From assembly GCF_032931615.1 (NCBI RefSeq), contig NZ_CP136759.1, positions 496,001-560,000 on the forward strand: DNA of 64,000 nt, in the 5' to 3' direction. The notes under the pieces are model-generated. The model ran no database searches. It was not told the origin of the DNA and was given only the letters and a program-made list of their open reading frames with translations. A program made the position numbers and the translations under genes. Of the stretch, positions 1-64,000 are shown in pieces; the stretch's first letter is position 1; the number at the start of each line of letters is the position of its first letter. This stretch comes from Palleronia sp. LCG004. Its GTDB lineage: Bacteria; Pseudomonadota; Alphaproteobacteria; Rhodobacterales; Rhodobacteraceae.

Positions 1-281
1 GTCGTGTCCTCGACATCGCCTTTCGGTACCTGCGAGCAGTGCCGGTTGATGTATCCGACCACCTTCTGCATCCAGTCCCATTGATCGTCGCTCAGGTCGT
101 CCTTGTTGGTGCGCTTGATGTCGACGATCTTCCGGCCCGATTCGTGTCCTGTCGATTCACCCTTGTCGCTGTCGCCGACGGATTTGCTCTCGTCGGTCTC
201 GAGCCAGTCCTCGAGCTCCTTCGGGGCCATGTTGACGCGGTCGCGCCATTCGTCCCAGATCTCGTCACGTGATTTTGCCAT
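1..281 (-). CDS. DUF3140 family protein, 3' end cut by window edge
   Basis: An open frame runs leftward from an ATG at 281-279 to the window edge without a stop, giving 93 residues that start MAKSRDEIWDEWRDRVN. The pattern of a helical N-terminus, a LEDWLETDESKSVG segment, GESTGHESGRKIVDIK and DDQWDWMQKVVGYINRH is that of the DUF3140 family, small bacterial proteins of about 100 residues with no known function. The family's usual length implies only a few codons are missing. An AGGAGA ribosome binding site lies 6 bases before the start. The function is unknown; the polar, Lys- and Asp-rich composition indicates a soluble protein. Confidence 0.85.
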   Translation of the reverse strand, partial: MAKSRDEIWDEWRDRVNMAPKELEDWLETDESKSVGDSDKGESTGHESGRKIVDIKRTNKDDLSDDQWDWMQKVVGYINRHCSQVPKGDVEDT

Positions 282-352
282 GATGCGTCTCCTTCGACGC
301 TTCAAAGGCAGAGGCGGGGAAGGGGTTCCCCGGGCACCTTGTCGCGGGCAGG

Positions 353-2236
353 CTAGCCGTCGGCCCAGTCCCATGCACCCGGATAGAGATCCATTATGCG
401 GGTGACCTCGTCACGGTCCGACGGATCGTCGGTCGCGATCCGCGCGGCGAGACCGTGCTTCTTGTCCTCGACGACGCCTGCCACGCGAGCGGAAAGCCCG
501 GCCTCGGAGAAGGCGCGGTCGTAGACGCGGGCGATGGCGCGGCGGCGCAGATCCGGTTTGAAGACCTTGCCGACGGCGGTTTTCGGCAGTTCGTCGAGGA
601 TCTCGATATATTTGGGCCAGGCGGCGCGCTCGTGGATATGCTCGCGGGAATGGGCCATCAGTTCGTCGACGCTGGCGGTGGCACCGCTGCAAAGCTCGAC
701 ATAGGCGCAGGGCAGCTCTCCGGAATGGGCATCGGGCTGGCCGATCGCGCCCACCATGGCGACGGCCTCGTGGCCGGCGAGCGCCTCCTCGATCTCGGCG
801 GGATCAATGTTGTGGCCACCCCGGATGATGAGATCCTTGGCGCGGCCGGTGATCCAGAGATAGCCATCCTCGTCGATGCGGCCGAGATCGCCCGTCCGGA
901 GATGCTTGCCGTAGAAGAGATCACGATTGGCATTCGGGTCGGCATATGTGCTGCCGTGATGGACGCCCGGATTGTCGACGCAGATTTCGCCGATACTGTC
1001 GACCGGGCAGGGCTCGGGGCCGTCCGGGCCGTTGCGGAAGATCTTGACGTCGGTATGGGGGAAGGCCAGGCCGATGGAGCCGATCTTCTTGCGGCCCTCA
1101 GGAGGGTTGCAGGAGACGAGGCAGGTGGCCTCGGTCAGACCGTACCCCTCGCAGATCGTGACATTGGCTGCGGTCTCGAACCGACGGTAGAGTTCGACCG
1201 GCAATGGCGCGGAGCCGCAGAAGGCGATCTTGAGCTTCGAGATGTCGGCATCGACCTTCTGCTGCATGAGCGCCGACATGGCGGTCGGCACCGTGATCAT
1301 GAAGGTGATGCCGTGACGCTCGCAGAGCTTCCAGAAGTTCTTGATGACCCCGTCGCCGCGATAGCCCGCAGGCGTCGGAAAGACGACATGCGCGCCCGAG
1401 GCGAGCGACGATCCCATCACGACGATGGCCGCGAAGACGTGGAACATCGGCAGCGGACAGATCATCGTGTCCGTCTCGTCGAAGAGGAGCCTCTGGCCGA
1501 TCCACCCGTTGTAGATGATGCCGGAATGCTTGTGCTGCGCGAGCTTGGGCATTCCCGTCGTGCCGCCGGTATGGAAATTCGTGCAGATCCGGTCGACCGC
1601 GCGATCCTCGAAGTCGAGCGTCTCGTTCTGGCGATCGAGGGCGGCGTCGAAGGCATGGACCTTCGCGTCGTGCCGTCTGTCGAGCTTCGGTCGCAGGAAC
1701 GGGATGACCAGCTTCTTCACGCCGCTCAGGTAATGGCGAAGGTCGATCTCGATCACGTGGCGGACATTCGGTGCCTCGGCGACGGCGGCCGCGGCCTTCT
1801 GCGCGAGGTCGGACCGGGGGAAGCTGCGCAACGTCACCAGAACGCGCGCACCCGTCTGGTTCAGCAGCGACGTGATCTGCGCCGGCTCGAGCATGGGGTT
1901 GATCGGCGCCACGATGCCCGCGACCATTCCGCCGAGATAGGTCACGACCGCTTCGTTGCAGTTCGGCAGCAGATACGCGACCTTCTCGTCTTCTGCGACG
2001 CCGAGTTCGCGCAGCAGGTTCGCCATCTGAGCGGTACGGGCGCGAAGGTCGTTCCAGCTGAGCGTCTCGCTCTTGTCGTCTGGGCCCGAGGTGAGCTGGA
2101 ACGTGATCGCGGGGCGGGGGCCGTGCGCATCGGCCGTGCGGTTCAGCATCTGCCAGACGGTTCGCGGCAGGTCGCGTTCCGCCCAGGGGCCTTCGGCCTC
2201 GATCGCGCGGCGATCCTCGATGGTCGCAAAGGCCAT
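353..2236 (-). CDS. Long-chain acyl-CoA synthetase (AMP-forming)
   Basis: This 627-residue protein belongs to the ANL (acyl-CoA synthetase/luciferase) superfamily, which activates a carboxylic acid to an acyl-adenylate and then to its CoA thioester in the cytoplasm. The P-loop-like motif TGGTTGMPKLAQ, the GYGLTEAT adenylate motif, the TGDLGRIDEDGYLWITGRAK hinge region and the C-terminal PKTAVGKVFKPDLRR with the catalytic Lys are all visible. Length fits FadD-like enzymes of about 630 residues seen in Rhodobacterales. An upstream in-frame start at 2263 exists, but the ATG at 2236 follows a GGGGGAG site and begins the conserved part. Substrate chain length cannot be read from sequence. The gene stands alone between DUF3140 and an ABC exporter. 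Confidence 0.9.
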   Translation of the reverse strand: MAFATIEDRRAIEAEGPWAERDLPRTVWQMLNRTADAHGPRPAITFQLTSGPDDKSETLSWNDLRARTAQMANLLRELGVAEDEKVAYLLPNCNEAVVTYLGGMVAGIVAPINPMLEPAQITSLLNQTGARVLVTLRSFPRSDLAQKAAAAVAEAPNVRHVIEIDLRHYLSGVKKLVIPFLRPKLDRRHDAKVHAFDAALDRQNETLDFEDRAVDRICTNFHTGGTTGMPKLAQHKHSGIIYNGWIGQRLLFDETDTMICPLPMFHVFAAIVVMGSSLASGAHVVFPTPAGYRGDGVIKNFWKLCERHGITFMITVPTAMSALMQQKVDADISKLKIAFCGSAPLPVELYRRFETAANVTICEGYGLTEATCLVSCNPPEGRKKIGSIGLAFPHTDVKIFRNGPDGPEPCPVDSIGEICVDNPGVHHGSTYADPNANRDLFYGKHLRTGDLGRIDEDGYLWITGRAKDLIIRGGHNIDPAEIEEALAGHEAVAMVGAIGQPDAHSGELPCAYVELCSGATASVDELMAHSREHIHERAAWPKYIEILDELPKTAVGKVFKPDLRRRAIARVYDRAFSEAGLSARVAGVVEDKKHGLAARIATDDPSDRDEVTRIMDLYPGAWDWADG

Positions 2237-2358
2237 GATGGTCTTCTCCCCCTTAACCGGCATTCTTGCGAAATGCCGCGTACGTCAGTGAAATCAGAAA
2301 CGTTTCGTCATGCAAGCGCATCGCGACGGCGGCCACGGCACGGGCATGGCCATCGATG

Positions 2359-4140
2359 CTATTCCGCGGCGAGATCGGCGGTGAATTGCAGTCGGGCGAG
2401 ACGGGCATAGAGGCCGCCATCGGCCACCAGCTCGTCGTGGCGGCCCGATGCCACGATGCGGCCGCGTTCGAAGACGAGGATGCGATCGGCCTTCTTCACG
2501 GTGGCCAGGCGATGCGCGACGACGAGCGTGGTCCGTCCGGTCGACAACCTGTCGACGGCCCGCTGGACGAGATATTCTGATTCCGCGTCGAGCGCGCTCG
2601 TCGCTTCGTCGAGAAGCAGGATCGGCGCGTCGCGCAGGATGGCACGCGCGATGGCGATGCGCTGCTTCTGCCCGCCCGACAGCATCACGCCTCGCTCGCC
2701 CACATAGGTGTTGTAACCGTCAGGCAGGGCGGTGAGGAAATCGTGCGCGGCGGCGGCGCGGGCGGCGGCCTCGACCTCGGCATCGGTGGCGTCGGGCCGG
2801 CCGAAGCGGATGTTCTCGCGCGCCGAGCTCGCGAAGATCACGGGGTCCTGAGGGACCAGTGCGATGCGGCGGCGGAAATCGCGTCGCGACATCTCTGAAA
2901 GCGGCATCCCGTCGAGCGTGATGCGGCCGCTCTGCGGATCGTAGAACCTCAGCAGGAGTTGGATGATCGTTGTCTTGCCTGCGCCGGACGGGCCGACCAG
3001 CGCCACGGTTTCTCCCGGTGCCACGTCGAAGGACACGTCGTCGAGCGCGCTCGCGGTGGGCCGCGCGGGGTAGGCGAAGCGGACGTTCTGGAACCCGATG
3101 GACCCGGCCGGGGCGGGCAGGGCGGCGGGCGCGGCCGGATCGACGACGGTGTCAGTCGCGGTCAGAAGCTCGACCAGGCGTTCCGTCGCACCGGCGGCGC
3201 GTTGCAGCTCGCCCCAGATCTCGCTCAGCGCGGCGACGCTGCCCGCGACCATCACCGCGTAGATCACGAACTGGACGAGTTCGCCCACGCTCATCGCTTC
3301 GGCACGAACGTCGCGCGCGCCGACCCAGAGAACGCCCACGATGCCCGAGAAGACCAGCAGGATGACGAGCACCGTCATCACGGCACGCACCGCGATCCGC
3401 GTCCGCGCCGATCGGAAGGATTCCTCGGTAACATCGGCGAAGCGGGCGCGGGAAACGCCCTCGTGAGTGAAGGCCTGCACGGTCTGCACCGAACTCAGCG
3501 CCTCGGACGCCTCGCCGGAGGAGCGGGCGATCCAGTCCTGGTTCTCGCGGCCGAGACGGCGCAGACGCCGGCCGAGCGTGATGATCGGCACGATCACCAG
3601 CGGCACGATCATCAGCACGAGGAGCGAAAGCTTGAACGACGTGAAGAAAAGGAGCGCCAGGCCGCCCAGGAGGATCAGCAGGTTCCGGAGCGCGATCGAG
3701 ACGGAGGAGCCGATGACCGACAGGATCAGCGTCGTGTCGGTGGTGATGCGGCTGAGGACCTCGCCCGTCATGATCCGTTCGTAGAAGGCGGGCGACATGC
3801 CGATGACCCGGTCGAAGACCGCCTTGCGCAGGTCGGCCACGACACGCTCGCCCAGGCGGGTCACGAAATAGTATCTGAGCCCCGTACCGACGGCCATCAG
3901 CGCGGCGAGCAGGAAAGCGGCGAGAAAATATTCGTCGAGCAGCCGTTCGGCCGAGGTCTCGAACCCGTCGACGACGCGGCGCGCGGCGATCGGCAGCAGA
4001 AGCGACACGCAGGCCGTGAGGACGAGCGCCATGATCGCGACGCTGAGGAGGCCGCGATAGGGTCTGAGAAAGGGCCAGAGCGCGCCCAGGGCACCGATCT
4101 TGCGGGATCGTGCGCGGTCTTCGGTGCTTCGGGCGGCCAA
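2359..4140 (-). CDS. ABC exporter half-transporter, fused membrane and ATPase domains (MsbA/ABCB type)
   Basis: A 593-residue half-transporter. Six membrane segments fill roughly residues 20-310, followed by an ATPase with Walker A GPSGAGKTT, signature LSGGQKQRIAIARA, Walker B ILLLDEATSALD and the switch His in VVAHRLAT. This layout is that of ABCB/MsbA-like exporters, which dimerise in the inner membrane and move lipids or hydrophobic compounds outward with ATP. The start used is a TTG preceded by GAGG six bases away; no closer ATG matches the family N-terminus. It lies on the same strand as the acyl-CoA synthetase about 120 bases downstream of it, so co-transcription is possible. The substrate is unknown. 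Confidence 0.88.
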   Translation of the reverse strand: MAARSTEDRARSRKIGALGALWPFLRPYRGLLSVAIMALVLTACVSLLLPIAARRVVDGFETSAERLLDEYFLAAFLLAALMAVGTGLRYYFVTRLGERVVADLRKAVFDRVIGMSPAFYERIMTGEVLSRITTDTTLILSVIGSSVSIALRNLLILLGGLALLFFTSFKLSLLVLMIVPLVIVPIITLGRRLRRLGRENQDWIARSSGEASEALSSVQTVQAFTHEGVSRARFADVTEESFRSARTRIAVRAVMTVLVILLVFSGIVGVLWVGARDVRAEAMSVGELVQFVIYAVMVAGSVAALSEIWGELQRAAGATERLVELLTATDTVVDPAAPAALPAPAGSIGFQNVRFAYPARPTASALDDVSFDVAPGETVALVGPSGAGKTTIIQLLLRFYDPQSGRITLDGMPLSEMSRRDFRRRIALVPQDPVIFASSARENIRFGRPDATDAEVEAAARAAAAHDFLTALPDGYNTYVGERGVMLSGGQKQRIAIARAILRDAPILLLDEATSALDAESEYLVQRAVDRLSTGRTTLVVAHRLATVKKADRILVFERGRIVASGRHDELVADGGLYARLARLQFTADLAAE

Positions 4141-4469
4141 GATGTGCCTCGTCTCGGGAAAGGAATGTCGATCTTCTAGGCAAAGGCGCGCTGTGCAGCA
4201 AGCGACGGCTGGTCGCGCATCGCTCGCACCGTGTCTCCGGTCCGGCGACGCGATAGTGCCGGGGTCTCAATCGGGTCGTAGCTGGCCCGTGGCGCGACAG
4301 GAGGCTGCAGCCGCTCCTATCCGCCGGGGTCGTGTGCGCCCAGGGGAAGCGAGGAGCGCGCGGCGTTGGGAAGCTGACAAATATGTAAGGTTGCCGAAAG
4401 TCTGGTGCAGGAGTGCGGTCCTAGATGTCCTGCATCGACACGGAATGCAGCTTTGAAGGAACGACCGCC
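4141..4469. other. Divergent intergenic region between ABC exporter and patatin genes
   Basis: About 330 bases separate the leftward ABC exporter from the rightward patatin gene, so promoters for both must lie here. I found no convincing -35/-10 pair, operator repeat or RNA gene. The frames open across it have unlikely composition and no homology that I recognise. Confidence 0.5.
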
Positions 4470-5576
4470 ATGGCCTCAGCCGAACTGAATGCACTGGTCC
4501 TGCAGGGCGGCGGAGCACTCGGTGCCTATCAGGCCGGCACGTACTCGGCCCTTGAAAGGGCGGGGTATTCCTTCGACTGGATCGCCGGAATCTCGATCGG
4601 TGCCATCAATGCCGCGCTGATCTGCGGCAACCGCAAGGAAGACCGTGTCGCCGCACTCAAGGCATTCTGGAACAGGATCACGTCCAACCTGCCGGTCTCT
4701 TCGCCCGTCTGGACGGTCGCCGGTCGCCGGGCGTTTTCGGAACTGGCCGCGACGGAGGTTACCATGGCCGGTGCTCCGGGCTTTTTCCGGCCGCGGCTGC
4801 CCATCGCGTTCTGGCCTTTCGGCCCCGAGCGGGCGCTCGGCTTCTACGACACCACGCCGCTTGCGGCGACGCTGAACGAACTGGTCGATTTCGACCTTCT
4901 CAACGACAGTGGTCCGCGGCTCTGCGTCGGTGCGACCGACGTGGAGACCGGGAACTTCGTCTATTTCGACAGTCGGACGACGCGGATCGACGCGCGCCAC
5001 ATCATGGCCAGCGGAGCGTTGCCCCCGGGTTTTCCCCCTGTCGAGATCGACGGTCGCCGGTACTGGGATGGCGGCCTCGTGTCGAACACGCCGCTGCAAT
5101 ACGTCATGGAAGAGGCCGAGGGCGATCAGCCGATCTGCGTCCTCCAGGTCGATCTCTTCAATGCGCGGGGCGGGCTTCCGGTCGATGTGATCGACGTGCA
5201 GCAGCGCGAGAAGGACATCCGCTATTCCAGCCGGACCCGGCTGACCACCGACCGCTACCGCCAGCTGCACGCGCTCAGCGCCGCGGCCGAGCGGCTGGCC
5301 GAAAGATTGCCCGACGCCCTCAAGGACGATCCCGATCTGGCGCTGCTGCGCGGAGCCGGCCCGTCCTGCCCGGTCACGCTGGTCCATCTGATCCATCGCA
5401 AGGAAGGCTTCGAAGGCAACGCCAAGGATTACGAGTTCTCGCGGCAGTCGATGTCCGACCACTGGCACTCGGGCCTCGAGGACGTCGAGCGAACGCTGTC
5501 CTCCAAGACGTGGAAGTCGCGTGTCCCCGGGGCGGACGGCTTGCAGATTTTCGATCTCGGAACACGCGAACAATAG
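4470..5576 (+). CDS. Patatin-like phospholipase with DUF3734 C-terminal domain
   Basis: A 368-residue patatin-fold hydrolase. The oxyanion-hole glycine motif GGGALGAYQAG lies near residue 12, the nucleophile elbow GISIGAINAA (Gly-x-Ser-x-Gly) near residue 38, and the catalytic Asp in WDGGLVSNTP near residue 200, giving a complete Ser-Asp dyad. The C-terminal part (RTRLTTDRYRQL, VTLVHLIHRKEGFEG) matches the DUF3734 extension. Such proteins cleave acyl esters of phospholipids or related lipids. The ATG at 4470 follows AAGGA and begins the conserved region; an earlier in-frame ATG at 4425 is less likely. It is followed after 12 bases by acetoacetate decarboxylase, suggesting a shared operon in ketone-body or polyhydroxybutyrate metabolism (inference). 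Confidence 0.85.
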   Translation: MASAELNALVLQGGGALGAYQAGTYSALERAGYSFDWIAGISIGAINAALICGNRKEDRVAALKAFWNRITSNLPVSSPVWTVAGRRAFSELAATEVTMAGAPGFFRPRLPIAFWPFGPERALGFYDTTPLAATLNELVDFDLLNDSGPRLCVGATDVETGNFVYFDSRTTRIDARHIMASGALPPGFPPVEIDGRRYWDGGLVSNTPLQYVMEEAEGDQPICVLQVDLFNARGGLPVDVIDVQQREKDIRYSSRTRLTTDRYRQLHALSAAAERLAERLPDALKDDPDLALLRGAGPSCPVTLVHLIHRKEGFEGNAKDYEFSRQSMSDHWHSGLEDVERTLSSKTWKSRVPGADGLQIFDLGTREQ

Positions 5577-5588
5577 GGAGATTGCCCA

Positions 5589-6335
5589 ATGAACACGTCC
5601 GACCTCGTCTCGCAGGCCTTCGCGATGCCTGTGACCAGCCCGTCCTATCCCAAGGGACCATACCGGTTCGTCAACCGCGAATTCCTGACGATCACCTACC
5701 GCACCGACATGGAGGCCCTGCGGAGGGTCGTGCCGGAGCCGCTCGAGATCCCCGAGCCGCTGGTGAAGTACGAGTTCATCCGCATGCCCGATTCGACAGG
5801 CTTCGGCGATTACACCGAAAGCGGCCAGGTGATCCCGGTCACGCTGGACGGTGTCGCGGGTGGCTATGTGCATTCGATGTTCCTGAACGACGATGCGCCG
5901 ATCGCCGGCGGACGCGAGATCTGGGGCTTTCCGAAAAAGCTCGCCGATCCGTCGCTTCGGGTGGAGAAGGACACTCTGGTAGGGACGCTGGATGTGGGGT
6001 CCGTGCGGGTGGCGACCGGGACCATGGGCTACAAGCATCGCACCCTCGACCACGACACCGTGCTCAAGGGCTTCGACGCGCCGAACTTCATGCTCAAGGT
6101 CATCCCGCACGTCGATTGCACGCCGCGGATCTGCGAGCTCGTCCGCTACTATACCGAGGACGTGACGTTGAAGGGGGCCTGGGAGGGTCCGGCGGGCCTC
6201 GAACTGCACCAGCACGCGCTGGCAACGGTCGCGGAACTGCCCGTTCGCGAGGTCGTATCGGCCGTCCATCTGCTCACGGATCTGACGCTCGGCCTCGGCG
6301 ACGTCGTCCACGACTATCTACGACAGGAAGGATGA
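5589..6335 (+). CDS. adc: Acetoacetate decarboxylase (EC 4.1.1.4)
   Basis: A 248-residue cytoplasmic enzyme of the acetoacetate decarboxylase family, converting acetoacetate to acetone and CO2 through a Schiff base. The active-site lysine pair is visible as GFPKKLADP at residues 113-121 (Lys116/Lys117), and the family acid [13 protein letters not shown] lies around residue 72-84. Length equals that of classical Adc. Its stop codon overlaps the cytochrome b561 start by four bases (ATGA), and 3-hydroxybutyrate dehydrogenase, which produces acetoacetate, follows, so the operon processes 3-hydroxybutyrate. Some family members act on other beta-keto acids, so the exact substrate rests on context. 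Confidence 0.88.
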
Positions 6336-6979
6336 CGGTCATGCAGACCGAAGAGCATCAGACCCCGATCGCCGCGACCTCGCGCCACAATCTGCCGACA
6401 CGGCTGGTCCATGCCGGACTCGCGCTGGCCGTCGTCACACAGCTTCTCACCAGCCTCGTGCTGCAACCGGCCGAGGACGGTCACGCGGGAAACTTCTGGT
6501 TCGAGATCCACGAATATGGCGGCCTGAGCGCCTTTGCCCTGATCGTGCTGTTCTGGATCGTGCTGACGGCCCGCCGACGCGGGACGCCCGCGGGCCTGCT
6601 GTTTCCATGGGTCTCGGGCGAGCGATTGTCGGCACTCTGGTCCGACATCGTGCGGTACGCAGGCGCGCTTCGCCGTCTGCGACTGCCCCCACATGACGAT
6701 GCGAGCCCGCTGGCCAGCGCGGTGCATGGGCTGGGCATCCTGCTCATCACCGCGATGGCGACGTCCGGCACGCTCTATTACTTCATCGGGAACGGTAATC
6801 CCGATGCCGGCGGGCTGGTGGGTGCCACGATGTTCGTTCACCGGACGCTCGCGAACCTCGCCTGGGCGTACCTGATCGGCCACGCGAGCATGGCCGTCCT
6901 CCAGCATCTCTTCACCGATTTCAATCTGCGCGGGATGTGGTCCCTCCACACCGCGCCAAAGAAGGAAGCCACGAAATGA
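6332..6979 (+). CDS. Cytochrome b561-family membrane protein
   Basis: A 215-residue integral membrane protein with four hydrophobic segments, about residues 28-48, 62-82, 125-145 and 165-185. Histidines sit at membrane positions expected for two b-type hemes: LVHAGLAL in segment one, IHEYGG in the first loop, VHGLGILLI in segment three and [11 protein letters not shown] in segment four. Bacterial b561 proteins move electrons between quinone and other carriers in the inner membrane. The gene overlaps adc at its start and 3-hydroxybutyrate dehydrogenase at its end through ATGA junctions, so the three proteins are translationally coupled. A role for a membrane electron carrier in this pathway is not established; see findings. 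Confidence 0.85.
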
Positions 6980-7761
6980 TGACCCTCAAGGAAAAGGTCT
7001 GCATCATCACGGGTGCCGCCAGCGGCATCGGCCACGGGATCGCCAAACGATATGTCGCCGACGGGGCGAGGGTCGTGATCGCCGATCTGAAACTCGACGC
7101 GGCGCAAAGGGCCGCGGACGAGCTGACCGCCCAGGGGCCCGGCGAAGCCATGGCCGTGGAGATGAACGTCACCGACGAGGATCAGGTCAATGCCGGCATC
7201 GCGAAGGTCGTCGATGCCTGGGGCAGGATCGATGTCCTGGTCTCCAATGCCGGGGTGCAGATCGTCCATCCGATCGAGGATTTCCCGTTCGACGAATGGA
7301 AGAAACTGCTGTCGATCCACCTTGACGGCGCGTTCCTGACCTCGAAGGCGGTGATACCGCACATGCAGAAGACCGGCGGGGGCGCGATCATCTTCATGGG
7401 CTCCGTCCATTCCAAGGAAGCCAGTGCTTTGAAATCCGCCTACGTGACCGCGAAGCACGGTCTGCTGGGGCTCGCCCGCGTCATTTCAAAGGAAGGCGCG
7501 AAGCATGGGATCCGCGCCAATGTCATCTGCCCGGGTTTCGTGAAGACGCCGCTGGTCGAGAAGCAGATTCCGGAACAGGCACGCGATCTTGGCATCTCCG
7601 AGGAGGAGGTCGTCAACAGGATCATGCTGGGCGAGACGGTCGATCAGGAATTCACCACGATCGAGGACGTGGCCGAGGTCGCGCATGTCTTCGCGGCCTT
7701 CCCGACGAATGCGCTGACCGGCCAGTCGCTGGTGGTCAGTCACGGCTGGTACATGAACTGA
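6976..7761 (+). CDS. bdhA: 3-hydroxybutyrate dehydrogenase (EC 1.1.1.30)
   Basis: A 261-residue classical short-chain dehydrogenase that interconverts D-3-hydroxybutyrate and acetoacetate with NAD. The cofactor motif [17 protein letters not shown], catalytic Ser in FMGSVHS and the YVTAKHG motif (Tyr-x-x-x-Lys) are all present. The C-terminal [19 protein letters not shown] segment is characteristic of bacterial 3-hydroxybutyrate dehydrogenases, which separates it from other SDR enzymes. Two adjacent ATG codons (6976 and 6979) are possible; the first overlaps the b561 stop. With adc and patatin it forms a unit for use of 3-hydroxybutyrate, likely derived from polyhydroxybutyrate storage granules (inference). 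Confidence 0.9.
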
Positions 7762-7786
7762 CCCTGGGCGGAAAAGGAGACACGCC

Positions 7787-8056
7787 ATGGAAAACGAGGA
7801 CCTTCACGACCGTCTCGAGCTGCTCCGGCGGAAGATCGAAGCCGCCGAGGAAAGGCTGCACGAGCGGGACAATCCACCTCATGACGAGGCGCACCTGACC
7901 GCGAGAGAGCTGAAGGAGCGCTACAGGAGATTGCAGGCGCGTGTGAGCGACGAGGTCGCCGATGCCGAAGCGCACGGGCACCACGTGAGCAATCTCGAAC
8001 GCTCCGTGAGACAGTGGGTCGACAGCTTCGATACCGCGCATACCGCGTCCGACTAG
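7787..8056 (+). CDS. Small charged helical protein, unknown
   Basis: I do not recognise this 89-residue protein. It starts MENEDLHDRLELLRRKIE and is rich in Glu, Arg and His with heptad-like leucine spacing through about residue 70, so it is probably a coiled coil. An AAAAGGAGA ribosome binding site lies before the ATG, and GC-rich third codon positions match its neighbours, supporting a real gene. It follows 3-hydroxybutyrate dehydrogenase by 25 bases and precedes another small gene with a near-identical ribosome binding site, so it probably belongs to the same transcript. Confidence 0.7.
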   Translation: MENEDLHDRLELLRRKIEAAEERLHERDNPPHDEAHLTARELKERYRRLQARVSDEVADAEAHGHHVSNLERSVRQWVDSFDTAHTASD

Positions 8057-8087
8057 AAAGCAATCACGGACTGAAAAGGAGACCGTC

Positions 8088-8318
8088 ATGTCCGAACTGA
8101 CCGTCATCGAGGACGATACACCCGAACACGCCAAGACGGCCCGCGCCGACCTTGTGGCCATGCCACGCGAATGCCCGATCGATCTGGCCGGTACCGCGGC
8201 ATTGCCGGGTGCGCCGACCGGTTGCGGGCTCGGCACCGATGACTTGCATCGCCCGATGCGGGTCTTCGCGGTGTCCCATGGGACGGAGGTCGGCGCATCC
8301 GCACCGGAGCAGGCATGA
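8088..8318 (+). CDS. Small protein, unknown
   Basis: A 76-residue protein that I do not recognise. It has an AAAAGGAGA site before the ATG, no hydrophobic segment, and two cysteines (in PRECPID and TGCGLG). Its stop overlaps the start of the next gene, a DUF3096 membrane protein, by four bases, which supports translation and coupling of the two. No function can be assigned. Confidence 0.6.
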   Translation: MSELTVIEDDTPEHAKTARADLVAMPRECPIDLAGTAALPGAPTGCGLGTDDLHRPMRVFAVSHGTEVGASAPEQA

Positions 8319-8464
8319 CGTCCGTGCTTGTCGTACAGCCGCTTCTGGCTCTGATCGCGGGCATCCTGATCCTGGTGTTCCCGAGGCTCCTCAACTACCT
8401 GATCGCCGCGTATCTGATCCTCTTCGGGTTGGCAGGGCTCTTCCCCCATCTCTTCGGCGCCTGA
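8315..8464 (+). CDS. DUF3096 family small membrane protein
   Basis: A 49-residue protein almost entirely made of two hydrophobic helices: QPLLALIAGILILVFPRLL and NYLIAAYLILFGLAGLF. The P-x-L-A-x-I-A-G-I-L-I-L-x-x-P pattern followed by LNYLIAAYLIxFG is that of the DUF3096 family of tiny inner-membrane proteins of unknown function. The ATG overlaps the preceding stop (ATGA). It is followed by the efflux pair after 63 bases. Confidence 0.8.
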   Translation: MTSVLVVQPLLALIAGILILVFPRLLNYLIAAYLILFGLAGLFPHLFGA

Positions 8465-8527
8465 GCGCTCGACCCAACCGGGCGCGAGTCCTAGAAAGGG
8501 ACCCGCACCCGTTCCATCAGGCCAAGC

Positions 8528-9532
8528 ATGAAACACCTCAAACCGATCATTCTCGTTCTCGCTCTTGTCGCCGTGGGTGGCGGATTGTGGCTGTGGTGGC
8601 AGCACGAACGAGTTCATCCGTCCACGGATGACGCCTATCTTCAGGCGAACGTGCTGACCGTCGCCCCACAGGTCGGCGGCGCGATCGAGACGGTCGAGGT
8701 CTCCGAGAACCAGCATGTCGAAGCGGGGGATCTGCTGTTCCAGATCGAGACCGACGATCTGGAGGCGGCGGTCGAATCCGCGCAGGCCACCTATGACGAT
8801 GCACGGATGCAGAACAGCTCGGCGATCACCGAGCTGTCTTCGGTCTCGGCGCAGGTCGACAGCGCGAGGGCCGCGCTGACCGATGCGCAGGATGCCTATG
8901 ACAGGACGTCAAGGTTGTTCGAACTGGGCGACGTGGCACAGGCTGCGCTGGATCAGGCCACCTCGACCCGCGATCAGGCAAGGGCCGCACTGGACAGTGC
9001 GCAATCCGCGCTGACATCGGCGCGCGAGCGGACGGGCGAGGCCGGAGACGACAACCCCGCCGTGCGTGCGGCGGAGGCGCAACTGACCCTCGCGCGGATC
9101 AACCTGGAGCGGGCGCGGGTGACGGCCCCCGTCTCGGGCTGGATCGCCAATCTCGATCTCAGGCCCGGCGCGCTGGTGGCTCCGAACATGCCGCTCTTCT
9201 CGCTGGTCGAGGACGGGGACTGGTGGATCGACGCGAACTTCAAGGAAACCGATCTCGCGCGTCTGCGCCCCGGTCAGCCGGTGACGATCGAAATCGACAT
9301 GTATCCGGGCCTGACGCTCGATGGCATGGTCGAGAGCCTCGGTGCTGGGTCGGGGGCGGTCTTCTCGCTGTTGCCGCCGCAGAACGCGAGCGGAAACTGG
9401 GTCAAGGTCACGCAGCGCTTTCCGGTCCGCATCGGTCTCGACACCCGCCCCGACGATCCGGCGATGCAGTTGCGCGTCGGCGCAAGCACGAGCGTCACCG
9501 TCGATACGTCGGAACTGGACGACGGGCGATGA
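8528..9532 (+). CDS. HlyD/EmrA-type membrane fusion protein of an efflux system
   Basis: A 334-residue periplasmic adaptor. One membrane segment at about residues 5-24 anchors it; a biotinyl-lipoyl-like half (VHPSTDDAYLQANVLTVAPQ) is followed by a long alpha-helical hairpin (about residues 80-180) and the second lipoyl half (VTAPVSGWIANLDLRPGALV), then a beta-barrel domain. This is the order in EmrA/HlyD proteins, which link an inner-membrane pump to an outer-membrane channel. Its stop overlaps the start of an EmrB-like transporter (ATGA), confirming the pair. No outer-membrane channel gene lies next to it, so a shared TolC is likely. Confidence 0.9.
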   Translation: MKHLKPIILVLALVAVGGGLWLWWQHERVHPSTDDAYLQANVLTVAPQVGGAIETVEVSENQHVEAGDLLFQIETDDLEAAVESAQATYDDARMQNSSAITELSSVSAQVDSARAALTDAQDAYDRTSRLFELGDVAQAALDQATSTRDQARAALDSAQSALTSARERTGEAGDDNPAVRAAEAQLTLARINLERARVTAPVSGWIANLDLRPGALVAPNMPLFSLVEDGDWWIDANFKETDLARLRPGQPVTIEIDMYPGLTLDGMVESLGAGSGAVFSLLPPQNASGNWVKVTQRFPVRIGLDTRPDDPAMQLRVGASTSVTVDTSELDDGR

Positions 9533-11088
9533 GCTCCGCCGAGGCGTCGGACGAGGCGGCACCTGCGCCGCGCGGCGGGGCAGGCAAAGCGGTTCGCTGG
9601 ACGATCGTGCTGGCCGTCGTGCTGACGGCGGTGCTCGAAGTGCTCGACAGCACCATCGTCAACGTGGCGCTGCCGCAGATCCAGGCGGCCTTCGGCATCA
9701 CCAACGACCAGACGGTCTGGATCCTCACCAGCTATATCGTGGCCTCGGTCGTGGTCATGCCGCTCACCGGGTTCTTCGTCCGGCGGGTGGGGCGGCGGCG
9801 ACTGATCATCTCAGCCATCGTCGGCTTTGCCACCTTCTCGGCGCTCTGCGGTCTGTCGTGGAGCGTCGAGATCATGGTCGCCTGCCGCCTCGGGCAAGGT
9901 ATCTTCGGTGCCTTCCTGATCCCGCTGTCGCAATCGATCCTCTTCGACAGCTTTCCCAAGGAAAAACGCGGGCAGGCCATGGCGTTCTTCGGACTAGGCG
10001 TCGTGGTGGCCCCCGTGCTGGGGCCCACGCTGGGGGCTCTCCTGACCGAGTACTTCTCGTGGCGGGCGGTCTTCTACGTCAACCTGCCCATCGCAGCCTT
10101 TGCCCTGACCATGATGTCGGGAGAGCTGAAATCCGAGGACACCCATGCGATCAGGGTCGACTGGGTCGGTCTCGCGCTCATGGTGGGGGCCATCGCGTCG
10201 CTGCAGCTGATGCTGGACCTCGGTCAAAGCCGCGACTGGTTCGCCTCGAAGCTGATCCAGATCGCCGCGATCGCGATGATCGGCTGCGGCGTCGCGTTCG
10301 TGGTGCGGGGCCGGGGAAAGGCCGACAACATCATCGATTTCTCGCTGTTCCGCGATCGCAGCTTTGCCGGTGCGAACGTCGCGATCATGGGCTTCGGCGT
10401 GGCGATGTTCGGTTCGATCGCGATCCTGCCGCTCTTCGTGCAGGGTCTTCTGGGCTATCCGGTGCTCGATGCGGGGTTCCTGTTCATCCCGCGCGGGATC
10501 GCGGCGGGCTTTTCGATGGTGCTGACCGGATCGGTGCTGGTCACGCGGTTCGATCCGCGCAAGCTTCTGGTGCTGGGACTGGTCCTGACGGGGACGGGCA
10601 ACATGATGCTGGGTCTTCTGAACCTCGATGCGGGTTTCTGGAACCTCGCATGGCCTGGCGTCGTCTCGGGCCTCGGAATGGGGCTGTTCTTCGTTCCGAT
10701 GTCGACCCTTGCGTTCCAGAATATCGGTTCGGACCGTCAGGACGAAGCCTCGGGCATCTATGGCGTGACGCGGTCGCTGGGCTCGTCGGTCGGCATTGCA
10801 CTGGTCGGCTGGCAGGTCGCGAGCCGGATGCAGTTCCATTATGCAACGCTGGCATCCGGCATCACGCCTTTCGACGCAGCCGCGAGGGACTGGCTCGCGC
10901 CGCTGAACCTCGATCCCGGCTCGGCCGAGGGGGCCGCACGGATCGCCGCGCAGATCCAGCAGCAGGCCAGCTTGCTGGCGTTCCAGGATGCCTTTCTCCT
11001 GACGGGGGCCGCGGCATTCCTGATGTTGCCCGTAGTGCTGATACTGCAGCGCCCGAAAGCGCAGGCCGCCCCGGCGATCACGCATTGA
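9529..11088 (+). CDS. DHA2-family drug:H+ antiporter (EmrB type)
   Basis: A 519-residue major facilitator with 14 hydrophobic segments, the count expected for the DHA2 family. Motif LDSTIVNVALPQIQAAF in segment one and the GxxxGPxxGG-type antiporter motif (FGLGVVVAPVLGPTLGALL) in segment five are present. EmrB-like pumps export hydrophobic toxicants using the proton gradient, working with the adaptor encoded just upstream. The start overlaps the adaptor's stop by four bases. Substrates cannot be deduced; no local regulator gene of the MarR or TetR type is seen beside the pair. Confidence 0.9.
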   Translation: MSSAEASDEAAPAPRGGAGKAVRWTIVLAVVLTAVLEVLDSTIVNVALPQIQAAFGITNDQTVWILTSYIVASVVVMPLTGFFVRRVGRRRLIISAIVGFATFSALCGLSWSVEIMVACRLGQGIFGAFLIPLSQSILFDSFPKEKRGQAMAFFGLGVVVAPVLGPTLGALLTEYFSWRAVFYVNLPIAAFALTMMSGELKSEDTHAIRVDWVGLALMVGAIASLQLMLDLGQSRDWFASKLIQIAAIAMIGCGVAFVVRGRGKADNIIDFSLFRDRSFAGANVAIMGFGVAMFGSIAILPLFVQGLLGYPVLDAGFLFIPRGIAAGFSMVLTGSVLVTRFDPRKLLVLGLVLTGTGNMMLGLLNLDAGFWNLAWPGVVSGLGMGLFFVPMSTLAFQNIGSDRQDEASGIYGVTRSLGSSVGIALVGWQVASRMQFHYATLASGITPFDAAARDWLAPLNLDPGSAEGAARIAAQIQQQASLLAFQDAFLLTGAAAFLMLPVVLILQRPKAQAAPAITH

Positions 11089-11134
11089 CGACGCGACCTG
11101 CGGCCTAGCCGGATGCCATGATCCGAACGGGGCT

Positions 11135-11153
11135 CTGCACTGCAATTGTGCAG
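11135..11153. terminator. Weak hairpin between convergent genes
   Basis: CTGCAC and GTGCAG arms with a 7-base loop sit in the 97-base gap between the convergent emrB-like and pseudo-rhomboid genes. There is no T run on either strand, so a Rho-independent terminator is only a possibility. Confidence 0.25.
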
Positions 11154-11185
11154 GCCGGGGCCTCGATCCGGATTGCGGTCAGGTG

Positions 11186-11845
11186 CTAATCGTCCAGGCG
11201 AACGGATTGCTCTGGGTGATGATCCGGTAGCGGATCGCTGGTCGCCGGACGGACAACGGACAATCCGATGGAAAAGCCGATGATCAGGGCGATGACATGA
11301 CCCGCATCGGCGAGCCGTTCCGGTGCCAGAGCGTATTTCCCCGCCACCATTCCGAGGATCGCGATCAGTTCGTAAGCGCGCTTGCCGTGCGCGGCGATCA
11401 GGACTCCGATCAGGCCGAAACCGCCCATGGACATGCCGACATCCGTGATCTTCGACAATGCAGCGAGGCCGGGGATCAGCGCGACCGCCGCCAGCAGGAC
11501 CAGGGTTGCCGTGAGGTCGATCCCGAAGAACAGCCCGGCAGCACGCGGACTGCCCCAGAGCCATTCCGTGATGCCGATCGCGCTTGCCGCGAAGAGAAGT
11601 TGGCGCAGCAGCATGGCCGGATCGTGCGACAGGAATATGGCCGTTACGAATCGGGAGACGTCACCGTCGCGGATCGCATCGACGCCGATCCCCCTGGCCG
11701 TGAGCACAGTCCCATCGATATGACCCGAAAAGGTCCCGGCAACGGCATTGGCCGCCAGCATCACAGCGAGGAATGCCAGCGTGAACGGCACCCTCCGCAT
11801 GCCGGTAGAAGCTATCTGCCCGAGCCGCGGATCAAGGCGCGACAT
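11186..11845 (-). CDS. Rhomboid-like membrane protein lacking the catalytic serine
   Basis: A 219-residue protein with about six membrane helices and a rhomboid-like arrangement: a loop RFVTAIFLSHDPAMLLRQLL, an ITEWLWG segment resembling the rhomboid L1 region, and a late AGHVIALIIGFSIG helix with the expected His. Where active rhomboid proteases have Gly-x-Ser-Gly, this protein reads MSMGGFGLIG, so the serine is replaced by Phe. It is therefore probably an inactive pseudo-protease that binds membrane proteins. An earlier TTG start is possible, but the ATG at 11845 with GGGAG upstream is preferred. It overlaps the DUF202 gene end by 14 bases. Confidence 0.6.
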   Translation of the reverse strand: MSRLDPRLGQIASTGMRRVPFTLAFLAVMLAANAVAGTFSGHIDGTVLTARGIGVDAIRDGDVSRFVTAIFLSHDPAMLLRQLLFAASAIGITEWLWGSPRAAGLFFGIDLTATLVLLAAVALIPGLAALSKITDVGMSMGGFGLIGVLIAAHGKRAYELIAILGMVAGKYALAPERLADAGHVIALIIGFSIGLSVVRPATSDPLPDHHPEQSVRLDD

Positions 11846-12155
11846 GGACGACAAAGCTCCCAAGCAGCAGGAACAGGGCCATCACGAGCAAGAGCAGAAA
11901 GGCTTCGGCCGGGCCGTCATCGTCGGGCAGCCGCTCCTTCAGGTCGATCCGCCTGCGCACGTGCCGCATCCGAAGCCATGCGATGACCACGACGGCACCG
12001 CCCGCTGCAAAGAGCAGATAGGTCGACCAATGCGGCACCGAACGCTCGCCCAGCCGGGCGGCGGCAAGTCCGAAACCGACGATCGCAACGGCGGTGCGCA
12101 CCCATGCGAGGAACGTCCGCTCGTTCGCGGCATGGGTCTGGAAATTGACGATCAT
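11832..12155 (-). CDS. DUF202 (YidH-like) inner-membrane protein
   Basis: A 107-residue protein beginning with a short soluble segment NFQTHAANERTFLAWVRTAVA, followed by three membrane helices. The NERTFLAWxRTxxxxxGFG pattern is diagnostic of the DUF202/YidH family, whose function is unknown. It lies 12 bases downstream of mprF, so the two, plus the pseudo-rhomboid, likely form one envelope operon. Confidence 0.85.
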   Translation of the reverse strand: MIVNFQTHAANERTFLAWVRTAVAIVGFGLAAARLGERSVPHWSTYLLFAAGGAVVVIAWLRMRHVRRRIDLKERLPDDDGPAEAFLLLLVMALFLLLGSFVVHVAP

Positions 12156-12167
12156 CGAAGGCCCTTC

Positions 12168-14756
12168 CTATTTCATCAATCCGCGCAGCCCGCCCGAGAC
12201 CAGCACGTTGACCTCATAGAGGATGCGGGGCGCGGCCAAACCGCCGGGGCAGGCGATATAGTTCGGCGACCAGACGGGATCGAACTTCTCCTTGAAGGCG
12301 CGCAACCCTTCGAAGTGATAGAAATGTTCGCCATGTTCGTAGATGAACCCGCCGATCCGGTTCCACATGGGTGCGAGCTGGCGGTTCTCGACCCCGGCAA
12401 ACGGGGCAGCCCCCAGTGACATCCAGCGATAGCCCTCGGCCGCCCCCCTGAGCATCATTTCGGCAAAGAGCGCATCCATGGCAAAATGCGGAGCGTCGGG
12501 GAGATAGCGCATGAGGTCGAGCGACAGCTCGTGTCGGCCCGCGCCCTGGAAGAGGTTGGCGAATGCGATGATCCGCCCTTCGGGATCGCGCAGCACGGCC
12601 ACGTCGAAATTACGAATGTATTCTTCGGTAAAGGCCCCGAGGGCAAAGCCCTTTTCCTCGCCCTGCTTCCGCGCGAGCCATGCGTCGGAGATGTGCCGCA
12701 ACTCCGGCAGGACAGCGTCCAGTTCTGTACGCGGGACGACCCCATAGGTGAAACCGTCGCGGAGGGCCCGGCCGCGCGCCTGCCGGAGGCCCTTGCGCCT
12801 TGAGCCGTCGAGCGTGAAGCCCTGCAGATCGACGCGTGCAACCTCGCCGATCTTCAGGATGGAGAGCCCGAGATCGAGGTAGGTCGGCAGATATGCCGGT
12901 GACACCGCGTAGAACGCCACGCGCTTGCCTGCCCGATAGGCGCGTTCGCGCAATGCCCATATCAGGTCCTGTCCGGCCTTCGGGTCGCCCACGGGATCCC
13001 CCTTGGCGATCAGCGAAGTCCCGGTATCCGCATAGGTGATGAACGCGGTTTCGTCGTCGGAGACGAGGAACAGCTTGTCACCCGTCAGCGCGATGTTCGC
13101 CTCGGTATCCTCGCTTTCCGCCACGAGTTTTCGTACGATATCGGGGATCTCGGGCAGCTCGCGAACCGGAGGGCGGTAGCTGATGAGCGAGTTGACGATG
13201 ACCGCCGCAAGTACGATGGCAAGGATCAGGCTGGCACGAAGGAAGCGCGATGCATCGCCGTTCCAGCTGAATTGCCACCACAGGGCGTTCCGGTAATCGA
13301 CGTGATCATAGGCGAACAGTCCGATCCAGAAGATCGCAGCGGCCAGCACGACGATGCTGATGATCCACCGCCGGTCGAGGCGGAACAGGGAAATGCTTTC
13401 GGCGCGGTAGAATGCGGGGCGCAGCAATCCAAGCGCGATGAGCGTCGCGGCCATGGTAAGCGCCTCGATCCAGTCAAGCCCCTTGGCAAGCGAGACGACC
13501 GAGCCGACAGCGATGAGCGCCATGGCAAAGAGCCATGCGCGGTAGAGCTTTCGGTAAAGCCCCGCCGCCACGACGATCAGCAGGGCACCCGCGAGGCTTC
13601 CGGCGAGATGGGAGGCTTCGACGACGCCCAATGGAAAGACATCGCGCAGAAGATCGAGCCGCGTGCCTTCGGCGGGCAGGTTGCCCGAGACGAGCAGGAT
13701 GATGCCGGCGAGCATGGCAAGCGCCGCGGCAAGGACCGGCACCACGGGTTTGGTCGCGCGCCAGACGACGCCTGACATGGCGTGTAGTTTTCCTCGATTG
13801 GCCAAGGCGGCCGCGACGGCCAGCCCGATCGCCGCGATCGCGAAGGGCAAAAGGGTATAGATGAGGCGATAGAGCAGCAGCGACGCCAGAACGTCGGGTC
13901 GGCCCGTGGCCCCGAGCCCGGCGATGATGGTCGCCTCGAACGCGCCCAACCCTCCGGGCGCGTGGCTGAGGATGCCGAGCCCGACTGCCGCGAGGAAGAC
14001 CGTCGCGAAGACGGCGATGTTCGGTGCGATGTCGGGTGGCAGCAGCACGTAGAGGGTCAGGGCGGTGCCTGCGACATCCATGATACCCGCAAGCGTCAAG
14101 CTCGCCGCCTGTGCCGGTCCTGGAAGGTCGACGACGTACTCGTCCGATCTGACGCGCCTCCTGCCGGTGGCCAGCCAAAGCATATACGCGGCGAAACCGG
14201 CTAGAAGGACCGCGCCGATCGACGTCTCGACGACGGGCGGGATATCGACGACCGCGCCCAATCCCGCGGGATGCAGGGTCAACAGCGCGCCGAAGGCCAG
14301 AAGAAGCGCGGATACGAAACCCGACCACGAGATCCCGACGATCGCGGTGACCTTGACGAAGTCGAGGCCGAAGGCGGAATAGACCCTGTATCTGACGGCC
14401 GTACCGGTCAGATACGACACCCCGAGGAGGTTCGATATCGCGTAGCCCGCGGCCCCGGTGACCATCGGTACCGCTGCAGGCATTCTGTTCGGTGCGACGA
14501 TCCGCGTTGAGAGGAAGTCGTAGGCCGCGATTCCGGCAAAGCTCAACAATGTGCAGGCGAATGCCACGAGGAGCAGTTCGGGCCGTGCCGACGCGAGATC
14601 GGCCTTCACCTCTGTCCATCGCACGTGACCGGCGAGTTCGTGCAGCACGATGACGGCGATCATACCGATGACGACGGGGATCAGGATCTTTGTTGCCGGG
14701 TGTTCGATCAGCCGGATCGCCCGCTTGACGAATGTCGGGGTCTTGATGGTCGCCAT
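12168..14756 (-). CDS. mprF: Phosphatidylglycerol lysyltransferase/flippase
   Basis: An 862-residue bifunctional membrane protein. About fourteen membrane helices in the N-terminal two thirds form the flippase domain (GVSYLTGTAVRYRVYSAFG and GGLGAFEATI are characteristic). The C-terminal 300 residues form the cytoplasmic DUF2156 synthase (SLDLMRYLPDAP, WMSLGAAPFAGVE), which transfers Lys or Ala from aminoacyl-tRNA to phosphatidylglycerol. The product reduces negative surface charge and gives resistance to cationic peptides. An earlier ATG at 14789 has no good ribosome site, whereas the ATG at 14756 follows AAGGAAGG by five bases. Whether lysine or alanine is used cannot be read from the sequence. 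Confidence 0.9.
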   Translation of the reverse strand: MATIKTPTFVKRAIRLIEHPATKILIPVVIGMIAVIVLHELAGHVRWTEVKADLASARPELLLVAFACTLLSFAGIAAYDFLSTRIVAPNRMPAAVPMVTGAAGYAISNLLGVSYLTGTAVRYRVYSAFGLDFVKVTAIVGISWSGFVSALLLAFGALLTLHPAGLGAVVDIPPVVETSIGAVLLAGFAAYMLWLATGRRRVRSDEYVVDLPGPAQAASLTLAGIMDVAGTALTLYVLLPPDIAPNIAVFATVFLAAVGLGILSHAPGGLGAFEATIIAGLGATGRPDVLASLLLYRLIYTLLPFAIAAIGLAVAAALANRGKLHAMSGVVWRATKPVVPVLAAALAMLAGIILLVSGNLPAEGTRLDLLRDVFPLGVVEASHLAGSLAGALLIVVAAGLYRKLYRAWLFAMALIAVGSVVSLAKGLDWIEALTMAATLIALGLLRPAFYRAESISLFRLDRRWIISIVVLAAAIFWIGLFAYDHVDYRNALWWQFSWNGDASRFLRASLILAIVLAAVIVNSLISYRPPVRELPEIPDIVRKLVAESEDTEANIALTGDKLFLVSDDETAFITYADTGTSLIAKGDPVGDPKAGQDLIWALRERAYRAGKRVAFYAVSPAYLPTYLDLGLSILKIGEVARVDLQGFTLDGSRRKGLRQARGRALRDGFTYGVVPRTELDAVLPELRHISDAWLARKQGEEKGFALGAFTEEYIRNFDVAVLRDPEGRIIAFANLFQGAGRHELSLDLMRYLPDAPHFAMDALFAEMMLRGAAEGYRWMSLGAAPFAGVENRQLAPMWNRIGGFIYEHGEHFYHFEGLRAFKEKFDPVWSPNYIACPGGLAAPRILYEVNVLVSGGLRGLMK

Positions 14757-14939
14757 CCATGCCTTCCTTGAAAGAATCGGTTCGGTCATTCCTGAATATG
14801 CGGAAATGAGTTCTGCCAGCTCGGGAAATCTGGTGGGACCGGCGGGGAGGTCGCCATCGGTTCGCCGAATGTTCAGGACGAGGGCCAGCAGGGGGCCGAC
14901 GGGACCGTACCCGGAACGAGTTCGCTCATCCCCACCATG

Positions 14940-15500
14940 TCAGCGCATGTTTCTTGCCGGTTTTGCCAGCATGACCAGCGACAGGCCGGTCGACAGAAAG
15001 TTGAGACCCATCATCAGGCCCAATGTCCAGCTTGCGGTCCATGGCCATCCGAACAGGATAACGACACCCGCGGCAAAGGAACAGAGACCGCTGAACACGA
15101 GCCATCCCCAGTTCGACACATGCGCGCTGCTGCGAAGCCCGAAGAGGATCGAGAGGATGCCCTCCATCAGGAACGAAAGCATCATCAGCACTGTCAGTGC
15201 GGCGATTCCCGCAAGCGGAAAGAGGATGAGGGCGACCCCCACGAGGAACAGGAACCCGAAGGCGGCGAAGCCATAGCGCCATTCCGGCGCGGGCCGGATC
15301 GACCGGGAGAACCAGAGGCCAACGGCCCCCCACAGGGTCAGCATCCATGCCACGAGCAACTCGGCCTCGAAAGTCGCCACCCTAGGCAAGAAGATGGCGA
15401 GGATGCCGAACGCGGCAAGGATACAGCCGACAACTCTCAGGTTCCTAAAACCGTTCCTTTTCGCGGTCGGGCGCGTCGGCGATCGAGGATGAGTCTGCAT
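14940..15500 (-). CDS. hdeD: HdeD-family membrane protein (DUF308)
   Basis: A 186-residue protein with six short hydrophobic helices arranged as three repeated pairs (for example GCILAAFGILAIFLP, VGVALILFPLAGIAALTVLM, AAGVVILFGWPWTASWTLGLMMG). This matches HdeD, an inner-membrane protein linked to acid stress in enteric bacteria; its role here is inferred by family only. The ATG at 15500 follows GGGAG; a GTG at 15515 is the alternative. It lies divergent to the response regulator, with about 160 bases between them. Confidence 0.8.
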   Translation of the reverse strand: MQTHPRSPTRPTAKRNGFRNLRVVGCILAAFGILAIFLPRVATFEAELLVAWMLTLWGAVGLWFSRSIRPAPEWRYGFAAFGFLFLVGVALILFPLAGIAALTVLMMLSFLMEGILSILFGLRSSAHVSNWGWLVFSGLCSFAAGVVILFGWPWTASWTLGLMMGLNFLSTGLSLVMLAKPARNMR

Positions 15501-15659
15501 TGGAAAAGCTCCCACGGGCCCGAGGGGATCTGTCGGGCACGAGAGAAGACTAGGCGCGGGTCATCGCCCGGATCTCGCTCGAATCTTACTTCGATGCAAA
15601 GAAGCCCGTTTCGCTGGCACCGAGGGGCAGGGTCTCGTTAGATGGCGGCAAGGAGATGG

Positions 15660-16343
15660 ATGCAAATGAAGATCATGCTCGCGGAAGACGATGCCAAGGT
15701 GGCCGACTACATCGTCGCCGGATTGTCGGAACATGGCCATTCCGTGGATCGGTTCGACGATGGTCGCGATGCGCTCAGCTATTGCCTCTACAACGACTGT
15801 GATCTGGCGATCCTCGATCGGATGTTGCCGGGGATGGACGGATTGTCGGTGCTCAAAGCGCTCAGGGCGTCGAACAAGTCCCTGCCGGTCCTTTTCCTGA
15901 CTGCGCTAGGACAGGTCGACGATCGCGTCGAAGGGCTGGCAGCGGGGAGCGACGACTACCTTACGAAGCCCTTCCATTTCTCGGAGCTCGTCGCCCGCAT
16001 CGACGCGATCGTCCGCCGCAAGACCGAGACCAGCGTCCAGCCCGTCCTGACCGTGCACGATCTGACGCTCGATCTGATGTCCCGCACCGCGACGAGGCAG
16101 GGAAACGTCATCGAATTGCACAGCAAGGAATTCAGCATCCTCGAGGTCCTGATGCGAAATTGCGGGCGTGTCGTCACCCGGACGTTGCTGCTGGAGCGGG
16201 TCTGGAACTTCAATTTCGAACCAAACACCACCGTGGTCGAGACGCATATGAGCCGGCTGCGCGCCAAGGTCGACAAGCCGTTCGACACGCCCCTGATTCA
16301 CACGATCCGAAATACCGGGTATTCCATGCATGGACCGCGGTGA
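15660..16343 (+). CDS. OmpR-family response regulator
   Basis: A 227-residue DNA-binding regulator. The receiver domain has the acidic pair (AEDDAK), phosphoacceptor Asp53 in LAILDRMLPGMDG, the Thr of FLTALG and the conserved Lys in YLTKPFHF. The C-terminal winged helix (LHSKEFSILEVLMRN, VVETHMSRLRAKVD) is of the OmpR/PhoB type. AAGGAG lies five bases before the ATG used; a second ATG at 15666 is also possible. It overlaps the sensor kinase gene by 14 bases and is therefore co-expressed with it. Target genes are unknown, but hdeD and mprF are adjacent, so envelope control is a reasonable guess. Confidence 0.92.
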   Translation: MQMKIMLAEDDAKVADYIVAGLSEHGHSVDRFDDGRDALSYCLYNDCDLAILDRMLPGMDGLSVLKALRASNKSLPVLFLTALGQVDDRVEGLAAGSDDYLTKPFHFSELVARIDAIVRRKTETSVQPVLTVHDLTLDLMSRTATRQGNVIELHSKEFSILEVLMRNCGRVVTRTLLLERVWNFNFEPNTTVVETHMSRLRAKVDKPFDTPLIHTIRNTGYSMHGPR

Positions 16344-17703
16344 CGTCCTTTCGGGTGCCGCCTTCTCGGCAGTCCTGCGCTCGGCTTTCGCGTTCGTCAT
16401 CGTCCTCGTGCTGTTCGGCTGGGCCGCACTGATCTACGTGGAACGCAGCCTGGTGGCGGAGCTGGGCGACGATGTGGAGCAGCGCTGGCACATCATCGCC
16501 ACGGACCATGCGAACGAAGGAGAAGACCACGTCGTCGACACGATCACCGAGGTGTCGCGTGTCAGGTCGGGCGGGCACCACGCCGTCGCGATCTTCGGGG
16601 CAGCTGACGACCTCCTCGCAGGGAACATCGTGACCCCGCCGGGGGGCGAGGGGCTGCAAGTCGGCCCGCTCGATCATGTCGATGCGATGCCGGGCGACGT
16701 CACGCGTGACTACGTCTATTTCTCCGGCCCGTTGCAAGGTGGCACACTGGTTGTCGGTCAGCGGCTGGACCTGCTTTTCCACACGCAAGTTCTCGTCTTT
16801 CGAGCGCTCACCCTGAGCGGCTTCCTCGTCGTTCTGACGATACTGGCCGTCGGCTACTATCTGAGCGGCAAGAGCCTGCGGCGATTGCGGGAGATCGAGG
16901 CCGCCCTGTCGAAAACCAGCGAGGGGGACATGGCGGTGCGCATTGCGGAAAGCGGCGGCACGACGCAGATCGATCGGATCGCAAGGCAGATGAATCACCA
17001 TCTCGACCGGTTGTCGCGAATGGTCGCGACCACGCGCAATACCGCCGCCGCCGCGGCACATGATCTGAAGTCGCCGCTCGGCCGCGCCTATCTCTCGCTG
17101 GGCAAAGCCACCGAGTTGGTGGAGCGGGGCGAAGATCCCGCCGGTGCGCTCGCCGACACGCAGGACGAACTCGAGAACATGCGTGTCATCTTCGATTCCT
17201 ACCTTCAGCTTTCCCGCATTGAGGCTGCCGGAGAAGATCACCTGACCAGGCAAGTCGATTTGCGCGCTTTGATCGCCGAACTGGTCGAGACCTTTGCCTT
17301 GATCGCCGAGGATGAAAAACAGGGGCTGTCCTTCGAGGTGGAAGAAGGGGAGTACGGGGTCATGGGCGATGGTCAGATGCTGCAGCAATTGGCGGTAAAT
17401 CTTCTGCAGAATGCGGTCACCCATGGTGGCGATGGCAACATGATCACGGTGGGATTGAGCCGCGCGCCGGGGTGTATCCGGTTCACTGTCGCGGATACCG
17501 GGCCCGGAATTCCCGAGGCATCCAGAGATCGTGTCTTCGAGCCGTTCCACCGTCTCGATCCCAGCCGGTCAAAACCGGGAAGCGGCCTCGGGTTGGCACT
17601 CGTCCGTGCGATCGCCGAGAAACACAATGGGACGGTCACGTTCGGGGACAATCGTCCGGGGCTGATCGTCGAAGTCGACCTTCCCGCAGTCCTCCATCGC
17701 TGA
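16330..17703 (+). CDS. Sensor histidine kinase, partner of the OmpR-type regulator
   Basis: A 457-residue membrane sensor. Membrane helices at about residues 15-37 and 155-178 flank a periplasmic domain of some 120 residues with no recognised fold; a HAMP linker (SLRRLREIEAAL) follows. His244 in AAHDLKSPLGRAYLSLG is the phosphorylation site, and the ATP-binding domain shows the N box NLLQNAVTHGG, G1 DTGPGIPE and G2 GSGLGLALV. The gene overlaps the regulator gene by 14 bases, a usual arrangement of a cognate pair. The signal is unknown. Confidence 0.92.
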   Translation: MDRGDVLSGAAFSAVLRSAFAFVIVLVLFGWAALIYVERSLVAELGDDVEQRWHIIATDHANEGEDHVVDTITEVSRVRSGGHHAVAIFGAADDLLAGNIVTPPGGEGLQVGPLDHVDAMPGDVTRDYVYFSGPLQGGTLVVGQRLDLLFHTQVLVFRALTLSGFLVVLTILAVGYYLSGKSLRRLREIEAALSKTSEGDMAVRIAESGGTTQIDRIARQMNHHLDRLSRMVATTRNTAAAAAHDLKSPLGRAYLSLGKATELVERGEDPAGALADTQDELENMRVIFDSYLQLSRIEAAGEDHLTRQVDLRALIAELVETFALIAEDEKQGLSFEVEEGEYGVMGDGQMLQQLAVNLLQNAVTHGGDGNMITVGLSRAPGCIRFTVADTGPGIPEASRDRVFEPFHRLDPSRSKPGSGLGLALVRAIAEKHNGTVTFGDNRPGLIVEVDLPAVLHR

Positions 17704-17933
17704 CCAATCGCCGCGTGAGGCTTTGCAGCTTGCTTTGGCTCGGCCTAGCCGTGGCCCTGTCGGGGGCGATAACCAAACCTGCATCAAGGCCGTCCACGCG
17801 GTTACCCGAATCGGACGATTGTCGCAGCCGAGTGACTGTGATCCGAACTTAAGCAGGCCGGCACGTTCGATCTTGAGGGATCAGTAATAACGTCGCAAGA
17901 GTATCCGCCTGTCATCCTCCGATCATCTACCTG

Positions 17934-18671
17934 TCACCCTTTTGCCGGTTCTGACCCCGCCATTCGCGCAAGGTTGAAGCGGCCAAGGATCGGCCGGTGA
18001 TCCGACGCGATGCGTGTCAGGTGAGTATCCACCACACGGCTCTCGACGAGGTCGGCCCCATTCGACCAGGCAAATCGATCGAGACTCAGGAACGGGCGGC
18101 CCGCCGGAAAGCTGGGTCCGGGGCTCGCTTGCCGCATCGTGTGGCGAAGGGGCTCCAACCCCCGATGGGCGGACCATTCATTGAAATCTCCCGCCAGAAT
18201 GGTCGGGCAGGGAGGCATCTCGCGGACCCTCTCCTGCAGGAAATGAAGTTGCGCGCGACGATTGCGCCGCAGCAAACCGAGATGGACGCCCGACAACCGA
18301 AATCGCGTGTTCGCGATGTGTGCCGTCACCACGACGGCTCCCCGAGGCTCCAATGCGGGCAGGTCGAAACGGAGCGTCTCCTCGATAGTGACGCTGGGCG
18401 AAAACAGGATCGCGATCCCATGCCAGCCGATGCCGACACCCGAGCCGGAGATCGGCAGGACATTGTAACCGGCGATCTGCCAGTCGGAGCTCGGAAGAGC
18501 GGACGGGCGTGGATGACGACGAAAATCGGCTTCCTGCAGGACGATGACATCGGCCCCGAGCTCCGAAATCACCTCGATCGTGCGCTCCGGCCGGCGCTTC
18601 AGATCCCGCCCGAGGCCGGCGCGTACGTTCCAGCTGGCGACCGTCAATCCGACGTCGTCATCTTTCTTCAT
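17934..18671 (-). CDS. Endonuclease/exonuclease/phosphatase-fold protein
   Basis: A 245-residue member of the EEP superfamily (DNase I/AP endonuclease fold). All core motifs are present: SWNVRAG near the start, LQEADFR with the metal-binding Glu, SGVHLGLL, GDFNEWSAH and SDHRPIL with the catalytic Asp-His. Members hydrolyse phosphodiesters in DNA, RNA, lipids or small molecules; no signal peptide is seen, so it is presumably cytoplasmic. The substrate is not determined. It is convergent with the histidine kinase gene across a 230-base gap in which I see no gene. Confidence 0.85.
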   Translation of the reverse strand: MKKDDDVGLTVASWNVRAGLGRDLKRRPERTIEVISELGADVIVLQEADFRRHPRPSALPSSDWQIAGYNVLPISGSGVGIGWHGIAILFSPSVTIEETLRFDLPALEPRGAVVVTAHIANTRFRLSGVHLGLLRRNRRAQLHFLQERVREMPPCPTILAGDFNEWSAHRGLEPLRHTMRQASPGPSFPAGRPFLSLDRFAWSNGADLVESRVVDTHLTRIASDHRPILGRFNLARMAGSEPAKG

Positions 18672-19271
18672 TCCGAAGCCGCCTCCGAAGACAAGGGTGG
18701 GCCGGTTTTTGCCCCGTGGGAAAAATTCTATTTCTGGCTATCATGAACCGGATCGACCGCACCAGCAGGGTCAATTGCCAGACGTTGTGGCGAAACCTTC
18801 ACGTCGGACATGACTGCTTCTCACCTCCTGACGTTATGCCATCCGGGCGATCGCGAAATTGCCGGGAGCCGCGACATGCTTGCGAGCATCCGAGCCGTTT
18901 GGCGAAGCGTCGAGTTGAACGGGAGCTAGATCTACAAGCAGTGTCGTATGTTCGAACTGGAGGACGCCCGCGGCGCTTTCTATGCGGCGTGCCAGATCAT
19001 CTCGCAATCCGTTCAGCTCAGCGGCGACCACTGGTTCGCGTAGCGAGGTGTTGCGATGGGAATTGGTCGTTATGCGATGCAGGACCTGAGCTGCTGACGC
19101 GGACATTGATGATATCGAACTTCGTCAAGTGGATGGCTGCGCCCCAACCAAAGCGGTAGATCCGGAATGGCACCGGAACGCGACGAGAATTTCGATCGGA
19201 TGAGCGATAGGCGCTTAAAATCTAACGCATCAGCGTTCGATTGATGCTTCAACAATCCGCAGATTGGGGGG
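18672..19271. other. 600-base region without an assignable gene
   Basis: The stretch between the EEP gene and tRNA-Gly has open frames on both strands, but none is recognisable. The most plausible is a leftward 90-codon frame at 18834-19106 containing VAAELNGLRDDLARRIESAAG, with acceptable codon composition but no clear ribosome site; it may be a small gene or a remnant. The promoter for the EEP gene should lie at the left side. No RNA gene or repeat was found. Confidence 0.4.
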
Positions 19272-19345
19272 TGGAGCGGGCGACGGGAATCGAACCCGTA
19301 TCATCAGCTTGGAAGGCTGAGGTCTTACCATTACACAACGCCCGC
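19272..19345 (-). tRNA. tRNA-Gly (anticodon TCC)
   Basis: Read leftward, the sequence folds as a tRNA. The acceptor stem GCGGGCG pairs with CGCCCGC, discriminator T is followed by an encoded CCA, the anticodon loop CTTCCAA carries TCC, and the T loop is GGTTCGATTCC. The D arm is short, as is common in tRNA-Gly. It decodes GGA/GGG. Confidence 0.95.
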
Positions 19346-19428
19346 GTCGGAACAGCTTCTACCATCGGGCGGTCAGGGGCTGCAAGACGGAATACGACGA
19401 TGGAGGTTCGCTTTCGCCTTGCAGGATT

Positions 19429-19439
19429 TTGCATTGCAA
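19429..19439. promoter_or_regulatory. Possible metal-responsive operator upstream of hemP
   Basis: TTGCATTGCAA is a perfect palindrome about a central T, in an AT-rich patch that continues with ATATCCGACAATAATAATC, in the region upstream of hemP. Iron control of hemP by Fur, Irr or RirA is usual in alphaproteobacteria, but this site does not match a consensus well enough to name the regulator. Confidence 0.22.
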
Positions 19440-19535
19440 TATCCGACAATAATAATCAGAAATGGTGAAGGTCCAGCTAATCCGCATCTCTAGCGGGTCA
19501 GCCCGATCCTGTGACTGAATGACCAAGAGGGCGAG

Positions 19536-19697
19536 ATGACCCATATGTTCGAACTGGCCGCAGCACATTTCGATCGACCCGGCCGGGGTCGGCGCGACCT
19601 GCGCAGGGCTACCCGGCCCTTCGGAGGATGGAGAATGGGATCACAACCCGCTCTGAATGGAATCCGGCCTGATGGCCCTGTGGAGGGCCCGGCATGA
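19536..19697 (+). CDS. Possible small upstream ORF, unknown
   Basis: A 53-codon frame with a GAGGGCGAG site just before its ATG ends with a stop overlapping the hemP start (ATGA), which suggests coupling to hemP. The peptide begins MTHMFELAAAHFD and is Arg- and Gly-rich. I recognise no homology, so this may be a leader peptide or chance. Confidence 0.3.
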   Translation: MTHMFELAAAHFDRPGRGRRDLRRATRPFGGWRMGSQPALNGIRPDGPVEGPA

Positions 19698-19846
19698 ATG
19701 CGCACGGGCAAAGTTCAGGCGCGGCAATTCCCGTTCTCCGCGCGGATGACATCCTGAAGGGTGGCAAGGACGCACGGATCGTGCTGGGCGATCAGATCTA
19801 TTGCCTGCATCTGACCAAGGCGGGAAAACTGATTCTTACGAAATGA
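19694..19846 (+). CDS. hemP: Hemin uptake protein HemP
   Basis: A 50-residue protein ending in GDQIYCLHLTKAGKLILTK. The pattern I-x-x-x-G-x-x-Y-x-L-x-x-T-x-x-G-K-L-I-L-T-K is the HemP signature. HemP is a small cytoplasmic protein needed for heme uptake, in some species as an activator of the heme receptor gene. GGAGGG lies six bases before the ATG. No heme transporter is adjacent in this window. Confidence 0.9.
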   Translation: MNAHGQSSGAAIPVLRADDILKGGKDARIVLGDQIYCLHLTKAGKLILTK

Positions 19847-19979
19847 CAGGCGACCCCCCGTTTCACGATGGAGAGATCGCCCAAGCAGGAATGCTGGACG
19901 CGTGGGAGAACCCGGCCCATCTTTCACCGAAAGGCGTCGTGGGTCTGGCGACACGCGGCGCGACATTCGGAGCGAGATC

Positions 19980-20258
19980 ATGGCCAAGACCGCGACCCCC
20001 TGCATCGATGTCTGCAAGTTCCGGCGAGATGGTGCGGCCGGCAAGCATTGCATCGGATGCTCGATGACCGAGGCGCAGAAAAAGATAAGCAAGAAACAGA
20101 AAAAGCCGCGGGAGGCCGCGGCTTTCGTAGCGCTCGTCGTGGCGCAGCAAAACGTTATGGGAGGCTACACGCATTGGCGCGACGCGTTTGTGAAACGATG
20201 CGTCAAGAAGGGCCGCCCGGTGCCCGATTGCGTGGGCGGCCCCGCTTCGAAGGGATGA
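19980..20258 (+). CDS. DUF1289 family protein
   Basis: A 92-residue protein starting MAKTATPCIDVCKFRRDG and continuing GKHCIGCSMTEAQKK. The four cysteines in C-x(3)-C and C-x-x-C spacing are the DUF1289 signature and probably bind a metal. The C-terminal part (AQQNVMGGYTHWRDAFVKRC) is typical of rhodobacterial members. It is convergent with dps with one base between the stop codons. A perfect terminator-like hairpin lies inside the coding sequence at 20102-20125, directly over a Lys/Glu-rich stretch. Confidence 0.85.
   Translation: MAKTATPCIDVCKFRRDGAAGKHCIGCSMTEAQKKISKKQKKPREAAAFVALVVAQQNVMGGYTHWRDAFVKRCVKKGRPVPDCVGGPASKG
20102..20125 (+). terminator. Perfect hairpin within the DUF1289 gene
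   Basis: Ten-base arms AAAGCCGCGG and CCGCGGCTTT surround a GAGG loop. The shape (A-rich foot, GC-rich stem, TTT exit) is that of a Rho-independent terminator on both strands, yet it sits mid-gene in the sense direction. On the minus strand it lies about 135 bases beyond the dps stop and could end that transcript. Confidence 0.5.
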
Positions 20259-20259
20259 T

Positions 20260-20730
20260 TCAGGCGAGGTGGGCGCGGAGCATCCAGGCGAACTTGTCGT
20301 GGATGCGGCCACGTTCGATGGCGAGATCCTCGCTGCGGATGTCACCGTGCTTGGCGGCGATCTCCGACAGACCCGCGAGCGTTGCTCCGATCGTCTCCTG
20401 CGCTTCGGCAAGATGGCGGATCATCTCCTTGTCGGAGGCGGATTCGTCGCCTTCGGAAACCTTGGACCGTTCCAGATGCCCGGCAAGCTTGCCTTGCGCC
20501 GTCTGACCGATGGCGCGGACGCGCTCGGCCAGATCGTCCTGACCGACGAAATGATCTTCGTAGATCTCCTGGAACAGCGCATGCAGCGGGCCAAAGGCCA
20601 TGCCGGTGACGTTCCAGTGATAATTCTGGGCGAGCATCGTGGTCACGACCGTCTCGGCGACAGCCTGATTCAGTGCATCGGCGATTTCGGCGCTGGCATC
20701 GGGTGTGAGATCGGAAGCGGTTTCGGCCAT
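20260..20730 (-). CDS. dps: Dps-family ferritin-like DNA-protection protein
   Basis: A 156-residue Dps/ferritin-like protein. The ferroxidase-site motif is visible: YHWNVTGMAFGPLH (His38, His50) followed by QDDLAERVRAIG (Asp65, Glu69). Dps forms dodecamers that oxidise ferrous iron with hydrogen peroxide and protect DNA. Length is normal. It lies among iron-linked genes (hemP upstream), fitting control by iron or oxidative stress, though no OxyR or Fur box was identified in its 5' region. Confidence 0.92.
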   Translation of the reverse strand: MAETASDLTPDASAEIADALNQAVAETVVTTMLAQNYHWNVTGMAFGPLHALFQEIYEDHFVGQDDLAERVRAIGQTAQGKLAGHLERSKVSEGDESASDKEMIRHLAEAQETIGATLAGLSEIAAKHGDIRSEDLAIERGRIHDKFAWMLRAHLA

Positions 20731-20812
20731 GTTTCTACCTTCCTGTGACGTGAGGGAGGGGATGGCTCGCGGTGAGCTGGCTGCCCCTTAGGGACCCCAA
20801 GATATTGTCCGC

Positions 20813-21205
20813 TCAGTAAATGTCCAGTGATCCGACCATGCCACGCATCAGCAGCATCAGTGTCGGGGCGGCCTGGGCATGGACGCGGCTCCTCACGAGA
20901 AAGCGCGCGCTCGAATGATCGCCATGCGCGATCGCGCGGGCAAGGGCCAGCAGCCATTCCTCGTCGAAGGACCGTCCCGATGCCCCGGGTCGCCAGAATA
21001 CCGGCCGATGCCTCAGCATCTGCGGCAGCGTCCGGGTGAGCAGGGCTGCATGCGCCTCGGCCCCGGCATCGGGATCGAGCAGTTCGCAGGCCTTGAGGGA
21101 GCTGCGGGGGGCCGCGCGGCAATCGAGCGCCGCCATGCGGAGGCATGACACAAAACCCGGCTGAGGTTCCTCGGGGAGGGGAAGATGTTTGCGGAGTGCG
21201 GTCAT
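20813..21205 (-). CDS. Unknown protein beside dps
   Basis: I do not recognise this protein of about 130 residues (149 if the ATG at 21262 is used). It contains four Cys in its first half (FVSCLRMAALDCRAA, LKACELLD), a helical middle and no membrane segment. It ends 82 bases before dps on the same strand and could share its transcript. Codon composition matches the neighbours, so it is probably real. Confidence 0.55.
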   Translation of the reverse strand: MTALRKHLPLPEEPQPGFVSCLRMAALDCRAAPRSSLKACELLDPDAGAEAHAALLTRTLPQMLRHRPVFWRPGASGRSFDEEWLLALARAIAHGDHSSARFLVRSRVHAQAAPTLMLLMRGMVGSLDIY

Positions 21206-21295
21206 CCCGGGCCTTTCGGTCGAAACGGCATCATCGTTCCTGACCAAGTTAGTCGGAATCATCGGCCGTGGGAAGAGCCCTTTGCGAAATGCGCG

Positions 21296-22294
21296 TCACG
21301 GAGCCGCGACGGAAGCATGCGCCTGGCGAAAGTCGCCGGGCGTCATGCCGTGCCGTTTGCGAAAGGCACGGATAAGATGCGGCACGTCGCAGAAACCGCA
21401 GGCCAGCGCGATATCCGTGACCGAGCGCGTCGAACCGGCGAGAAGGCGGGCCGCGTGATCGAGCCGCAGATCCATCGCGATCCGCGACGGGGGCGCACCG
21501 AGATCATCGCGGAACCGACGTTCGAGCGTCTTGCGGCCCACCCCGAGTTGCCGGGCGAGATCCGGGATTGATTCGGGCTCGTCTATCGACTGCTGCATCC
21601 TGATCAGCGCCTTGCGCACGACAGGATCGCGTGCGGGAGGTGTCTCGGGCAGGGCGGGTTGTGGACGTTCGCCGCTTTGCGCGCCGTCGATCATCAGGAT
21701 GCTGAGGCTCTTGGCCGCGGCGACCTGACCCAGATGTCGCTCTACCACGAAAGCCGCGAGGTGGGCGGCCGAATGTCCGCCTGAACAGGTCAGGCGGTCG
21801 CGGTCGACGACGAAGATCTGGTTCGACACGGGCGTGGCCCCTGCGAAACGATCGGTGAAGTCGCGATGGTGGAACCAGCTCACGCAGGCGCGATAGCCTT
21901 CGAGAAGGCCGGCCGCGTAGAGCTGGAACACGCCCGTGCAGAGCCCGACCAGCGGCACGCCGGCTTCGGCATTCTCCCGCAGATAGGTGACGAGTTCCGG
22001 CGTCAGCGTTTCGCCCCGGCCGATGAGGCCGCCGACAACGACGATGTAGTCGAAGCGTCCGGCCAAGCGGAGCCGGGTGTCGGGCTGGATCCTGACGCCC
22101 GCGCTGGAGACGATGGGGTTCATGTCGGCGGACAGGACCTGCCAGTCGCAATGGATGCGTCGCGAGCGATCGCCTTCATCCGCCGCCAGCCTGAGCACGT
22201 CCACGAAATTCGCGAAGGCAGAGAGCGTGAAGTCCCGCGTCAGCACGAAGCCGACGCTGAGCCGGTTCGGCGGTACCGCATGCGTGATGTCCAT
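21296..22294 (-). CDS. GlxA-family AraC regulator, GbdR-like, of the sarcosine oxidase operon
   Basis: A 332-residue regulator. An N-terminal DJ-1/PfpI-like domain ([31 protein letters not shown] with the family cysteine) precedes two AraC-type helix-turn-helix motifs ([45 protein letters not shown]). This architecture is shared with GbdR, which activates glycine betaine, dimethylglycine and sarcosine catabolism in Pseudomonas. The gene is divergent from soxB with 90 bases between, so it most likely controls that operon. The open frame extends far upstream on this strand, but the conserved start is the ATG at 22294. Confidence 0.87.
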
Positions 22295-22297
22295 GTC

Positions 22298-22332
22298 GCA
22301 ATCGTACAGTCGCAAAGGGGCAATCGTCCAGT
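22298..22332. promoter_or_regulatory. Direct repeats, likely operator of the GbdR-like regulator
   Basis: GCAATCGTACAGT (22298-22310) and GCAATCGTCCAGT (22320-22332) match at 12 of 13 positions and start exactly 22 bases apart, two helical turns. AraC-family dimers bind such in-phase direct repeats. The pair lies between the divergent regulator and soxB starts, ending 52 bases before soxB. Confidence 0.55.
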
Positions 22333-22384
22333 GCGTTGGTTGCCCCGCCTGATAGCTGTCGACAAATTCCCGAAAGGTGCCGCG

Positions 22385-23638
22385 ATGACCAAATTCTCCG
22401 CCTTCTCGCTTCTGAAGAATGCCGTCACCGGGAATACGGGCTGGACCGAGCAATGGCCGAGCGCCGAGCCCAAGAAGGAATACGACGTCATCATCATCGG
22501 CGCGGGCGGCCACGGGCTGGGCGCGGCGTATTACCTCGCCAAGGAGCACGGGATCACCAATGTCGCCGTGATCGAGAAGGGATGGCTCGGCGGTGGCAAT
22601 ACTGGCCGCAACACGACGATCATTCGCTCCAACTATCTCTACGACGAGAGTGCGCGGCTCTACGATCATGCGCTCGACCTCTGGGAGGGGTTGAGCCAGG
22701 AGCTGAACTACAACGTCATGTTCTCTCGTCGGGGCGTGATGATGCTGGCCCACAACGTCCACGACGTTCAGAGCTTTCAGCGTCATGTGCATTCCAACCG
22801 GCTGAACGGCGTCGACAACGTCTGGCTGACGCGAGAGCAGGCGAAGACCTACTGCCCGCCGCTGAACATCTCGCCCGATGCGCGCTATCCGGTGATGGGC
22901 GCGGCGCTGCAGAAGCGAGCGGGAACCGCGCGCCACGACGCCGTCGCCTGGGGCTATGCGCGTGCGGCGGCGGCGCGAGGGGTCGACATCATCCAGAACT
23001 GCCCCGTCACCGCGATCCGGCGCGGGCCCGATGGCGCGGTCGAGGGTGTCGAGACCGGCAAGGGTCTCATTCGGGCGAAGAAGGTCGCGGTGTCGGCCGC
23101 GGGGCATACGAGCGTCGTAATGGAGACCGCGGGCGTGCGGATGCCGCTCGAAAGTTATCCGCTGCAAGCCTTGGTGAGCGAGCCGGTGAAGCCGATCTTT
23201 CCCTGCGTCGTGATGTCGAACACGGTCCATGCCTATATCAGTCAGTCCGACAAGGGAGAGCTGGTGATCGGCTCGGGCACGGACCAGTACACGAGCTATT
23301 CGCAACGCGGCGGCCTGCCACTGATCGAGCATACGGTCGCGGCCATCTGCGAGGTCTTTCCCATCTTCAACCGCATGCGGATGTTGCGGAAATGGGCCGG
23401 CATCGTGGATGTGACGCCCGACCGGTCGGCCATCCTCGGCAAGACGCCGGTGAAAGGGCTCTACGTCAATTGCGGCTGGGGCACGGGGGGGTTCAAGGCA
23501 ACGCCAGGGGCTGCACACACGCTCGCCTGGACGGTCGCCAAGGACGAGCCGCACGAGATCAATGCACCCTTCACGCTTGAGCGGTTCACCACCGGCCGCC
23601 TGATCGACGAGGCGGCTGCCGCCGCCGTCGCACATTGA
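22385..23638 (+). CDS. soxB: Sarcosine oxidase subunit beta (EC 1.5.3.24/1.5.3.1)
   Basis: A 417-residue flavoprotein subunit of heterotetrameric sarcosine oxidase, which oxidatively demethylates sarcosine to glycine in the cytoplasm, passing the methyl group to tetrahydrofolate. The dinucleotide-binding motif [16 protein letters not shown] is at residues 36-51. His184 in [13 protein letters not shown] corresponds by motif to the histidine that carries covalent FMN in this family. [15 protein letters not shown] near the C-terminus is also typical. AAAGGTG precedes the ATG. It is first in soxB-soxD-soxA-soxG, the conserved order. Confidence 0.95.
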
Positions 23639-23648
23639 GGAGAGAGCG

Positions 23649-23951
23649 ATGCTCCTGATCCATTGCCCCTATTGCGACGAGACGCTGCCCGAGCTTGAAT
23701 TCGCGTATGCGGGCGAGGCGCATATCGTCCGTGCACCGGATCCATCCGGAACGAGCGATGAGGAATGGCGCGATTTCCTCTTCATCCGTTCGAATGCCAA
23801 GGGGCCGCATTACGAACGCTGGCGTCATATCCATGGCTGCGGGCGGTTCTTCAACGCGGTCCGCGACACGGTGAGCGACCGGTTCCTCGCGACCTACAAG
23901 GCGGGTGCCGCAAAGCCGGATCTCGCAAGCTTGACGGGGGGCGATCAATGA
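23649..23951 (+). CDS. soxD: Sarcosine oxidase subunit delta
   Basis: A 100-residue subunit that begins MLLIHCPYCDETLPELEF. The CPYC pair and the later HIHGCGRFF supply the Cys/His ligands of the zinc site known in this subunit. The RDTVSDRFLATYKAG end is conserved. Its stop overlaps the soxA start by four bases. It has a structural role in the tetramer. Confidence 0.95.
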   Translation: MLLIHCPYCDETLPELEFAYAGEAHIVRAPDPSGTSDEEWRDFLFIRSNAKGPHYERWRHIHGCGRFFNAVRDTVSDRFLATYKAGAAKPDLASLTGGDQ

Positions 23952-26941
23952 ACCTCTTCCGCGTTCCGGGACGGGGCCGCGTCCGTCACGACCGCCCCGT
24001 GACCTTCACCTTCGACGGCCGCGAGGTCGCGGGGTGCGAGGGCGATACAGTCGCCTCGGCTCTCCTCGCAAATGGTCGTCATCTGATGGGGCGGTCCTTC
24101 AAGTACCACCGTCCGCGCGGTCCCGTGGCCGCCGGGTCGGAGGAGCCAAACGCGCTGATCGGCACGCGGCGCGGCCCGGGGCGGTCCGAGCCGAACACCC
24201 GCGCCACGATGCAGGAGATCTGGTCCGGCCTCGAGACGCTGAGCCAGAACACCTTTCCAGACCTGCGGTTCGACCTCGGCGCGGTGAACGACCGGGCGCA
24301 CCGGCTGCTGTCGGCGGGATTTTACTACAAGACCTTCATGTGGCCGAAGAGCTTTTGGGACAAGGTCTACGAGCCCTTCATCCGTGCGGCCGCCGGCTTG
24401 GGCGTATCGCCCACCGAGGAAGATCCCGACAGCTACGCCTCCCGCTATCTGCATACAGACATACTGGTCGTGGGCGGCGGTCCCGCGGGGCTGGAAGCTG
24501 CGCGCGCAGCGGCGCAATCGGGGCTGCGCGTGACACTCGTCGACGAGCATGCCGAACTGGGAGGGACGCTGCTGAGCGAGCCGCAGGCGCGGATCGACGG
24601 GCGTCCCGCCTGGGACTGGCTTGCCGCCACGGTCGAGGCGCTCGAGGCGATGGGCGTGCGGATCATGACCCGCACCACTGCCATCGGCTACTACCACCAG
24701 AACATGATCGGCCTGTGCGAGCGGCTGACCGACCATCTGCCCGAGCTTCCGAAGGACACCCCGCGCGAGCGTCTCTGGCGCGTGCGGGCGGGGCAGGTGA
24801 TCCTTGCGCAGGGCGCGCTCGAGAAGCCGCTGGTCTTCGACGGAAACGACCGTCCGGGCGTGATGCTGGCCGGCGCGGCGCAGACTTATCTCAACCGGTT
24901 CGGAGTGCGGGTGGGGAATCGCGTGGCGATCGTCACGAGCCACGACAGTGCCTATTGGGCGGCCTTCGACCTTGCCGATACCGGTAGCCAGATCGTGGCC
25001 CTTGTCGATACGCGGGACGCGCCGGGCCCCGATGTCGCGGCAGAGGCAAGGCGGCGCGGCATTCCGGTCCTGACGGGACAGACGGTGACCGGCACCCGCG
25101 GGCGGCTGCGGATCAACGGCGTCTTCATCGCGCCGGTGACGGGGGGCGATGTCGGCAAGTCGCGGCGTGTTCCCTGCGATGCGCTTCTGATGTCGGGTGG
25201 ATGGACGCCGTCGCTACACCTCTTCTCGCATACGAAGGGCAGTCTCGCCTGGGATGCCGACCGGCAGACGTTCCTGCCCGACCGCGTCACCGAAGCCTGC
25301 CATATCGCAGGTGCGGGCCGTGGCCTCTGGGGGATCACCGCGGCGCTCCATGACGGGGCCGAGATGGGATCCGCGGCGGCGCGCGCGATGGGGCTCGACG
25401 CCGATCCGCGCCGTATCGACGTCTCGCAGGATCGCGGTGGAAAGGGCGTCAGCGTCACCGAACTGCCAAGCGGCAAATCCGCCGCCAGCACGCGCGCCTT
25501 CGTGGACTTCCAGAACGACGTGACCGCCAAGGACCTGCGCCTTGCCGTAAAGGAGGGGATGCGCTCCATCGAGCACGTCAAGCGGTACACCACGAACGGT
25601 ATGGCGACCGATCAGGGCAAGATGTCGAACATCAACGGGCTCAACATCGCGGCAGAGGCGCTGGGCAAGCCCGCACCCGAGGTCGGCCTCACCACCTTCC
25701 GCCCGCCCTATACGCCGACGACCTTCGGGGCGTTCGCGGGCTATCACCGCGGTGCCCATTTCGAGGTGACGCGACGGACCCCGATCGACGCCTGGGCCGA
25801 CGAAAACGGCGCGGTGTTCGAGCCGGTCGGCCATTGGCGGCGCGCGCGATATTTCCCGAAGCCGTGCGAGGACATGGATGCGGCCGTCGGTCGCGAATGC
25901 CGTGCCACGCGCGCCTCTCTGGGGATCTTCGACGCTTCGACCCTGGGCAAGATCGAGGTGGTCGGGCCCGATGCGGCCGAGTTCATGAACCGCATGTACA
26001 CGAATCCCTGGACGAAGCTTGCGCCGGGGCGTGCGCGCTACGGTCTGCTGCTCGGCGATGACGGTTTCATCCGCGATGACGGCGTGATCGGACGGCTGGC
26101 CGACGATCGCTTTCACGTCACGACCACGACCGGCGGGGCGGCGCGCGTGCTGAACATGATGGAGGATTACCTTCAGACGGAATGGCCGGACCTGAAGGTC
26201 TGGCTCACCTCGACGACAGAGCAATGGGCCGTGATCGCGGTGAACGGCCCCAACGCCCGGAAGCTGATCGAACCCTTCGTCGAGGGGGCCGACATCTCGC
26301 CCGATGCCTTGCCGCACATGTCGGTCGTCGAATGCAGCTTCGACAATCTGCCCTGCCGTCTCTTCCGGCTGAGCTTTACCGGCGAACTGGGCTTCGAGAT
26401 CAATGTGCCTGCGCGTCACGGCCGGGCCGTCTGGGAGAAGCTGATGGAAGCGGGCAAGCCGTTCGACATCACCCCATACGGAACCGAGACGATGCACGTC
26501 CTGCGGGCCGAAAAGGGGTTCATCATCGTCGGTCAGGATACAGACGGCACCGTCACGCCCTACGATGCGGGAATGGGATGGGCCGTCGGCAAGCAGAAGG
26601 CCGATTTCGTCGGCATGCGCGCGCTGATGCGCCACGATCTCGTTGCCGCGAACCGCAAGCAGCTGGTGGGTCTTCTGACCGAGGACGGCGAGACGAAGCT
26701 GGAGGAAGGCGCGCAGATCGTGTTCGATCCGAACCAGCAGACGCCGATGATCATGGCCGGCCATGTCACCTCGTCCTATCACTCGGACGCGGTCGGTCAG
26801 CCCATCGCGCTTGCCGTGATCGAGGGGGGGCGCGAACGGATGGGCGAAACAGTCCATATCCCCATGCCCGATCGCACCGTGACCGCCAAGATCACCGCAC
26901 CGATATTCTATGACCCCAACAACGACCGCGTGAAGGTCTGA
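23948..26941 (+). CDS. soxA: Sarcosine oxidase subunit alpha
   Basis: A 997-residue subunit. An N-terminal 2Fe-2S-ferredoxin-like fold (VTFTFDGREVAGCEGDTVASALL) is followed by an NAD/FAD-binding domain with DILVVGGGPAGLEAARAAA at about residue 170, then a C-terminal tetrahydrofolate-binding GcvT-like domain from about residue 600 (LGIFDASTLGKIEVVGPDA; LSFTGELGFEINVP; LRAEKGFIIVGQDTDG). This is the full family length and order. The folate domain captures the methylene group as 5,10-methylene-THF. The start overlaps soxD (ATGA). Confidence 0.95.
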   Translation: MNLFRVPGRGRVRHDRPVTFTFDGREVAGCEGDTVASALLANGRHLMGRSFKYHRPRGPVAAGSEEPNALIGTRRGPGRSEPNTRATMQEIWSGLETLSQNTFPDLRFDLGAVNDRAHRLLSAGFYYKTFMWPKSFWDKVYEPFIRAAAGLGVSPTEEDPDSYASRYLHTDILVVGGGPAGLEAARAAAQSGLRVTLVDEHAELGGTLLSEPQARIDGRPAWDWLAATVEALEAMGVRIMTRTTAIGYYHQNMIGLCERLTDHLPELPKDTPRERLWRVRAGQVILAQGALEKPLVFDGNDRPGVMLAGAAQTYLNRFGVRVGNRVAIVTSHDSAYWAAFDLADTGSQIVALVDTRDAPGPDVAAEARRRGIPVLTGQTVTGTRGRLRINGVFIAPVTGGDVGKSRRVPCDALLMSGGWTPSLHLFSHTKGSLAWDADRQTFLPDRVTEACHIAGAGRGLWGITAALHDGAEMGSAAARAMGLDADPRRIDVSQDRGGKGVSVTELPSGKSAASTRAFVDFQNDVTAKDLRLAVKEGMRSIEHVKRYTTNGMATDQGKMSNINGLNIAAEALGKPAPEVGLTTFRPPYTPTTFGAFAGYHRGAHFEVTRRTPIDAWADENGAVFEPVGHWRRARYFPKPCEDMDAAVGRECRATRASLGIFDASTLGKIEVVGPDAAEFMNRMYTNPWTKLAPGRARYGLLLGDDGFIRDDGVIGRLADDRFHVTTTTGGAARVLNMMEDYLQTEWPDLKVWLTSTTEQWAVIAVNGPNARKLIEPFVEGADISPDALPHMSVVECSFDNLPCRLFRLSFTGELGFEINVPARHGRAVWEKLMEAGKPFDITPYGTETMHVLRAEKGFIIVGQDTDGTVTPYDAGMGWAVGKQKADFVGMRALMRHDLVAANRKQLVGLLTEDGETKLEEGAQIVFDPNQQTPMIMAGHVTSSYHSDAVGQPIALAVIEGGRERMGETVHIPMPDRTVTAKITAPIFYDPNNDRVKV

Positions 26942-26945
26942 TCCC

Positions 26946-27485
26946 ATGCTGAATATTCCCCCCAAGGATTTCACAACCGGCATCGTCGCCGAAAATGCTG
27001 CCGCTCGAGTCACGGCGCTCGATCCGGTCGCGCGCTTTTCACTTCGCGCGCATAAGGGCGATCGCGAGGCTGTGGGCTCGGCCCTCGGGCTCGATCTGCC
27101 GATGCGGGTCGGGCAGGTCGCCGGCGAGGAAATGCGCGCGCTCTGCATCGGGCCCGACGAATGGCTGGTCCACCTGCCCGAAGCTGCGGCAGATCGCGTG
27201 CGGGAGGTTCGGATCGACGCGCCGCACAGCCTGACCGAGATCACCGACCGGGAGCTTTCGTTCCGCATCGACGGGCCGCGTGCGACCGAACTCCTGACGC
27301 TGGGCTGGCCACGCGATCCCGCGAGCATCGCGGTGGGAGAGGGGCGTCGCACGGTCTTCGACGGGGCGAGCGTGATCCTCTGGCGCGACGGCGAGGAGGA
27401 TTGGCGCATGGACATCTGGCGGTCCTTCGCGCCGCATGTCGTCTCGCTCCTCGTCACGGGTTGCACGGAACTCGCTGCCGGGTGA
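26946..27485 (+). CDS. soxG: Sarcosine oxidase subunit gamma
   Basis: A 179-residue GcvT-like small subunit. LSFRIDGPRATELLTLGWPRD and the closing WRSFAPHVVSLL match SoxG. It completes the oxidase tetramer and starts four bases after soxA. The sequence shows no catalytic motif, as expected. Confidence 0.92.
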   Translation: MLNIPPKDFTTGIVAENAAARVTALDPVARFSLRAHKGDREAVGSALGLDLPMRVGQVAGEEMRALCIGPDEWLVHLPEAAADRVREVRIDAPHSLTEITDRELSFRIDGPRATELLTLGWPRDPASIAVGEGRRTVFDGASVILWRDGEEDWRMDIWRSFAPHVVSLLVTGCTELAAG

Positions 27486-27515
27486 CACTCCGCCGTCCCT
27501 AGCCAAGGTCCACCG

Positions 27516-28916
27516 ATGTTCCTGTCCGTCTTCGACATCTTCAAGATAGGGATCGGTCCGTCATCGTCGCACACGATGGGTCCGATGAGCGCGGCGGCCC
27601 GGTTCCTCGACGATCTGCGGCGCGGCGTCGATCCGGTGCCGGGGGCGGGCGCGCTCGCCGGGCTTGGGGCGGTCCTTCACGGATCCCTGGCATTCACCGG
27701 CAAGGGACACGCGACCGACCGGGCAGTCCTTCTGGGCTTCTGCGGGCTGAAGCCCGACACGCTCGATCCGGACGAGGCCGAACGGCGCGAGGCGGAGGTC
27801 CACCGGACGTGCGAGGTGATGCCCGAGGGGCTCGGACCGCTGCGCTTCGACCCGGAAACGGATCTCGTCTTCGATTACGGCCCACCGCTCCCATTGCATG
27901 CGAACGGAATGGTCCTCAGGGCCTTCGATGCCCGCGGCAACCTCTATCATCGCGAAACCTATTACTCTGTCGGTGGCGGCTTCGTGCTGACGGAGGACGA
28001 GCTACTGGCTGAACGTGAGGGCAGGGGCGGCACAGAAGGCGGGCCCGTCTTTCCCTATCCGTTCCGAACCGCGCGCGAAATGCTCGAGATGGGCAAGAGG
28101 TCGGGGCTGACGATCGCCGCCATGAAGCGCGCCAACGAAGAGGTCCTGCATGGGCGCGATCTCGATCGCAGGATCGACCATGTCCTGACGGTTATGGACG
28201 AATGCATCGACCGGGGCCTGCGACAGGAGGGCGTCCTGCCAGGGGGTCTGAAGGTCCGTCGACGTGCCGCTGCCATTCATGACCGGCTGAAGGCCGAGGC
28301 GGGCCACAATCTTGCCCAGCCGCATGTCGCGAACGACTGGATGAGCGTCTATGCCATGGCCGTCAACGAGGAGAACGCCGCCGGCGGTCGTGTCGTGACC
28401 TCGCCCACAAACGGTGCGGCAGGCGTCGTGCCGGCAGTCATCCGCTATTACCGCGACCATTGCGTCGGAGCGTCCCGCGCGGGCGTCCACGAATTGATCC
28501 TGACGGCTGCCGCGATCGGGGGCCTGATCAAGCACAACGCGTCGATCTCGGGTGCCGAGGTTGGCTGTCAGGGCGAAGTCGGATCGGCCTCTGCCATGGC
28601 GGCGGGCGGGCTTTGCGCGGCGCTGGGCGGCACGAACGAACAGGTCGAGAACGCCGCCGAGATCGCGCTCGAGCATCACCTCGGCATGACATGCGATCCG
28701 GCCGCGGGTCTCGTTCAGGTGCCCTGTATCGAGCGCAACGCCATGGGGGCGATCAAGGCGGTTTCCGCTGCATCACTCGCGCTGAGGGGCGATGGCGCGC
28801 ATTTCATGCCGCTCGACAATTGCGTGAAGGTCATGGCCGAAACGGGGCGTGACATGGATGTGAAGTACAAGGAAACTTCGACAGGCGGGATTGCGGTGAA
28901 CATCCCGGAATGCTGA
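27516..28916 (+). CDS. sdaA: L-serine ammonia-lyase, iron-sulfur type (EC 4.3.1.17)
   Basis: A 466-residue single-chain L-serine dehydratase converting L-serine to pyruvate and ammonia. The beta domain begins [24 protein letters not shown], and the alpha domain holds [13 protein letters not shown] and the cysteines of the 4Fe-4S site ([40 protein letters not shown]). It follows soxG by 30 bases, so glycine from sarcosine plus methylene-THF could be joined to serine by a GlyA encoded elsewhere and then deaminated here; that pathway is inference from gene order. Confidence 0.93.
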
Positions 28917-28951
28917 TCTGGTACGATCTGCCCAGCTCATTCGGACCCCAA

Positions 28952-30172
28952 ATGATCCTTCGCGCCGCTCTCCTCCTTCTCTGTTTCTCCATGCCTGCCG
29001 TTGCGCAGGACCGCGCCGGTGTGGAGCGTCATTTCCGGTCATGGCTCGACCAGACGATCTGGCCCCGTGCGGCGCAGCAAGGTGTCTCGCGTGCGACGTT
29101 CGAAAGCGCGCTGGGGCAGGTACGTCTTGATTGGGACTTGCCTGACCTTGTTCCCCCCGGCTCCGCCCCGGGACCGCGCGCACAGGAACAGGCCGAGTTC
29201 GGTGCGCCCGCTGGCTATTTCCGCTCGGTCGCAGGAGCCGCCTCCACAGGACGACAGCTGGCAGCGCGACATTCCGCGACCCTCGACCGCGTGACACGTG
29301 CCACCGGCGTCCCCGGTCATATAGTCCTCGCGATCTGGGGTCGCGAAAGCGGTTATGGTCGCGTCGACATTCCGCACGACGCCTTCCGCGTGCTTGGCAC
29401 GAAGGGTTTCATGTCAACGCGGGCGGATTATTTCGCGGATGAGCTCGTGGCCGCGCTGCAGATCGCCGAAGCCCGCCATGCACCGCCCGGTGCCATGCGA
29501 TCCAGCTGGGCCGGAGCGCTGGGGCAACCGCAGTTCATGCCGTCCTCGTTCCTCAGTTTCGCCGCCGACGGTGACGGCGACGGCCGGGCGGATATCTGGA
29601 GGTCGGAGCCCGATACGCTCGCATCGATCGGTACCTATCTCGCGCGTCATGGCTGGCAGGCGGGTCGCGACTGGGGCTTCGAGGTGGACGTCCCGGCCCA
29701 TATCTCCTGCGCGCTCGAAGGTCCCGACAATGCAAGGCGGATCGCCGACTGGGTCGAGATGGGTATCACCCGTGTCTCGGGGCGCCCTTTTCCTGCCCAC
29801 GAACTGGGACAATCGGGGTCCCTTCTCATGCCGGCAGGCCGCCTGGGTCCCGCATTCGTCGTTACGCCGAATTTCTATGTGCTAAAGGACTACAACATGA
29901 GCGATCTCTATGCGCTCTACGTGGGCCATGCCGGGGACCGCATCGCCTATGGCTCGGGCGATTTTGCGCGGCCCTGGCGGCCCGTCGACAGGCTGCTCCG
30001 CTCCGAGATAGCCGGGATGCAACGGGCCCTGCAGGCCATGGGGCATGATGTCGGGGGTGCCGACGGCCTCCCGGGGTTCAAGACCCGGCGATCCGTCGGT
30101 CTCTGGCAGGCGGCCACGGGGCAAGCGGCTACTTGCTTTCCGGCGTCGGAGATGACGAAAACCCTGCGGTAG
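28952..30172 (+). CDS. Lytic murein transglycosylase, MltB-like
   Basis: A 406-residue exported enzyme. A signal peptide (ILRAALLLLCFSMPAVAQ) is followed by an SLT-2/MltB-type domain with catalytic Glu in AIWGRESGYGRVD, the AGALGQPQFMPSSFL motif and the YLARHGWQAGRDWGFEV segment, then a C-terminal peptidoglycan-binding domain (IAGMQRALQAMGHDVGGADG). It cleaves glycan strands in the periplasm, leaving 1,6-anhydromuramyl ends. No lipobox Cys is seen, so it is probably soluble. The in-frame ATG at 28910 overlaps the serine dehydratase stop but would spoil the signal peptide. Confidence 0.9.
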   Translation: MILRAALLLLCFSMPAVAQDRAGVERHFRSWLDQTIWPRAAQQGVSRATFESALGQVRLDWDLPDLVPPGSAPGPRAQEQAEFGAPAGYFRSVAGAASTGRQLAARHSATLDRVTRATGVPGHIVLAIWGRESGYGRVDIPHDAFRVLGTKGFMSTRADYFADELVAALQIAEARHAPPGAMRSSWAGALGQPQFMPSSFLSFAADGDGDGRADIWRSEPDTLASIGTYLARHGWQAGRDWGFEVDVPAHISCALEGPDNARRIADWVEMGITRVSGRPFPAHELGQSGSLLMPAGRLGPAFVVTPNFYVLKDYNMSDLYALYVGHAGDRIAYGSGDFARPWRPVDRLLRSEIAGMQRALQAMGHDVGGADGLPGFKTRRSVGLWQAATGQAATCFPASEMTKTLR

Positions 30173-30234
30173 TTTGGGCTCATCGTGATTTTCGCCTTGC
30201 ACCCCGGTGCCGACACGATTATCCCGCCCCCAAC

Positions 30235-30311
30235 GCGCTGGTAGCTCAGTTGGATAGAGTATCTGACTACGAATCAGAGGGTCGGGGGTTCGAATCCTCC
30301 CCAGCGCGCCA
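30235..30311 (+). tRNA. tRNA-Arg (anticodon ACG)
   Basis: A complete 77-base cloverleaf. The acceptor stem GCGCTGG/CCAGCGC, D loop AGCTCAGTTGGATAGAG, anticodon loop CTACGAA with ACG, T loop GGTTCGAATCC and encoded CCA are all present. The A34 becomes inosine, so it reads CGU/CGC/CGA. It marks the edge of ordinary chromosome; a Tn7-like element begins ten bases beyond. Confidence 0.97.
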
Positions 30312-30320
30312 CTGCCTTCC

Positions 30321-30370
30321 TGTCACACGCCAGATAGTTTTTCCTGTACCGACACAAAGGTTTACCTTTG
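30321..30370. repeat. Candidate terminal sequence of the Tn7-like element
   Basis: TGTCACACGCCAGATAG starts at 30321 and a second TGTACCGACAC lies at 30345, as expected of a TGT end with internal TnsB sites. CAAAGGT and ACCTTTG form a perfect palindrome with a TT centre at 30355-30370. The five bases before the TGT (CTTCC) would be the target duplication. Confidence 0.4.
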
Positions 30371-30415
30371 GGTCCGGTTTGGCCAAATCGGTTGGGGTCT
30401 GATTCGCCTGCAGCC

Positions 30416-32287
30416 TCACATCCTGCCCCAGTCCAGCGGCCCCGGAAGCTCGAGGTCCGAGGTAAGAATCACGTCCCGCAGACCTGCTTTCGTATAGATG
30501 TGGCCGGTGTCCTTCGGGACCTGGCGCGGCAGGATTTTAAGTTTCGGCAGTTCGAAGCGTAGGCGCTGGAACGACAGGCCGGTGGCTTGCGACAGGCGAC
30601 CGAGCGTCGTGTGATCCGTCAGGAAGCTGTCGATGGAGGCGCGGGTCACGGCCGGCATGGTATGGCCGCGCAGGGCCGGGCCCCGTTTCTCAAGTGCCAG
30701 CTCCCCGGTGGAGAGCAGGAAATCCACCATCCGCAGCGATCCGCCAAGGATCTTCGCAGTCTTCAGCTTCGGCACTGCGTCGAGCAATTCGCCGGTAACA
30801 GCCGTGCGGACCTCTTCAATATCGACGTGGATCGCAGCGAGGCCCTGCATTGTGGGGTCGATCGCCGAGGACGGAACCTTTCCGTCCTGGATGAGCGCTT
30901 GGACCGTAAGCAGTGGTGTTCCGATCTTCCGACACGCCTCAACGAGAGACATGCGGTCCGCACTTGGGTGGAACGACGCGCGGGTCGATATCGCTGACTT
31001 CACGTCAGACAGAAACGTCTCGATCTCGGCCGCGGCGTAGCGCGGTCGGCGGTCTGTAGGTTCGGTGTGACGTCGGATCAGATCCGCGAGCCGCAGTTGC
31101 CGGAAGATCGACTCGCTGGCTCCCAGCCGCGCCTTTGCCTCTTCGCGGCTCAGCAACCCAGCGGTCGGCGCCAGACGGGGCGCCAGGTCTTCGGCGCGGA
31201 GCGGCCGCAGGAGGGTGACGCGGTCCGGGCTGCCGTTCGGCGCGGCCAGCCCCGCCGCAACGAGCTTGGCGTTGAGCCGGGCGCGTGAGATCCGGAACGC
31301 CCTCTTGGCGCTGTTGATCGAGTAGACTTGCGTTCGCGGGCAGGCCTGTCCCAGAACCATTGTCCCTGCCTCGACGGGGTAATTGCGGAAGACGTGCTCG
31401 CGGACCACAGCGCGGAGCGCCGCCATGCCATCGCCATTCCCGCCACAGCGGAGCCAGACCCAGAAGGGTCCGAGATCGAGCTTGTGGCTGGCATTGCTTT
31501 GAAGGGGATCGATCTGCAGGCGGTGGAGCTCGGCGATGAAGGCCTCGTGCCCGTTCCTGAGCACGTCAAACCCCGCCGCCCCGGCCTCGTACAGCAGATC
31601 GTCGTCGGCATCCCGCGCGGCATCCCGGTACCAGATCCGCGTAAGCCCGAGCGCCTCGGCGAACCGTATGACGAATGCCAGCGGCATGGTGTCGAGGTAG
31701 GGGATAGCTTGCAGCCCGTGCAGGCGGTCGAGGATGTAGCGCTCGTAATCGGTGAACGGCCGTGCGTCGTCTTTTCCAGCAGCGTTCTCGATCAGCGGCA
31801 TCGTCGCCTCGACACGAGCGACGATGTCGTAGTTGCCGAAAGTGTGCTCCAGCCATGGCAGTTTGAGGAGTGGCCGCCAGTGACGTTCGCACGTCCGGAT
31901 GGCCTGCAGGTTCCAGTGCATACGCCGGTAAGCGCGCCTGAGCCCGCCTGACGCAAGATCCTCGAGGATACAGGCCGGACAGACGCGCAAGCGGCTCCGC
32001 AGGAGAGTCTTGTTCGGCACGACGTCACCGCCGATCCTGAAGCGCAGCGGGCCCATGGCGCGGATCGACCAGCGTTCAAGCACGTCCGCAGACGTTCCAC
32101 CGCGAGCGGCGAGACGTCGGATTGAGATCGGATCGCCACGTACGACGGACTTCCAGTCGAGGCCGACATCGAGACAGAGATCGAACGGATCGGCGGCCCG
32201 CGCGAACCGCGCAAGGCGCGAGGCGTAGGAAGTCGCCGTCTCGTAGGGACATGCCGGGTGCGCGAGGTTCAGTGCAATTTCCCTCAC
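30416..32287 (-). CDS. tniQ: TniQ/TnsD-like target-selection protein
   Basis: A 623-residue member of the TniQ/TnsD family, which directs Tn7-like transposons to attachment sites and recruits the TnsC ATPase. The N-terminal HPACPYETATSYASRLARFA and the zinc-finger ligands CPAC (103-106), HW (124-125) and CERHW (133-137) are clear. At 623 residues it is longer than guide-RNA-associated TniQ proteins and resembles TnsD in carrying a long C-terminal DNA-recognition region. The stop is about 105 bases from tRNA-Arg, its probable target. The start overlaps the tnsC stop by four bases. Confidence 0.85.
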   Translation of the reverse strand: MREIALNLAHPACPYETATSYASRLARFARAADPFDLCLDVGLDWKSVVRGDPISIRRLAARGGTSADVLERWSIRAMGPLRFRIGGDVVPNKTLLRSRLRVCPACILEDLASGGLRRAYRRMHWNLQAIRTCERHWRPLLKLPWLEHTFGNYDIVARVEATMPLIENAAGKDDARPFTDYERYILDRLHGLQAIPYLDTMPLAFVIRFAEALGLTRIWYRDAARDADDDLLYEAGAAGFDVLRNGHEAFIAELHRLQIDPLQSNASHKLDLGPFWVWLRCGGNGDGMAALRAVVREHVFRNYPVEAGTMVLGQACPRTQVYSINSAKRAFRISRARLNAKLVAAGLAAPNGSPDRVTLLRPLRAEDLAPRLAPTAGLLSREEAKARLGASESIFRQLRLADLIRRHTEPTDRRPRYAAAEIETFLSDVKSAISTRASFHPSADRMSLVEACRKIGTPLLTVQALIQDGKVPSSAIDPTMQGLAAIHVDIEEVRTAVTGELLDAVPKLKTAKILGGSLRMVDFLLSTGELALEKRGPALRGHTMPAVTRASIDSFLTDHTTLGRLSQATGLSFQRLRFELPKLKILPRQVPKDTGHIYTKAGLRDVILTSDLELPGPLDWGRM

Positions 32288-33264
32288 CTTAGCCGGCCTC
32301 CGAGGGACGCCGGGGGTGCGACGGGTACCATATCGAAGAGCTGTCGTGGATCGATGCTCAGGTAATCATCGGTCAGGAACGGGTTCAGCCCGTCGATGCA
32401 GCCCGACCGTCGCCGGAACGCGGCCGCGAAGTGGGATCGGTCCAGCACGGAGGCGCCGCTCCGCAAGGCTTCCTCGATCGCCGCGATCACGGTTTCCACG
32501 ATCAGCCCGAACTGCGTGGCCCCCGCATGGACGAGGCGCGCGACGAAGTCGTCTTGGACGAGGTCGGTATTCGGAGAGAGATTGGCCTTCTCTGCGTAGG
32601 TGGCGACAAGGGATCGGATCATCGGGCCGTCTGCCACCCAGGAGACCGGGGCGATCTCGATCGGGTAGGTGCGCCGGGCCAGCTGCGGATCGGCGTTCAG
32701 CATCGCCTTCACTTCCGGCATGCCAGTCAGGATCAGCCCGACCGGCCAGTCGCGGTTCTGCATCAGCGACTTCAGGGTATTGATCACTGATTGCTGCGCC
32801 CCGGCGCTGCGGGCGGTATAGAGGTCCTGCGCCTCATCGATATGCAGAAACAGCGTCTGCCGCTCGCGCAGGAAGTGGCGGACACGGTCCCAGATGATGC
32901 CCGACGGCTTGTCGCGCTCGAGCGGGTAGCCGAGCGCGGCCAGGGCGGCCATGCCCACGTCCTTCAAGGTCGCGGGCGACGGGACGAGGAAGCTCACGAC
33001 GTCCGCCCGGAGCCGGTCCGGCGCCGGCAGGACGAGGTCCGGATGCGTGGCGATCAGCCGCTCGGCCGCGGTGGTCTTGCCGCAGCCCGAGGGGCCGATC
33101 AGGGCAATGCCGCGGGCCTCTCCGCGCAAACCCTCGGCCACCTCGACCTGCCTGCGTCTAAGCAGGCGATCGAACTGGTCGAAGAGAAGCCGGTGCTGCG
33201 GGTGGCGGAAGAACAGCGTCCGGAGGCGCGCTACGGTCAGGTCGATGTCGTCTCGATCTCGCAT
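32284..33264 (-). CDS. tnsC: TnsC/TniB-type AAA+ ATPase
   Basis: A 326-residue AAA+ protein. Walker A GPSGCGKTT is at residues 57-65, Walker B TLFLHIDEAQDLY near 145, sensor ILTGMPEVKAML near 185 and an RRTYPIEIAP segment after it. TnsC/TniB forms ATP-dependent filaments on target DNA that link the TniQ-marked site to the TnsA-TnsB transposase. It starts on the last base of tnsB and overlaps tniQ, so the four genes are translationally coupled. Confidence 0.88.
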   Translation of the reverse strand: MRDRDDIDLTVARLRTLFFRHPQHRLLFDQFDRLLRRRQVEVAEGLRGEARGIALIGPSGCGKTTAAERLIATHPDLVLPAPDRLRADVVSFLVPSPATLKDVGMAALAALGYPLERDKPSGIIWDRVRHFLRERQTLFLHIDEAQDLYTARSAGAQQSVINTLKSLMQNRDWPVGLILTGMPEVKAMLNADPQLARRTYPIEIAPVSWVADGPMIRSLVATYAEKANLSPNTDLVQDDFVARLVHAGATQFGLIVETVIAAIEEALRSGASVLDRSHFAAAFRRRSGCIDGLNPFLTDDYLSIDPRQLFDMVPVAPPASLGGRLR

Positions 33265-35420
33265 CAGTCTTCCTCCAGGCCCCAGTCGTCGTTCGGCTGC
33301 TCCTCACCCGGCGAGCCGTTCGGCGAATGCGCGGTTTGAGGCTCCTCGACACCATTGATCGAGAACAGGTCTGGCGGGGTATCGCCGAGCGGGACAACCT
33401 GCCCGAAGCCGTCTTCTGCGTTCGGGAGGTCGATTTCGGGTGCGGCGTCGACGTCGATGGTCAGGCCCAGGCCAAGCTGGCGCTCCTCCCGCTTCAGGTC
33501 CTCAGCGGAAAGATACGGCAAGCGCACCCGCATAGTCTCGAGCTGCGCCGCGTTGATCTCCCTGATCTTCTGCAATGTACGCACGATCAGGTCTTCGTGG
33601 AGTGCCGCGTTGCGTCTGTGTCTGGACCGAAGTTCCAGGACGGTGAGGCGCCAATCGGCAAGGCTGACACCGTTCATCACCGATCGTAGCGCATCGGCGA
33701 CATGCCATATGCCGTCGACCCGAACCATGATCCAGCCGAGTTCGGCCGGGTCGACCCGGATCGTAACCTGTGTGTCGTGGCTGTGCCGAAGCATCTCCCG
33801 CAGGGCATCGCAGGCGTAGTCGTTGCCGAGGACCGTGACGCCCTTGCGAGTGACCTTACGGGTCAGCTCGATCCCCAGGGCGCGGCAGCGGGTTTGCGGC
33901 ACCGGTGGCGGAACTATGCTGCGCGACTTCTCGAGGCGCTTCCAGCAGTCGGCCGGTGTCTCGTCGCCGAGCCCGGCATGCGGCTTGTGGTGGTAGATGT
34001 CGACGACGTAGAGCGTGAGGATCTGAAGGAGCGTCTCGCGCGAATGCACCGCGAGGTCCTCGGACGGGTAATCCCCCCGGTCGATCGGATTCGAGAACGT
34101 TCTCCCGGCAAGAAGTGCCATCAGCTCGGTGCCGAACGAACGGAACAGGCGCTCAATTCGACCGCGAAGCGATGCGATGCCAGCCGGCGGTCTCTCGGGA
34201 CCCCCTCCTAGGGCGTGGATCGCGTTCACGAACGGAATGCTGGTGAACGCGGCGCCGTTGTCGGTCACCACGGCCGCGAGACCGCCATGCTGCGTCCAAG
34301 CGTTTACACAGCCAGCTTGTTTCGACAGATCGCTTTTGTCCCTCGTGGCATCCGCCAGGGTCAGCACCGCGTCGTCGGCATTCGGCGTTGAGGCGAGGCG
34401 CAGTGCCAGAATGCACCGGGTGGCGCAGTCGATGGCGACGTAGAGCCAGAGGCGCTCGTGAATGAGGCCCGCCCGCTGTTCTTCGGACATTGTGTCGAGT
34501 GCGCCGATCTCCGTGATCAGCGTCAGCACATCGACGTTCCACTCGTCGATCTCGATCCGCTCCATCGGGTATCCGGCCTTGATGCCGAGCTCGATCGCGG
34601 CGAATTTCTTGTTCGCGGCCGCAACGCCATAGCGACCGGCGTAGGTCTGGTAGGGATCGAGTTTCCCGATCTTGCGCTCGATGCATCGCTTGGATGGCTC
34701 TGAGATCGGAGGAATGCCAAGTGCCTTTCGTTCCTTGTTGAGCTTCCTGAAAGCATCAACGCAGTCCCTGGCGACTTCGCGCTTTGTCGGGCGCTGGATG
34801 GTCGCGTATTTCCCAAGCTCCTTCGCAATCAGTTTCGCGCCCTCGATGCAGAACCGGGAGACCGCGTTGCCGGACCGATGGGTGCCGGGAACGAGCGAGA
34901 GAGGGTCTCGCCCGGAGTTCTCGAATCTCCTGACCCACTCCAACACCGACCTCGGGCAAGGCGCGTCCTGGATGGTCGATTTGCGACCCGCGCGCTTCTT
35001 TCGGTTGCCGCGCTGGCGAATGACGTCGATCGTGTCGACCTCCTTCTGGAGGTCGTACATCGCGCAAGAGATCGACGTCTCGGTGCGTTTGATGAGCGAC
35101 CGTTCATAGAGCGCCAGGAAGGCTTCGACGTATCCCCATCGCCAGAGAACGATGTGCTGCGTCTTCTTGGGCAGGTCTCGGAGGCATTCGACTCCAGCGT
35201 CGATCCGCGCTCTCGACCTGCCTGGATCGAAGTAGCCACGCTCGAACAGGCTGTCACGGTCCATTAACCGCTCGGCGAGTTCGTCGGACGAGAGGCCTAG
35301 GGTGACACCAGGATCGTCGACGGCCTCAAACACGTACCCGGCGCCTGTTGCCGTGCCGAGACGCCAGTGACGTTTGTTGAGGAACAGCCGGTCGCTATTG
35401 GAGATGAGGAAGCGGCTCAT
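33264..35420 (-). CDS. tnsB: TnsB/TniA-type DDE transposase
   Basis: A 718-residue transposase of the TnsB/MuA class. N-terminal helix-turn-helix DNA-binding domains (PCPRSVLEWVRRFENSGRDPL) are followed by the RNase H-fold core with Asp in RIEIDEWNVDVL near residue 288, Asp in VVTDNGAAFTS near 388 and Glu in LRGRIERLFRSFG near 424. The C-terminal beta-barrel and tail contact TnsC. TnsB cuts the 3' ends and joins them to target. Length and order are normal and the gene appears intact. Confidence 0.9.
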   Translation of the reverse strand: MSRFLISNSDRLFLNKRHWRLGTATGAGYVFEAVDDPGVTLGLSSDELAERLMDRDSLFERGYFDPGRSRARIDAGVECLRDLPKKTQHIVLWRWGYVEAFLALYERSLIKRTETSISCAMYDLQKEVDTIDVIRQRGNRKKRAGRKSTIQDAPCPRSVLEWVRRFENSGRDPLSLVPGTHRSGNAVSRFCIEGAKLIAKELGKYATIQRPTKREVARDCVDAFRKLNKERKALGIPPISEPSKRCIERKIGKLDPYQTYAGRYGVAAANKKFAAIELGIKAGYPMERIEIDEWNVDVLTLITEIGALDTMSEEQRAGLIHERLWLYVAIDCATRCILALRLASTPNADDAVLTLADATRDKSDLSKQAGCVNAWTQHGGLAAVVTDNGAAFTSIPFVNAIHALGGGPERPPAGIASLRGRIERLFRSFGTELMALLAGRTFSNPIDRGDYPSEDLAVHSRETLLQILTLYVVDIYHHKPHAGLGDETPADCWKRLEKSRSIVPPPVPQTRCRALGIELTRKVTRKGVTVLGNDYACDALREMLRHSHDTQVTIRVDPAELGWIMVRVDGIWHVADALRSVMNGVSLADWRLTVLELRSRHRRNAALHEDLIVRTLQKIREINAAQLETMRVRLPYLSAEDLKREERQLGLGLTIDVDAAPEIDLPNAEDGFGQVVPLGDTPPDLFSINGVEEPQTAHSPNGSPGEEQPNDDWGLEED

Positions 35421-36121
35421 GCCTTGTACTCCGCGTTGACGGGCAAGGACAGACGGGTGCTTTCAGAGATTTCCGCGCTCGTCTCCGCATGGAGGTAGCC
35501 GTCGTAGATGCCCACCACGATCGCCTGGAACCCGACGCCACCCATATCGAGATGCGCCACTAGATCACCGACGGTAATCGGGAACGCGGCCGTGGCGAAG
35601 CGGCCGTAAGCCGTGACGAGGACCTCCGGCGACAGATTGCGGCGGAATTGATGCAACCTCTCGACGTTAAGCGCCTCGTCCCGGGTGAAGTGAGCGTCGG
35701 TGATGAGGCGTAGCTCGTCGGCGTAGTCCTTGCGCAGTCCAGCACGGATCGCGGCGAGTTCTTTCTGGAACTCGGGTCGAGCGGCGCGGATCTGCGGCTT
35801 CACGACGACGGCCCACCGGCGTCCGGTCGTGAAGGTGACGAGGAAGTCGAACGTATGGTGACGGGTTCGTCCGTCCGGCGCGATATAAGCGATGGCCGGA
35901 GGCTGATCCCAAATGTCCCATAGGTCACGACGGGCGAGGAGCAGGAACAGCACGCGCTGCTCGAGCTTGCTCTCGAACTGGATTATGCGGTCCCGGCCGC
36001 CCGATCCGGGCGGACTTGCTGTGATCGCGCCTCGCGAACTCGCTTTCGATCGCATGGATATGGTGCGCGTAGCGCGGCTGGGCAGCGGTGGCTGCGTCGT
36101 GTCGTCGGTGGTTTCGTCCAT
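35417..36121 (-). CDS. tnsA: TnsA-type endonuclease
   Basis: A 234-residue protein with a TnsA/restriction-endonuclease fold. Catalytic residues appear as Glu50 or Glu54 in QFESKLEQRV, Asp92 in HTFDFLV and Lys108 in WAVVVKPQ. TnsA cuts the 5' ends so that transposition is cut-and-paste. An open frame extends to 36340, but that extension is Pro/Ser-rich, unlike TnsA, and covers a terminator-like hairpin, so the ATG at 36121 is preferred although its ribosome site is weak. The gene overlaps tnsB by four bases. Confidence 0.8.
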   Translation of the reverse strand: MDETTDDTTQPPLPSRATRTISMRSKASSRGAITASPPGSGGRDRIIQFESKLEQRVLFLLLARRDLWDIWDQPPAIAYIAPDGRTRHHTFDFLVTFTTGRRWAVVVKPQIRAARPEFQKELAAIRAGLRKDYADELRLITDAHFTRDEALNVERLHQFRRNLSPEVLVTAYGRFATAAFPITVGDLVAHLDMGGVGFQAIVVGIYDGYLHAETSAEISESTRLSLPVNAEYKA

Positions 36122-36283
36122 GATATGTACAGGGGCTGAGCACGGCGTGCTCTGCGCACACCGGACCACCCCATTCCCTCGAGAATTGGTGCAAGATTGG
36201 CCAAGCGGACCCGTCGCATCCGGAGGATCCGTTCTTGACTTCGATCGGTTCTCAGGGGAAAGTTCGTCTGATCCACCAAGATC

Positions 36284-36335
36284 AAAGACTTCCAGAGGGC
36301 CCTGCTTTTGTGGTGATTGCAGGGCCTTCGTCTTT
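36284..36335 (-). terminator. Compound hairpin between the Ner-like gene and tnsA
   Basis: The inner arms GGCCCTGC and GCAGGGCC enclose a 13-base loop; outer arms AAAGAC and GTCTTT close a longer, interrupted stem. Read leftward it lies about 100 bases after the ner-like stop and 160 bases before tnsA, so it could end the repressor transcript or attenuate read-through into the transposition operon. Confidence 0.5.
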
Positions 36336-36436
36336 CCCAAGATGTAGAATCTTATGTCATGGCTGAGTCTCCTTGCAGTACGAGGTGATCGGCCTGCAAA
36401 GACGCTGGTAACACGCCATTTTGAGAAGGCCGCCCA

Positions 36437-36673
36437 TCAGCTTTGCGATCCTGTTTGGTCAGGATAGCGATCCGGCCACAAAAGCGAAGGACACGTTCCG
36501 AGTTCCCGCGCGATTGCGGCCTCGATCCGTTTCGATGTTCGGTGTCCCTGGCAGACCGTCGTCACGCTGGTGGCGCCGACGCCGAGTTCACGACTGATCT
36601 CTCGAAGAGAGCTCCCGCAGATTCGCAGATCACACTTGATACGCTCGTGGCGAGCCAGATCGACGTTCGGCAC
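36437..36673 (-). CDS. Ner-like repressor
   Basis: A 78-residue DNA-binding protein of the Ner/Nlp family known from phage Mu, where Ner represses early transposition genes. RHERIKCDLRICGSSLREISRELGVGATSVTTVCQGHRTSKRIE would be the full motif; the helix-turn-helix centre is LREISRELGVGATSV. The start chosen is a GTG at 36673 with AAGGGG upstream; longer TTG-started versions are possible. Its position upstream of tnsA on the same strand makes it a likely regulator of transposition. Confidence 0.75.
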   Translation of the reverse strand: MPNVDLARHERIKCDLRICGSSLREISRELGVGATSVTTVCQGHRTSKRIEAAIARELGTCPSLLWPDRYPDQTGSQS

Positions 36674-36758
36674 CGGCGATCCCCTTATCGATTCGAAGTA
36701 GCTCTGAAGAAAGCACACCAAAAGTGCGTTTGCGAGTCATTTAGCGAACAATTTCCGA

Positions 36759-36779
36759 TGCTTACACTTCGAAAGCATT
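36759..36779. promoter_or_regulatory. Inverted repeat in divergent ner/helix-turn-helix promoter region
   Basis: ATGCTT and AAGCAT arms with a nine-base spacer lie in the AT-rich gap between the divergent Ner-like and helix-turn-helix genes, a natural place for an operator shared by both. Confidence 0.35.
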
Positions 36780-36809
36780 TTGCAAGAATTATAAATTTGC
36801 CAGATAGCG

Positions 36810-37355
36810 ATGTTTGTGAAAAATGATGTCGAAATGAAAGAGTCCGGCTTCATCTTCTCGACCTGGCACTATCCAAAACGTGCTAAGTCGTTGTTTCATG
36901 GTTGGAACGATGGCCTTGCGACGATATCCGTCCCGGATGACGATTATCCGGGAAGCTTCACCTTCACCTACCGAAGCGAAGAAGAGGCGCGAGAAGTGTT
37001 CTTACGGCGCCGAAGCATTGCTGATCTCGACGATGTGTTTAACCTGACCCGTCCGGGAATGAGACGGTTTCTTGCTGGGATGCAGATAAATCGCGAGGAC
37101 GAGATCTGTCGGAACCGCGCGGAGGGAATGTCGCTCGCAAAGATAGCGAAGCTGCATCGAACCGGCGCTGCGACTGTAAAGGGGATCCTTGAACACCGAG
37201 GGTTTGAAATCCGTCCTGGAAATACTCTGAAGCGTGAACCGTCTACCGATGATCTTTTACGCGCCAAAGCGGAGGGGAAATCTATCAACGCCATAGCAAA
37301 ACAGTTCGGCGTTCATTGGATGACAATTAAGAGGCGACTCGATGACCTCGACTAG
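36810..37355 (+). CDS. Unknown protein with two helix-turn-helix motifs
   Basis: A 181-residue protein that I do not recognise as a whole. Its C-terminal half carries two recombinase-like helix-turn-helix repeats: AEGMSLAKIAKLHRTGAATV at about 104-124 and AEGKSINAIAKQFGVHWMTI at about 154-174, both of the Hin type. The N-terminal half (residues 10-65) is Trp/Phe/Tyr-rich with no known fold. The gene is divergent from the Ner-like repressor across 136 AT-rich bases and is lower in GC than the chromosome, so it is likely a regulator carried by the element. Confidence 0.65.
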   Translation: MFVKNDVEMKESGFIFSTWHYPKRAKSLFHGWNDGLATISVPDDDYPGSFTFTYRSEEEAREVFLRRRSIADLDDVFNLTRPGMRRFLAGMQINREDEICRNRAEGMSLAKIAKLHRTGAATVKGILEHRGFEIRPGNTLKREPSTDDLLRAKAEGKSINAIAKQFGVHWMTIKRRLDDLD

Positions 37356-38077
37356 CAAGCATCCGAACTCGTTGCCTGTACCAGACGCACGTCAACTCGT
37401 TTGTCGGTTAGGAGCGGTACCGCTATGGGACTGGGCCTGAGCGTTGGGGCACTTTGCGCGGTCTTTCGCGCGGCGGTCGTTTACCGCGAAAATCTGCTGT
37501 CTGAGGGTGGCCGATTCTGACGCCTTTCGGGCCCTGAGCGGACATTCGCCCCTCGGTCCAGATGCTGCAGTCGCGCTCCGCATTGCGGACATTGCATCAT
37601 GAGAGCAGCATTTCCCTATCCTGGATGACGGCATCGCGGACGAAGCTGCGGTTCGCGTCACCAATTTGACTGTCCGCTTCGGCAATGCCAATGCCAATAC
37701 TGTCCTCGCCAATGCGCAGCCGGCTCAGGAAAAGAAGATCATGGCGACAACAAGATCCCAGGCTCGTCCCTTTGCCCCTCCTTGAGATCCGACAGGACGA
37801 CGAATATCCAGGCTGGGTCAAAGAGGGGCGGCGAAATGTGCTGCCTTGTTCTCGCGAATTTGGAAATCTGACATCTCTGAGACGGCAACTTCTCGGGCCC
37901 GAACCCTTCGGGTCCAATCACGCAGGTTGTCAGCGTGATGTCGCCCGAACAGCGCTGTCGGACAAATTGGAATTGGTCCGACAGCGCCATTTTCGTCTAG
38001 GCGCTTCAGTAGCTACCTAAGAGTGAAAACCGCTCCAAAAATCCGCGACCAGCTCTCAGCTTGGCGGGACGACCGCG
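37356..38077. other. 720-base region without an assignable gene
   Basis: Overlapping frames of about 100 codons occur on both strands, but none has a recognisable domain or a good ribosome site. Two copies of GCGGACATT are present (near 37539 and 37585). The stretch looks like decayed or rearranged DNA between cargo units. Confidence 0.45.
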
Positions 38078-39049
38078 TTACATGTGCTGCCATTCTTCTG
38101 GAACCCAAGCGTAGGCCCCGTCTTTTTCTTCGACATGACCGATACCAGGGAACGGCAAATGGGTGCCCGCAACGGCAATCTCGTCGGCAACCACCATATC
38201 CAGAACACGGCGGCGCGTCTCGGCGGCCTGCGCGCTATCTGCGTCAAAGGCGATACCGGCATCGGGGTGGCTGAACTGCAGCGACGCCACAGCTGTGCTG
38301 TCTCCCCATATGATCAACTGATCAGAGCCATCCGACACACGGAGCCCGCTGTGTCCTGGGGTATGCCCCGGCATTGCCAAAGTGGTGAGCCCGCCACCAA
38401 GATCCGTATTGTCGCCAAACATCTCAGTCCGCTGGGTGTAGGCCTCGCTGACAGCACGTGCCAGGGCAAAAAAACCTTGCGACGATTCCGGCGCACCCGA
38501 CGCGATCGTCTCGTCCGTCCAGAAGGCATGATCGGTTTCGCTGACATGCAACGATGCATTCGGGAAGACCGGGCCATTATCTCCCATGAGTCCCCCGATG
38601 TGATCCGGGTGCATGTGAGTCAACACAATGCGCGTGACGTCTTCAGGTGCAACGCCAAGCGATTCCAGCAATGTGCGCAACCGGCCTGCCGTTGGTCCAA
38701 AGGAACCGCCCGCACCAGCATCGACCAAGCTGACCTGGTCCCCCTGACGAATGACGTGAGTACTGATCGCTAGCGGAATCGGGTTTGCGGGGTCAAGATA
38801 AGCCGCCTTTAGTGCTTCCTCGATTTGCTCCTCCCCGAGGTTCGTAACAAGGTTCTGTTCGAGTCCAAAATACCCGTCTAGCAATGTCGTCACGCGCAGA
38901 TTGCCGACCATACGGTCATAGAAGGTTGGAAGTGGTGCCATCGTATGGGCCGCGGCCTGCAGGACCTGTGGGCGTCCGGCTGCAAGAAGAGCAGCCCCAC
39001 CCGCGGCGCCGAGGATCATTCCACGGCGCGAAAGATCGAAAGAAGTCAT
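38078..39049 (-). CDS. Tat-exported metallo-beta-lactamase-fold hydrolase
   Basis: A 323-residue MBL-fold enzyme. The N-terminus has a twin-arginine signal (LSRRGMILGAAGG) with a hydrophobic run ending near AAAH. The zinc motif THMHPDHIGG is followed by MPGHTPGHS, the Asp in IWGDSTAVASLQF and the late His in AGTHLPFPGIGH. The family nearest by pattern is the lactonase/methyl parathion hydrolase group, so quorum-signal lactones or organophosphates are possible substrates; the sequence does not decide. It stands alone, minus strand, in the cargo region. Confidence 0.82.
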   Translation of the reverse strand: MTSFDLSRRGMILGAAGGAALLAAGRPQVLQAAAHTMAPLPTFYDRMVGNLRVTTLLDGYFGLEQNLVTNLGEEQIEEALKAAYLDPANPIPLAISTHVIRQGDQVSLVDAGAGGSFGPTAGRLRTLLESLGVAPEDVTRIVLTHMHPDHIGGLMGDNGPVFPNASLHVSETDHAFWTDETIASGAPESSQGFFALARAVSEAYTQRTEMFGDNTDLGGGLTTLAMPGHTPGHSGLRVSDGSDQLIIWGDSTAVASLQFSHPDAGIAFDADSAQAAETRRRVLDMVVADEIAVAGTHLPFPGIGHVEEKDGAYAWVPEEWQHM

Positions 39050-39315
39050 GAGTTATTCCCTGTTTCAAATGCAGAACTTCAATTCTGCGAATTGTATGCG
39101 TTTATTCAAATAGGTCTGAATTTCAGTTGACCAACCGCTGAGAGCATAGACAGACCAAAGGCCCTCGAACGAACAGCGGACATCTTGCGGATTTGCGGCA
39201 TTCCACAACTCGGGCTCGGAGCGGACGTGGGATGCAGGGCAGAAACCTGTGATATAATTGCATAGTCAACGTCGGGTTGTCGTTGTGGAGGGCATGGCGG
39301 ATCGGAGGATCAGTC

Positions 39316-39948
39316 ATGGAAACACCAAACCTACCAGCCATTCGCGCACTTCGCCCTGCATGGAACAAGGGCCGCATCGTCGGGCAGAAACGACCACTGA
39401 AGCCAAAGCATGTTTGGGCAATCCGCGTTCGACTTGAACTGGCCGAGAACCATCGCGACCTCGCGCTGTTCAATATGGCCATCGACAGTAAACTTCGAGG
39501 CTGTGACCTGGTGAAGATGAAAGTCGTCGACGTCATGGCGTCTGGTCAGATCAAGGAGCGTGCCACGGTGCTGCAAAGCAAGACGCAGAAACCGGTACGC
39601 TTCGAGATTTCCGAAGGCACCCGGACCTCAGTCGCGGAGTGGATGGAGGATGAACTCATGGTCGGCTCAGAGTACCTTTGGCCGGGCCGCTTCCATGAGC
39701 GTCTTCATATCTCGACCCGCCAGTACGCGCGGATCGTCCGCGATTGGGTCACTTCGATCGGTTTAGAGGCGAGTGCCTACGGCACGCATTCGATGAGGCG
39801 AACAAAGGTAACCCAGATCTACAAGAAGACCGGCAACTTGCGTGCGGTCCAGCTTCTGCTTGGACACACCAAGATGGACAGCACCGTCAGATATCTGGGT
39901 GTTGAACTCGAAGATGCCTTGGCGATTGCTGAAGCAATTGAGATCTAA
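39316..39948 (+). CDS. Short tyrosine recombinase, intact copy
   Basis: A 210-residue tyrosine recombinase of FimB-like size. Catalytic residues are visible: Arg in SKLRGCDLVKMK, Lys in LQSKTQKPVRF, His-x-x-Arg in GTHSMRRTKV, His in LLLGHTKM and Tyr in TVRYLGVE. It has no N-terminal SAM-like core-binding domain of usual size, as in invertase-type members. GGAGG lies before the ATG at 39316; the frame is open to 39277. A close paralogue (about four fifths identical by eye and of the same length) lies at 45080. A terminator hairpin follows the stop. Confidence 0.87.
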   Translation: METPNLPAIRALRPAWNKGRIVGQKRPLKPKHVWAIRVRLELAENHRDLALFNMAIDSKLRGCDLVKMKVVDVMASGQIKERATVLQSKTQKPVRFEISEGTRTSVAEWMEDELMVGSEYLWPGRFHERLHISTRQYARIVRDWVTSIGLEASAYGTHSMRRTKVTQIYKKTGNLRAVQLLLGHTKMDSTVRYLGVELEDALAIAEAIEI

Positions 39949-39952
39949 ACCG

Positions 39953-39979
39953 AAGGGCCGTTCGCGAGGACGGCCCTTT
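39953..39979 (+). terminator. Rho-independent terminator after the intact recombinase
   Basis: AAGGGCCGT and ACGGCCCTT pair perfectly around an 8-base loop and end in TTT, five bases after the recombinase stop codon. Confidence 0.8.
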
Positions 39980-40273
39980 GCGGACATTCGCAAGTGGGTC
40001 AGCTGCCGCGGCGTAGCTTCACCGAAGCGGTCGTTCGTGCGTAGCGCAGCATTTTTCGACGGCAGACATCGGCTGAGCGGGACCTTCCTGCCGTTCGCCA
40101 CATCTGCTCAGTATTTGCTGCGCCTGCAATCGCGTTTCGTATTAGGGCGAGCTAAGGACCTTCGCCGCGAAGACCGGATGGTTTCGAAAAACCTGCGAAA
40201 CCAGACTTTGTCGGCTCCGTGGCATCCAGTTATATGAACCGCGCCGGGTTTGCCGGAGACCGTTTGCTTCACT

Positions 40274-41179
40274 TTATGCGACCATATCGAGCGCGGCACG
40301 CTGCGCATAGTAGTTGGCTTCGGCCTCGACAGGCGGGATGTTCCCGATGGGTTCAAGCAGCCGGCGGTTGTTGAACCAGTCCACCCATTCGAGGGTCGCC
40401 ATCTCAACAGCCTCGAGGTTTTTCCAAGGACCGCGACGGCGAATGACCTCGGTCTTGTAGAGGCCATTGATCGTTTCGGCCAATGCGTTGTCGTAGCTGT
40501 CTCCGACGCTTCCTACTGAGGGCTCGATGCCAGCGTCGGCCAAGCGCTCGGTGTAGCGGATGGAAACGTATTGGGACCCGCGATCGCTGTGATGCACCAG
40601 GCTGCCGTCACCATCGGGGCGTCGTTTGTAGAGTGCCTGCTCCAGCGCATCCAGAACGAAGTCCGTCTTAGCCGACCCTGACACCCGCCAGCCCACGATG
40701 TGGTTGGCGAATGTGTCGATCACGAAGGCCACGTAAACGAAGCCGGCCCAGGTCGAGACGTAGGTGAAGTCGCTCACCCACAGCACGTTCGGTGCCGGGG
40801 CCCGGAACTGGCGGTTCACCTTGTCTTGCGGACATGGTGCCGACATATCGCCTTGCGTGGTCTTGATGACCTTGCCACGCACGGCCCCACGCAGCCCGAT
40901 CTGGGTCATCAGCCGCGCCACCGTGCAACGGGCGACATCAAAGCCTTCCCGTCTGAGCTGGTGCCAGGCTTTGCGCACGCCGTAGACTTTGAAGTTGGCG
41001 TCCCAGATCCGCTGAATCTCGGGACGCAATGCTGCATCCCTTTGTTGTCGCGCCGACGCCTTGGATGGATCGGCACGGATGGCCAGGTGCGCATAATACG
41101 TCGATGGGGCGATCGGCAGAACCCGGCAGATCGGCTCGACCCCATAGACGACACGATGATCGTCGATAAACCCGATCAT
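40274..41179 (-). CDS. IS3-family transposase, OrfB (catalytic)
   Basis: A 301-residue integrase-fold transposase. The DDE residues are in [21 protein letters not shown] and [14 protein letters not shown]. The N-terminal [21 protein letters not shown] is typical of IS3-family OrfB. It overlaps OrfA by four bases (ATGA); a fused product by frameshifting is usual in this family, although no clear A-rich slippery sequence is seen here. Confidence 0.93.
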
Positions 41180-41508
41180 CGCTTCAACGGGCGGTCGAGC
41201 TCCGCCTGAGCGAAATAAGCTGATGCTTTGCGGAGGATCTCGTTCGCCTGACGCAGCTCACGGTTCTCGCGTTCAAGCAGCTTGATCCGATCGCGCTCGT
41301 CGCTACTCGTGCCACCCGCAGCACCGGCGTCCTTGGCGGCCTTCCTCAGCCAGACTGCAAGCGTCTGCGGAATACAGCCGATCTTCGGTGCAATCGCCGC
41401 TATCGCGGCGCCCTGCGTTTCATAGGAACTCTGGTGTTCCAGCACCATCCGCACCGCGCGGGCGCGAACCTCAGGTGAATAGCGGTTGGCCATCTTGCTC
41501 TTTTCCAT
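41176..41508 (-). CDS. IS3-family transposase, OrfA (DNA binding)
   Basis: A 110-residue protein with a helix-turn-helix ([17 protein letters not shown] to [15 protein letters not shown]) and a C-terminal leucine zipper ([18 protein letters not shown]). It binds the element's ends and pairs with OrfB. An AAGG site precedes the ATG at 41508; another ATG lies nine bases earlier. Confidence 0.9.
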
Positions 41509-41559
41509 GACTCTCATCCTTCTCAGGTTTCAAGTCTCCGGCAAACCCGGCGCGGTTCA

Positions 41560-41905
41560 ATATGCTGCGCGCCGCGCGACCGCTCCGCGCCCAGAGCGAC
41601 CGAGGTGCGCCAGCTCCAGTTTGCATTTGCAGCGACCTGACGTGAGATATGAAGGGCCCGAAGCGGAAGCATCGCGCTGGCGCGGAACTGCGAAAAGTAA
41701 CCTTAGCCGCGCGCGACACTTTTTGGTAAAATACGTACGGAGTTGCTATTCGCTTTGGGGGCCGAGCTTACGCTGCGACCGCGAAGCCATCCACAGGGTT
41801 GGCGGGAAGCGGATCTTTGCTGCGAACCGAACGAAGGTTAGCTTTGCGGTTTACCTCCAATGAACAGGGGGAATTACACCCAAGGAGTTTTTTCGGAGCA
41901 TTGTC
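41560..41905. other. Gap between IS3 element and the 881-residue gene
   Basis: About 345 bases with no recognisable gene. The promoter and ribosome site of the 881-residue gene lie at its right end (AAGGAG at 41882). A gene that once joined both sides of the IS3 element could not be reconstructed. Confidence 0.45.
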
Positions 41906-44551
41906 TTGGCTGGTTTTCTCTTCAAGGATCGGGAGTATTCGACCCCCATCCAGTTCACCATCGACCTCTTCGGCGCTGTGGTGGCGATCTGGGCGGTGCT
42001 GCAGATTGGCATCTTCATCGAACCCAAGGTGCTGCTCGGGGCGCAGGTTCTGCAATACCTTCTGCCAGCCGTTGCGCTTGCGGTCGTGCTCATTCATATG
42101 GGCCTGCGCGCGCTGCGGATAGGCCGGGCGCTGCGCTCCGGCTTGCGGCTTCCTCGGTGGCGGATCACCGGTAGGCTGGCGATCCTGTGGGCGGGGCTAT
42201 TTCCCGCGACCTGGGCAGAACGGTCCGCCGACCGCGTCTTTCGCGGCGAATGGCATTACCTCGCAGCCTTAACCTTCTGCATCAGCGGGTTCTATGGCTT
42301 CGCGTCTGTCAACATCTCGGACCGGCTCGACGTCCAACAGATCGCGCAGGAAGAGATCGGACAGCGTGGGATGCGGTTCTCGACTGAGAGCTACCGCAAC
42401 GCATTCTATTTCCAGAACGCCAAGTCGCTCGACCTTTTCCACGAGGCCTTTGGCGTGGACCAAGACCGGATGAGATGGGACATGTTCGAGCTCACCCTGA
42501 GCCGCCCGGCCCCCTTCACCGGCCGCCCGATGTTGCACGAGTTGATCGACCGCGCCGATTGCGACGACCTTGCGGAGGACGCAACACTGACCGCGGACCA
42601 GAGTCGGCGGCGCTGCGACGCGCGGGTCGACGCTTTCCTCGACATCTTCGACGCCGAGGTGCGGCGCGGGCCGCCATGGCACGCGGCGGCGCTCGGCTGG
42701 ATCGGGATCGCCCGGGCGGAGCGCGAGGAGCCGGAGGCGCTTAAGTATCTCGACCCCGGGGCGCTCGACTTCCGCTTCGCGCTTCTCAACGAGCGCGGCG
42801 CTTCGGATTTCGACTGGGATGGCGAGGCGGGCAATTTCGACGGCGACAGCGAGGCTCAGCGTTTGGCGGTGTCCGTGCTCGCCCATGCGCTGAGCCGCCG
42901 CGCCGGGCACCTGAGCGCGCGGCTTGCCCAAGACTACGGCCTCACGCTCGACGCCGACGGCTTACTGCCCGCGGGCGCGGCCCCGCCGGACACGCCGGAT
43001 TTCGACGAGCTGCACAACCTCGCCGTCGCCGACCCGCTGACGGCGCTGCAGATCCTGCACGAGCGCAATGGCCGCGTAACCGCCGCGCGGCTGGCGTGGA
43101 CGGTCGAGGAACTCGACGCGATGTACGCCGCCATCTGCGCGGCTACGCCCGGACGGGTCGCGCACTTCGCTGCCCGCGCGGCGGGTCCGGTGCGCGACTG
43201 CGACCTCTCGCGTGCTGACCCCCAGATCGGACCGCGCGCCCTTGGTGGCTGGACGGCGGCGCTAGTCCTCGAGCCCCTGGACGACGAACCCGACACGATG
43301 CTGGCGCATTGGGGCCGCCTTACCAGCCTGGTGGATGACGGTACGACGCGCTCGGCGCGGATCAGGGGGCTAGGCGCGGTGGCGCTCCGGGACGAGCGGC
43401 TGCTCTGGGTGCCCGAGGATGCCGAGCTTCCGCTCATCGCGGCCGTGGGCACGCGACCCGGCCTCTTCGCGGGCCAGGGCCACATCTTCCTTCTGCACGA
43501 CGGGGCCGCGACCGCCGCAATCAAGTTGAAGAAAGGCGGGAAGGGCGCGGCGAGTTTCGAGATCGTGCCTCCGTTGCAGGAGGTCACGGCGGCGATCCCC
43601 ACGGACCTGCTCGAGTTGCGCCTGCCTCTGCAAGTCCGCGCCCGCGCCGAGGGCGCGGAGGTTCTGCTCGGCGTCTCGGGTGCCACAAGCGATGCGCCCT
43701 TCCGGATGCGGTCCATGGCCGAGAACTGGCGCGACATCCCGATCCCGCCCGGTGCGAAGCAGGTGACGCTGGTCGTTCTGGTTCCAAAGGGGGGCGCGCG
43801 AGACACTGTCCTGAGCTTCTCGATCGAGGAAAAGACCGGCCTCACCTGCCGGCCGGGCCCGGCGGGGCTAGTCGGTCCGGGCATAGAAAGCGAAACGCGA
43901 CTCATGCCCGAGGCCGATGCGCTCGGGGCGTGCCGTTTCGCCGTTCGCGAGGCGGTGGATACGGAATTCGAAGCGTCAGGCTTCGCGCCGCTCGACGTGG
44001 ATTACTCCATCTTGCGCACTGGCCCTTACAAACCCGGCTCCACCGATTGCACGACCCTGGCGGAGGCGGGGGCGACCGAGAGCGTTTTAACGGCGTTCGG
44101 GGTCGAGGACGATGTCGAGCGGGTGTCGGGCGCGCTCGATCCTGGCTGTTATGCGGTCGAGTGGAACACCGCCGCCGCCGAAGTCGCAGCGCCCTTCACC
44201 ATGCGCATCGCCGCCACCGCAACCGTGCCCGGCGCGACAAGCGGATCAGCGATCCCGATTGCGCAAAGCGGGCGTTTCGAGATGAACCGAGGCGACCCAC
44301 TCGCGGACCGCGCGGAGATGTGGGTCGACGTCTCAGACGTGAGCCGGCCGGCGCGCATCGTGGTCGAAGGCTTCGAGGGAGACATCGACCTAACGGTCTT
44401 CGATGCCGACAACGTCGAGATCGACAGGGCCCTCAGCGTCGAGACGCCGGAGATCTTGGAGACCGACCTGACAGATGCGACGCGGATCAAGGTAACGCAA
44501 GTTGCGGGCGAACCAGCAGCGCTCGGGGCGTTCACGTTGCGCATCGACTGA
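41906..44551 (+). CDS. Large membrane protein with C-terminal beta-rich domain, unknown
   Basis: I do not recognise this 881-residue protein. Three hydrophobic helices occur at about residues 17-38, 46-68 and 115-137, with a basic RIGRALRSGLRLPRWR loop between the second and third. The rest is a large soluble part. Residues 150-460 are acidic and helical. The final 100 residues (WVDVSDVSRPARIVVEGFEG, DIDLTVFDAD, LGAFTLRID) resemble pre-peptidase C-terminal-type beta domains, and a similar segment (DTEFEASGFAPLDVDYSI, GCYAVEW) lies before it. The start is a TTG with CGGAGC upstream; no ATG fits. GC content is high. It is alone on its strand, flanked by IS3 and a recombinase. Confidence 0.7.
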   Translation: MAGFLFKDREYSTPIQFTIDLFGAVVAIWAVLQIGIFIEPKVLLGAQVLQYLLPAVALAVVLIHMGLRALRIGRALRSGLRLPRWRITGRLAILWAGLFPATWAERSADRVFRGEWHYLAALTFCISGFYGFASVNISDRLDVQQIAQEEIGQRGMRFSTESYRNAFYFQNAKSLDLFHEAFGVDQDRMRWDMFELTLSRPAPFTGRPMLHELIDRADCDDLAEDATLTADQSRRRCDARVDAFLDIFDAEVRRGPPWHAAALGWIGIARAEREEPEALKYLDPGALDFRFALLNERGASDFDWDGEAGNFDGDSEAQRLAVSVLAHALSRRAGHLSARLAQDYGLTLDADGLLPAGAAPPDTPDFDELHNLAVADPLTALQILHERNGRVTAARLAWTVEELDAMYAAICAATPGRVAHFAARAAGPVRDCDLSRADPQIGPRALGGWTAALVLEPLDDEPDTMLAHWGRLTSLVDDGTTRSARIRGLGAVALRDERLLWVPEDAELPLIAAVGTRPGLFAGQGHIFLLHDGAATAAIKLKKGGKGAASFEIVPPLQEVTAAIPTDLLELRLPLQVRARAEGAEVLLGVSGATSDAPFRMRSMAENWRDIPIPPGAKQVTLVVLVPKGGARDTVLSFSIEEKTGLTCRPGPAGLVGPGIESETRLMPEADALGACRFAVREAVDTEFEASGFAPLDVDYSILRTGPYKPGSTDCTTLAEAGATESVLTAFGVEDDVERVSGALDPGCYAVEWNTAAAEVAAPFTMRIAATATVPGATSGSAIPIAQSGRFEMNRGDPLADRAEMWVDVSDVSRPARIVVEGFEGDIDLTVFDADNVEIDRALSVETPEILETDLTDATRIKVTQVAGEPAALGAFTLRID

Positions 44552-45079
44552 ACCTGAGCCGGTAGAGGCGCGCTTTCTGCGGTCACTGACCTTATCGGGC
44601 TCCTTGATCCCGAATACGGAAAATTCCGTGAGCCATTCCGCTTCTACTTGTTTGACAAACAGCGATTATTCACCACGGCCTTCTTGAGCTTTTCATCGCT
44701 CGCCCAGTGATCAAACTCAGCCGTTCGGCGTAGTAAGCTGGCCGGAAGCCATTGCGGTATTCGATTTGACGCGCCTTCGACCTTTGCGACGAGATGCACA
44801 AGCAGACGGTTAGTCGTTGGCTTAGTTTGCTACGGAGGCCAAGTTGCTACGGCATGTATCCACGGCAGCTTTGACCCGAGGCAACGCAGCATCCTAGCGC
44901 TCGGTGAGGGGCCTGGAAGGGCCTCGTAACGCCCCGCGCGCAGCTGCACCTGCAAAACTCAACTGGCGCAACTGGGTCACTCTGGGCTCGAAGCCGACTT
45001 TCGCCGCGGATTTGTGGTATGGTGATGCGTCGGCGAAGTGTCGAAGACGTGGCGGGACCGGTGGAGCGGAGGAACCACC
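44552..45079. other. 530-base region without a gene
   Basis: No credible coding frame was seen. A short palindrome (ACGGAA, AA, TTCCGT) lies at 44616-44629. The right end leads into the interrupted recombinase and carries its GGAGG site. Confidence 0.45.
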
Positions 45080-45484
45080 ATGTCTACCGCCAACCTACCA
45101 GCAATCCGCGCCTGCCGTCCCGCTTGGAACAAGGGACGCATCGTCGGCCAGAAACGTCCGCTGCAACCGAAGCAGGTCTGGGCGATCCGGGTCCGCCTCG
45201 AGATCGCGGAGCGGACTCGCGAGCTGGCGCTCTTCAACCTCGCCATCGATAGCAAGTTGCGAGGCTGCGATTTGGTGCGCCTCAAGGTCGCTGACGTCTA
45301 TGCGGCGGGTCAGGTCAAGCATCGCGCCGCGATCGTTCAGAGCAAGACAAGGCGGCCGGTCAGCTTCGAGATCACCGAAGGAACCCGGAAAGCAATCGGA
45401 GCATGGCTCGAGGCACCGCTGATGGTCGGATCGGAGCATCTCTGGCCCGGAAGGTTCCATGAGCGGCGGCACATCTCGACCCGC

Positions 45485-46847
45485 GATGGTGTCCCGTGCC
45501 GTGGTGTAGCTCACGATGGGCCTAGCGCTTCTGGGCGGGCCGAGCTGGTCAGTTGCACTGTGCTGCAGGCAGGCTGACGGTGAGATCATCGCAGAGAGGG
45601 GCGAGCGTTTCCAGCGTCATGTATCGACCACGCTGCACAGTCCATTCTTCGGTCTGTTCCATGAGGATCGCGCCGACGAGACGGCGTATCGAGGCCTCGT
45701 TGGGAAAGATTCCGACGACATCGGTGCGCCGCTTGATCTCGCCGTTCAGGCGCTCGATGGGGTTTGTCGAGTGCAGCTTGGTGCGGTGTTGCGGGGGAAA
45801 GGTCATGTAGGCCAAGACGTCCTCCTCGGCTCCATCCATGAGCGTTGCGAGCTTCGGCAGCTTGGGCCGCATCTGGTCAGCGACCAGGCGCCACTGCACT
45901 TTGGCCGCCGCGTGGTCCGGTTGAGCAAAGGCCGTGGCGATGAATGCTGAAACGACCCGTCGGCTGTTCTTGCCAGCGTGAGCCAGGGCATTGCGCTGGA
46001 AGTGAACGCGGCAGCGCTGCCAGGTCGTGGACAACACACGCGCCGTCGCGGCCTTGATGCCTTCGTGTGCGTCCGAGATGACGAGCTTCACGCCGTTCAG
46101 ACCGCGACGGACAAGGTCGCGAAGGAACTCGGTCCAGAACGGTTCGGCTTCCGAAGCGCCAATCGCCATACCCAGGACCTCTCGGCGTCCGTCGGTGTTT
46201 ACGCCCACCGCCAGGGTCACCGCGACGCTGACGATGCGACCTCCCTGACGAACCTTGAGGTAGGTGGCGTCAATCCAGAGGTAGGGCCATTCGCCATCGA
46301 TCGGCCGGGTCAAAAATGCATCGACCCGCTCGTCGATTTCTTCGCAGAGCCGACTGACCTGGCTCTTGGAAATGCCTGTGCCGCCCATGGCCTGCACCAG
46401 ATCATCCATAGACCGTGTCGAGACACCGTGGACGTAGGCTTCTTGTATCACGGCTGTCAGCGCCTTCTCTGCGGCCCGCCGCGGCTCGAGGAAGGACGGA
46501 AAGTAGGAGCCCGTGCGCAGTCGGGGGATGCGCAGCTCGACGCTGCCCGCCCGGGTCTGCCAATCCCGGTCGCGGTAACCATTACGTTGCGCCAAACGCT
46601 CAACGCTTTTCTCGCCATAGTCGGCGCCCGTCTTGGCGCCAACCTCAAGGTCCATAAGCCGTTCGGCTGCAAAGCCGATCATCTCGCGGAGTAAATCGGC
46701 ATCGGCGCTCTTTTCCACGAGTGCGCGCAGGTCCATCATCTGTTTGGTCATCGGGTTCAATCCTCGGTTCAGGTTGGTGGTCACAACCCGACCCTACCGA
46801 AAAACCCGATGGCCACCGTAAGCTACACCACCTCCGGGGACGTCACC
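45485..46847 (-). mobile_element. IS256-family insertion sequence, complete
   Basis: The element is 1363 bp. The outer 30 bases of the two ends match as inverted repeats at 22 positions by eye, with a perfect inner block GTGGTGTAGCT. The 8-base duplication CGACCCGC flanks it at 45477-45484 and 46848-46855, the size expected for IS256. One intact transposase frame fills it. Confidence 0.93.
45549..46751 (-). CDS. IS256-family (Mutator-type) transposase
   Basis: A 400-residue DDE transposase. The catalytic acids lie in [30 protein letters not shown] and [16 protein letters not shown], and the [10 protein letters not shown] motif characteristic of the family is present. The ATG at 46751 begins [15 protein letters not shown] as in relatives; a GTG at 46784 is the alternative. 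The frame is full length, so the element is potentially active. Confidence 0.95.
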
Positions 46848-47090
46848 CGACCCGCCAGTATGCTCGACTCGTCCGAGACTGGGTGACATCCATCGGCCTT
46901 GAGCCGAGCGGTTATGGCACCCATTCTATGCGGCGCACTAAAGTCGCGCAGATTTACCAAAAAACCGGCAACCTGCGGGCGGTGCAACTCCTCCTTGGAC
47001 ACACGAAGATGGACAGCACGGTGCGTTACCTGGGCGTCGAGTTGGAAGATGCGCTCGCGATTGCCGAGGCGGTAGAAATCTGAACTGAGC

Positions 47091-47113
47091 GGGCCGGCTG
47101 TCGCGGCCGGCCC
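47091..47113 (+). terminator. Hairpin after the interrupted recombinase
   Basis: GGGCCGGC and GCCGGCCC pair perfectly around a 7-base loop, eight bases after the recombinase stop, at the same relative place as the terminator after the paralogue. It lacks a T run. Confidence 0.6.
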
Positions 47114-47262
47114 TGAGCCGACCTTGAGGCAACACAAAATCTCTGCGATGCAGCTTTCCGAAAGCGGACATGGAGGATAGTGGGTTCTAACAGGCTGGTT
47201 TGGAAGCAAGGCTCTGCGTTCCTGATACTATTTCATGCTTTATGCTACCAAAAAAGGTGAGA

Positions 47263-48414
47263 ATGCTGGATTGGAATCAAATGGGATCACGGCCAACGGC
47301 CGTCGACTTGTTCGCCGGCGCGGGTGGGTTTTCTCTTGGTGCAATCAGATCAGGCTTCGAGGTTAGGTTTGCCGTCGAGAACGATAAATTCGCTGTTCAG
47401 ACTTATAAACGGAACATTTTGAATGCCTTCGGCAAGACCAATCCTGTTGTACTTGACGGTAGTATACTTGAGTACGTCCCTACAGAACTCGCGGGCGTAC
47501 ATTTCCAAGATAGGTCGTGCGATTTGGTGTTGGGCGGCCCTCCATGTCAGGGATTTTCCACACACAGAATTCTGAATGCTGGCGTCAACGACCCACGCAA
47601 TGAGCTAGTTCATGCATACTTTGATTTCGTTAAAGCACTGAAGCCCAGGGTTTTTCTTATGGAGAACGTTCCTGGCATTTTATGGAACCGTCACAAGCCT
47701 TACCTGGACAAGTTCTATGCGGAGGGCGAAAGGGCTGGCTACGATGTTCGCCAGCCAATTGTTCTTGATGCGCGTGATTTCGGTATTCCACAAAGGAGAA
47801 AGCGCGTTTTCATCTTGGGTGTTCGACGCGATGTGCATGTCCCGCCAAAATTTTCTTGGCCGCCACGGCAAACGCACTGCGATCCAGCGAAAGTGATCGG
47901 TAGTTTGGAGCCTTGGATAACTTGTAGCCGCGTCTTCGATCCGACGTCTGAAAACGATGCAAACAACATGCACATGAACCATGGCGTCGAACTCATCCAA
48001 GCTTTCAAGAACACACCAGTTAATGGCGGTAGCAGAAAAGATTCAGGAAGGCTGCTAGCATGTCACAAGGGCCACGATGGTCATAAGGACGTCTACGGTC
48101 GAATAGATCCTAGCAAACCCGCGCCCACGATGACCACCGCGTGCATCAACCCGTCGAAAGGCCGATTTGTACACCCAACTGAGCATCATGGAATTACCGT
48201 AAGGCAGGCCGCGAGAATCCAAACATTTCCTGATCACTTTGTGTTCGAAGGCGGCCTGACCGCAGCAGGGCGTCAAATTGGCAATGCTGTACCCGTCGAA
48301 CTGGGCAGAGTTCTGACCAGTGAAATCATAAAACATTTGATTGTGAGCGATTCACGCAAACTGGGTGTTGCCCGAAAATATTTCGAGCCAGCTGAAAGAA
48401 GTGAATTTCAATGA
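47263..48414 (+). CDS. DNA (cytosine-5)-methyltransferase
   Basis: A 383-residue C5 methyltransferase with every conserved block: motif I VDLFAGAGGFSLGA, motif IV GGPPCQGFST with catalytic Cys95, motif VI MENVPGIL, motif VIII QRRKRVFILG, then the target-recognition region, motif IX RQAARIQTFPDHF and motif X IGNAVPVELG. It methylates cytosine in an unknown recognition sequence. The ATG at 47263 follows AAGGTGAG; starts at 47200, 47242 and 47281 are also in frame. Its stop overlaps the next start (ATGA), tying it to a MORC-like ATPase. Its GC content is clearly lower than that of neighbouring DNA, indicating separate acquisition. Confidence 0.93.
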   Translation: MLDWNQMGSRPTAVDLFAGAGGFSLGAIRSGFEVRFAVENDKFAVQTYKRNILNAFGKTNPVVLDGSILEYVPTELAGVHFQDRSCDLVLGGPPCQGFSTHRILNAGVNDPRNELVHAYFDFVKALKPRVFLMENVPGILWNRHKPYLDKFYAEGERAGYDVRQPIVLDARDFGIPQRRKRVFILGVRRDVHVPPKFSWPPRQTHCDPAKVIGSLEPWITCSRVFDPTSENDANNMHMNHGVELIQAFKNTPVNGGSRKDSGRLLACHKGHDGHKDVYGRIDPSKPAPTMTTACINPSKGRFVHPTEHHGITVRQAARIQTFPDHFVFEGGLTAAGRQIGNAVPVELGRVLTSEIIKHLIVSDSRKLGVARKYFEPAERSEFQ

Positions 48415-51380
48415 TTGAAACACAAGCATTTCGAACCCAAGCGCGGACAGTCGACCATTTGGGTCGAGAGCAAATTGCAGATTGCCCCACCGCCGTTTCA
48501 GAGTTGTGGAAGAATGCATATGACGCATATGCCCGGAACGTAAGTCTCCACATATTTGATGACCCTGAACCTGTGGCAGCTATTTTCGATGATGGCCACG
48601 GCATGAGCTACGAAGAGTTTCTCAACCGGTGGCTAGTGATTGGTACCGACTCGAAGTTCGATAAAGATGTGTCCGACGAGAAAGACAGGGACGGCCTAAA
48701 AAAACGCTCCAAACAGGGACAAAAAGGCATCGGACGTTTGTCCTCGGCCAATCTTGGACCTTTGCTATTGGTTGTAAGCAAGCGGAAAGATAAGAGCTTT
48801 GTTGCAGCACTCCTAGATTGGAGAATATTCGAGAACCCCTATTTAGTTCTATCAGACATCCAAATTCCAGTAACAGTTTTCGAAAAAAAGAGTGAGCTTC
48901 GTCAACTGCTTCCTGCGCTTTTTGATAGCCTTACAGACAACCTATGGGGATCACCTGCTGAGCCAGATAGGGCTAAGCGCTTGAAGGTTGCTTGGGAAAC
49001 ATATGACCGGGTCATGCAGGAGGCTGATCCAAAAATCAAAGCTCCATCCAACCAGATAGCCGGTACCATCATCAACGCTGTATTCGAGGATAAGCACTTC
49101 GAACCTTGGTCGGTTTGGAAGGGCGAGAAAGAGCATGGAACTGCGCTTATCGTTTCTGAGATCAACTATGATCTTCGAGCTCAGCTACCTTCGATTGATC
49201 CAGAAGGAAATGTAAAAAAAATTAGGGAGTCATTCTTCGCAACGCTGTCGGCTTTTACCGATCCTTATGTTGATCCAGAGGCTTATGAACACAACGCTTT
49301 CGACCCTGATTTCACCTATGAGGTCAAAACTTGGGTCGGTGAAATTGGAAAGCCTGTCGTTGAAGACGAAAGAGAAGTTATAAATCGGGCCGTTACACAA
49401 GAACTAGAGCATGTCCTGTCGGGAAATGTGGATTCTCACGGGATCTTTCGTGGCCAGGTAAAAGCCTTTGGGGAATGGCGCAAACTCGGTTCTGAATATG
49501 TCATCTACCCACCGAAAGACTTCAAACTGCCCCAGGGTCCCACAACTTATGTGGGACCATTTAGTATTCACGTCGCGACATATGAACGAAGCAGAACCAA
49601 CTCGAATCTGTCTGATGCAGACTGGGCTCGGTTCGAGTCCCTTGCAGAGCAACACGGTGGCTTCCTGCTGTTTCGAAATGGCCTTAGGGTGCTACCTTAT
49701 GGACGCATCGACAATGATTTCTTTCAAATCGAAACCAATCGCAGCATTAACGCTGGCCGGGAATACTGGAATGCACGCCGGATGTTTGGTCGCGTGGCGA
49801 TTTCGAGAGAGAATAATCCAAATCTTCGAGACAAGGCGGGCCGAGAAGGGTTTATCGACAACCGCAGTGCGAAAGCTTTGCGGACTTTGGTAATGAATAT
49901 TCTGAAGCGCGCCGCCTATGAATATTTCGGGAGCAACTCGAGCCTACGCAAGGAACTACTGCCAGAAATACAAGCGAGAAACTTCGCTGAAAAAGCTGAG
50001 GCCGCACGACGGGAGCTTGCGAAGACGAACGCTCGGAAGTTTCGTGGCCGGCTAAAGAAAAACTTGCCATCTCTCATGGACTTCTATGAGAGCACAAGCC
50101 AAATTGTGATTGAAACATCGATTGCAAACCAACAAGAGCTAGAGGATGCCCAAGCAACAATAGACAGTTTGAGCGAGCGCTTAAGTGATCTTAGGTTATC
50201 GGGAGCTCCCTCTAGACTTGGTTCGGTAGAGGAGGACTACCGACGTTTCAGAACGCTGTATGCCGAAATGCAAGAACGTCTCAAATTGTTAGAGGGCAAG
50301 CGCGCGGCGGCAATTGAGACAATAAATCCTAAAAAGCCTGAGGAGCTTGCGCAAAAGCAGTTAAACAGTTATGCGAGCCGGCTTCAATCGCGACTTAGGA
50401 GTTGGCGCAAATCAATCGACCAGTTGCAAGAGTCAGAAAGAGGTCGTGTGGATGCTCTTTTTGACGAGCGCAACAAGATCTTTCATTCGCTGGCGATGCC
50501 ACTTGTTGAGCAAGTTCGATTGAAGCGCCTTGGTCTAGACGAAGCGCTCGAACAAATGAAACTATTGCAGGCGAAGCTAGACACGGAAAACGAAGACACC
50601 TTTCAATCCTATCTGGACACACTCGAGGTCATGAGTGAGAACATCAACATTGAGCTCATTGCACGACAAGGGATAGCGGACAACGCTGCGCTTCGCGACG
50701 ACCTTAATCAGCTAAATCAGGTAGCACAGTTGGGCGTAACAGTCGAAATTTTGGGGCATGAATTCAATAGTAATGAGCGCATGGTCCGGGAAGGCATTCG
50801 ACAAATAAAAGCAGCTGGAGATGTATCTGGAACTCAATTAGTTGAAGACGGCTTTGAGGCGCTCAGTCAACAACTCGACTTCCTCTCGCCGCTCAAAGTG
50901 TCGGGCTCGCGTACTAGACGAACTCTAACAGGCCAAGAAATCATAGACTATTTGAAGCGCTTCTTCGGGGTTGTTTCAGAAAGCCGAGGGATCAAAATCC
51001 ATGCGTCTGAGGGTTTTAAGTCCCTGTCTCTGGAGGAACAACCCTCTAGAATTCTGCCGGTCTTTGTCAATTTGGTGAACAACAGCGTTTATTGGTTGGT
51101 AAATTCTCTTACTGAAAATCCAGAAGTGTTTTTCTCGTCTAACGATGGAAAAGTTATTGTGTCTGACAATGGGCCGGGGATTGATCCATTGGATCAAGAG
51201 AGTCTCTTCAAGATGTTCTTCACACGCAAATCGAGCGGCGGACGTGGCATTGGCCTCTATCTATGCCGCGTAAACTTGATGGCAGGTGGCCACTCCATTC
51301 GGCACTTGAATGAGCTTGAACAAAAAGTTCTTAGTGGCGCAAATTTCTTAATCGATTTCAAAGGAGTTCGCTTTGACTGA
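48411..51380 (+). CDS. Dual GHKL protein: MORC/MutL-type ATPase plus HEF-type histidine kinase
   Basis: A 989-residue protein. Residues 20-250 form a GHKL ATPase of the bacterial MORC/MutL type: SELWKNAYDA (Glu31, Asn35), IFDDGHGMS (60-66) and KQGQKGIGRLSSANLG (101-116). The middle (about 530-760) is helical and probably coiled coil. His783 lies in EILGHEFNSNER, the His-Glu-Phe motif of an unusual histidine-kinase dimerisation domain, followed by a second ATP-binding fold with N box VNLVNNSVYWLVN (Asn890/891), G1 VSDNGPGID and G2 RGIGLYLCRVN. Bacterial MORC proteins are known from restriction-modification loci. It overlaps the methyltransferase by 4 bases and the receiver gene by 8. Joint MORC and kinase activity is inference. 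Confidence 0.85.
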   Translation: MIETQAFRTQARTVDHLGREQIADCPTAVSELWKNAYDAYARNVSLHIFDDPEPVAAIFDDGHGMSYEEFLNRWLVIGTDSKFDKDVSDEKDRDGLKKRSKQGQKGIGRLSSANLGPLLLVVSKRKDKSFVAALLDWRIFENPYLVLSDIQIPVTVFEKKSELRQLLPALFDSLTDNLWGSPAEPDRAKRLKVAWETYDRVMQEADPKIKAPSNQIAGTIINAVFEDKHFEPWSVWKGEKEHGTALIVSEINYDLRAQLPSIDPEGNVKKIRESFFATLSAFTDPYVDPEAYEHNAFDPDFTYEVKTWVGEIGKPVVEDEREVINRAVTQELEHVLSGNVDSHGIFRGQVKAFGEWRKLGSEYVIYPPKDFKLPQGPTTYVGPFSIHVATYERSRTNSNLSDADWARFESLAEQHGGFLLFRNGLRVLPYGRIDNDFFQIETNRSINAGREYWNARRMFGRVAISRENNPNLRDKAGREGFIDNRSAKALRTLVMNILKRAAYEYFGSNSSLRKELLPEIQARNFAEKAEAARRELAKTNARKFRGRLKKNLPSLMDFYESTSQIVIETSIANQQELEDAQATIDSLSERLSDLRLSGAPSRLGSVEEDYRRFRTLYAEMQERLKLLEGKRAAAIETINPKKPEELAQKQLNSYASRLQSRLRSWRKSIDQLQESERGRVDALFDERNKIFHSLAMPLVEQVRLKRLGLDEALEQMKLLQAKLDTENEDTFQSYLDTLEVMSENINIELIARQGIADNAALRDDLNQLNQVAQLGVTVEILGHEFNSNERMVREGIRQIKAAGDVSGTQLVEDGFEALSQQLDFLSPLKVSGSRTRRTLTGQEIIDYLKRFFGVVSESRGIKIHASEGFKSLSLEEQPSRILPVFVNLVNNSVYWLVNSLTENPEVFFSSNDGKVIVSDNGPGIDPLDQESLFKMFFTRKSSGGRGIGLYLCRVNLMAGGHSIRHLNELEQKVLSGANFLIDFKGVRFD

Positions 51381-53271
51381 AGCGGCCACTTTTTCAAGCT
51401 TGATCCACGAAGCATTCATTGAACCACTGCGGTCGGTCCTGATAGTGGATGATCAGTATCCGACTTGGGAAGAAATCTTGAATTCGAAGATGGAGGGCGG
51501 CGCTCAGAACAAAGCCTTAGAGGAGCGTTCAGTTGGCAAGGAATGGGTTAAGAAAAACCCGAGCGAGCCGTTGGCGATAATCAAGGAATTTAGAGACCAG
51601 AAGCCAGGGTTTGTTATTGACATACACGATGCTCTGGCCCCTACGCCTGCTGAAGTAGTGTCAGGCACAAGCCCTCAAGAAAGTGCGTCTGAATTAGCCA
51701 GTCATCTTCACCAGTCAGACTTGCTTGTCTTGGACTATAACTTGGAAGGCGATGCCGGTGGATTGGGTGGCGCGAAAGCAAGAGAAATTCTACGCATGGT
51801 GCTCGCGAACAAGCACTTTAACCTAGTTCTTCTGCATACTGGAGAAGATGATCTAGACAAAGTGATGACTGAGTGCCTTATTTCATTGATGCAGAGCTGC
51901 ACATCGCTGTTTGACGAAAAAGTTCAGCAAGGGCTAGCTGGACTGGATGAAACGCTCGATGAGCTCGAAGTTGAGGGTACTTTCGACCGTTCCAAGCTGA
52001 GGGAATTTTTTCCTGATGATTTATATTTAGCCATCAGAAACCCAAAACTGGCTTCCCGCGACGTTTTTGGTGAGTTCATGCAGGGAAAGGGTCTGCTTGC
52101 CGATCTGCACGGTTGGGGTGATGGCATTGGGTTGAAGGGCGGGCAACTGCGCTCGTTCGTAGATTGGGCAATCCGTGAAAGTGAAAGGCCGCGGCTCGAT
52201 GAGTTCAATGGTGCTACCGTTGAGGGACTAAGCTGGAACGCGAATGCAGACCAAAAGTGGCTGCGTACGTCGAAGGGTTTTGTCGCATTTGTGAAGAAAG
52301 GACCCGGTGACTTGTTGAAGGAGCTGCAGGAAGCATTGGAAGACTGGAAGCCGACACCATCGAGACTGCTTTCTGCTAAGTATCGATATGAGCTCAACAG
52401 CGTCGGTGTTGCTGCAGAAGACAAGTCACTGGCTAAGGCTAGCGTGTTTGCTCAATTTTATGACGGCATCCGGGAGCCAACGAGAGACGGAGTTCTTCCA
52501 GAACAAGCAAAACTATCCCGCGAATTTAAGCTGAAGGAGCATGTCGCTCGTCAATCCGAAGCTATTGCCTTCCTCATCGAGGATGAGATTGTGAATTTTG
52601 GTGAGAAAATCGTGCAGGCTGACGAAGCCACTGACGATACCTTTGCATCCCATTATGGAGTTGATTTGAAAGATGAAGGTATAAAACGCGATGCAGTGAA
52701 TCAATATAACAGCTACGTTTCAACACTTCCACAAAAGGCAGGCGATGCACAGTTGGACAGCGGGCATATACTAAAGCAAGCAAATGGGGATTGGTGGATT
52801 TGCGCTACCCCTGCATGTGATCTTCAGCCCGGCCAAAACACAATCGCCTTCGGCGGAGATGGCCGAAGCCTGCGCCCCTTTACTGCTATGCGCCTCGTTC
52901 CGATCAAGGCGGATGATATGGACAGCGACCACATCAACAGTGGCTCCTATTGCTTCATAGAAGATCTGGAAGCCAAAAAAGTCCTTTGTTTGGGGCTCCG
53001 GACGACCGCTGATGAGACAAAGCCAGCCACGCAGAAAGTTACTTGGCGAACTTTTGTGGCAAAGAATCAAGGCTTGATCACTGGCGGCAAATGCACGGTA
53101 ATTCTACCACGATTGGGCGACACCAAGATTGAGTTGCCGGAAGAAGATCTCACTTTAGTGGCGAAGCTCAGATATGAATATGCTCTCAACTTTATTCAAC
53201 GGGTTGGGTCTAGCGTATCACGAATAGGCCTTGGTTACGCGTCTTATCCAAACAAACCTGCCACGGAATAA
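51373..53271 (+). CDS. Atypical response-regulator-like protein, large C-terminal region unknown
   Basis: A 632-residue protein starting at a TTG with AAGGAG six bases upstream. The N-terminal 170 residues form a receiver-like domain: acidic pair in SVLIVDDQYP (Asp26/27), likely phosphoacceptor Asp121 in LLVLDYNLEGDAGG, and Thr156 in LVLLHTGEDD. A long insertion (about residues 35-110) separates the first strand from the phosphoacceptor, unlike classical receivers of 120 residues. The remaining 450 residues contain no DNA-binding motif or nuclease motif that I recognise; WWICATPACDLQPG near 470 is a notable Cys-containing loop. The gene overlaps the kinase gene by eight bases, so it is its probable phosphorylation partner. 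Confidence 0.8.
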   Translation: MTEAATFSSLIHEAFIEPLRSVLIVDDQYPTWEEILNSKMEGGAQNKALEERSVGKEWVKKNPSEPLAIIKEFRDQKPGFVIDIHDALAPTPAEVVSGTSPQESASELASHLHQSDLLVLDYNLEGDAGGLGGAKAREILRMVLANKHFNLVLLHTGEDDLDKVMTECLISLMQSCTSLFDEKVQQGLAGLDETLDELEVEGTFDRSKLREFFPDDLYLAIRNPKLASRDVFGEFMQGKGLLADLHGWGDGIGLKGGQLRSFVDWAIRESERPRLDEFNGATVEGLSWNANADQKWLRTSKGFVAFVKKGPGDLLKELQEALEDWKPTPSRLLSAKYRYELNSVGVAAEDKSLAKASVFAQFYDGIREPTRDGVLPEQAKLSREFKLKEHVARQSEAIAFLIEDEIVNFGEKIVQADEATDDTFASHYGVDLKDEGIKRDAVNQYNSYVSTLPQKAGDAQLDSGHILKQANGDWWICATPACDLQPGQNTIAFGGDGRSLRPFTAMRLVPIKADDMDSDHINSGSYCFIEDLEAKKVLCLGLRTTADETKPATQKVTWRTFVAKNQGLITGGKCTVILPRLGDTKIELPEEDLTLVAKLRYEYALNFIQRVGSSVSRIGLGYASYPNKPATE

Positions 53272-53498
53272 TCACTTCAATGCCTTACTCCCCGCTCCGT
53301 ATCCGCTTTCAGGGCTTACCTTAAATTCAATGTTCGCATGGTCATGGCGTCCGTTCCCTTCTGCAGAAATCGTACGAAAAACTCTAGCGACAGGCGTAGC
53401 GAATGTCAGTTCTAGCGAATCATTTAAGACTACCGCGCACCTGCAGCGAATGGTTCCTTCCCGCCCACATTGCTCATCGCTGCATCTGCAGCATCCAT
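53272..53498. other. Gap between the receiver gene and a recombinase
   Basis: About 230 bases. A 77-codon GTG-started frame on the minus strand (53272-53505) overlaps the recombinase end, but no family is recognised. No strong terminator was seen for the upstream operon. Confidence 0.35.
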
Positions 53499-54086
53499 CT
53501 ACCACAGATCGTCGAATCGATGCGCCGCGGTCCGCGTGTAGTGCGCTGTGTGGCGGGGATCCCGGTGCCCGAGGTAATCCTGGATCAGACGCAAGTCACG
53601 ACCCTTGTTCGCAAGCGCAAAGCCGCAGGAATGGCGCAGCATGTGGGGATGGACGCGGCCGAGGCCGGCGCGATCACCAGCCTTTCCAATGATATAATTG
53701 ACCGCCTGCCGCGTGAGGGGCTGCTTCCGCTCGGAGACGAACAGCCAAGGGAGCGCATCCTCCCGCCGAGCAAGCCATCGCCTGATCGCGCGCAACTCGT
53801 CGCCGGCAATGGGCTGCTCCACGTTCAGCCCATTCTTCAGCCGTGCTACCCAGACCCGTGACTGGGCGAGGTCAACGTCCTGCCGACGCAACGCGATCGC
53901 TTCGGACACGCGCAGCCCGTGGCGGAACATCATCAGGATCAGGACGTAGTTGCGGATCCCGTGCCGGCCGTTCTTGGTTGCGGCGAGGAGCCGGTCTACA
54001 TCCGGCTGACCAAGGTAGTCCCGTGCCCGGACATGAGCATCGGCTGCACGGTCGTCGACACTCTTGACACTTCGCCGGTCGGACAT
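53499..54086 (-). CDS. Short tyrosine recombinase, third copy (distinct lineage)
   Basis: A 195-residue tyrosine recombinase. Catalytic residues are Arg in FRHGLRVSEAIAL, Lys in WVARLKNGLN, His-x-x-Arg in HPHMLRHSCGFAL, His in DYLGHRDPRHT and Tyr in AHYTRTA. It resembles FimB/FimE-type invertases in length and in HPHMLRHSCG, and differs strongly from the pair at 39316 and 45080. GAGGGG precedes the ATG. A perfect 10-base-arm inverted repeat lies 53 bases upstream of the start. It sits exactly between the two defence-like operons and may have moved one of them. Confidence 0.87.
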   Translation of the reverse strand: MSDRRSVKSVDDRAADAHVRARDYLGQPDVDRLLAATKNGRHGIRNYVLILMMFRHGLRVSEAIALRRQDVDLAQSRVWVARLKNGLNVEQPIAGDELRAIRRWLARREDALPWLFVSERKQPLTRQAVNYIIGKAGDRAGLGRVHPHMLRHSCGFALANKGRDLRLIQDYLGHRDPRHTAHYTRTAAHRFDDLW

Positions 54087-54138
54087 CAGTTGATCACCCC
54101 TCGCAAGTCTTTTGGCTGGCTAGCTTGGACCGCAGCAG

Positions 54139-54168
54139 CTCTTTACACTATGCACGTTGTGTAAAGAG
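54139..54168. repeat. Perfect inverted repeat upstream of the recombinase
   Basis: CTCTTTACAC and GTGTAAAGAG flank a 10-base spacer TATGCACGTT. Location just upstream of a tyrosine recombinase fits either a recombination core site or an operator. No run of T follows, so it is not a typical terminator. Confidence 0.6.
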
Positions 54169-54244
54169 TTCTCGGCGCAGCGCTGAACTGTTGGTCGCAT
54201 ACGTATGAGCAGCTATCTCGCCGACGCGCGGCAAATGTCTGTTT

Positions 54245-55006
54245 TCACGTAACAGCCTTGAAGAGCTTCGAGCGATGCCAAGCAAGATTTGTACGGTGCT
54301 TATCGGTCAACAAAATCGATTGGTCCCAGCGAAGCTCTGCACGTGCCATGTCGCTTAGGGCAGGAGAAAAAAGGGGCTGGCCACCGTCGTCGAAGCTCAC
54401 GAGCCCACGGTCGAACGCGGCGTCCCAGAGTGCCGAGAGCAGCAATCCGTTGTGGATATCCATGCGTTCGGCGTCGCTTTCGCAATCCTTCCAGGGAATA
54501 ATGTGCGACGCACGAAGAAGGGGCTCGTCTAAGATGCCCGTCAGTGGACAGCGGCCCTGCCAATACTCGAGCAGTCCCGACCGGAACACGTCCTGCCCGA
54601 TGCGCTGAACGACCAGCCGTTCGGCCTCGGTGCTCGTCGGCAGATCCTTCACCTTGGCGTGGAACTTCGCGAGCGGCGCGTCGGGAAGGCTGGCCGCAAG
54701 CTGATAGACCCGGGGCATCTGGGCGTAGAGTTCGCCGAGTGTCGCGAAGGCGTAGCGGGCCAATCCGGGCCCGCCGGCGACAACCCCGGCAAGCCCTAGT
54801 TCCTCGATCACCCCCCCGTGGTCGATGGCGAGCAGCCAGCCGTCGGCAGCGTCACGCGCCAGCCAGATCGAGCCCTGAGCCGTCGTTGAGCTGTAGTGTC
54901 GCCACCCATCGGTCTCGCCATGCGTCCGGCGGAACCCGTTCTGGAACGCGACCTTGTCGCATTCCTGGCGGGTGACGAAAGACTGGGGCGCCTCGACAAC
55001 GGCCAT
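54245..55006 (-). CDS. HNH endonuclease, last gene of the DISARM-like operon
   Basis: A 253-residue protein with a C-terminal HNH_2-type nuclease domain: CPLTGILDEPLLRASHIIPW (metal Cys, then catalytic His pair region), IHNGLLLSALWDAAFDRGLVSF with Asn and His. The N-terminal 120 residues (FRRTHGETDGWRHYSSTTAQ, IWLARDAADGWLLAIDHGG) are of unknown fold and may sense DNA. The ATG at 55006 starts two bases after the previous stop; a TTG at 55012 overlaps it. HNH nucleases are not part of canonical DISARM, so this is an accessory effector or a separate gene captured by the operon. Confidence 0.82.
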   Translation of the reverse strand: MAVVEAPQSFVTRQECDKVAFQNGFRRTHGETDGWRHYSSTTAQGSIWLARDAADGWLLAIDHGGVIEELGLAGVVAGGPGLARYAFATLGELYAQMPRVYQLAASLPDAPLAKFHAKVKDLPTSTEAERLVVQRIGQDVFRSGLLEYWQGRCPLTGILDEPLLRASHIIPWKDCESDAERMDIHNGLLLSALWDAAFDRGLVSFDDGGQPLFSPALSDMARAELRWDQSILLTDKHRTNLAWHRSKLFKAVT

Positions 55007-55008
55007 GG

Positions 55009-55797
55009 TCAACCGTCCAGCCGGTCAAGCAGCCCGGCCCGCATATCTTCAAGGGACGGCAGCACGTCCTTGTCTCGGACCAGCGCGCGCACGTCGTCTT
55101 CAAAGCGCTCGAGGAAGACCGAGAATACCTCGCCCTCGTCGTCTTCGGCCGATGCTGCCATAAAGGCCTCGACCATCTCGTCAGCCAGATTGGATAGGTC
55201 GCCCGCCGGGTCGATCAGCGCGTAGCAATGGCTGGCGATGAGGTCCACCGCTTCGCCCCTGTCCGACAGTACGGACCAGATTATCCCCGAGCCTTCAACT
55301 TCGTAGCCGATCACGTCGCCGCGGTGCGGACCGATGAGGTCGAGGGTCCGGCGTGACGCGCGGCTGTTCACCTCGTCGAGGACGAGGGACACGATCCCGT
55401 CAATCCAGATGCTGCCGAGGCTTTCCTCCTCGTCGCTGTCGTCTTCCTCCTCGAAGGCTTGCGCGCTCAGAAAGACGAGCGCGTGCCTGGGAAGCTTCTC
55501 CACCTCGGTCTGGATCGATACGCGCACAACGTCTTCGAATGCGCCCGACAGCGAGCCGAGGCGAACGTCGTCCCAGCCCATGTCGTCTTCGAACGGCCCC
55601 TCCTGCAGCGACCAGCAGTACTCGTCCCACAGGTGGCGGGCCGCGACATCGCCGAAGGTGTCGTTGGCCGATTGAGAGCGCAGATCGTTGATGACTACCC
55701 CGGCGATCCGGGCGACTTCGGTGCGGGCAAAAGCCTCCGCGGCCGACTGCAAGCGCGAGAGCCCGTCCCGGCTGACCTCAACACGATCCTCTGCCAT
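55009..55797 (-). CDS. Acidic protein of the DISARM-like operon, unknown
   Basis: I do not recognise this 262-residue protein. It is strongly acidic (FEEEDDSDEEESLGS near 115; AASAEDDEGEVFSVFLERFEDD near 215), predicted helical, with no membrane segment. Acidic proteins of this kind can mimic DNA or act as inhibitors, but that is speculation. One base separates its start from the methyltransferase stop and two bases separate its stop from the HNH gene, so it is firmly part of the operon. Confidence 0.7.
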   Translation of the reverse strand: MAEDRVEVSRDGLSRLQSAAEAFARTEVARIAGVVINDLRSQSANDTFGDVAARHLWDEYCWSLQEGPFEDDMGWDDVRLGSLSGAFEDVVRVSIQTEVEKLPRHALVFLSAQAFEEEDDSDEEESLGSIWIDGIVSLVLDEVNSRASRRTLDLIGPHRGDVIGYEVEGSGIIWSVLSDRGEAVDLIASHCYALIDPAGDLSNLADEMVEAFMAASAEDDEGEVFSVFLERFEDDVRALVRDKDVLPSLEDMRAGLLDRLDG

Positions 55798-55798
55798 T

Positions 55799-58700
55799 CT
55801 AGATCGCCATGGCGCTGGACTCGCTGTTCGCCTCCAGGCGGTCCCAGGCTTCGAGGATTAGGCGTTGAGTGCGGAATTCGTCGAACTCGCGTATCTCGCG
55901 GTTACGAAGCGCCTTGAAGGTTTCGACCCCGCAGTCCTCGCCGAGCACGTTGGCGGGGTCGAGAATGTAGGCCAGCTCGTCTTTGCTCAGTTCATATACG
56001 TCGCGCGCAACGAGGACATCGATCTCAGCCGCCACGATTGCTCGTCGCTCGGGATCATCAATCACGTCCTCAACTGTGGAAAGAATCTCTGCATCGACAG
56101 CAGTCTGACGGAAGCCGGCCATCTCAGGTCCAACTGCGCAGAGTGAACAAACTCGGCGGGCGATTTCCCTCGCTGACTCTGTCGACGCAAAATCGCGAGG
56201 AAAAGGCAGGCTGTCCATGATCGTATATGACATGGTTAATGAAACCTTCTTCCGAACGAGATAGTCCATCGTCAGAGAATTCGCGATGCCAAGCCAGAGC
56301 AGTGTGTATAAGTTATCACCATTTATGAATTCTATAGTTGGAACCTTATGCCCGCTTACACAAGCCGCTGGCAGAAGGGCCGCTATTAAACCACGTTGGT
56401 TCGTCGGGCTTGCCACGTCACCGAAACCAATCCGGCATCGATCGATGCGTCCTGCGAGCTTATCAGGGGTCTTTTCGCGCAATATGCGCCACTGGGACTG
56501 AATGCGCTTGTCCGGATTACCGAAGGAATAGTCTTCCCATACGGCAGACCGGCCGCGACCGGAGACGTAGCCCTTTGCGCGGTAGTCGTAGGCGTCGATC
56601 ATCCTGCCTTCAAAGACTGGCAGTCCCTCGTCGCCCTCTGAGAACAATCCCCGATCCGTTCCCATATCGACCTCGCGCATGTAATGCCGATAGGGCAAGC
56701 CTTCGATCTCCTCGCCGAATTTCTGATAGAGGCCATACATCCTGGAGCAGACGTCCACTTCGTACTGCGACGCGAACTCCATGACGGCCACAGCGTCCGA
56801 CGAGAACTCCGATACCAGGCTGACTGGAATCTCCAGCCCGCGCCCGGAGACCACCTTTTCCAGTTTCTCCAGCGTGTTTACGCGGAACCATGCTGGGAAC
56901 CGCTCCGTCTCGCCGTCCTTCCACGCGACGTAGAGACAGAACTTCATTCGCGTATCGATTGAGGGGAACCAGATGCCTCGCGTGTTCTCAAAGCCGGCCA
57001 GTCGGTCCAGCCGGAATGCCGAAAAGAGTTCCTGGCGGATCGCGGTGGCGTTGGCGCCGTTGTAAAGCCCTTCCGGCACGAATTGCGCCGCCACGCAGCC
57101 ATGGCGCGTTGCCGAGAGCGCGGTCTCGACAAACATGCGGTAGACGTTGAAGTCCCCTTTTCCAAGGTTGCCTTTGGCGAACAGGCGATAACGCCCGCTC
57201 GACTTCATGAAATGGACCGCGGAATAGAGATCTGCGCAGTACTTGTCCCACTTCTGCGCGATCACCGGGTCAGAAAGTAGTTCCGCATATGCGACCTTCT
57301 GTTCGTCCGGCGAGAGATGGCGCACGTTCGGATCGTACACCGAAAAGAATTCTTTGTAGTCGGGACTCATCGTGTCCCACGGCGGATTCCCGAGCACGAG
57401 ATCAAATCCGCCGTTGGCCATGATGTCAGGGAATTCCAACGGCCAGTGGAAGGCTCTCGCATCGCGGGCGGCATCAATGGCCTGCGCAAACAATGGACCG
57501 AAGGGCTGAACGCCCCGCAGCCACTCCCACAGTGTGCCGCTGGTCGGAATGGTCTCCGCACCGCGGCGCGGCAACCCATCAGGGCCGGCGTGAGGTCCGC
57601 CCTTTAGCTTCGGAAGCAGGAACGCGGACACATAGAGGTCACAGGACATCTCTAGCTGCCACGCGTCTGCCCCCTTGGCCGTGATCGCTCTGAGTCTTGC
57701 GGATTTTGCTTCGACCTCTTCGACGGTGTCCTCAGGCATCGCTCGAAGGGCCTGGAAATCGCTCAACAGGTCGCGGGCCCTGCTGAACCCAAAGCCCGCA
57801 GCTATTCTGGACTTTTCATCGCGCTCGCGCTTGTTTTTCTGCGAGTAGTATCTCGCTACGTCCTTGTCGTCGTTTCCAATGGCCTTGTAGGCGTCGTCGG
57901 GGATGCCTTCTTCCAATACATTCAGATCGAAGACGCCCAGCAGTGCGTCGCCGCACCGAATCTGCGCGTCGAAGAAGCCAAGAGGAAGGCCGGGATCCAC
58001 CGTTTCGATCCAGAGTGCGACCTTGGTCAACTCAACCGCCATCGGATTGCGGTCCACCCCAAAAAGGCAGGAACGCGCCACGTCTCGCAGCGCATGACGG
58101 AAGTCAGCCAGAGAGGGTGTCCCGTCCGCACGTATCCTCGCTAGACGGGTCGCTAATCGCCTCGCTGCGGCAAGTAGAAAATGCCCGGAGCCGCAGGCGG
58201 GATCGATGATTGATAGCCCTACAAGCGCGCTCGCCGGATCTTCTGCTGCCGCTTCGGTCTTATCCAGCAAGGGATCGAGTGCGGTTTCGAGCAGTGCTTC
58301 GACCAAGCTGTCGGACGTATAGAACGAGCTTGTTGTTTTCCGCTGATTTCCCATCTGCTCGGCCGCCTCGGAGGCGAAAACCAGCGTCTTGCCGTCATCC
58401 CCCAACTGTGGCTGGAGTTCGAGCAGAGACTCGTAGACGGAGCCCAGTTCCTCGGTCTCCATCGCGCGCCAGTTGACGGGGACCATGCCGGTTTTGTCGG
58501 CGAGCCAGGAGAGGCGGTAGAGCGCCTCCATGAAAGCGCGGTTCCGCAGGCGGGCGGTTTCGAGGTGGGGCAGCATGTCATCGGCGAAAAGGCCGCCGAG
58601 CGCCGGGAGGGCGAGCGCCTCCTGTCCGTGGGCGAGCGCGCGGAAGACGATCTTGATCCCCTCGTAGCGGTCGTGGTGCTTGTCCCAGGTGGCGGCGCGG

Positions 58701-59665
58701 TAGCACTGCTTGCGCAGCGCGGCGAGACTGTAGCCCTCGGCGTAGAGCGCCCGGGCCTCGGCCTTCGACGTCGCCGGGTGGAGCAGGTTCCGGTCCTCGG
58801 CGACCATCAGGAAGATCAGCCGGTAAACGAGGCGGAGGAGTTCGTTGAACCAGGTTGTGAGGTTCACCTCACCGGATTTCAGTTTGGCCGCGAGCTCGGG
58901 GTTGGCCTCGAGGAAGCCCGAGCCCAGCACCTTGAGCGCGATCTGGACCTGGTCAGCCAGGCGGTCACGCGCGGCCTCTCCCTCGCGCGAGCCAGCCTCG
59001 CGCCACCGCTCGAGCGGGCAGTCGGTGGCCGGGGTGTCAGCGGCGCCGAAGCGTGACCGGTGGATGATGAGCCAGAGCGCGGCAAAGGACGCAATGTCCT
59101 CGGTCGAGAAGATCTGGGCGAGGTCGGCTTCGATGTAGGCGGGGCGCGTCAGGGACGCGTTGTCCCGCATGAGGCGAAGGTGGGTGCCGTTGGTGACGAT
59201 GCCCCATAAAGCTTCCTCGGTGTCGTTGAGGTAGTCTTGAAGCGCGAAGGCGGGCGAGCGGGAGCGGTCGACGGACAGGGTCGGGCTGCGGCGGTCCAGC
59301 GTCTCGCTCGGCGGCACAACGACCAGAGGCACCCGGCCGCTAGCTATCATGGCGAGCGGCGCAGTGGCTGGCGCCATGTCGTCAAAACCGAATGTCTCCT
59401 TGAAGAAGCCGGCCACAAAGCGACGTGTTGCGTCCTGGGAGGGCGCCTCGAGCTTTTCGAAGGCATCGAAGTGGGATTGGCCGACGCGGAACGCCGTCGA
59501 GATTTCCTCGCGGATCGTGAGGCCCTTGCGGACAGCATAGTCCTCCGGCGCCTGTTCCGGTGCGTCCCGCTGGTCGATCTTGGCGATCATCGCGGGCGCG
59601 ATCAGGTTGCCCTCGAGGCTGAGCGAAGGCCAGGCGGACATGTCGGAGATCGGTTTGCGCGCCAT
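55799..59665 (-). CDS. drmMI: DrmMI-like adenine methyltransferase (Eco57I type)
   Basis: A 1288-residue protein. A long N-terminal region (GFFKETFGFDD; LVYRLIFLMVAEDRNLL near 290) precedes an N6-adenine methyltransferase core with SAM motif IIDPACGSGHFLLAAARR near 485 and catalytic DLVLGNPPWDTMS near 757, then a C-terminal recognition region. Such giant Eco57I-type enzymes occur as DrmMI in class 1 DISARM, where methylation marks self DNA; related type IIG or BREX PglX enzymes share the core, but the SNF2 and DUF1998 neighbours favour DISARM. The ATG at 59665 follows GAGG; a GTG at 59671 overlaps the drmD stop. Confidence 0.83.
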   Translation of the reverse strand: MARKPISDMSAWPSLSLEGNLIAPAMIAKIDQRDAPEQAPEDYAVRKGLTIREEISTAFRVGQSHFDAFEKLEAPSQDATRRFVAGFFKETFGFDDMAPATAPLAMIASGRVPLVVVPPSETLDRRSPTLSVDRSRSPAFALQDYLNDTEEALWGIVTNGTHLRLMRDNASLTRPAYIEADLAQIFSTEDIASFAALWLIIHRSRFGAADTPATDCPLERWREAGSREGEAARDRLADQVQIALKVLGSGFLEANPELAAKLKSGEVNLTTWFNELLRLVYRLIFLMVAEDRNLLHPATSKAEARALYAEGYSLAALRKQCYRAATWDKHHDRYEGIKIVFRALAHGQEALALPALGGLFADDMLPHLETARLRNRAFMEALYRLSWLADKTGMVPVNWRAMETEELGSVYESLLELQPQLGDDGKTLVFASEAAEQMGNQRKTTSSFYTSDSLVEALLETALDPLLDKTEAAAEDPASALVGLSIIDPACGSGHFLLAAARRLATRLARIRADGTPSLADFRHALRDVARSCLFGVDRNPMAVELTKVALWIETVDPGLPLGFFDAQIRCGDALLGVFDLNVLEEGIPDDAYKAIGNDDKDVARYYSQKNKRERDEKSRIAAGFGFSRARDLLSDFQALRAMPEDTVEEVEAKSARLRAITAKGADAWQLEMSCDLYVSAFLLPKLKGGPHAGPDGLPRRGAETIPTSGTLWEWLRGVQPFGPLFAQAIDAARDARAFHWPLEFPDIMANGGFDLVLGNPPWDTMSPDYKEFFSVYDPNVRHLSPDEQKVAYAELLSDPVIAQKWDKYCADLYSAVHFMKSSGRYRLFAKGNLGKGDFNVYRMFVETALSATRHGCVAAQFVPEGLYNGANATAIRQELFSAFRLDRLAGFENTRGIWFPSIDTRMKFCLYVAWKDGETERFPAWFRVNTLEKLEKVVSGRGLEIPVSLVSEFSSDAVAVMEFASQYEVDVCSRMYGLYQKFGEEIEGLPYRHYMREVDMGTDRGLFSEGDEGLPVFEGRMIDAYDYRAKGYVSGRGRSAVWEDYSFGNPDKRIQSQWRILREKTPDKLAGRIDRCRIGFGDVASPTNQRGLIAALLPAACVSGHKVPTIEFINGDNLYTLLWLGIANSLTMDYLVRKKVSLTMSYTIMDSLPFPRDFASTESAREIARRVCSLCAVGPEMAGFRQTAVDAEILSTVEDVIDDPERRAIVAAEIDVLVARDVYELSKDELAYILDPANVLGEDCGVETFKALRNREIREFDEFRTQRLILEAWDRLEANSESSAMAI

Positions 59666-59667
59666 GA

Positions 59668-62430
59668 TCACACCTCGCCCGGCATGAGGACGAACAAGCC
59701 GATCACGTCAGGCGGGAGAACCGCGTCGACGCTGACGCGGGAGATGGATCCGGCCGCGGCACGCAGCCGAGCGTGATCCTTGACGAGTTCCACTGCCCTC
59801 TGCTTGACAAAGTCCGCCAAAGGTCCAGCAAGCAGGACGGGCAGGTCCGCCCTAGCAGCATTGATCATCCGATCTCGTGCGATCGCCGCGAGGTCGGCAG
59901 TGGCCGGCGTACTGAGCATGTTGCGGACGTCTTCACCGGACGTCACGACGCCCTTGCCCTGAAGGGCAACCAGCGCGGCTTCTTCGGCTAGGAGTAACCG
60001 CTCCTTTCTGGCGTGGATCGTGAGCTTGTACCGGACTCGCAGGAGGGCGACGCGCGTCATCGCCGTGACCGCTGTTGTCGGCCATGCACCCACGCGGCCA
60101 ATGCCGAGGTCCGGAAGCGCCTCCTGATCCAACGACGCCTCGACAAGGCTTTCGGCGAGCGATGCCGTCAGCGGATGTGTTCTCGTTAGGAGAGACGTTC
60201 CAGAGGGAGCCGGCTCTGCGGTGGCGAGCTTGACGGATTTCTCAAGGCCGCGCTGTTCAAGCTTCTCCTTTAGGGTCTGCTGGAGCGCGTGGACATGAGC
60301 TACGTAGAGGTTCCGCTTTTTCTCTAGTGGGACACCGAACCGCGACATCGCGCGCTCAATGAAAAGCTTCGTATCCTCGGGCGAGCCGAGCAGGCTTCTG
60401 ACCTTGTCCCACTCCGGCGCTACTTCAGCAGGCTTCATCGCGTTCTGGGCGAACCTGGCGCGCGATTTCTTCTCGTTCTCGCTGGCATCGCGCCAGCGCG
60501 CTTCCATGACCTTCGTGCCCTCCTCGAGGCGAAGGTCGAGAGAGAGCTGCTTGTGCCCACCACGCCGGAGCATCATTGCGGACATCAATGCGTCTGTGAC
60601 CGGTCCACGCTCATCAGGTAGCGGAACAGTTACACCAGTGGCCTTTCTAATTTCCTCGGCCTTTCGCAGGATCACATCGAGGACCGCGCCATCGATGGCG
60701 CTGTCAGGCGAAAACATCATGATCGAGCGAACCAGCTCGGCCGGTTGGCCGAAACGGTCCACCCTTCCTTCACGCTGTTGATGTCGGGTCGGATTCCACG
60801 AGAGATCGTAATGAATGACCGTGTCGAAAAGCTGCTGCAAGTTGATGCCTTCCGAGAGGCAGTCGGTCGCCACCAGGATTCTCTGCGCACCTTCTTCCGC
60901 ATCCTCCAGCGCCATTACGGCAACACGATCGCGGCGTTCGTCCGGGGTCAGCTCTCCAGTTACCGACTCGATGATGAGCTTTGGGAAAGCTCTCCGCAGG
61001 CCTGACTTCACGTGTTCGGCGGTGGCCAAGTACCGGCAGAAGACGACCGGGTTGGCACCAGCCTTGATCAGCGGTTTGAGTGCACCCACGAGGGCATCGA
61101 GTTTCGGATCTTTCGCTTCAACCAGATCGCCAGCCTGATCGATGAGCGCACGGAGTGCGGGATCATCCGAGAATGCCGTGCTCGGTTCGATGTCCACGGC
61201 ATCTTCGTCGTCGCCGTCTTCGTCATAGATCTGAGGTTCGAGACGGTCTGCTTCGTTGGCGGCGCGATTTCTCAGCGCACTCAACGCCGCGGCGGGCGAG
61301 GAACCGACGCAGCGCATGAGAGCTAGGGTGCCCCAGAACGCCAGGCGCTGATCCCTCTTTTGCTCTCCGGCTTTCGAGACCACCTCGAGGCAATAGTCCA
61401 GAACGGCTTCCTGGAACGCCAAGTGCTCGGACGAGAGGCGGTAAGCGTGCTCCGTCGTTTCATGTTTCGGGAATGATCGTTCCTCGTGCCAATCGCCCTC
61501 TACAAGGTCCACGCGACGCCGCTGGACAAAGTGCCTCGCTAGGCGCTCTCGATATTTGGCGCTGTCGAAGTCCAGCGTGGCGAACTCCTGGTCAATCAGT
61601 GAGAGCAGTCGTGCAAATGCTTCCTCGTCGCCCGAATGCGGTGTGGCCGTGAGCATGACGAGCCGGCGCTCGGCGTCTTTCGCGAGCCCCTGTAACAACT
61701 CGAAACGCTGCTGTTTGCCTTTGTGGGTGCCTACACAAGCGTGGGCTTCATCAACGATCACGAAGTCGGGACAGGCCCGCCCGAACCCCTCCCGTCGCTT
61801 CTCGGCTTTGATGTAATCGAGGCTAACGACCGTGTGGGGGTAAGCGTCGAAAAGGGTCTGAGCGAGCGGCAGATTTCGCTCGAGGCGTGCCGCTGTGCCG
61901 GAAGTCACCGCGACTGCGTCGATTCCGAACCGATCCTTAAGCTCGATGATCCACTGATCCACGAGGTGGGGTGGGCAGAGAACCGAGAATGCATCGACTT
62001 CGCCACGGTCCATGAACTCCCGCAGGATCAACCCCGCTTCGATGGTCTTGCCGATCCCGACATCGTCAGCGATCAGCAGACGCGGCACTTGAAGCCTGAG
62101 TGCCATGAGAAGCGGCACAAGCTGATACGTCCGTGGTTCAAAGGCGAGTTGCGCGGCGGATCGGAAAGGCCCGGCGCCGCGACGAAGCGTGAGCCGGAGT
62201 GCGTCCGCTAAGAGCGCAGCCTTGGCTTGCACTGTATTGCGCGAGTCTTCTGGGAGATCGAACCGCGCTGCTTCGACCGACGCGATTTCCAGCGTGGGGT
62301 CCAGGACAATGATATCGTTCTCGTTTCCCGACAGCGGTCGAAGCGCAAGAATCCCTGCGCGTGGGGCTGGGAGCGCCACCCATTCGCGACCTCGGGCCCG
62401 AACCAAATCGCCAGGTGAGAAACTCAGCAC
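59668..62430 (-). CDS. drmD: DrmD-like SNF2-family helicase
   Basis: A 920-residue superfamily 2 ATPase of the SNF2/RapA type. Motif I LLIADDVGIGKTIEAGLIL is near residue 125, motif II VIVDEAHAC near 231, motif III MLTATPHSGDE, and the helicase C domain has ATDCLSEGINLQQLFD and QREGRVDRFGQ. In class 1 DISARM, DrmD is this kind of enzyme. It starts five bases after the DUF1998 gene stop and precedes the methyltransferase by two bases. All ATPase motifs are intact. Confidence 0.85.
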   Translation of the reverse strand: MLSFSPGDLVRARGREWVALPAPRAGILALRPLSGNENDIIVLDPTLEIASVEAARFDLPEDSRNTVQAKAALLADALRLTLRRGAGPFRSAAQLAFEPRTYQLVPLLMALRLQVPRLLIADDVGIGKTIEAGLILREFMDRGEVDAFSVLCPPHLVDQWIIELKDRFGIDAVAVTSGTAARLERNLPLAQTLFDAYPHTVVSLDYIKAEKRREGFGRACPDFVIVDEAHACVGTHKGKQQRFELLQGLAKDAERRLVMLTATPHSGDEEAFARLLSLIDQEFATLDFDSAKYRERLARHFVQRRRVDLVEGDWHEERSFPKHETTEHAYRLSSEHLAFQEAVLDYCLEVVSKAGEQKRDQRLAFWGTLALMRCVGSSPAAALSALRNRAANEADRLEPQIYDEDGDDEDAVDIEPSTAFSDDPALRALIDQAGDLVEAKDPKLDALVGALKPLIKAGANPVVFCRYLATAEHVKSGLRRAFPKLIIESVTGELTPDERRDRVAVMALEDAEEGAQRILVATDCLSEGINLQQLFDTVIHYDLSWNPTRHQQREGRVDRFGQPAELVRSIMMFSPDSAIDGAVLDVILRKAEEIRKATGVTVPLPDERGPVTDALMSAMMLRRGGHKQLSLDLRLEEGTKVMEARWRDASENEKKSRARFAQNAMKPAEVAPEWDKVRSLLGSPEDTKLFIERAMSRFGVPLEKKRNLYVAHVHALQQTLKEKLEQRGLEKSVKLATAEPAPSGTSLLTRTHPLTASLAESLVEASLDQEALPDLGIGRVGAWPTTAVTAMTRVALLRVRYKLTIHARKERLLLAEEAALVALQGKGVVTSGEDVRNMLSTPATADLAAIARDRMINAARADLPVLLAGPLADFVKQRAVELVKDHARLRAAAGSISRVSVDAVLPPDVIGLFVLMPGEV

Positions 62431-62435
62431 AAGGA

Positions 62436-64000
62436 TTACCCTTTCAATAGATCAAGTAACTGTTTGGGGACGCCAGCCTCGGCCGATGCTGGAAGAGCGA
62501 CCAATTCCCAGCCTTTGTTGGCTGCTTCATTGGCCATGTCTGCGGAAACCGCCTGGCTCGTTGCGGCGACATAGTGCCCGCGCCATACGAATTCGGCTTC
62601 CGCACCGGCAAAGCTGAGGCCGATGGTGTCGACCTGCGGGAGACTAGCAGCCTCAAACGCTTTCAGCCACGGTGACGACGCGCCGTTTGGCGTCGCCCTC
62701 CGCTCAAGGAACGTGCGACCGCGCGCAAGGTCAACCAACAGCTGGGTAACCTCATCGCTGCCGCGGTCGATCTGCTCATGGTCCGGCTGGTTAAAGTACG
62801 ACAACAGGCAGCGGTAGCACCCTCTAACGCAGGCATCGTCTGCCTTCTCGGTCAGCAGGCTTGCGTCTCCGCTTGCAACCGCCGCGTCGATGTTTTCGAA
62901 GTGCATGAGCCCGAGGGCTGTCCGAGCGACCTCGCTGATCGCTTCTGGATTATCCATCAGGCGCGTAAGAACACCGGCCCCTCCCTCCGTGGCTTCGTAG
63001 GCAAGGATGGCGCGGCGGTTATCGCGAGCTGGAAGCGGCTCGCTTAGGATCTCGCCTTCTTCAAGCTGATAGACGACCTCGATCCCCCGCAAGAGCGCAT
63101 GTTGAACGGTGGTGATCGTGCTTGGGTCAAAGTTTTCCGGTTTCTTGAAGCGGAACAGAAGCGCGTTCTTGCGGTCCCTGACGATCGGCACGATCCGGAC
63201 TGGCTTGACTACATCGGGCGGAGCGTCGGTCTCCGCATCCTCGTCCTCAGATTTTGCCCAGTAGCCTGTACGGGGATCGATATTGAAGCCGAAAACCGTC
63301 TGGTCCTTTCGGCGCTTCAGACCCTTGTTCAGACGACTGATCTCGGCGCTGTTGGCGTATTGCAGTGCGAGCAGAGAAGTCTCGCCACATTTGAATTCCG
63401 CGTTCGTGACCTGCAATTGATCGTCCTTCTTCGGCCACGAAAATACGGTCTGGATGTCGAAGCCCTGTCGCACGCGCTCTTCATCGTTCGCGGTGATGCG
63501 TTCAGTGGGGGCGGCTTCCACATTGTCGATGCGGAGCGTGCGCTTGATGGGCACCTCGCCTGCCATGTGTGCGTCGCAGCCATGGCAGCGCTCGACTTCT
63601 CCTTCGTGGCAGGCTCCGCAGTTGGCGCAGATGTAAATGTCTTTGGTCGCGAGTTCCGATCCGTCGCCCTCGCGAACCTCTGGAGGGAGCTTCGCTTTTA
63701 TTACGCGATAGGCGCGACCTTCGTGGTAGATCAGGCTTCGCGGTCCAAATTCCGATATCGCAAGAAAGCGCGCGCGAGAGAGGAACGAGCCGGTCTTTCC
63801 CTCGCCGGGAACGAAGGCGTAGAGCGGCAGGCGTGGGAAATTGTAGCCGGGCAGGAAGCCCTCCGTCGCGAGGTAGCGATACGAATAGAAATCTGATCCG
63901 TTCGATGCCTTTCCTTGCTCGAGGATCGCAATCTGGTCGCTGGCCTGCATCTGTGCCGCCTTGATCTTGCGCCGGTCGCCGGCCGAGAGACCTGTGATTT
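62436..64000 (-). CDS. DUF1998 protein (DrmB-like or C-terminal part of a helicase-DUF1998 protein), 5' end beyond window
   Basis: The frame is open from the stop at 62436 to the window edge, about 521 residues. An internal ATG at 63950 is not the true start, since in-frame codons continue upstream without a stop (LSAGDRRKIKAAQ). Zinc-binding cysteines occur in ICANCGACHEGEVERCHGC near its middle, and the DUF1998 signature ACVRGCYRCLLSYFNQPDH lies near the end. DUF1998 is DrmB in DISARM, but YRYLATEGFLPGYNFPRLPL also occurs downstream of helicase domains, so this could be the tail of a larger DrmA-like fusion. The next gene upstream is needed to decide. Confidence 0.75.
   Translation of the reverse strand, partial: ITGLSAGDRRKIKAAQMQASDQIAILEQGKASNGSDFYSYRYLATEGFLPGYNFPRLPLYAFVPGEGKTGSFLSRARFLAISEFGPRSLIYHEGRAYRVIKAKLPPEVREGDGSELATKDIYICANCGACHEGEVERCHGCDAHMAGEVPIKRTLRIDNVEAAPTERITANDEERVRQGFDIQTVFSWPKKDDQLQVTNAEFKCGETSLLALQYANSAEISRLNKGLKRRKDQTVFGFNIDPRTGYWAKSEDEDAETDAPPDVVKPVRIVPIVRDRKNALLFRFKKPENFDPSTITTVQHALLRGIEVVYQLEEGEILSEPLPARDNRRAILAYEATEGGAGVLTRLMDNPEAISEVARTALGLMHFENIDAAVASGDASLLTEKADDACVRGCYRCLLSYFNQPDHEQIDRGSDEVTQLLVDLARGRTFLERRATPNGASSPWLKAFEAASLPQVDTIGLSFAGAEAEFVWRGHYVAATSQAVSADMANEAANKGWELVALPASAEAGVPKQLLDLLKG

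Follow-up and report, generated by a model that had tools for sequence, protein, structure and literature searches.

Two protein families, HEF_HK (PF19191) and Response_reg_2 (PF19192), were published in 2021 as a linked two-component-like pair, the linkage being given as 91.6% of 644 regions (Bellieny-Rabelo et al, 2021; PMC8011034). The same paper reports that kinases of the HEF_HK module are soluble and have no transmembrane segments, describes a HATPase_c_3/HEF_HK/HATPase_c architecture (its "group 1"), and notes that a C5 methylase is often upstream of, and Vsr often adjoining, the HEF_HK/Response_reg_2 genes; induction of module genes in Pectobacterium on potato prompted a regulatory proposal. 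In the open-access PMC literature we found no functional test of the set. The locus considered here, at 47263–53271 of the window (the whole stretch of DNA analysed, 64,000 nucleotides), is a further member of this module and essentially the same system. Its three genes encode (by ORFs and Pfam matches) a C5 cytosine methyltransferase, a paraMORC–histidine-kinase fusion and a receiver protein, with the module's traits of a HEF_HK domain within a GHKL protein, an adjacent Response_reg_2 protein with an invariant Asp, and a C5 methylase. The first-pass annotation was aware of no characterised defence system with exactly this set and named a match to a described system as grounds for abandoning its proposal; given the 2021 publication this is in part what we find, the domains, their linkage, the architecture and the methylase association having been in print since then (PMC8011034). 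To that description we add the receiver insertion and its Lys309, a model of the output domain, counts of stand-alone cassettes, a methyltransferase clade, and the distribution over viral contigs and Escherichia coli.

The methyltransferase and kinase genes overlap by 4 bases and the kinase and receiver genes by 8 (the ORF coordinates bearing out both overlaps as first reported), and GC content is 0.473–0.514 in the six 1-kb bins of 47001–53000 against 0.546–0.704 in the remaining bins of the window, confirming that the operon (47–51%) is lower in GC than its surroundings. The domain reading of all three proteins also held: every named Pfam match lies above Pfam's cut-offs, including those to the MORC/HATPase_c_3, HEF-type kinase and receiver families for which an HMM check had been proposed.

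The methyltransferase (383 aa, 47263–48414, forward strand) is complete, as had been read from the sequence, with a DNA_methylase match at E 3.5e-61 and a TIGR00675 (dcm) score of 165 bits against a cut-off of 100.65. Its ORF (47200–48414) is open from a TTG at 47200, placing ATG 47263 at residue 22; the nearest relative (locus L009) has 383 aa, agreeing with the ATG start. The catalytic Cys95, with Glu134 and Asn135, is kept in all 32 aligned sequences (31 hand-picked from 76 methyltransferases, plus that of the window). In a tree, 72 of 79 cassette methyltransferases form a single clade, separate from 31 background C5 methyltransferases; locus L048, with methyltransferase and Vsr in one ORF, was left out of both the tree and the gap-free conservation measure. 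The lineage with seven methyltransferases of a 350-aa class may have undergone replacement of the gene, or else divergence, its branches being long. An unusually conserved target-recognition segment, implying one fixed target, was considered and dropped: the gap-free measure was favourable, but the difference is small once gaps are counted (core 0.60 versus target-recognition domain 0.57 over 837 matched pairs, 0.54 versus 0.47 over all pairs; 0.66/0.57 and 0.64/0.54 in two small control clades).

The second gene (48411–51380, forward strand) encodes a fusion of 989 aa with two separate GHKL ATP-binding folds, as first described. The N-terminal ATPase (HATPase_c_3, residues 27–139, 48489–48827, forward strand; Pfam 5.3e-19) has the paraMORC trait of an N-terminal GHKL domain with ATP-binding motifs, residues Glu31, Asn35, Asp60, Gly62, Gly64, Lys105, Gly106 and Gly108 being kept in 76/76 kinases (75 of 80 genome-contig loci plus the window; L024, L036, L046, L069 and L085, broken or cut, were left out). 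In the paraMORC family an S5 domain is expected after the GHKL. The NCBIfam model of BbrUII/HgiDII restriction enzymes (NF050001) matches residues 12–133 at 2.8e-17, its 62.5 bits lying well below the model's cut-off of 550. Further along lie the HEF_HK dimerisation/phosphoacceptor domain (PF19191, residues 773–829, 50727–50897, forward strand; 1.4e-9, 38.7 bits against a cut-off of 24.1) and the C-terminal HATPase_c kinase domain (residues 878–964, 51042–51302, forward strand; 5.9e-12). The latter keeps Asn887, Asn890, Asn891, Asp919, Gly921 and Gly923 in all 76 kinases, and its profile search matches solved histidine kinases (best 3a0r_A, 1.3e-12). The "His-Glu-Phe" motif of the first-pass annotation survives only in its phosphoacceptor: His783 (codon 50757–50759) is invariant, but Phe785 occurs in three of the 76 homologues and Leu in 50, so that, as judged from this alignment, His-Glu-Phe is not a family motif.

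The third protein (632 aa, TTG start, 51373–53271, forward strand; AlphaFold2 model with pLDDT 90.2 and pTM 0.87) is receiver-like, as proposed, and matches Response_reg_2 over residues 19–203 (6.3e-22, 79 bits against a cut-off of 27). The modelled receiver strands lie at 21–25, 81–85, 117–121, 150–156 and 302–308. Because 145 mostly helical residues (157–301) separate strands four and five in the model, the Pfam match likely ends too early, and the receiver domain (51430–52305, forward strand) probably extends well past it. In an alignment of 80 receivers (79 of 80 genome-contig loci plus the window; L085, shortened near its contig end, was left out), Asp26, Asp27, Asp121 (51733–51735) and Lys309 (52297–52299) are kept throughout and Thr156 in 77, and within residues 157–301 Lys occurs in at most 36 of the 80 sequences at any column. 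Lys309 would be the receiver lysine, a role resting on the modelled order of strands along the sequence. Together with His783, Asp121, Lys309 and Thr156 make up the two-component residue set, and we count the invariance of the phosphotransfer residues across 76 kinases and 80 receivers in favour of a phosphorelay.

C-terminal to the receiver, the output domain (52306–53268, forward strand; pLDDT 90.9) is modelled as helices at 314–450, a beta domain at about 455–600 and a C-terminal helix. Residues Gly464, Cys482-Asp483, Tyr603, Arg617, Gly619 and Leu620 are invariant, giving a Cys-Asp…Tyr…Arg signature. No fold match at E ≤ 0.001 was obtained from the PDB with Foldseek (whole and C-terminal models) or from BFVD (C-terminal model), and Pfam searches of 80 C-terminal domains at E ≤ 0.5 found no family in more than five members. 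A nuclease concealed in this protein was sought and rejected (best PDB profile match E 0.51, or 0.55 for the C-terminus; Pfam, Foldseek PDB and BFVD without match at E ≤ 0.001), and a kinship with PemK/MazF or SH3 is not claimed, the weak fold hints for the output-domain model (SH3-like eL21, prob 0.77 over 77 columns; a PemK-like fold at rank 32) being not significant. Pfam, PDB profiles and Pfam on the 80 C-terminal domains recognised no DNA-binding output domain, sequence and fold searches no toxic domain, and Pfam no nucleoside phosphorylase domain of the Detocs type; PADLOC 2.0.0 gave no Detocs-named match for the kinase, the receiver protein or the 80 receivers, a set that may or may not include Detocs.

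Histidine kinases and receivers are coupled to toxic effectors in other defence systems, Detocs among them. With that precedent, the phosphorylated receiver protein could be a cell-killing effector in abortive infection, the methylase marking self and nothing more. E. coli AVS0750 fits this, having a receiver gene with the methyltransferase absent and the kinase reduced to its last fifth; the receiver protein by itself is therefore tolerated there. Against it stands the want of any toxin fold among the matches just described, and we judge cell killing quite unlikely.

Across all three operon proteins Pfam matched no nuclease, nor the DUF4263 PD-(D/E)xK nuclease domain that is a trait of Shedu type I-D, and nuclease-named models on the kinase fusion (PADLOC REase_II; NCBIfam BbrUII/HgiDII and MutL, the NCBIfam matches falling below those models' cut-offs) are confined to its N-terminal ATPase segment. 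With the fold and profile searches of the receiver protein, these results agree with the earlier statement that no nuclease is recognisable; one hidden in the receiver protein and missed by the searches may still be conceived. We count the absence of a recognised nuclease or toxic domain there against a restriction-like reading. The same absence would suit a non-degradative block, in which the paraMORC ATPase acts on unmethylated DNA by looping or compacting it, in a eukaryotic-MORC or BREX-like manner, and the receiver is a switch, not a nuclease. Looping by MORC/paraMORC proteins has been proposed (PMC2292703), but the output domain is conserved and its polar signature invariant, which points to a particular role in chemistry or binding, and such a block appears rather unlikely.

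We assembled 84 receiver-anchored loci, comprising 80 genome-contig loci (80 of the 83 relatives found), the window and three plasmid loci, the last entering none of the receiver, kinase and methyltransferase alignments. Methylase, kinase and receiver genes occur together at 80 of the 84, which is new here and bears out the co-occurrence in other genomes for which a check had been proposed. The kinase is present at 83 (the remaining locus, L036, is truncated by its contig end), and the methyltransferase lies within 500 bases of the kinase or receiver gene at 79 of the 80 loci having one, the exception (L069) being a split kinase. The methyltransferase is missing beside an intact kinase and receiver at L033 (where a 133-aa ORF alone looks remnant-like by eye) and L044; of the other loci lacking it, L066 opens right where its contig does, and L085 has either decayed or been cut. 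Split kinases with a retained methyltransferase occur at L024, L046 and L069. The order of gene decay was discarded as proof of restriction, since the pattern is mixed and frameshifts may be assembly errors.

A scan of the neighbouring genes (140 of the 152 nearest; eight of the largest were among the 12 left out) found Vsr within 3 kb at 35 of 84 loci, a plain count with no chance expectation beside it; Vsr neighbours are expected if the methyltransferase truly makes 5mC. HNH_2-type genes lie within 3 kb at 10/84 loci, the window included (54245–55012), and HNHc and AspBHI-type genes together at 9/84; 65 loci have none of these three, and 38 have neither these nor Vsr within 3 kb, although some loci end sooner. 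No nuclease is a constant partner of the cassette, which is often stand-alone. HNH_2 as a constant fourth gene, and AspBHI-type or HNHc nucleases as constant partners, were ruled out on these counts, the E. coli HNH gene also standing beside a mere cassette remnant. Of the traits of a type II restriction–modification system, the locus has a DNA methyltransferase whose motifs are intact; the cognate endonuclease was recognised neither in the three genes nor as a constant neighbour. That the true restriction enzyme is a separate neighbour such as the HNH_2 protein, with kinase and receiver as accessories, draws on those ten loci and on the common E. coli allele, of which two copies were inspected, each with an HNH_2-type gene directly downstream; set against the 65 loci without such neighbours, and against E. 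coli FORC_029 and AVS0750, where the HNH gene has no methyltransferase or intact kinase alongside, it is highly improbable.

The variable restriction–modification genes nearby also bear on a regulatory two-component system, in which kinase and receiver sense a cue (for example, NTP level) and control how the methylase or those genes are expressed or how active they are. This is the 2021 authors' own speculation, following the gene induction in Pectobacterium (PMC8011034), and the His, Asp and Lys residues are all intact; yet no DNA-binding output domain was recognised, the methyltransferase is the sole constant neighbour to regulate, and the cassette moves as a unit, and we regard regulation as unlikely.

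The cassette is present in many proteobacteria. Among 385 genomes of the host's class, PF19192 occurs in five and PF19191 in four, all of these among the five; in 72,556 plasmids, kinase and receiver match an identical three records and the methyltransferase (E ≤ 1e-60) two of them. One allele in 5,426 complete E. coli genomes gave 205 methyltransferase, 207 kinase and 205 whole-cassette (≥80%) matches, and two alleles (205 + 7 genomes) amount to roughly 4%; at least one genome has the kinase at ≥80% with no methyltransferase match (206 versus 205). The E. coli copy sits in a tRNA-Leu island with a relaxase, ArdC and an integrase. Alignment-based scans matched seven viral contigs, whereas a single-sequence scan of viral sequences and INPHARED phages gave no match (methyltransferase at E ≤ 1e-40). 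On one viral contig (L145) of P2-like gene order, nickase, methyltransferase, kinase, receiver and portal genes follow one another, the cassette lying between replication and portal genes. These are signs of mobility, and the cassette moves as a unit.

The activity of the cassette is inferred from its genes, domains, conservation, linkage, signs of mobility and viral-contig site. Its likely role is to protect cells from foreign DNA. In the reading we prefer, to which we give about an even chance, it is a mobile, self-contained defence: self DNA is marked by methylation, and the output domain is switched through a phosphorelay that stands in for the restriction half of a restriction–modification system. 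The methyltransferase would keep host DNA 5-methylated, as suggested by the integrity of its catalytic residues and by how often Vsr accompanies it; the paraMORC ATPase would load the kinase onto DNA for inspection; incoming unmethylated DNA would activate the kinase; phosphate would pass from His783 to Asp121, both invariant; and phosphorylation would free or dimerise the output domain, which would then act on DNA or the cell. A narrower version, possible but doubtful, makes the output domain an effector, a nuclease or something else, that is switched by phosphorylation and has a fold absent from the PDB; methylation would guard the host, and restriction would be carried out by a DNA-scanning kinase and receiver phosphorelay. 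The phosphotransfer defence first proposed is thus compatible with linkage, invariant catalytic residues, mobility and the viral-contig site, although its gene set is not new. Lack of the methyltransferase beside an intact kinase and receiver (L033, L044), and beside a kinase at ≥80% in one or more E. coli genomes, counts against restriction, as a lethal arm should be intolerant of it unless protected otherwise; signalling by phosphorelay also looks slow for the work of a restriction enzyme. A methyltransferase of the family with no kinase or receiver in the 12 kb covered, in a genome (G617) with no PF19192 match, counts against the preferred reading too. Were defence by phosphorelay true, two-component signalling, MORC ATPases and DNA methylation would join in one mechanism with a new effector fold. 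The published gene set is a compact mobile cassette with phosphotransfer residues conserved in every aligned copy, and, with just three genes and few invariant residues to alter, it lends itself to direct tests in a laboratory strain of E. coli.

Among known systems, Detocs likewise uses a histidine kinase and receiver for phage defence, but is not known to include a methylase or a paraMORC ATPase; its effector is a nucleoside phosphorylase, and it has a second receiver. BbrUII/HgiDII-family restriction enzymes (NF050001) share an N-terminal GHKL segment with the kinase fusion as the sole matched stretch. VcSduA, a Shedu protein with an N-terminal GHKL, is reported to have an ATPase thought to control a defence effector domain, and bears its own PD-(D/E)xK nuclease (PMC12137116); we found none in the window operon. 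ParaMORC families 1–5, as described by Iyer et al (2008; PMC2292703), resemble the locus in their N-terminal GHKL ATPase and in sharing an operon with a C5 methylase and, in many cases, Vsr; the C-terminal extensions named for them are nuclease, TIR or uncharacterised ones and not a histidine kinase, whereas here the C-terminus is HEF_HK and HATPase_c with a partner receiver. With the HEF_HK/Response_reg_2 module, as reported in 2021 (PMC8011034), the cassette has in common the domains, their adjacency, the architecture, the frequent upstream C5 methylase and the frequent Vsr neighbour.

The three ORFs of the cassette lie on the forward strand (C5 methyltransferase, MTase, 47263(47200)-48414; paraMORC-histidine-kinase fusion, HK, 48411-51380; receiver-output protein, RR, 51373-53271), and their coordinates bear out the translational coupling proposed in the first-pass annotation, with overlaps of 4 bases (MTase/HK) and 8 bases (HK/RR). 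The lower GC content reported there is likewise evident: six 1-kb bins across 47001-53000 range from 0.473 to 0.514, against 0.546-0.704 for the remaining bins of the window. Pfam matches, all over cut-off, agree with its domain assignments, namely a complete C5 methyltransferase (C5 methylase, 3.5e-61), two GHKL folds in one protein (HATPase_c_3, 5.3e-19; HATPase_c, 5.9e-12), which also matches HEF_HK (1.4e-9), and a receiver-like third protein (Response_reg_2, 6.3e-22). The predicted catalytic residues are invariant in aligned homologues (Cys95 in 32/32, Asn35 in 76/76, His783 in 76/76, Asp121 in 80/80); of the proposed His-Glu-Phe motif the histidine stands, but Phe785 occurs in only 3/76 sequences and the spelling is local to the window protein.

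A receiver-alignment scan of 84,980 species genomes returned 83 relatives (mostly Proteobacteria, judged from record titles), of which 80 were kept. Adding the window and three plasmid loci gives 84 loci, of which 83 have HK and 80 a C5 MTase, confirming that the three families travel together. The one HK miss (L036) sits at a contig edge and still encodes the last 79 residues of the kinase. Of the 80 loci with an MTase, 79 have it no more than 500 bases from HK or RR; at the other (L069) HK is split, as it is in L024, L046 and L085. Among the 83 loci that have both genes, 63 are arranged MTase-HK-RR and 12 HK-RR-MTase; the MTase is reversed in 3 and lacking in 4, and one locus was left unclassified by our script (L038, MTase upstream of an overlong HK ORF). 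A quick-method HK tree of 79 rows implies four or more changes of gene order.

Linkage was also assessed without receiver anchoring, in plasmids and in class and order samples. HK was found in 3 of 72,556 plasmid records and RR in the identical three; two of these contain the MTase (E <= 1e-60), and in the third an annotated cytosine methylase adjoins HK and RR. In the class sample (385 genomes, the window's own included), PF19192 occurs in five and PF19191 in four of those five, the fifth (L003) having HK sequence adjoining a receiver in two pieces. The order sample (390 genomes) has the MTase (E <= 1e-60) in four and the cassette in three of these, among them the window's own genome and that of L009, the nearest relative; the remaining genome (G617) has the MTase with no HK or RR nearby and no PF19192 match. 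This cassette-family MTase (L128, 7636-8796) lies in a 12-kb region that contains neither HK nor RR but has integrase-like and nucleotide-kinase-like ORFs (read by eye).

In a quick-method tree with long branches, 72 of 79 cassette MTases group together with support 100, separately from 31 background C5 MTases. The other seven make up another clade, and each comes from a locus where the MTase gene is downstream of RR. Locus L048 joins MTase and Vsr similarity in one 599-aa open frame (5234-7033), an apparent Vsr-methylase fusion, and this, with the Vsr partners elsewhere, suggests that cassette MTases genuinely form 5mC.

Within 3 kb, Vsr genes occur at 35, HNH_2-type at 10 and HNHc or AspBHI-type at 9 of the 84 loci, and 38 have none of these, although some loci end before 3 kb. 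Among nearest neighbours (140/152 examined), the Pfam families seen most often are HNH_2 (9) and then integrases (7). AspBHI-type genes, with four neighbours matching PADLOC methyl-directed REase models, adjoin the cassette in L044 (5537-6829), where the methylase is missing, and also in L052, L064 and L068, where it is present, an arrangement that would be dangerous should the nuclease cut the methylase product.

The cassette of the window itself is flanked by an IS256 transposase upstream and a tyrosine recombinase downstream (Pfam/NCBIfam-type profile matches). The transposase gene (45549-46784) apparently interrupts the second of three near-duplicate recombinase-like fragments (39277-39948, 45038-45577 and 46721-47083, read by eye), and three reverse-strand genes (30416-35420) resemble, by eye, a Tn7-type transposition set. 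Similarity to the same-genus genome G545 stops near 30157, shortly ahead of a tRNA-Arg gene, and this points to an island or a rearrangement from 30157-30311 onward. Next to the cassette lies a second, reverse-strand defence-like group (54245-63950), comprising an HNH_2 protein and a 1290-aa Eco57I/DrmMI-like methylase, an unknown 262-aa protein, a 920-aa helicase (PADLOC DpdE, 1.6e-195, and DrmD) and a protein of 504 aa with a weak C-terminal match to DruE.

Where the flanks were long enough for comparison (81 loci), HK-RR has a lower GC content than they do in 76 (mean 47.3% vs 55.3%), though the genes themselves may account for part of the difference. On a Pantoea plasmid the cassette is isolated, flanked by transport and metabolic genes. 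The receiver was found in seven IMG/VR contigs, six of which also have HK and MTase; the seventh begins within the receiver gene. PHROG comparison, covering proteins of L145, L141, L143, L137 and L146, shows the L145 cassette with a replication nickase on one side and portal, terminase and head genes on the other, and tail genes beside that of L141; the proteins compared from L143 (two), L137 (one) and L146 (one) gave no PHROG match. We take the L145 gene order to be P2-like, and the cassette position to be an accessory-gene site of such phages.

In 5,426 complete E. coli genomes, the main allele (>= 99% identity) gives MTase in 205, HK in 207 (206 at >= 80%) and the full cassette at >= 80% in 205, plus 26 partial matches; a second allele occurs in seven, and a loose search finds HK similarity in 214. 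In ST131 strain 2822 the cassette lies inside a tRNA-Leu island with an integrase, a MobH relaxase and ArdC. FORC_029 lacks MTase, HK and most of RR and has an IS1 copy in their place, and AVS0750 lacks MTase and most of HK; both have the HNH gene, whose product thus does not seem to need the cassette methylase, and AVS0750 has RR, which is therefore tolerated without an intact kinase.

Of the points that call for explanation, the RR output domain is the most interesting. In the RR model (pLDDT 90.2, built from 80 sequences), we read strands 21-25, 81-85, 117-121, 150-156 and 302-308 as those of a receiver, the fifth then being followed by Lys309, invariant in 80/80 rows (within 157-301, Lys reaches at most 36/80 in any column). 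Ahead of the fifth strand come 145 residues, mainly helical, in place of the 20-25 or so of a typical receiver; on this reading the Pfam match (19-203) would take in just four of the strands and a portion of the insertion. Beyond residue 311 the model shows helices and then a beta domain that closes with a helix, containing invariant (Pro329, Gly345, Gly464, Cys482, Asp483, Tyr603, Arg617, Gly619, Leu620) and nearly invariant (Asn446, Cys477, Arg600, Glu602) residues. PDB profile, Pfam (C-termini) and Foldseek searches gave no significant fold or sequence match, full-length Foldseek returning receivers among weak matches only (RcsB REC, prob 0.77, E 0.35); one of 80 receivers had a stray PADLOC match (Cmr5, E 0.004).

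We favor a restriction-like defence, in which methylation would mark self, unmethylated DNA would be sensed, and phosphate transfer from HK to RR would switch the output domain. This reading is preferred because of the tight linkage and invariant His, Asp and Lys, the lack of a recognised DNA-binding output or constant nuclease, and the mobile, viral-contig and island locations. Against it, no effector is recognised, L033 and L044 keep HK-RR without a methylase, and one or more E. coli genomes keep HK with no MTase match, since the HK count exceeds the MTase count.

We found no experimental test of cassette function in the open-access literature. PMC2292703 defined paraMORCs, the word receiver being absent from its text; Fig. 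6F of PMC13092281 lists HATPase and REC among abbreviations of predicted systems, and the accessible portions of PMC12839542, PMC12948488 and PMC4659465 add nothing on the MTase-HK-RR set. The novelty initially suggested for the gene set is not borne out: the same set was described in 2021 (PMC8011034), in work that began from induction of its genes in Pectobacterium on potato and whose accessible sections contain no functional test of the system. The cassette is real, conserved and mobile, and is a further member of the set described in that paper.
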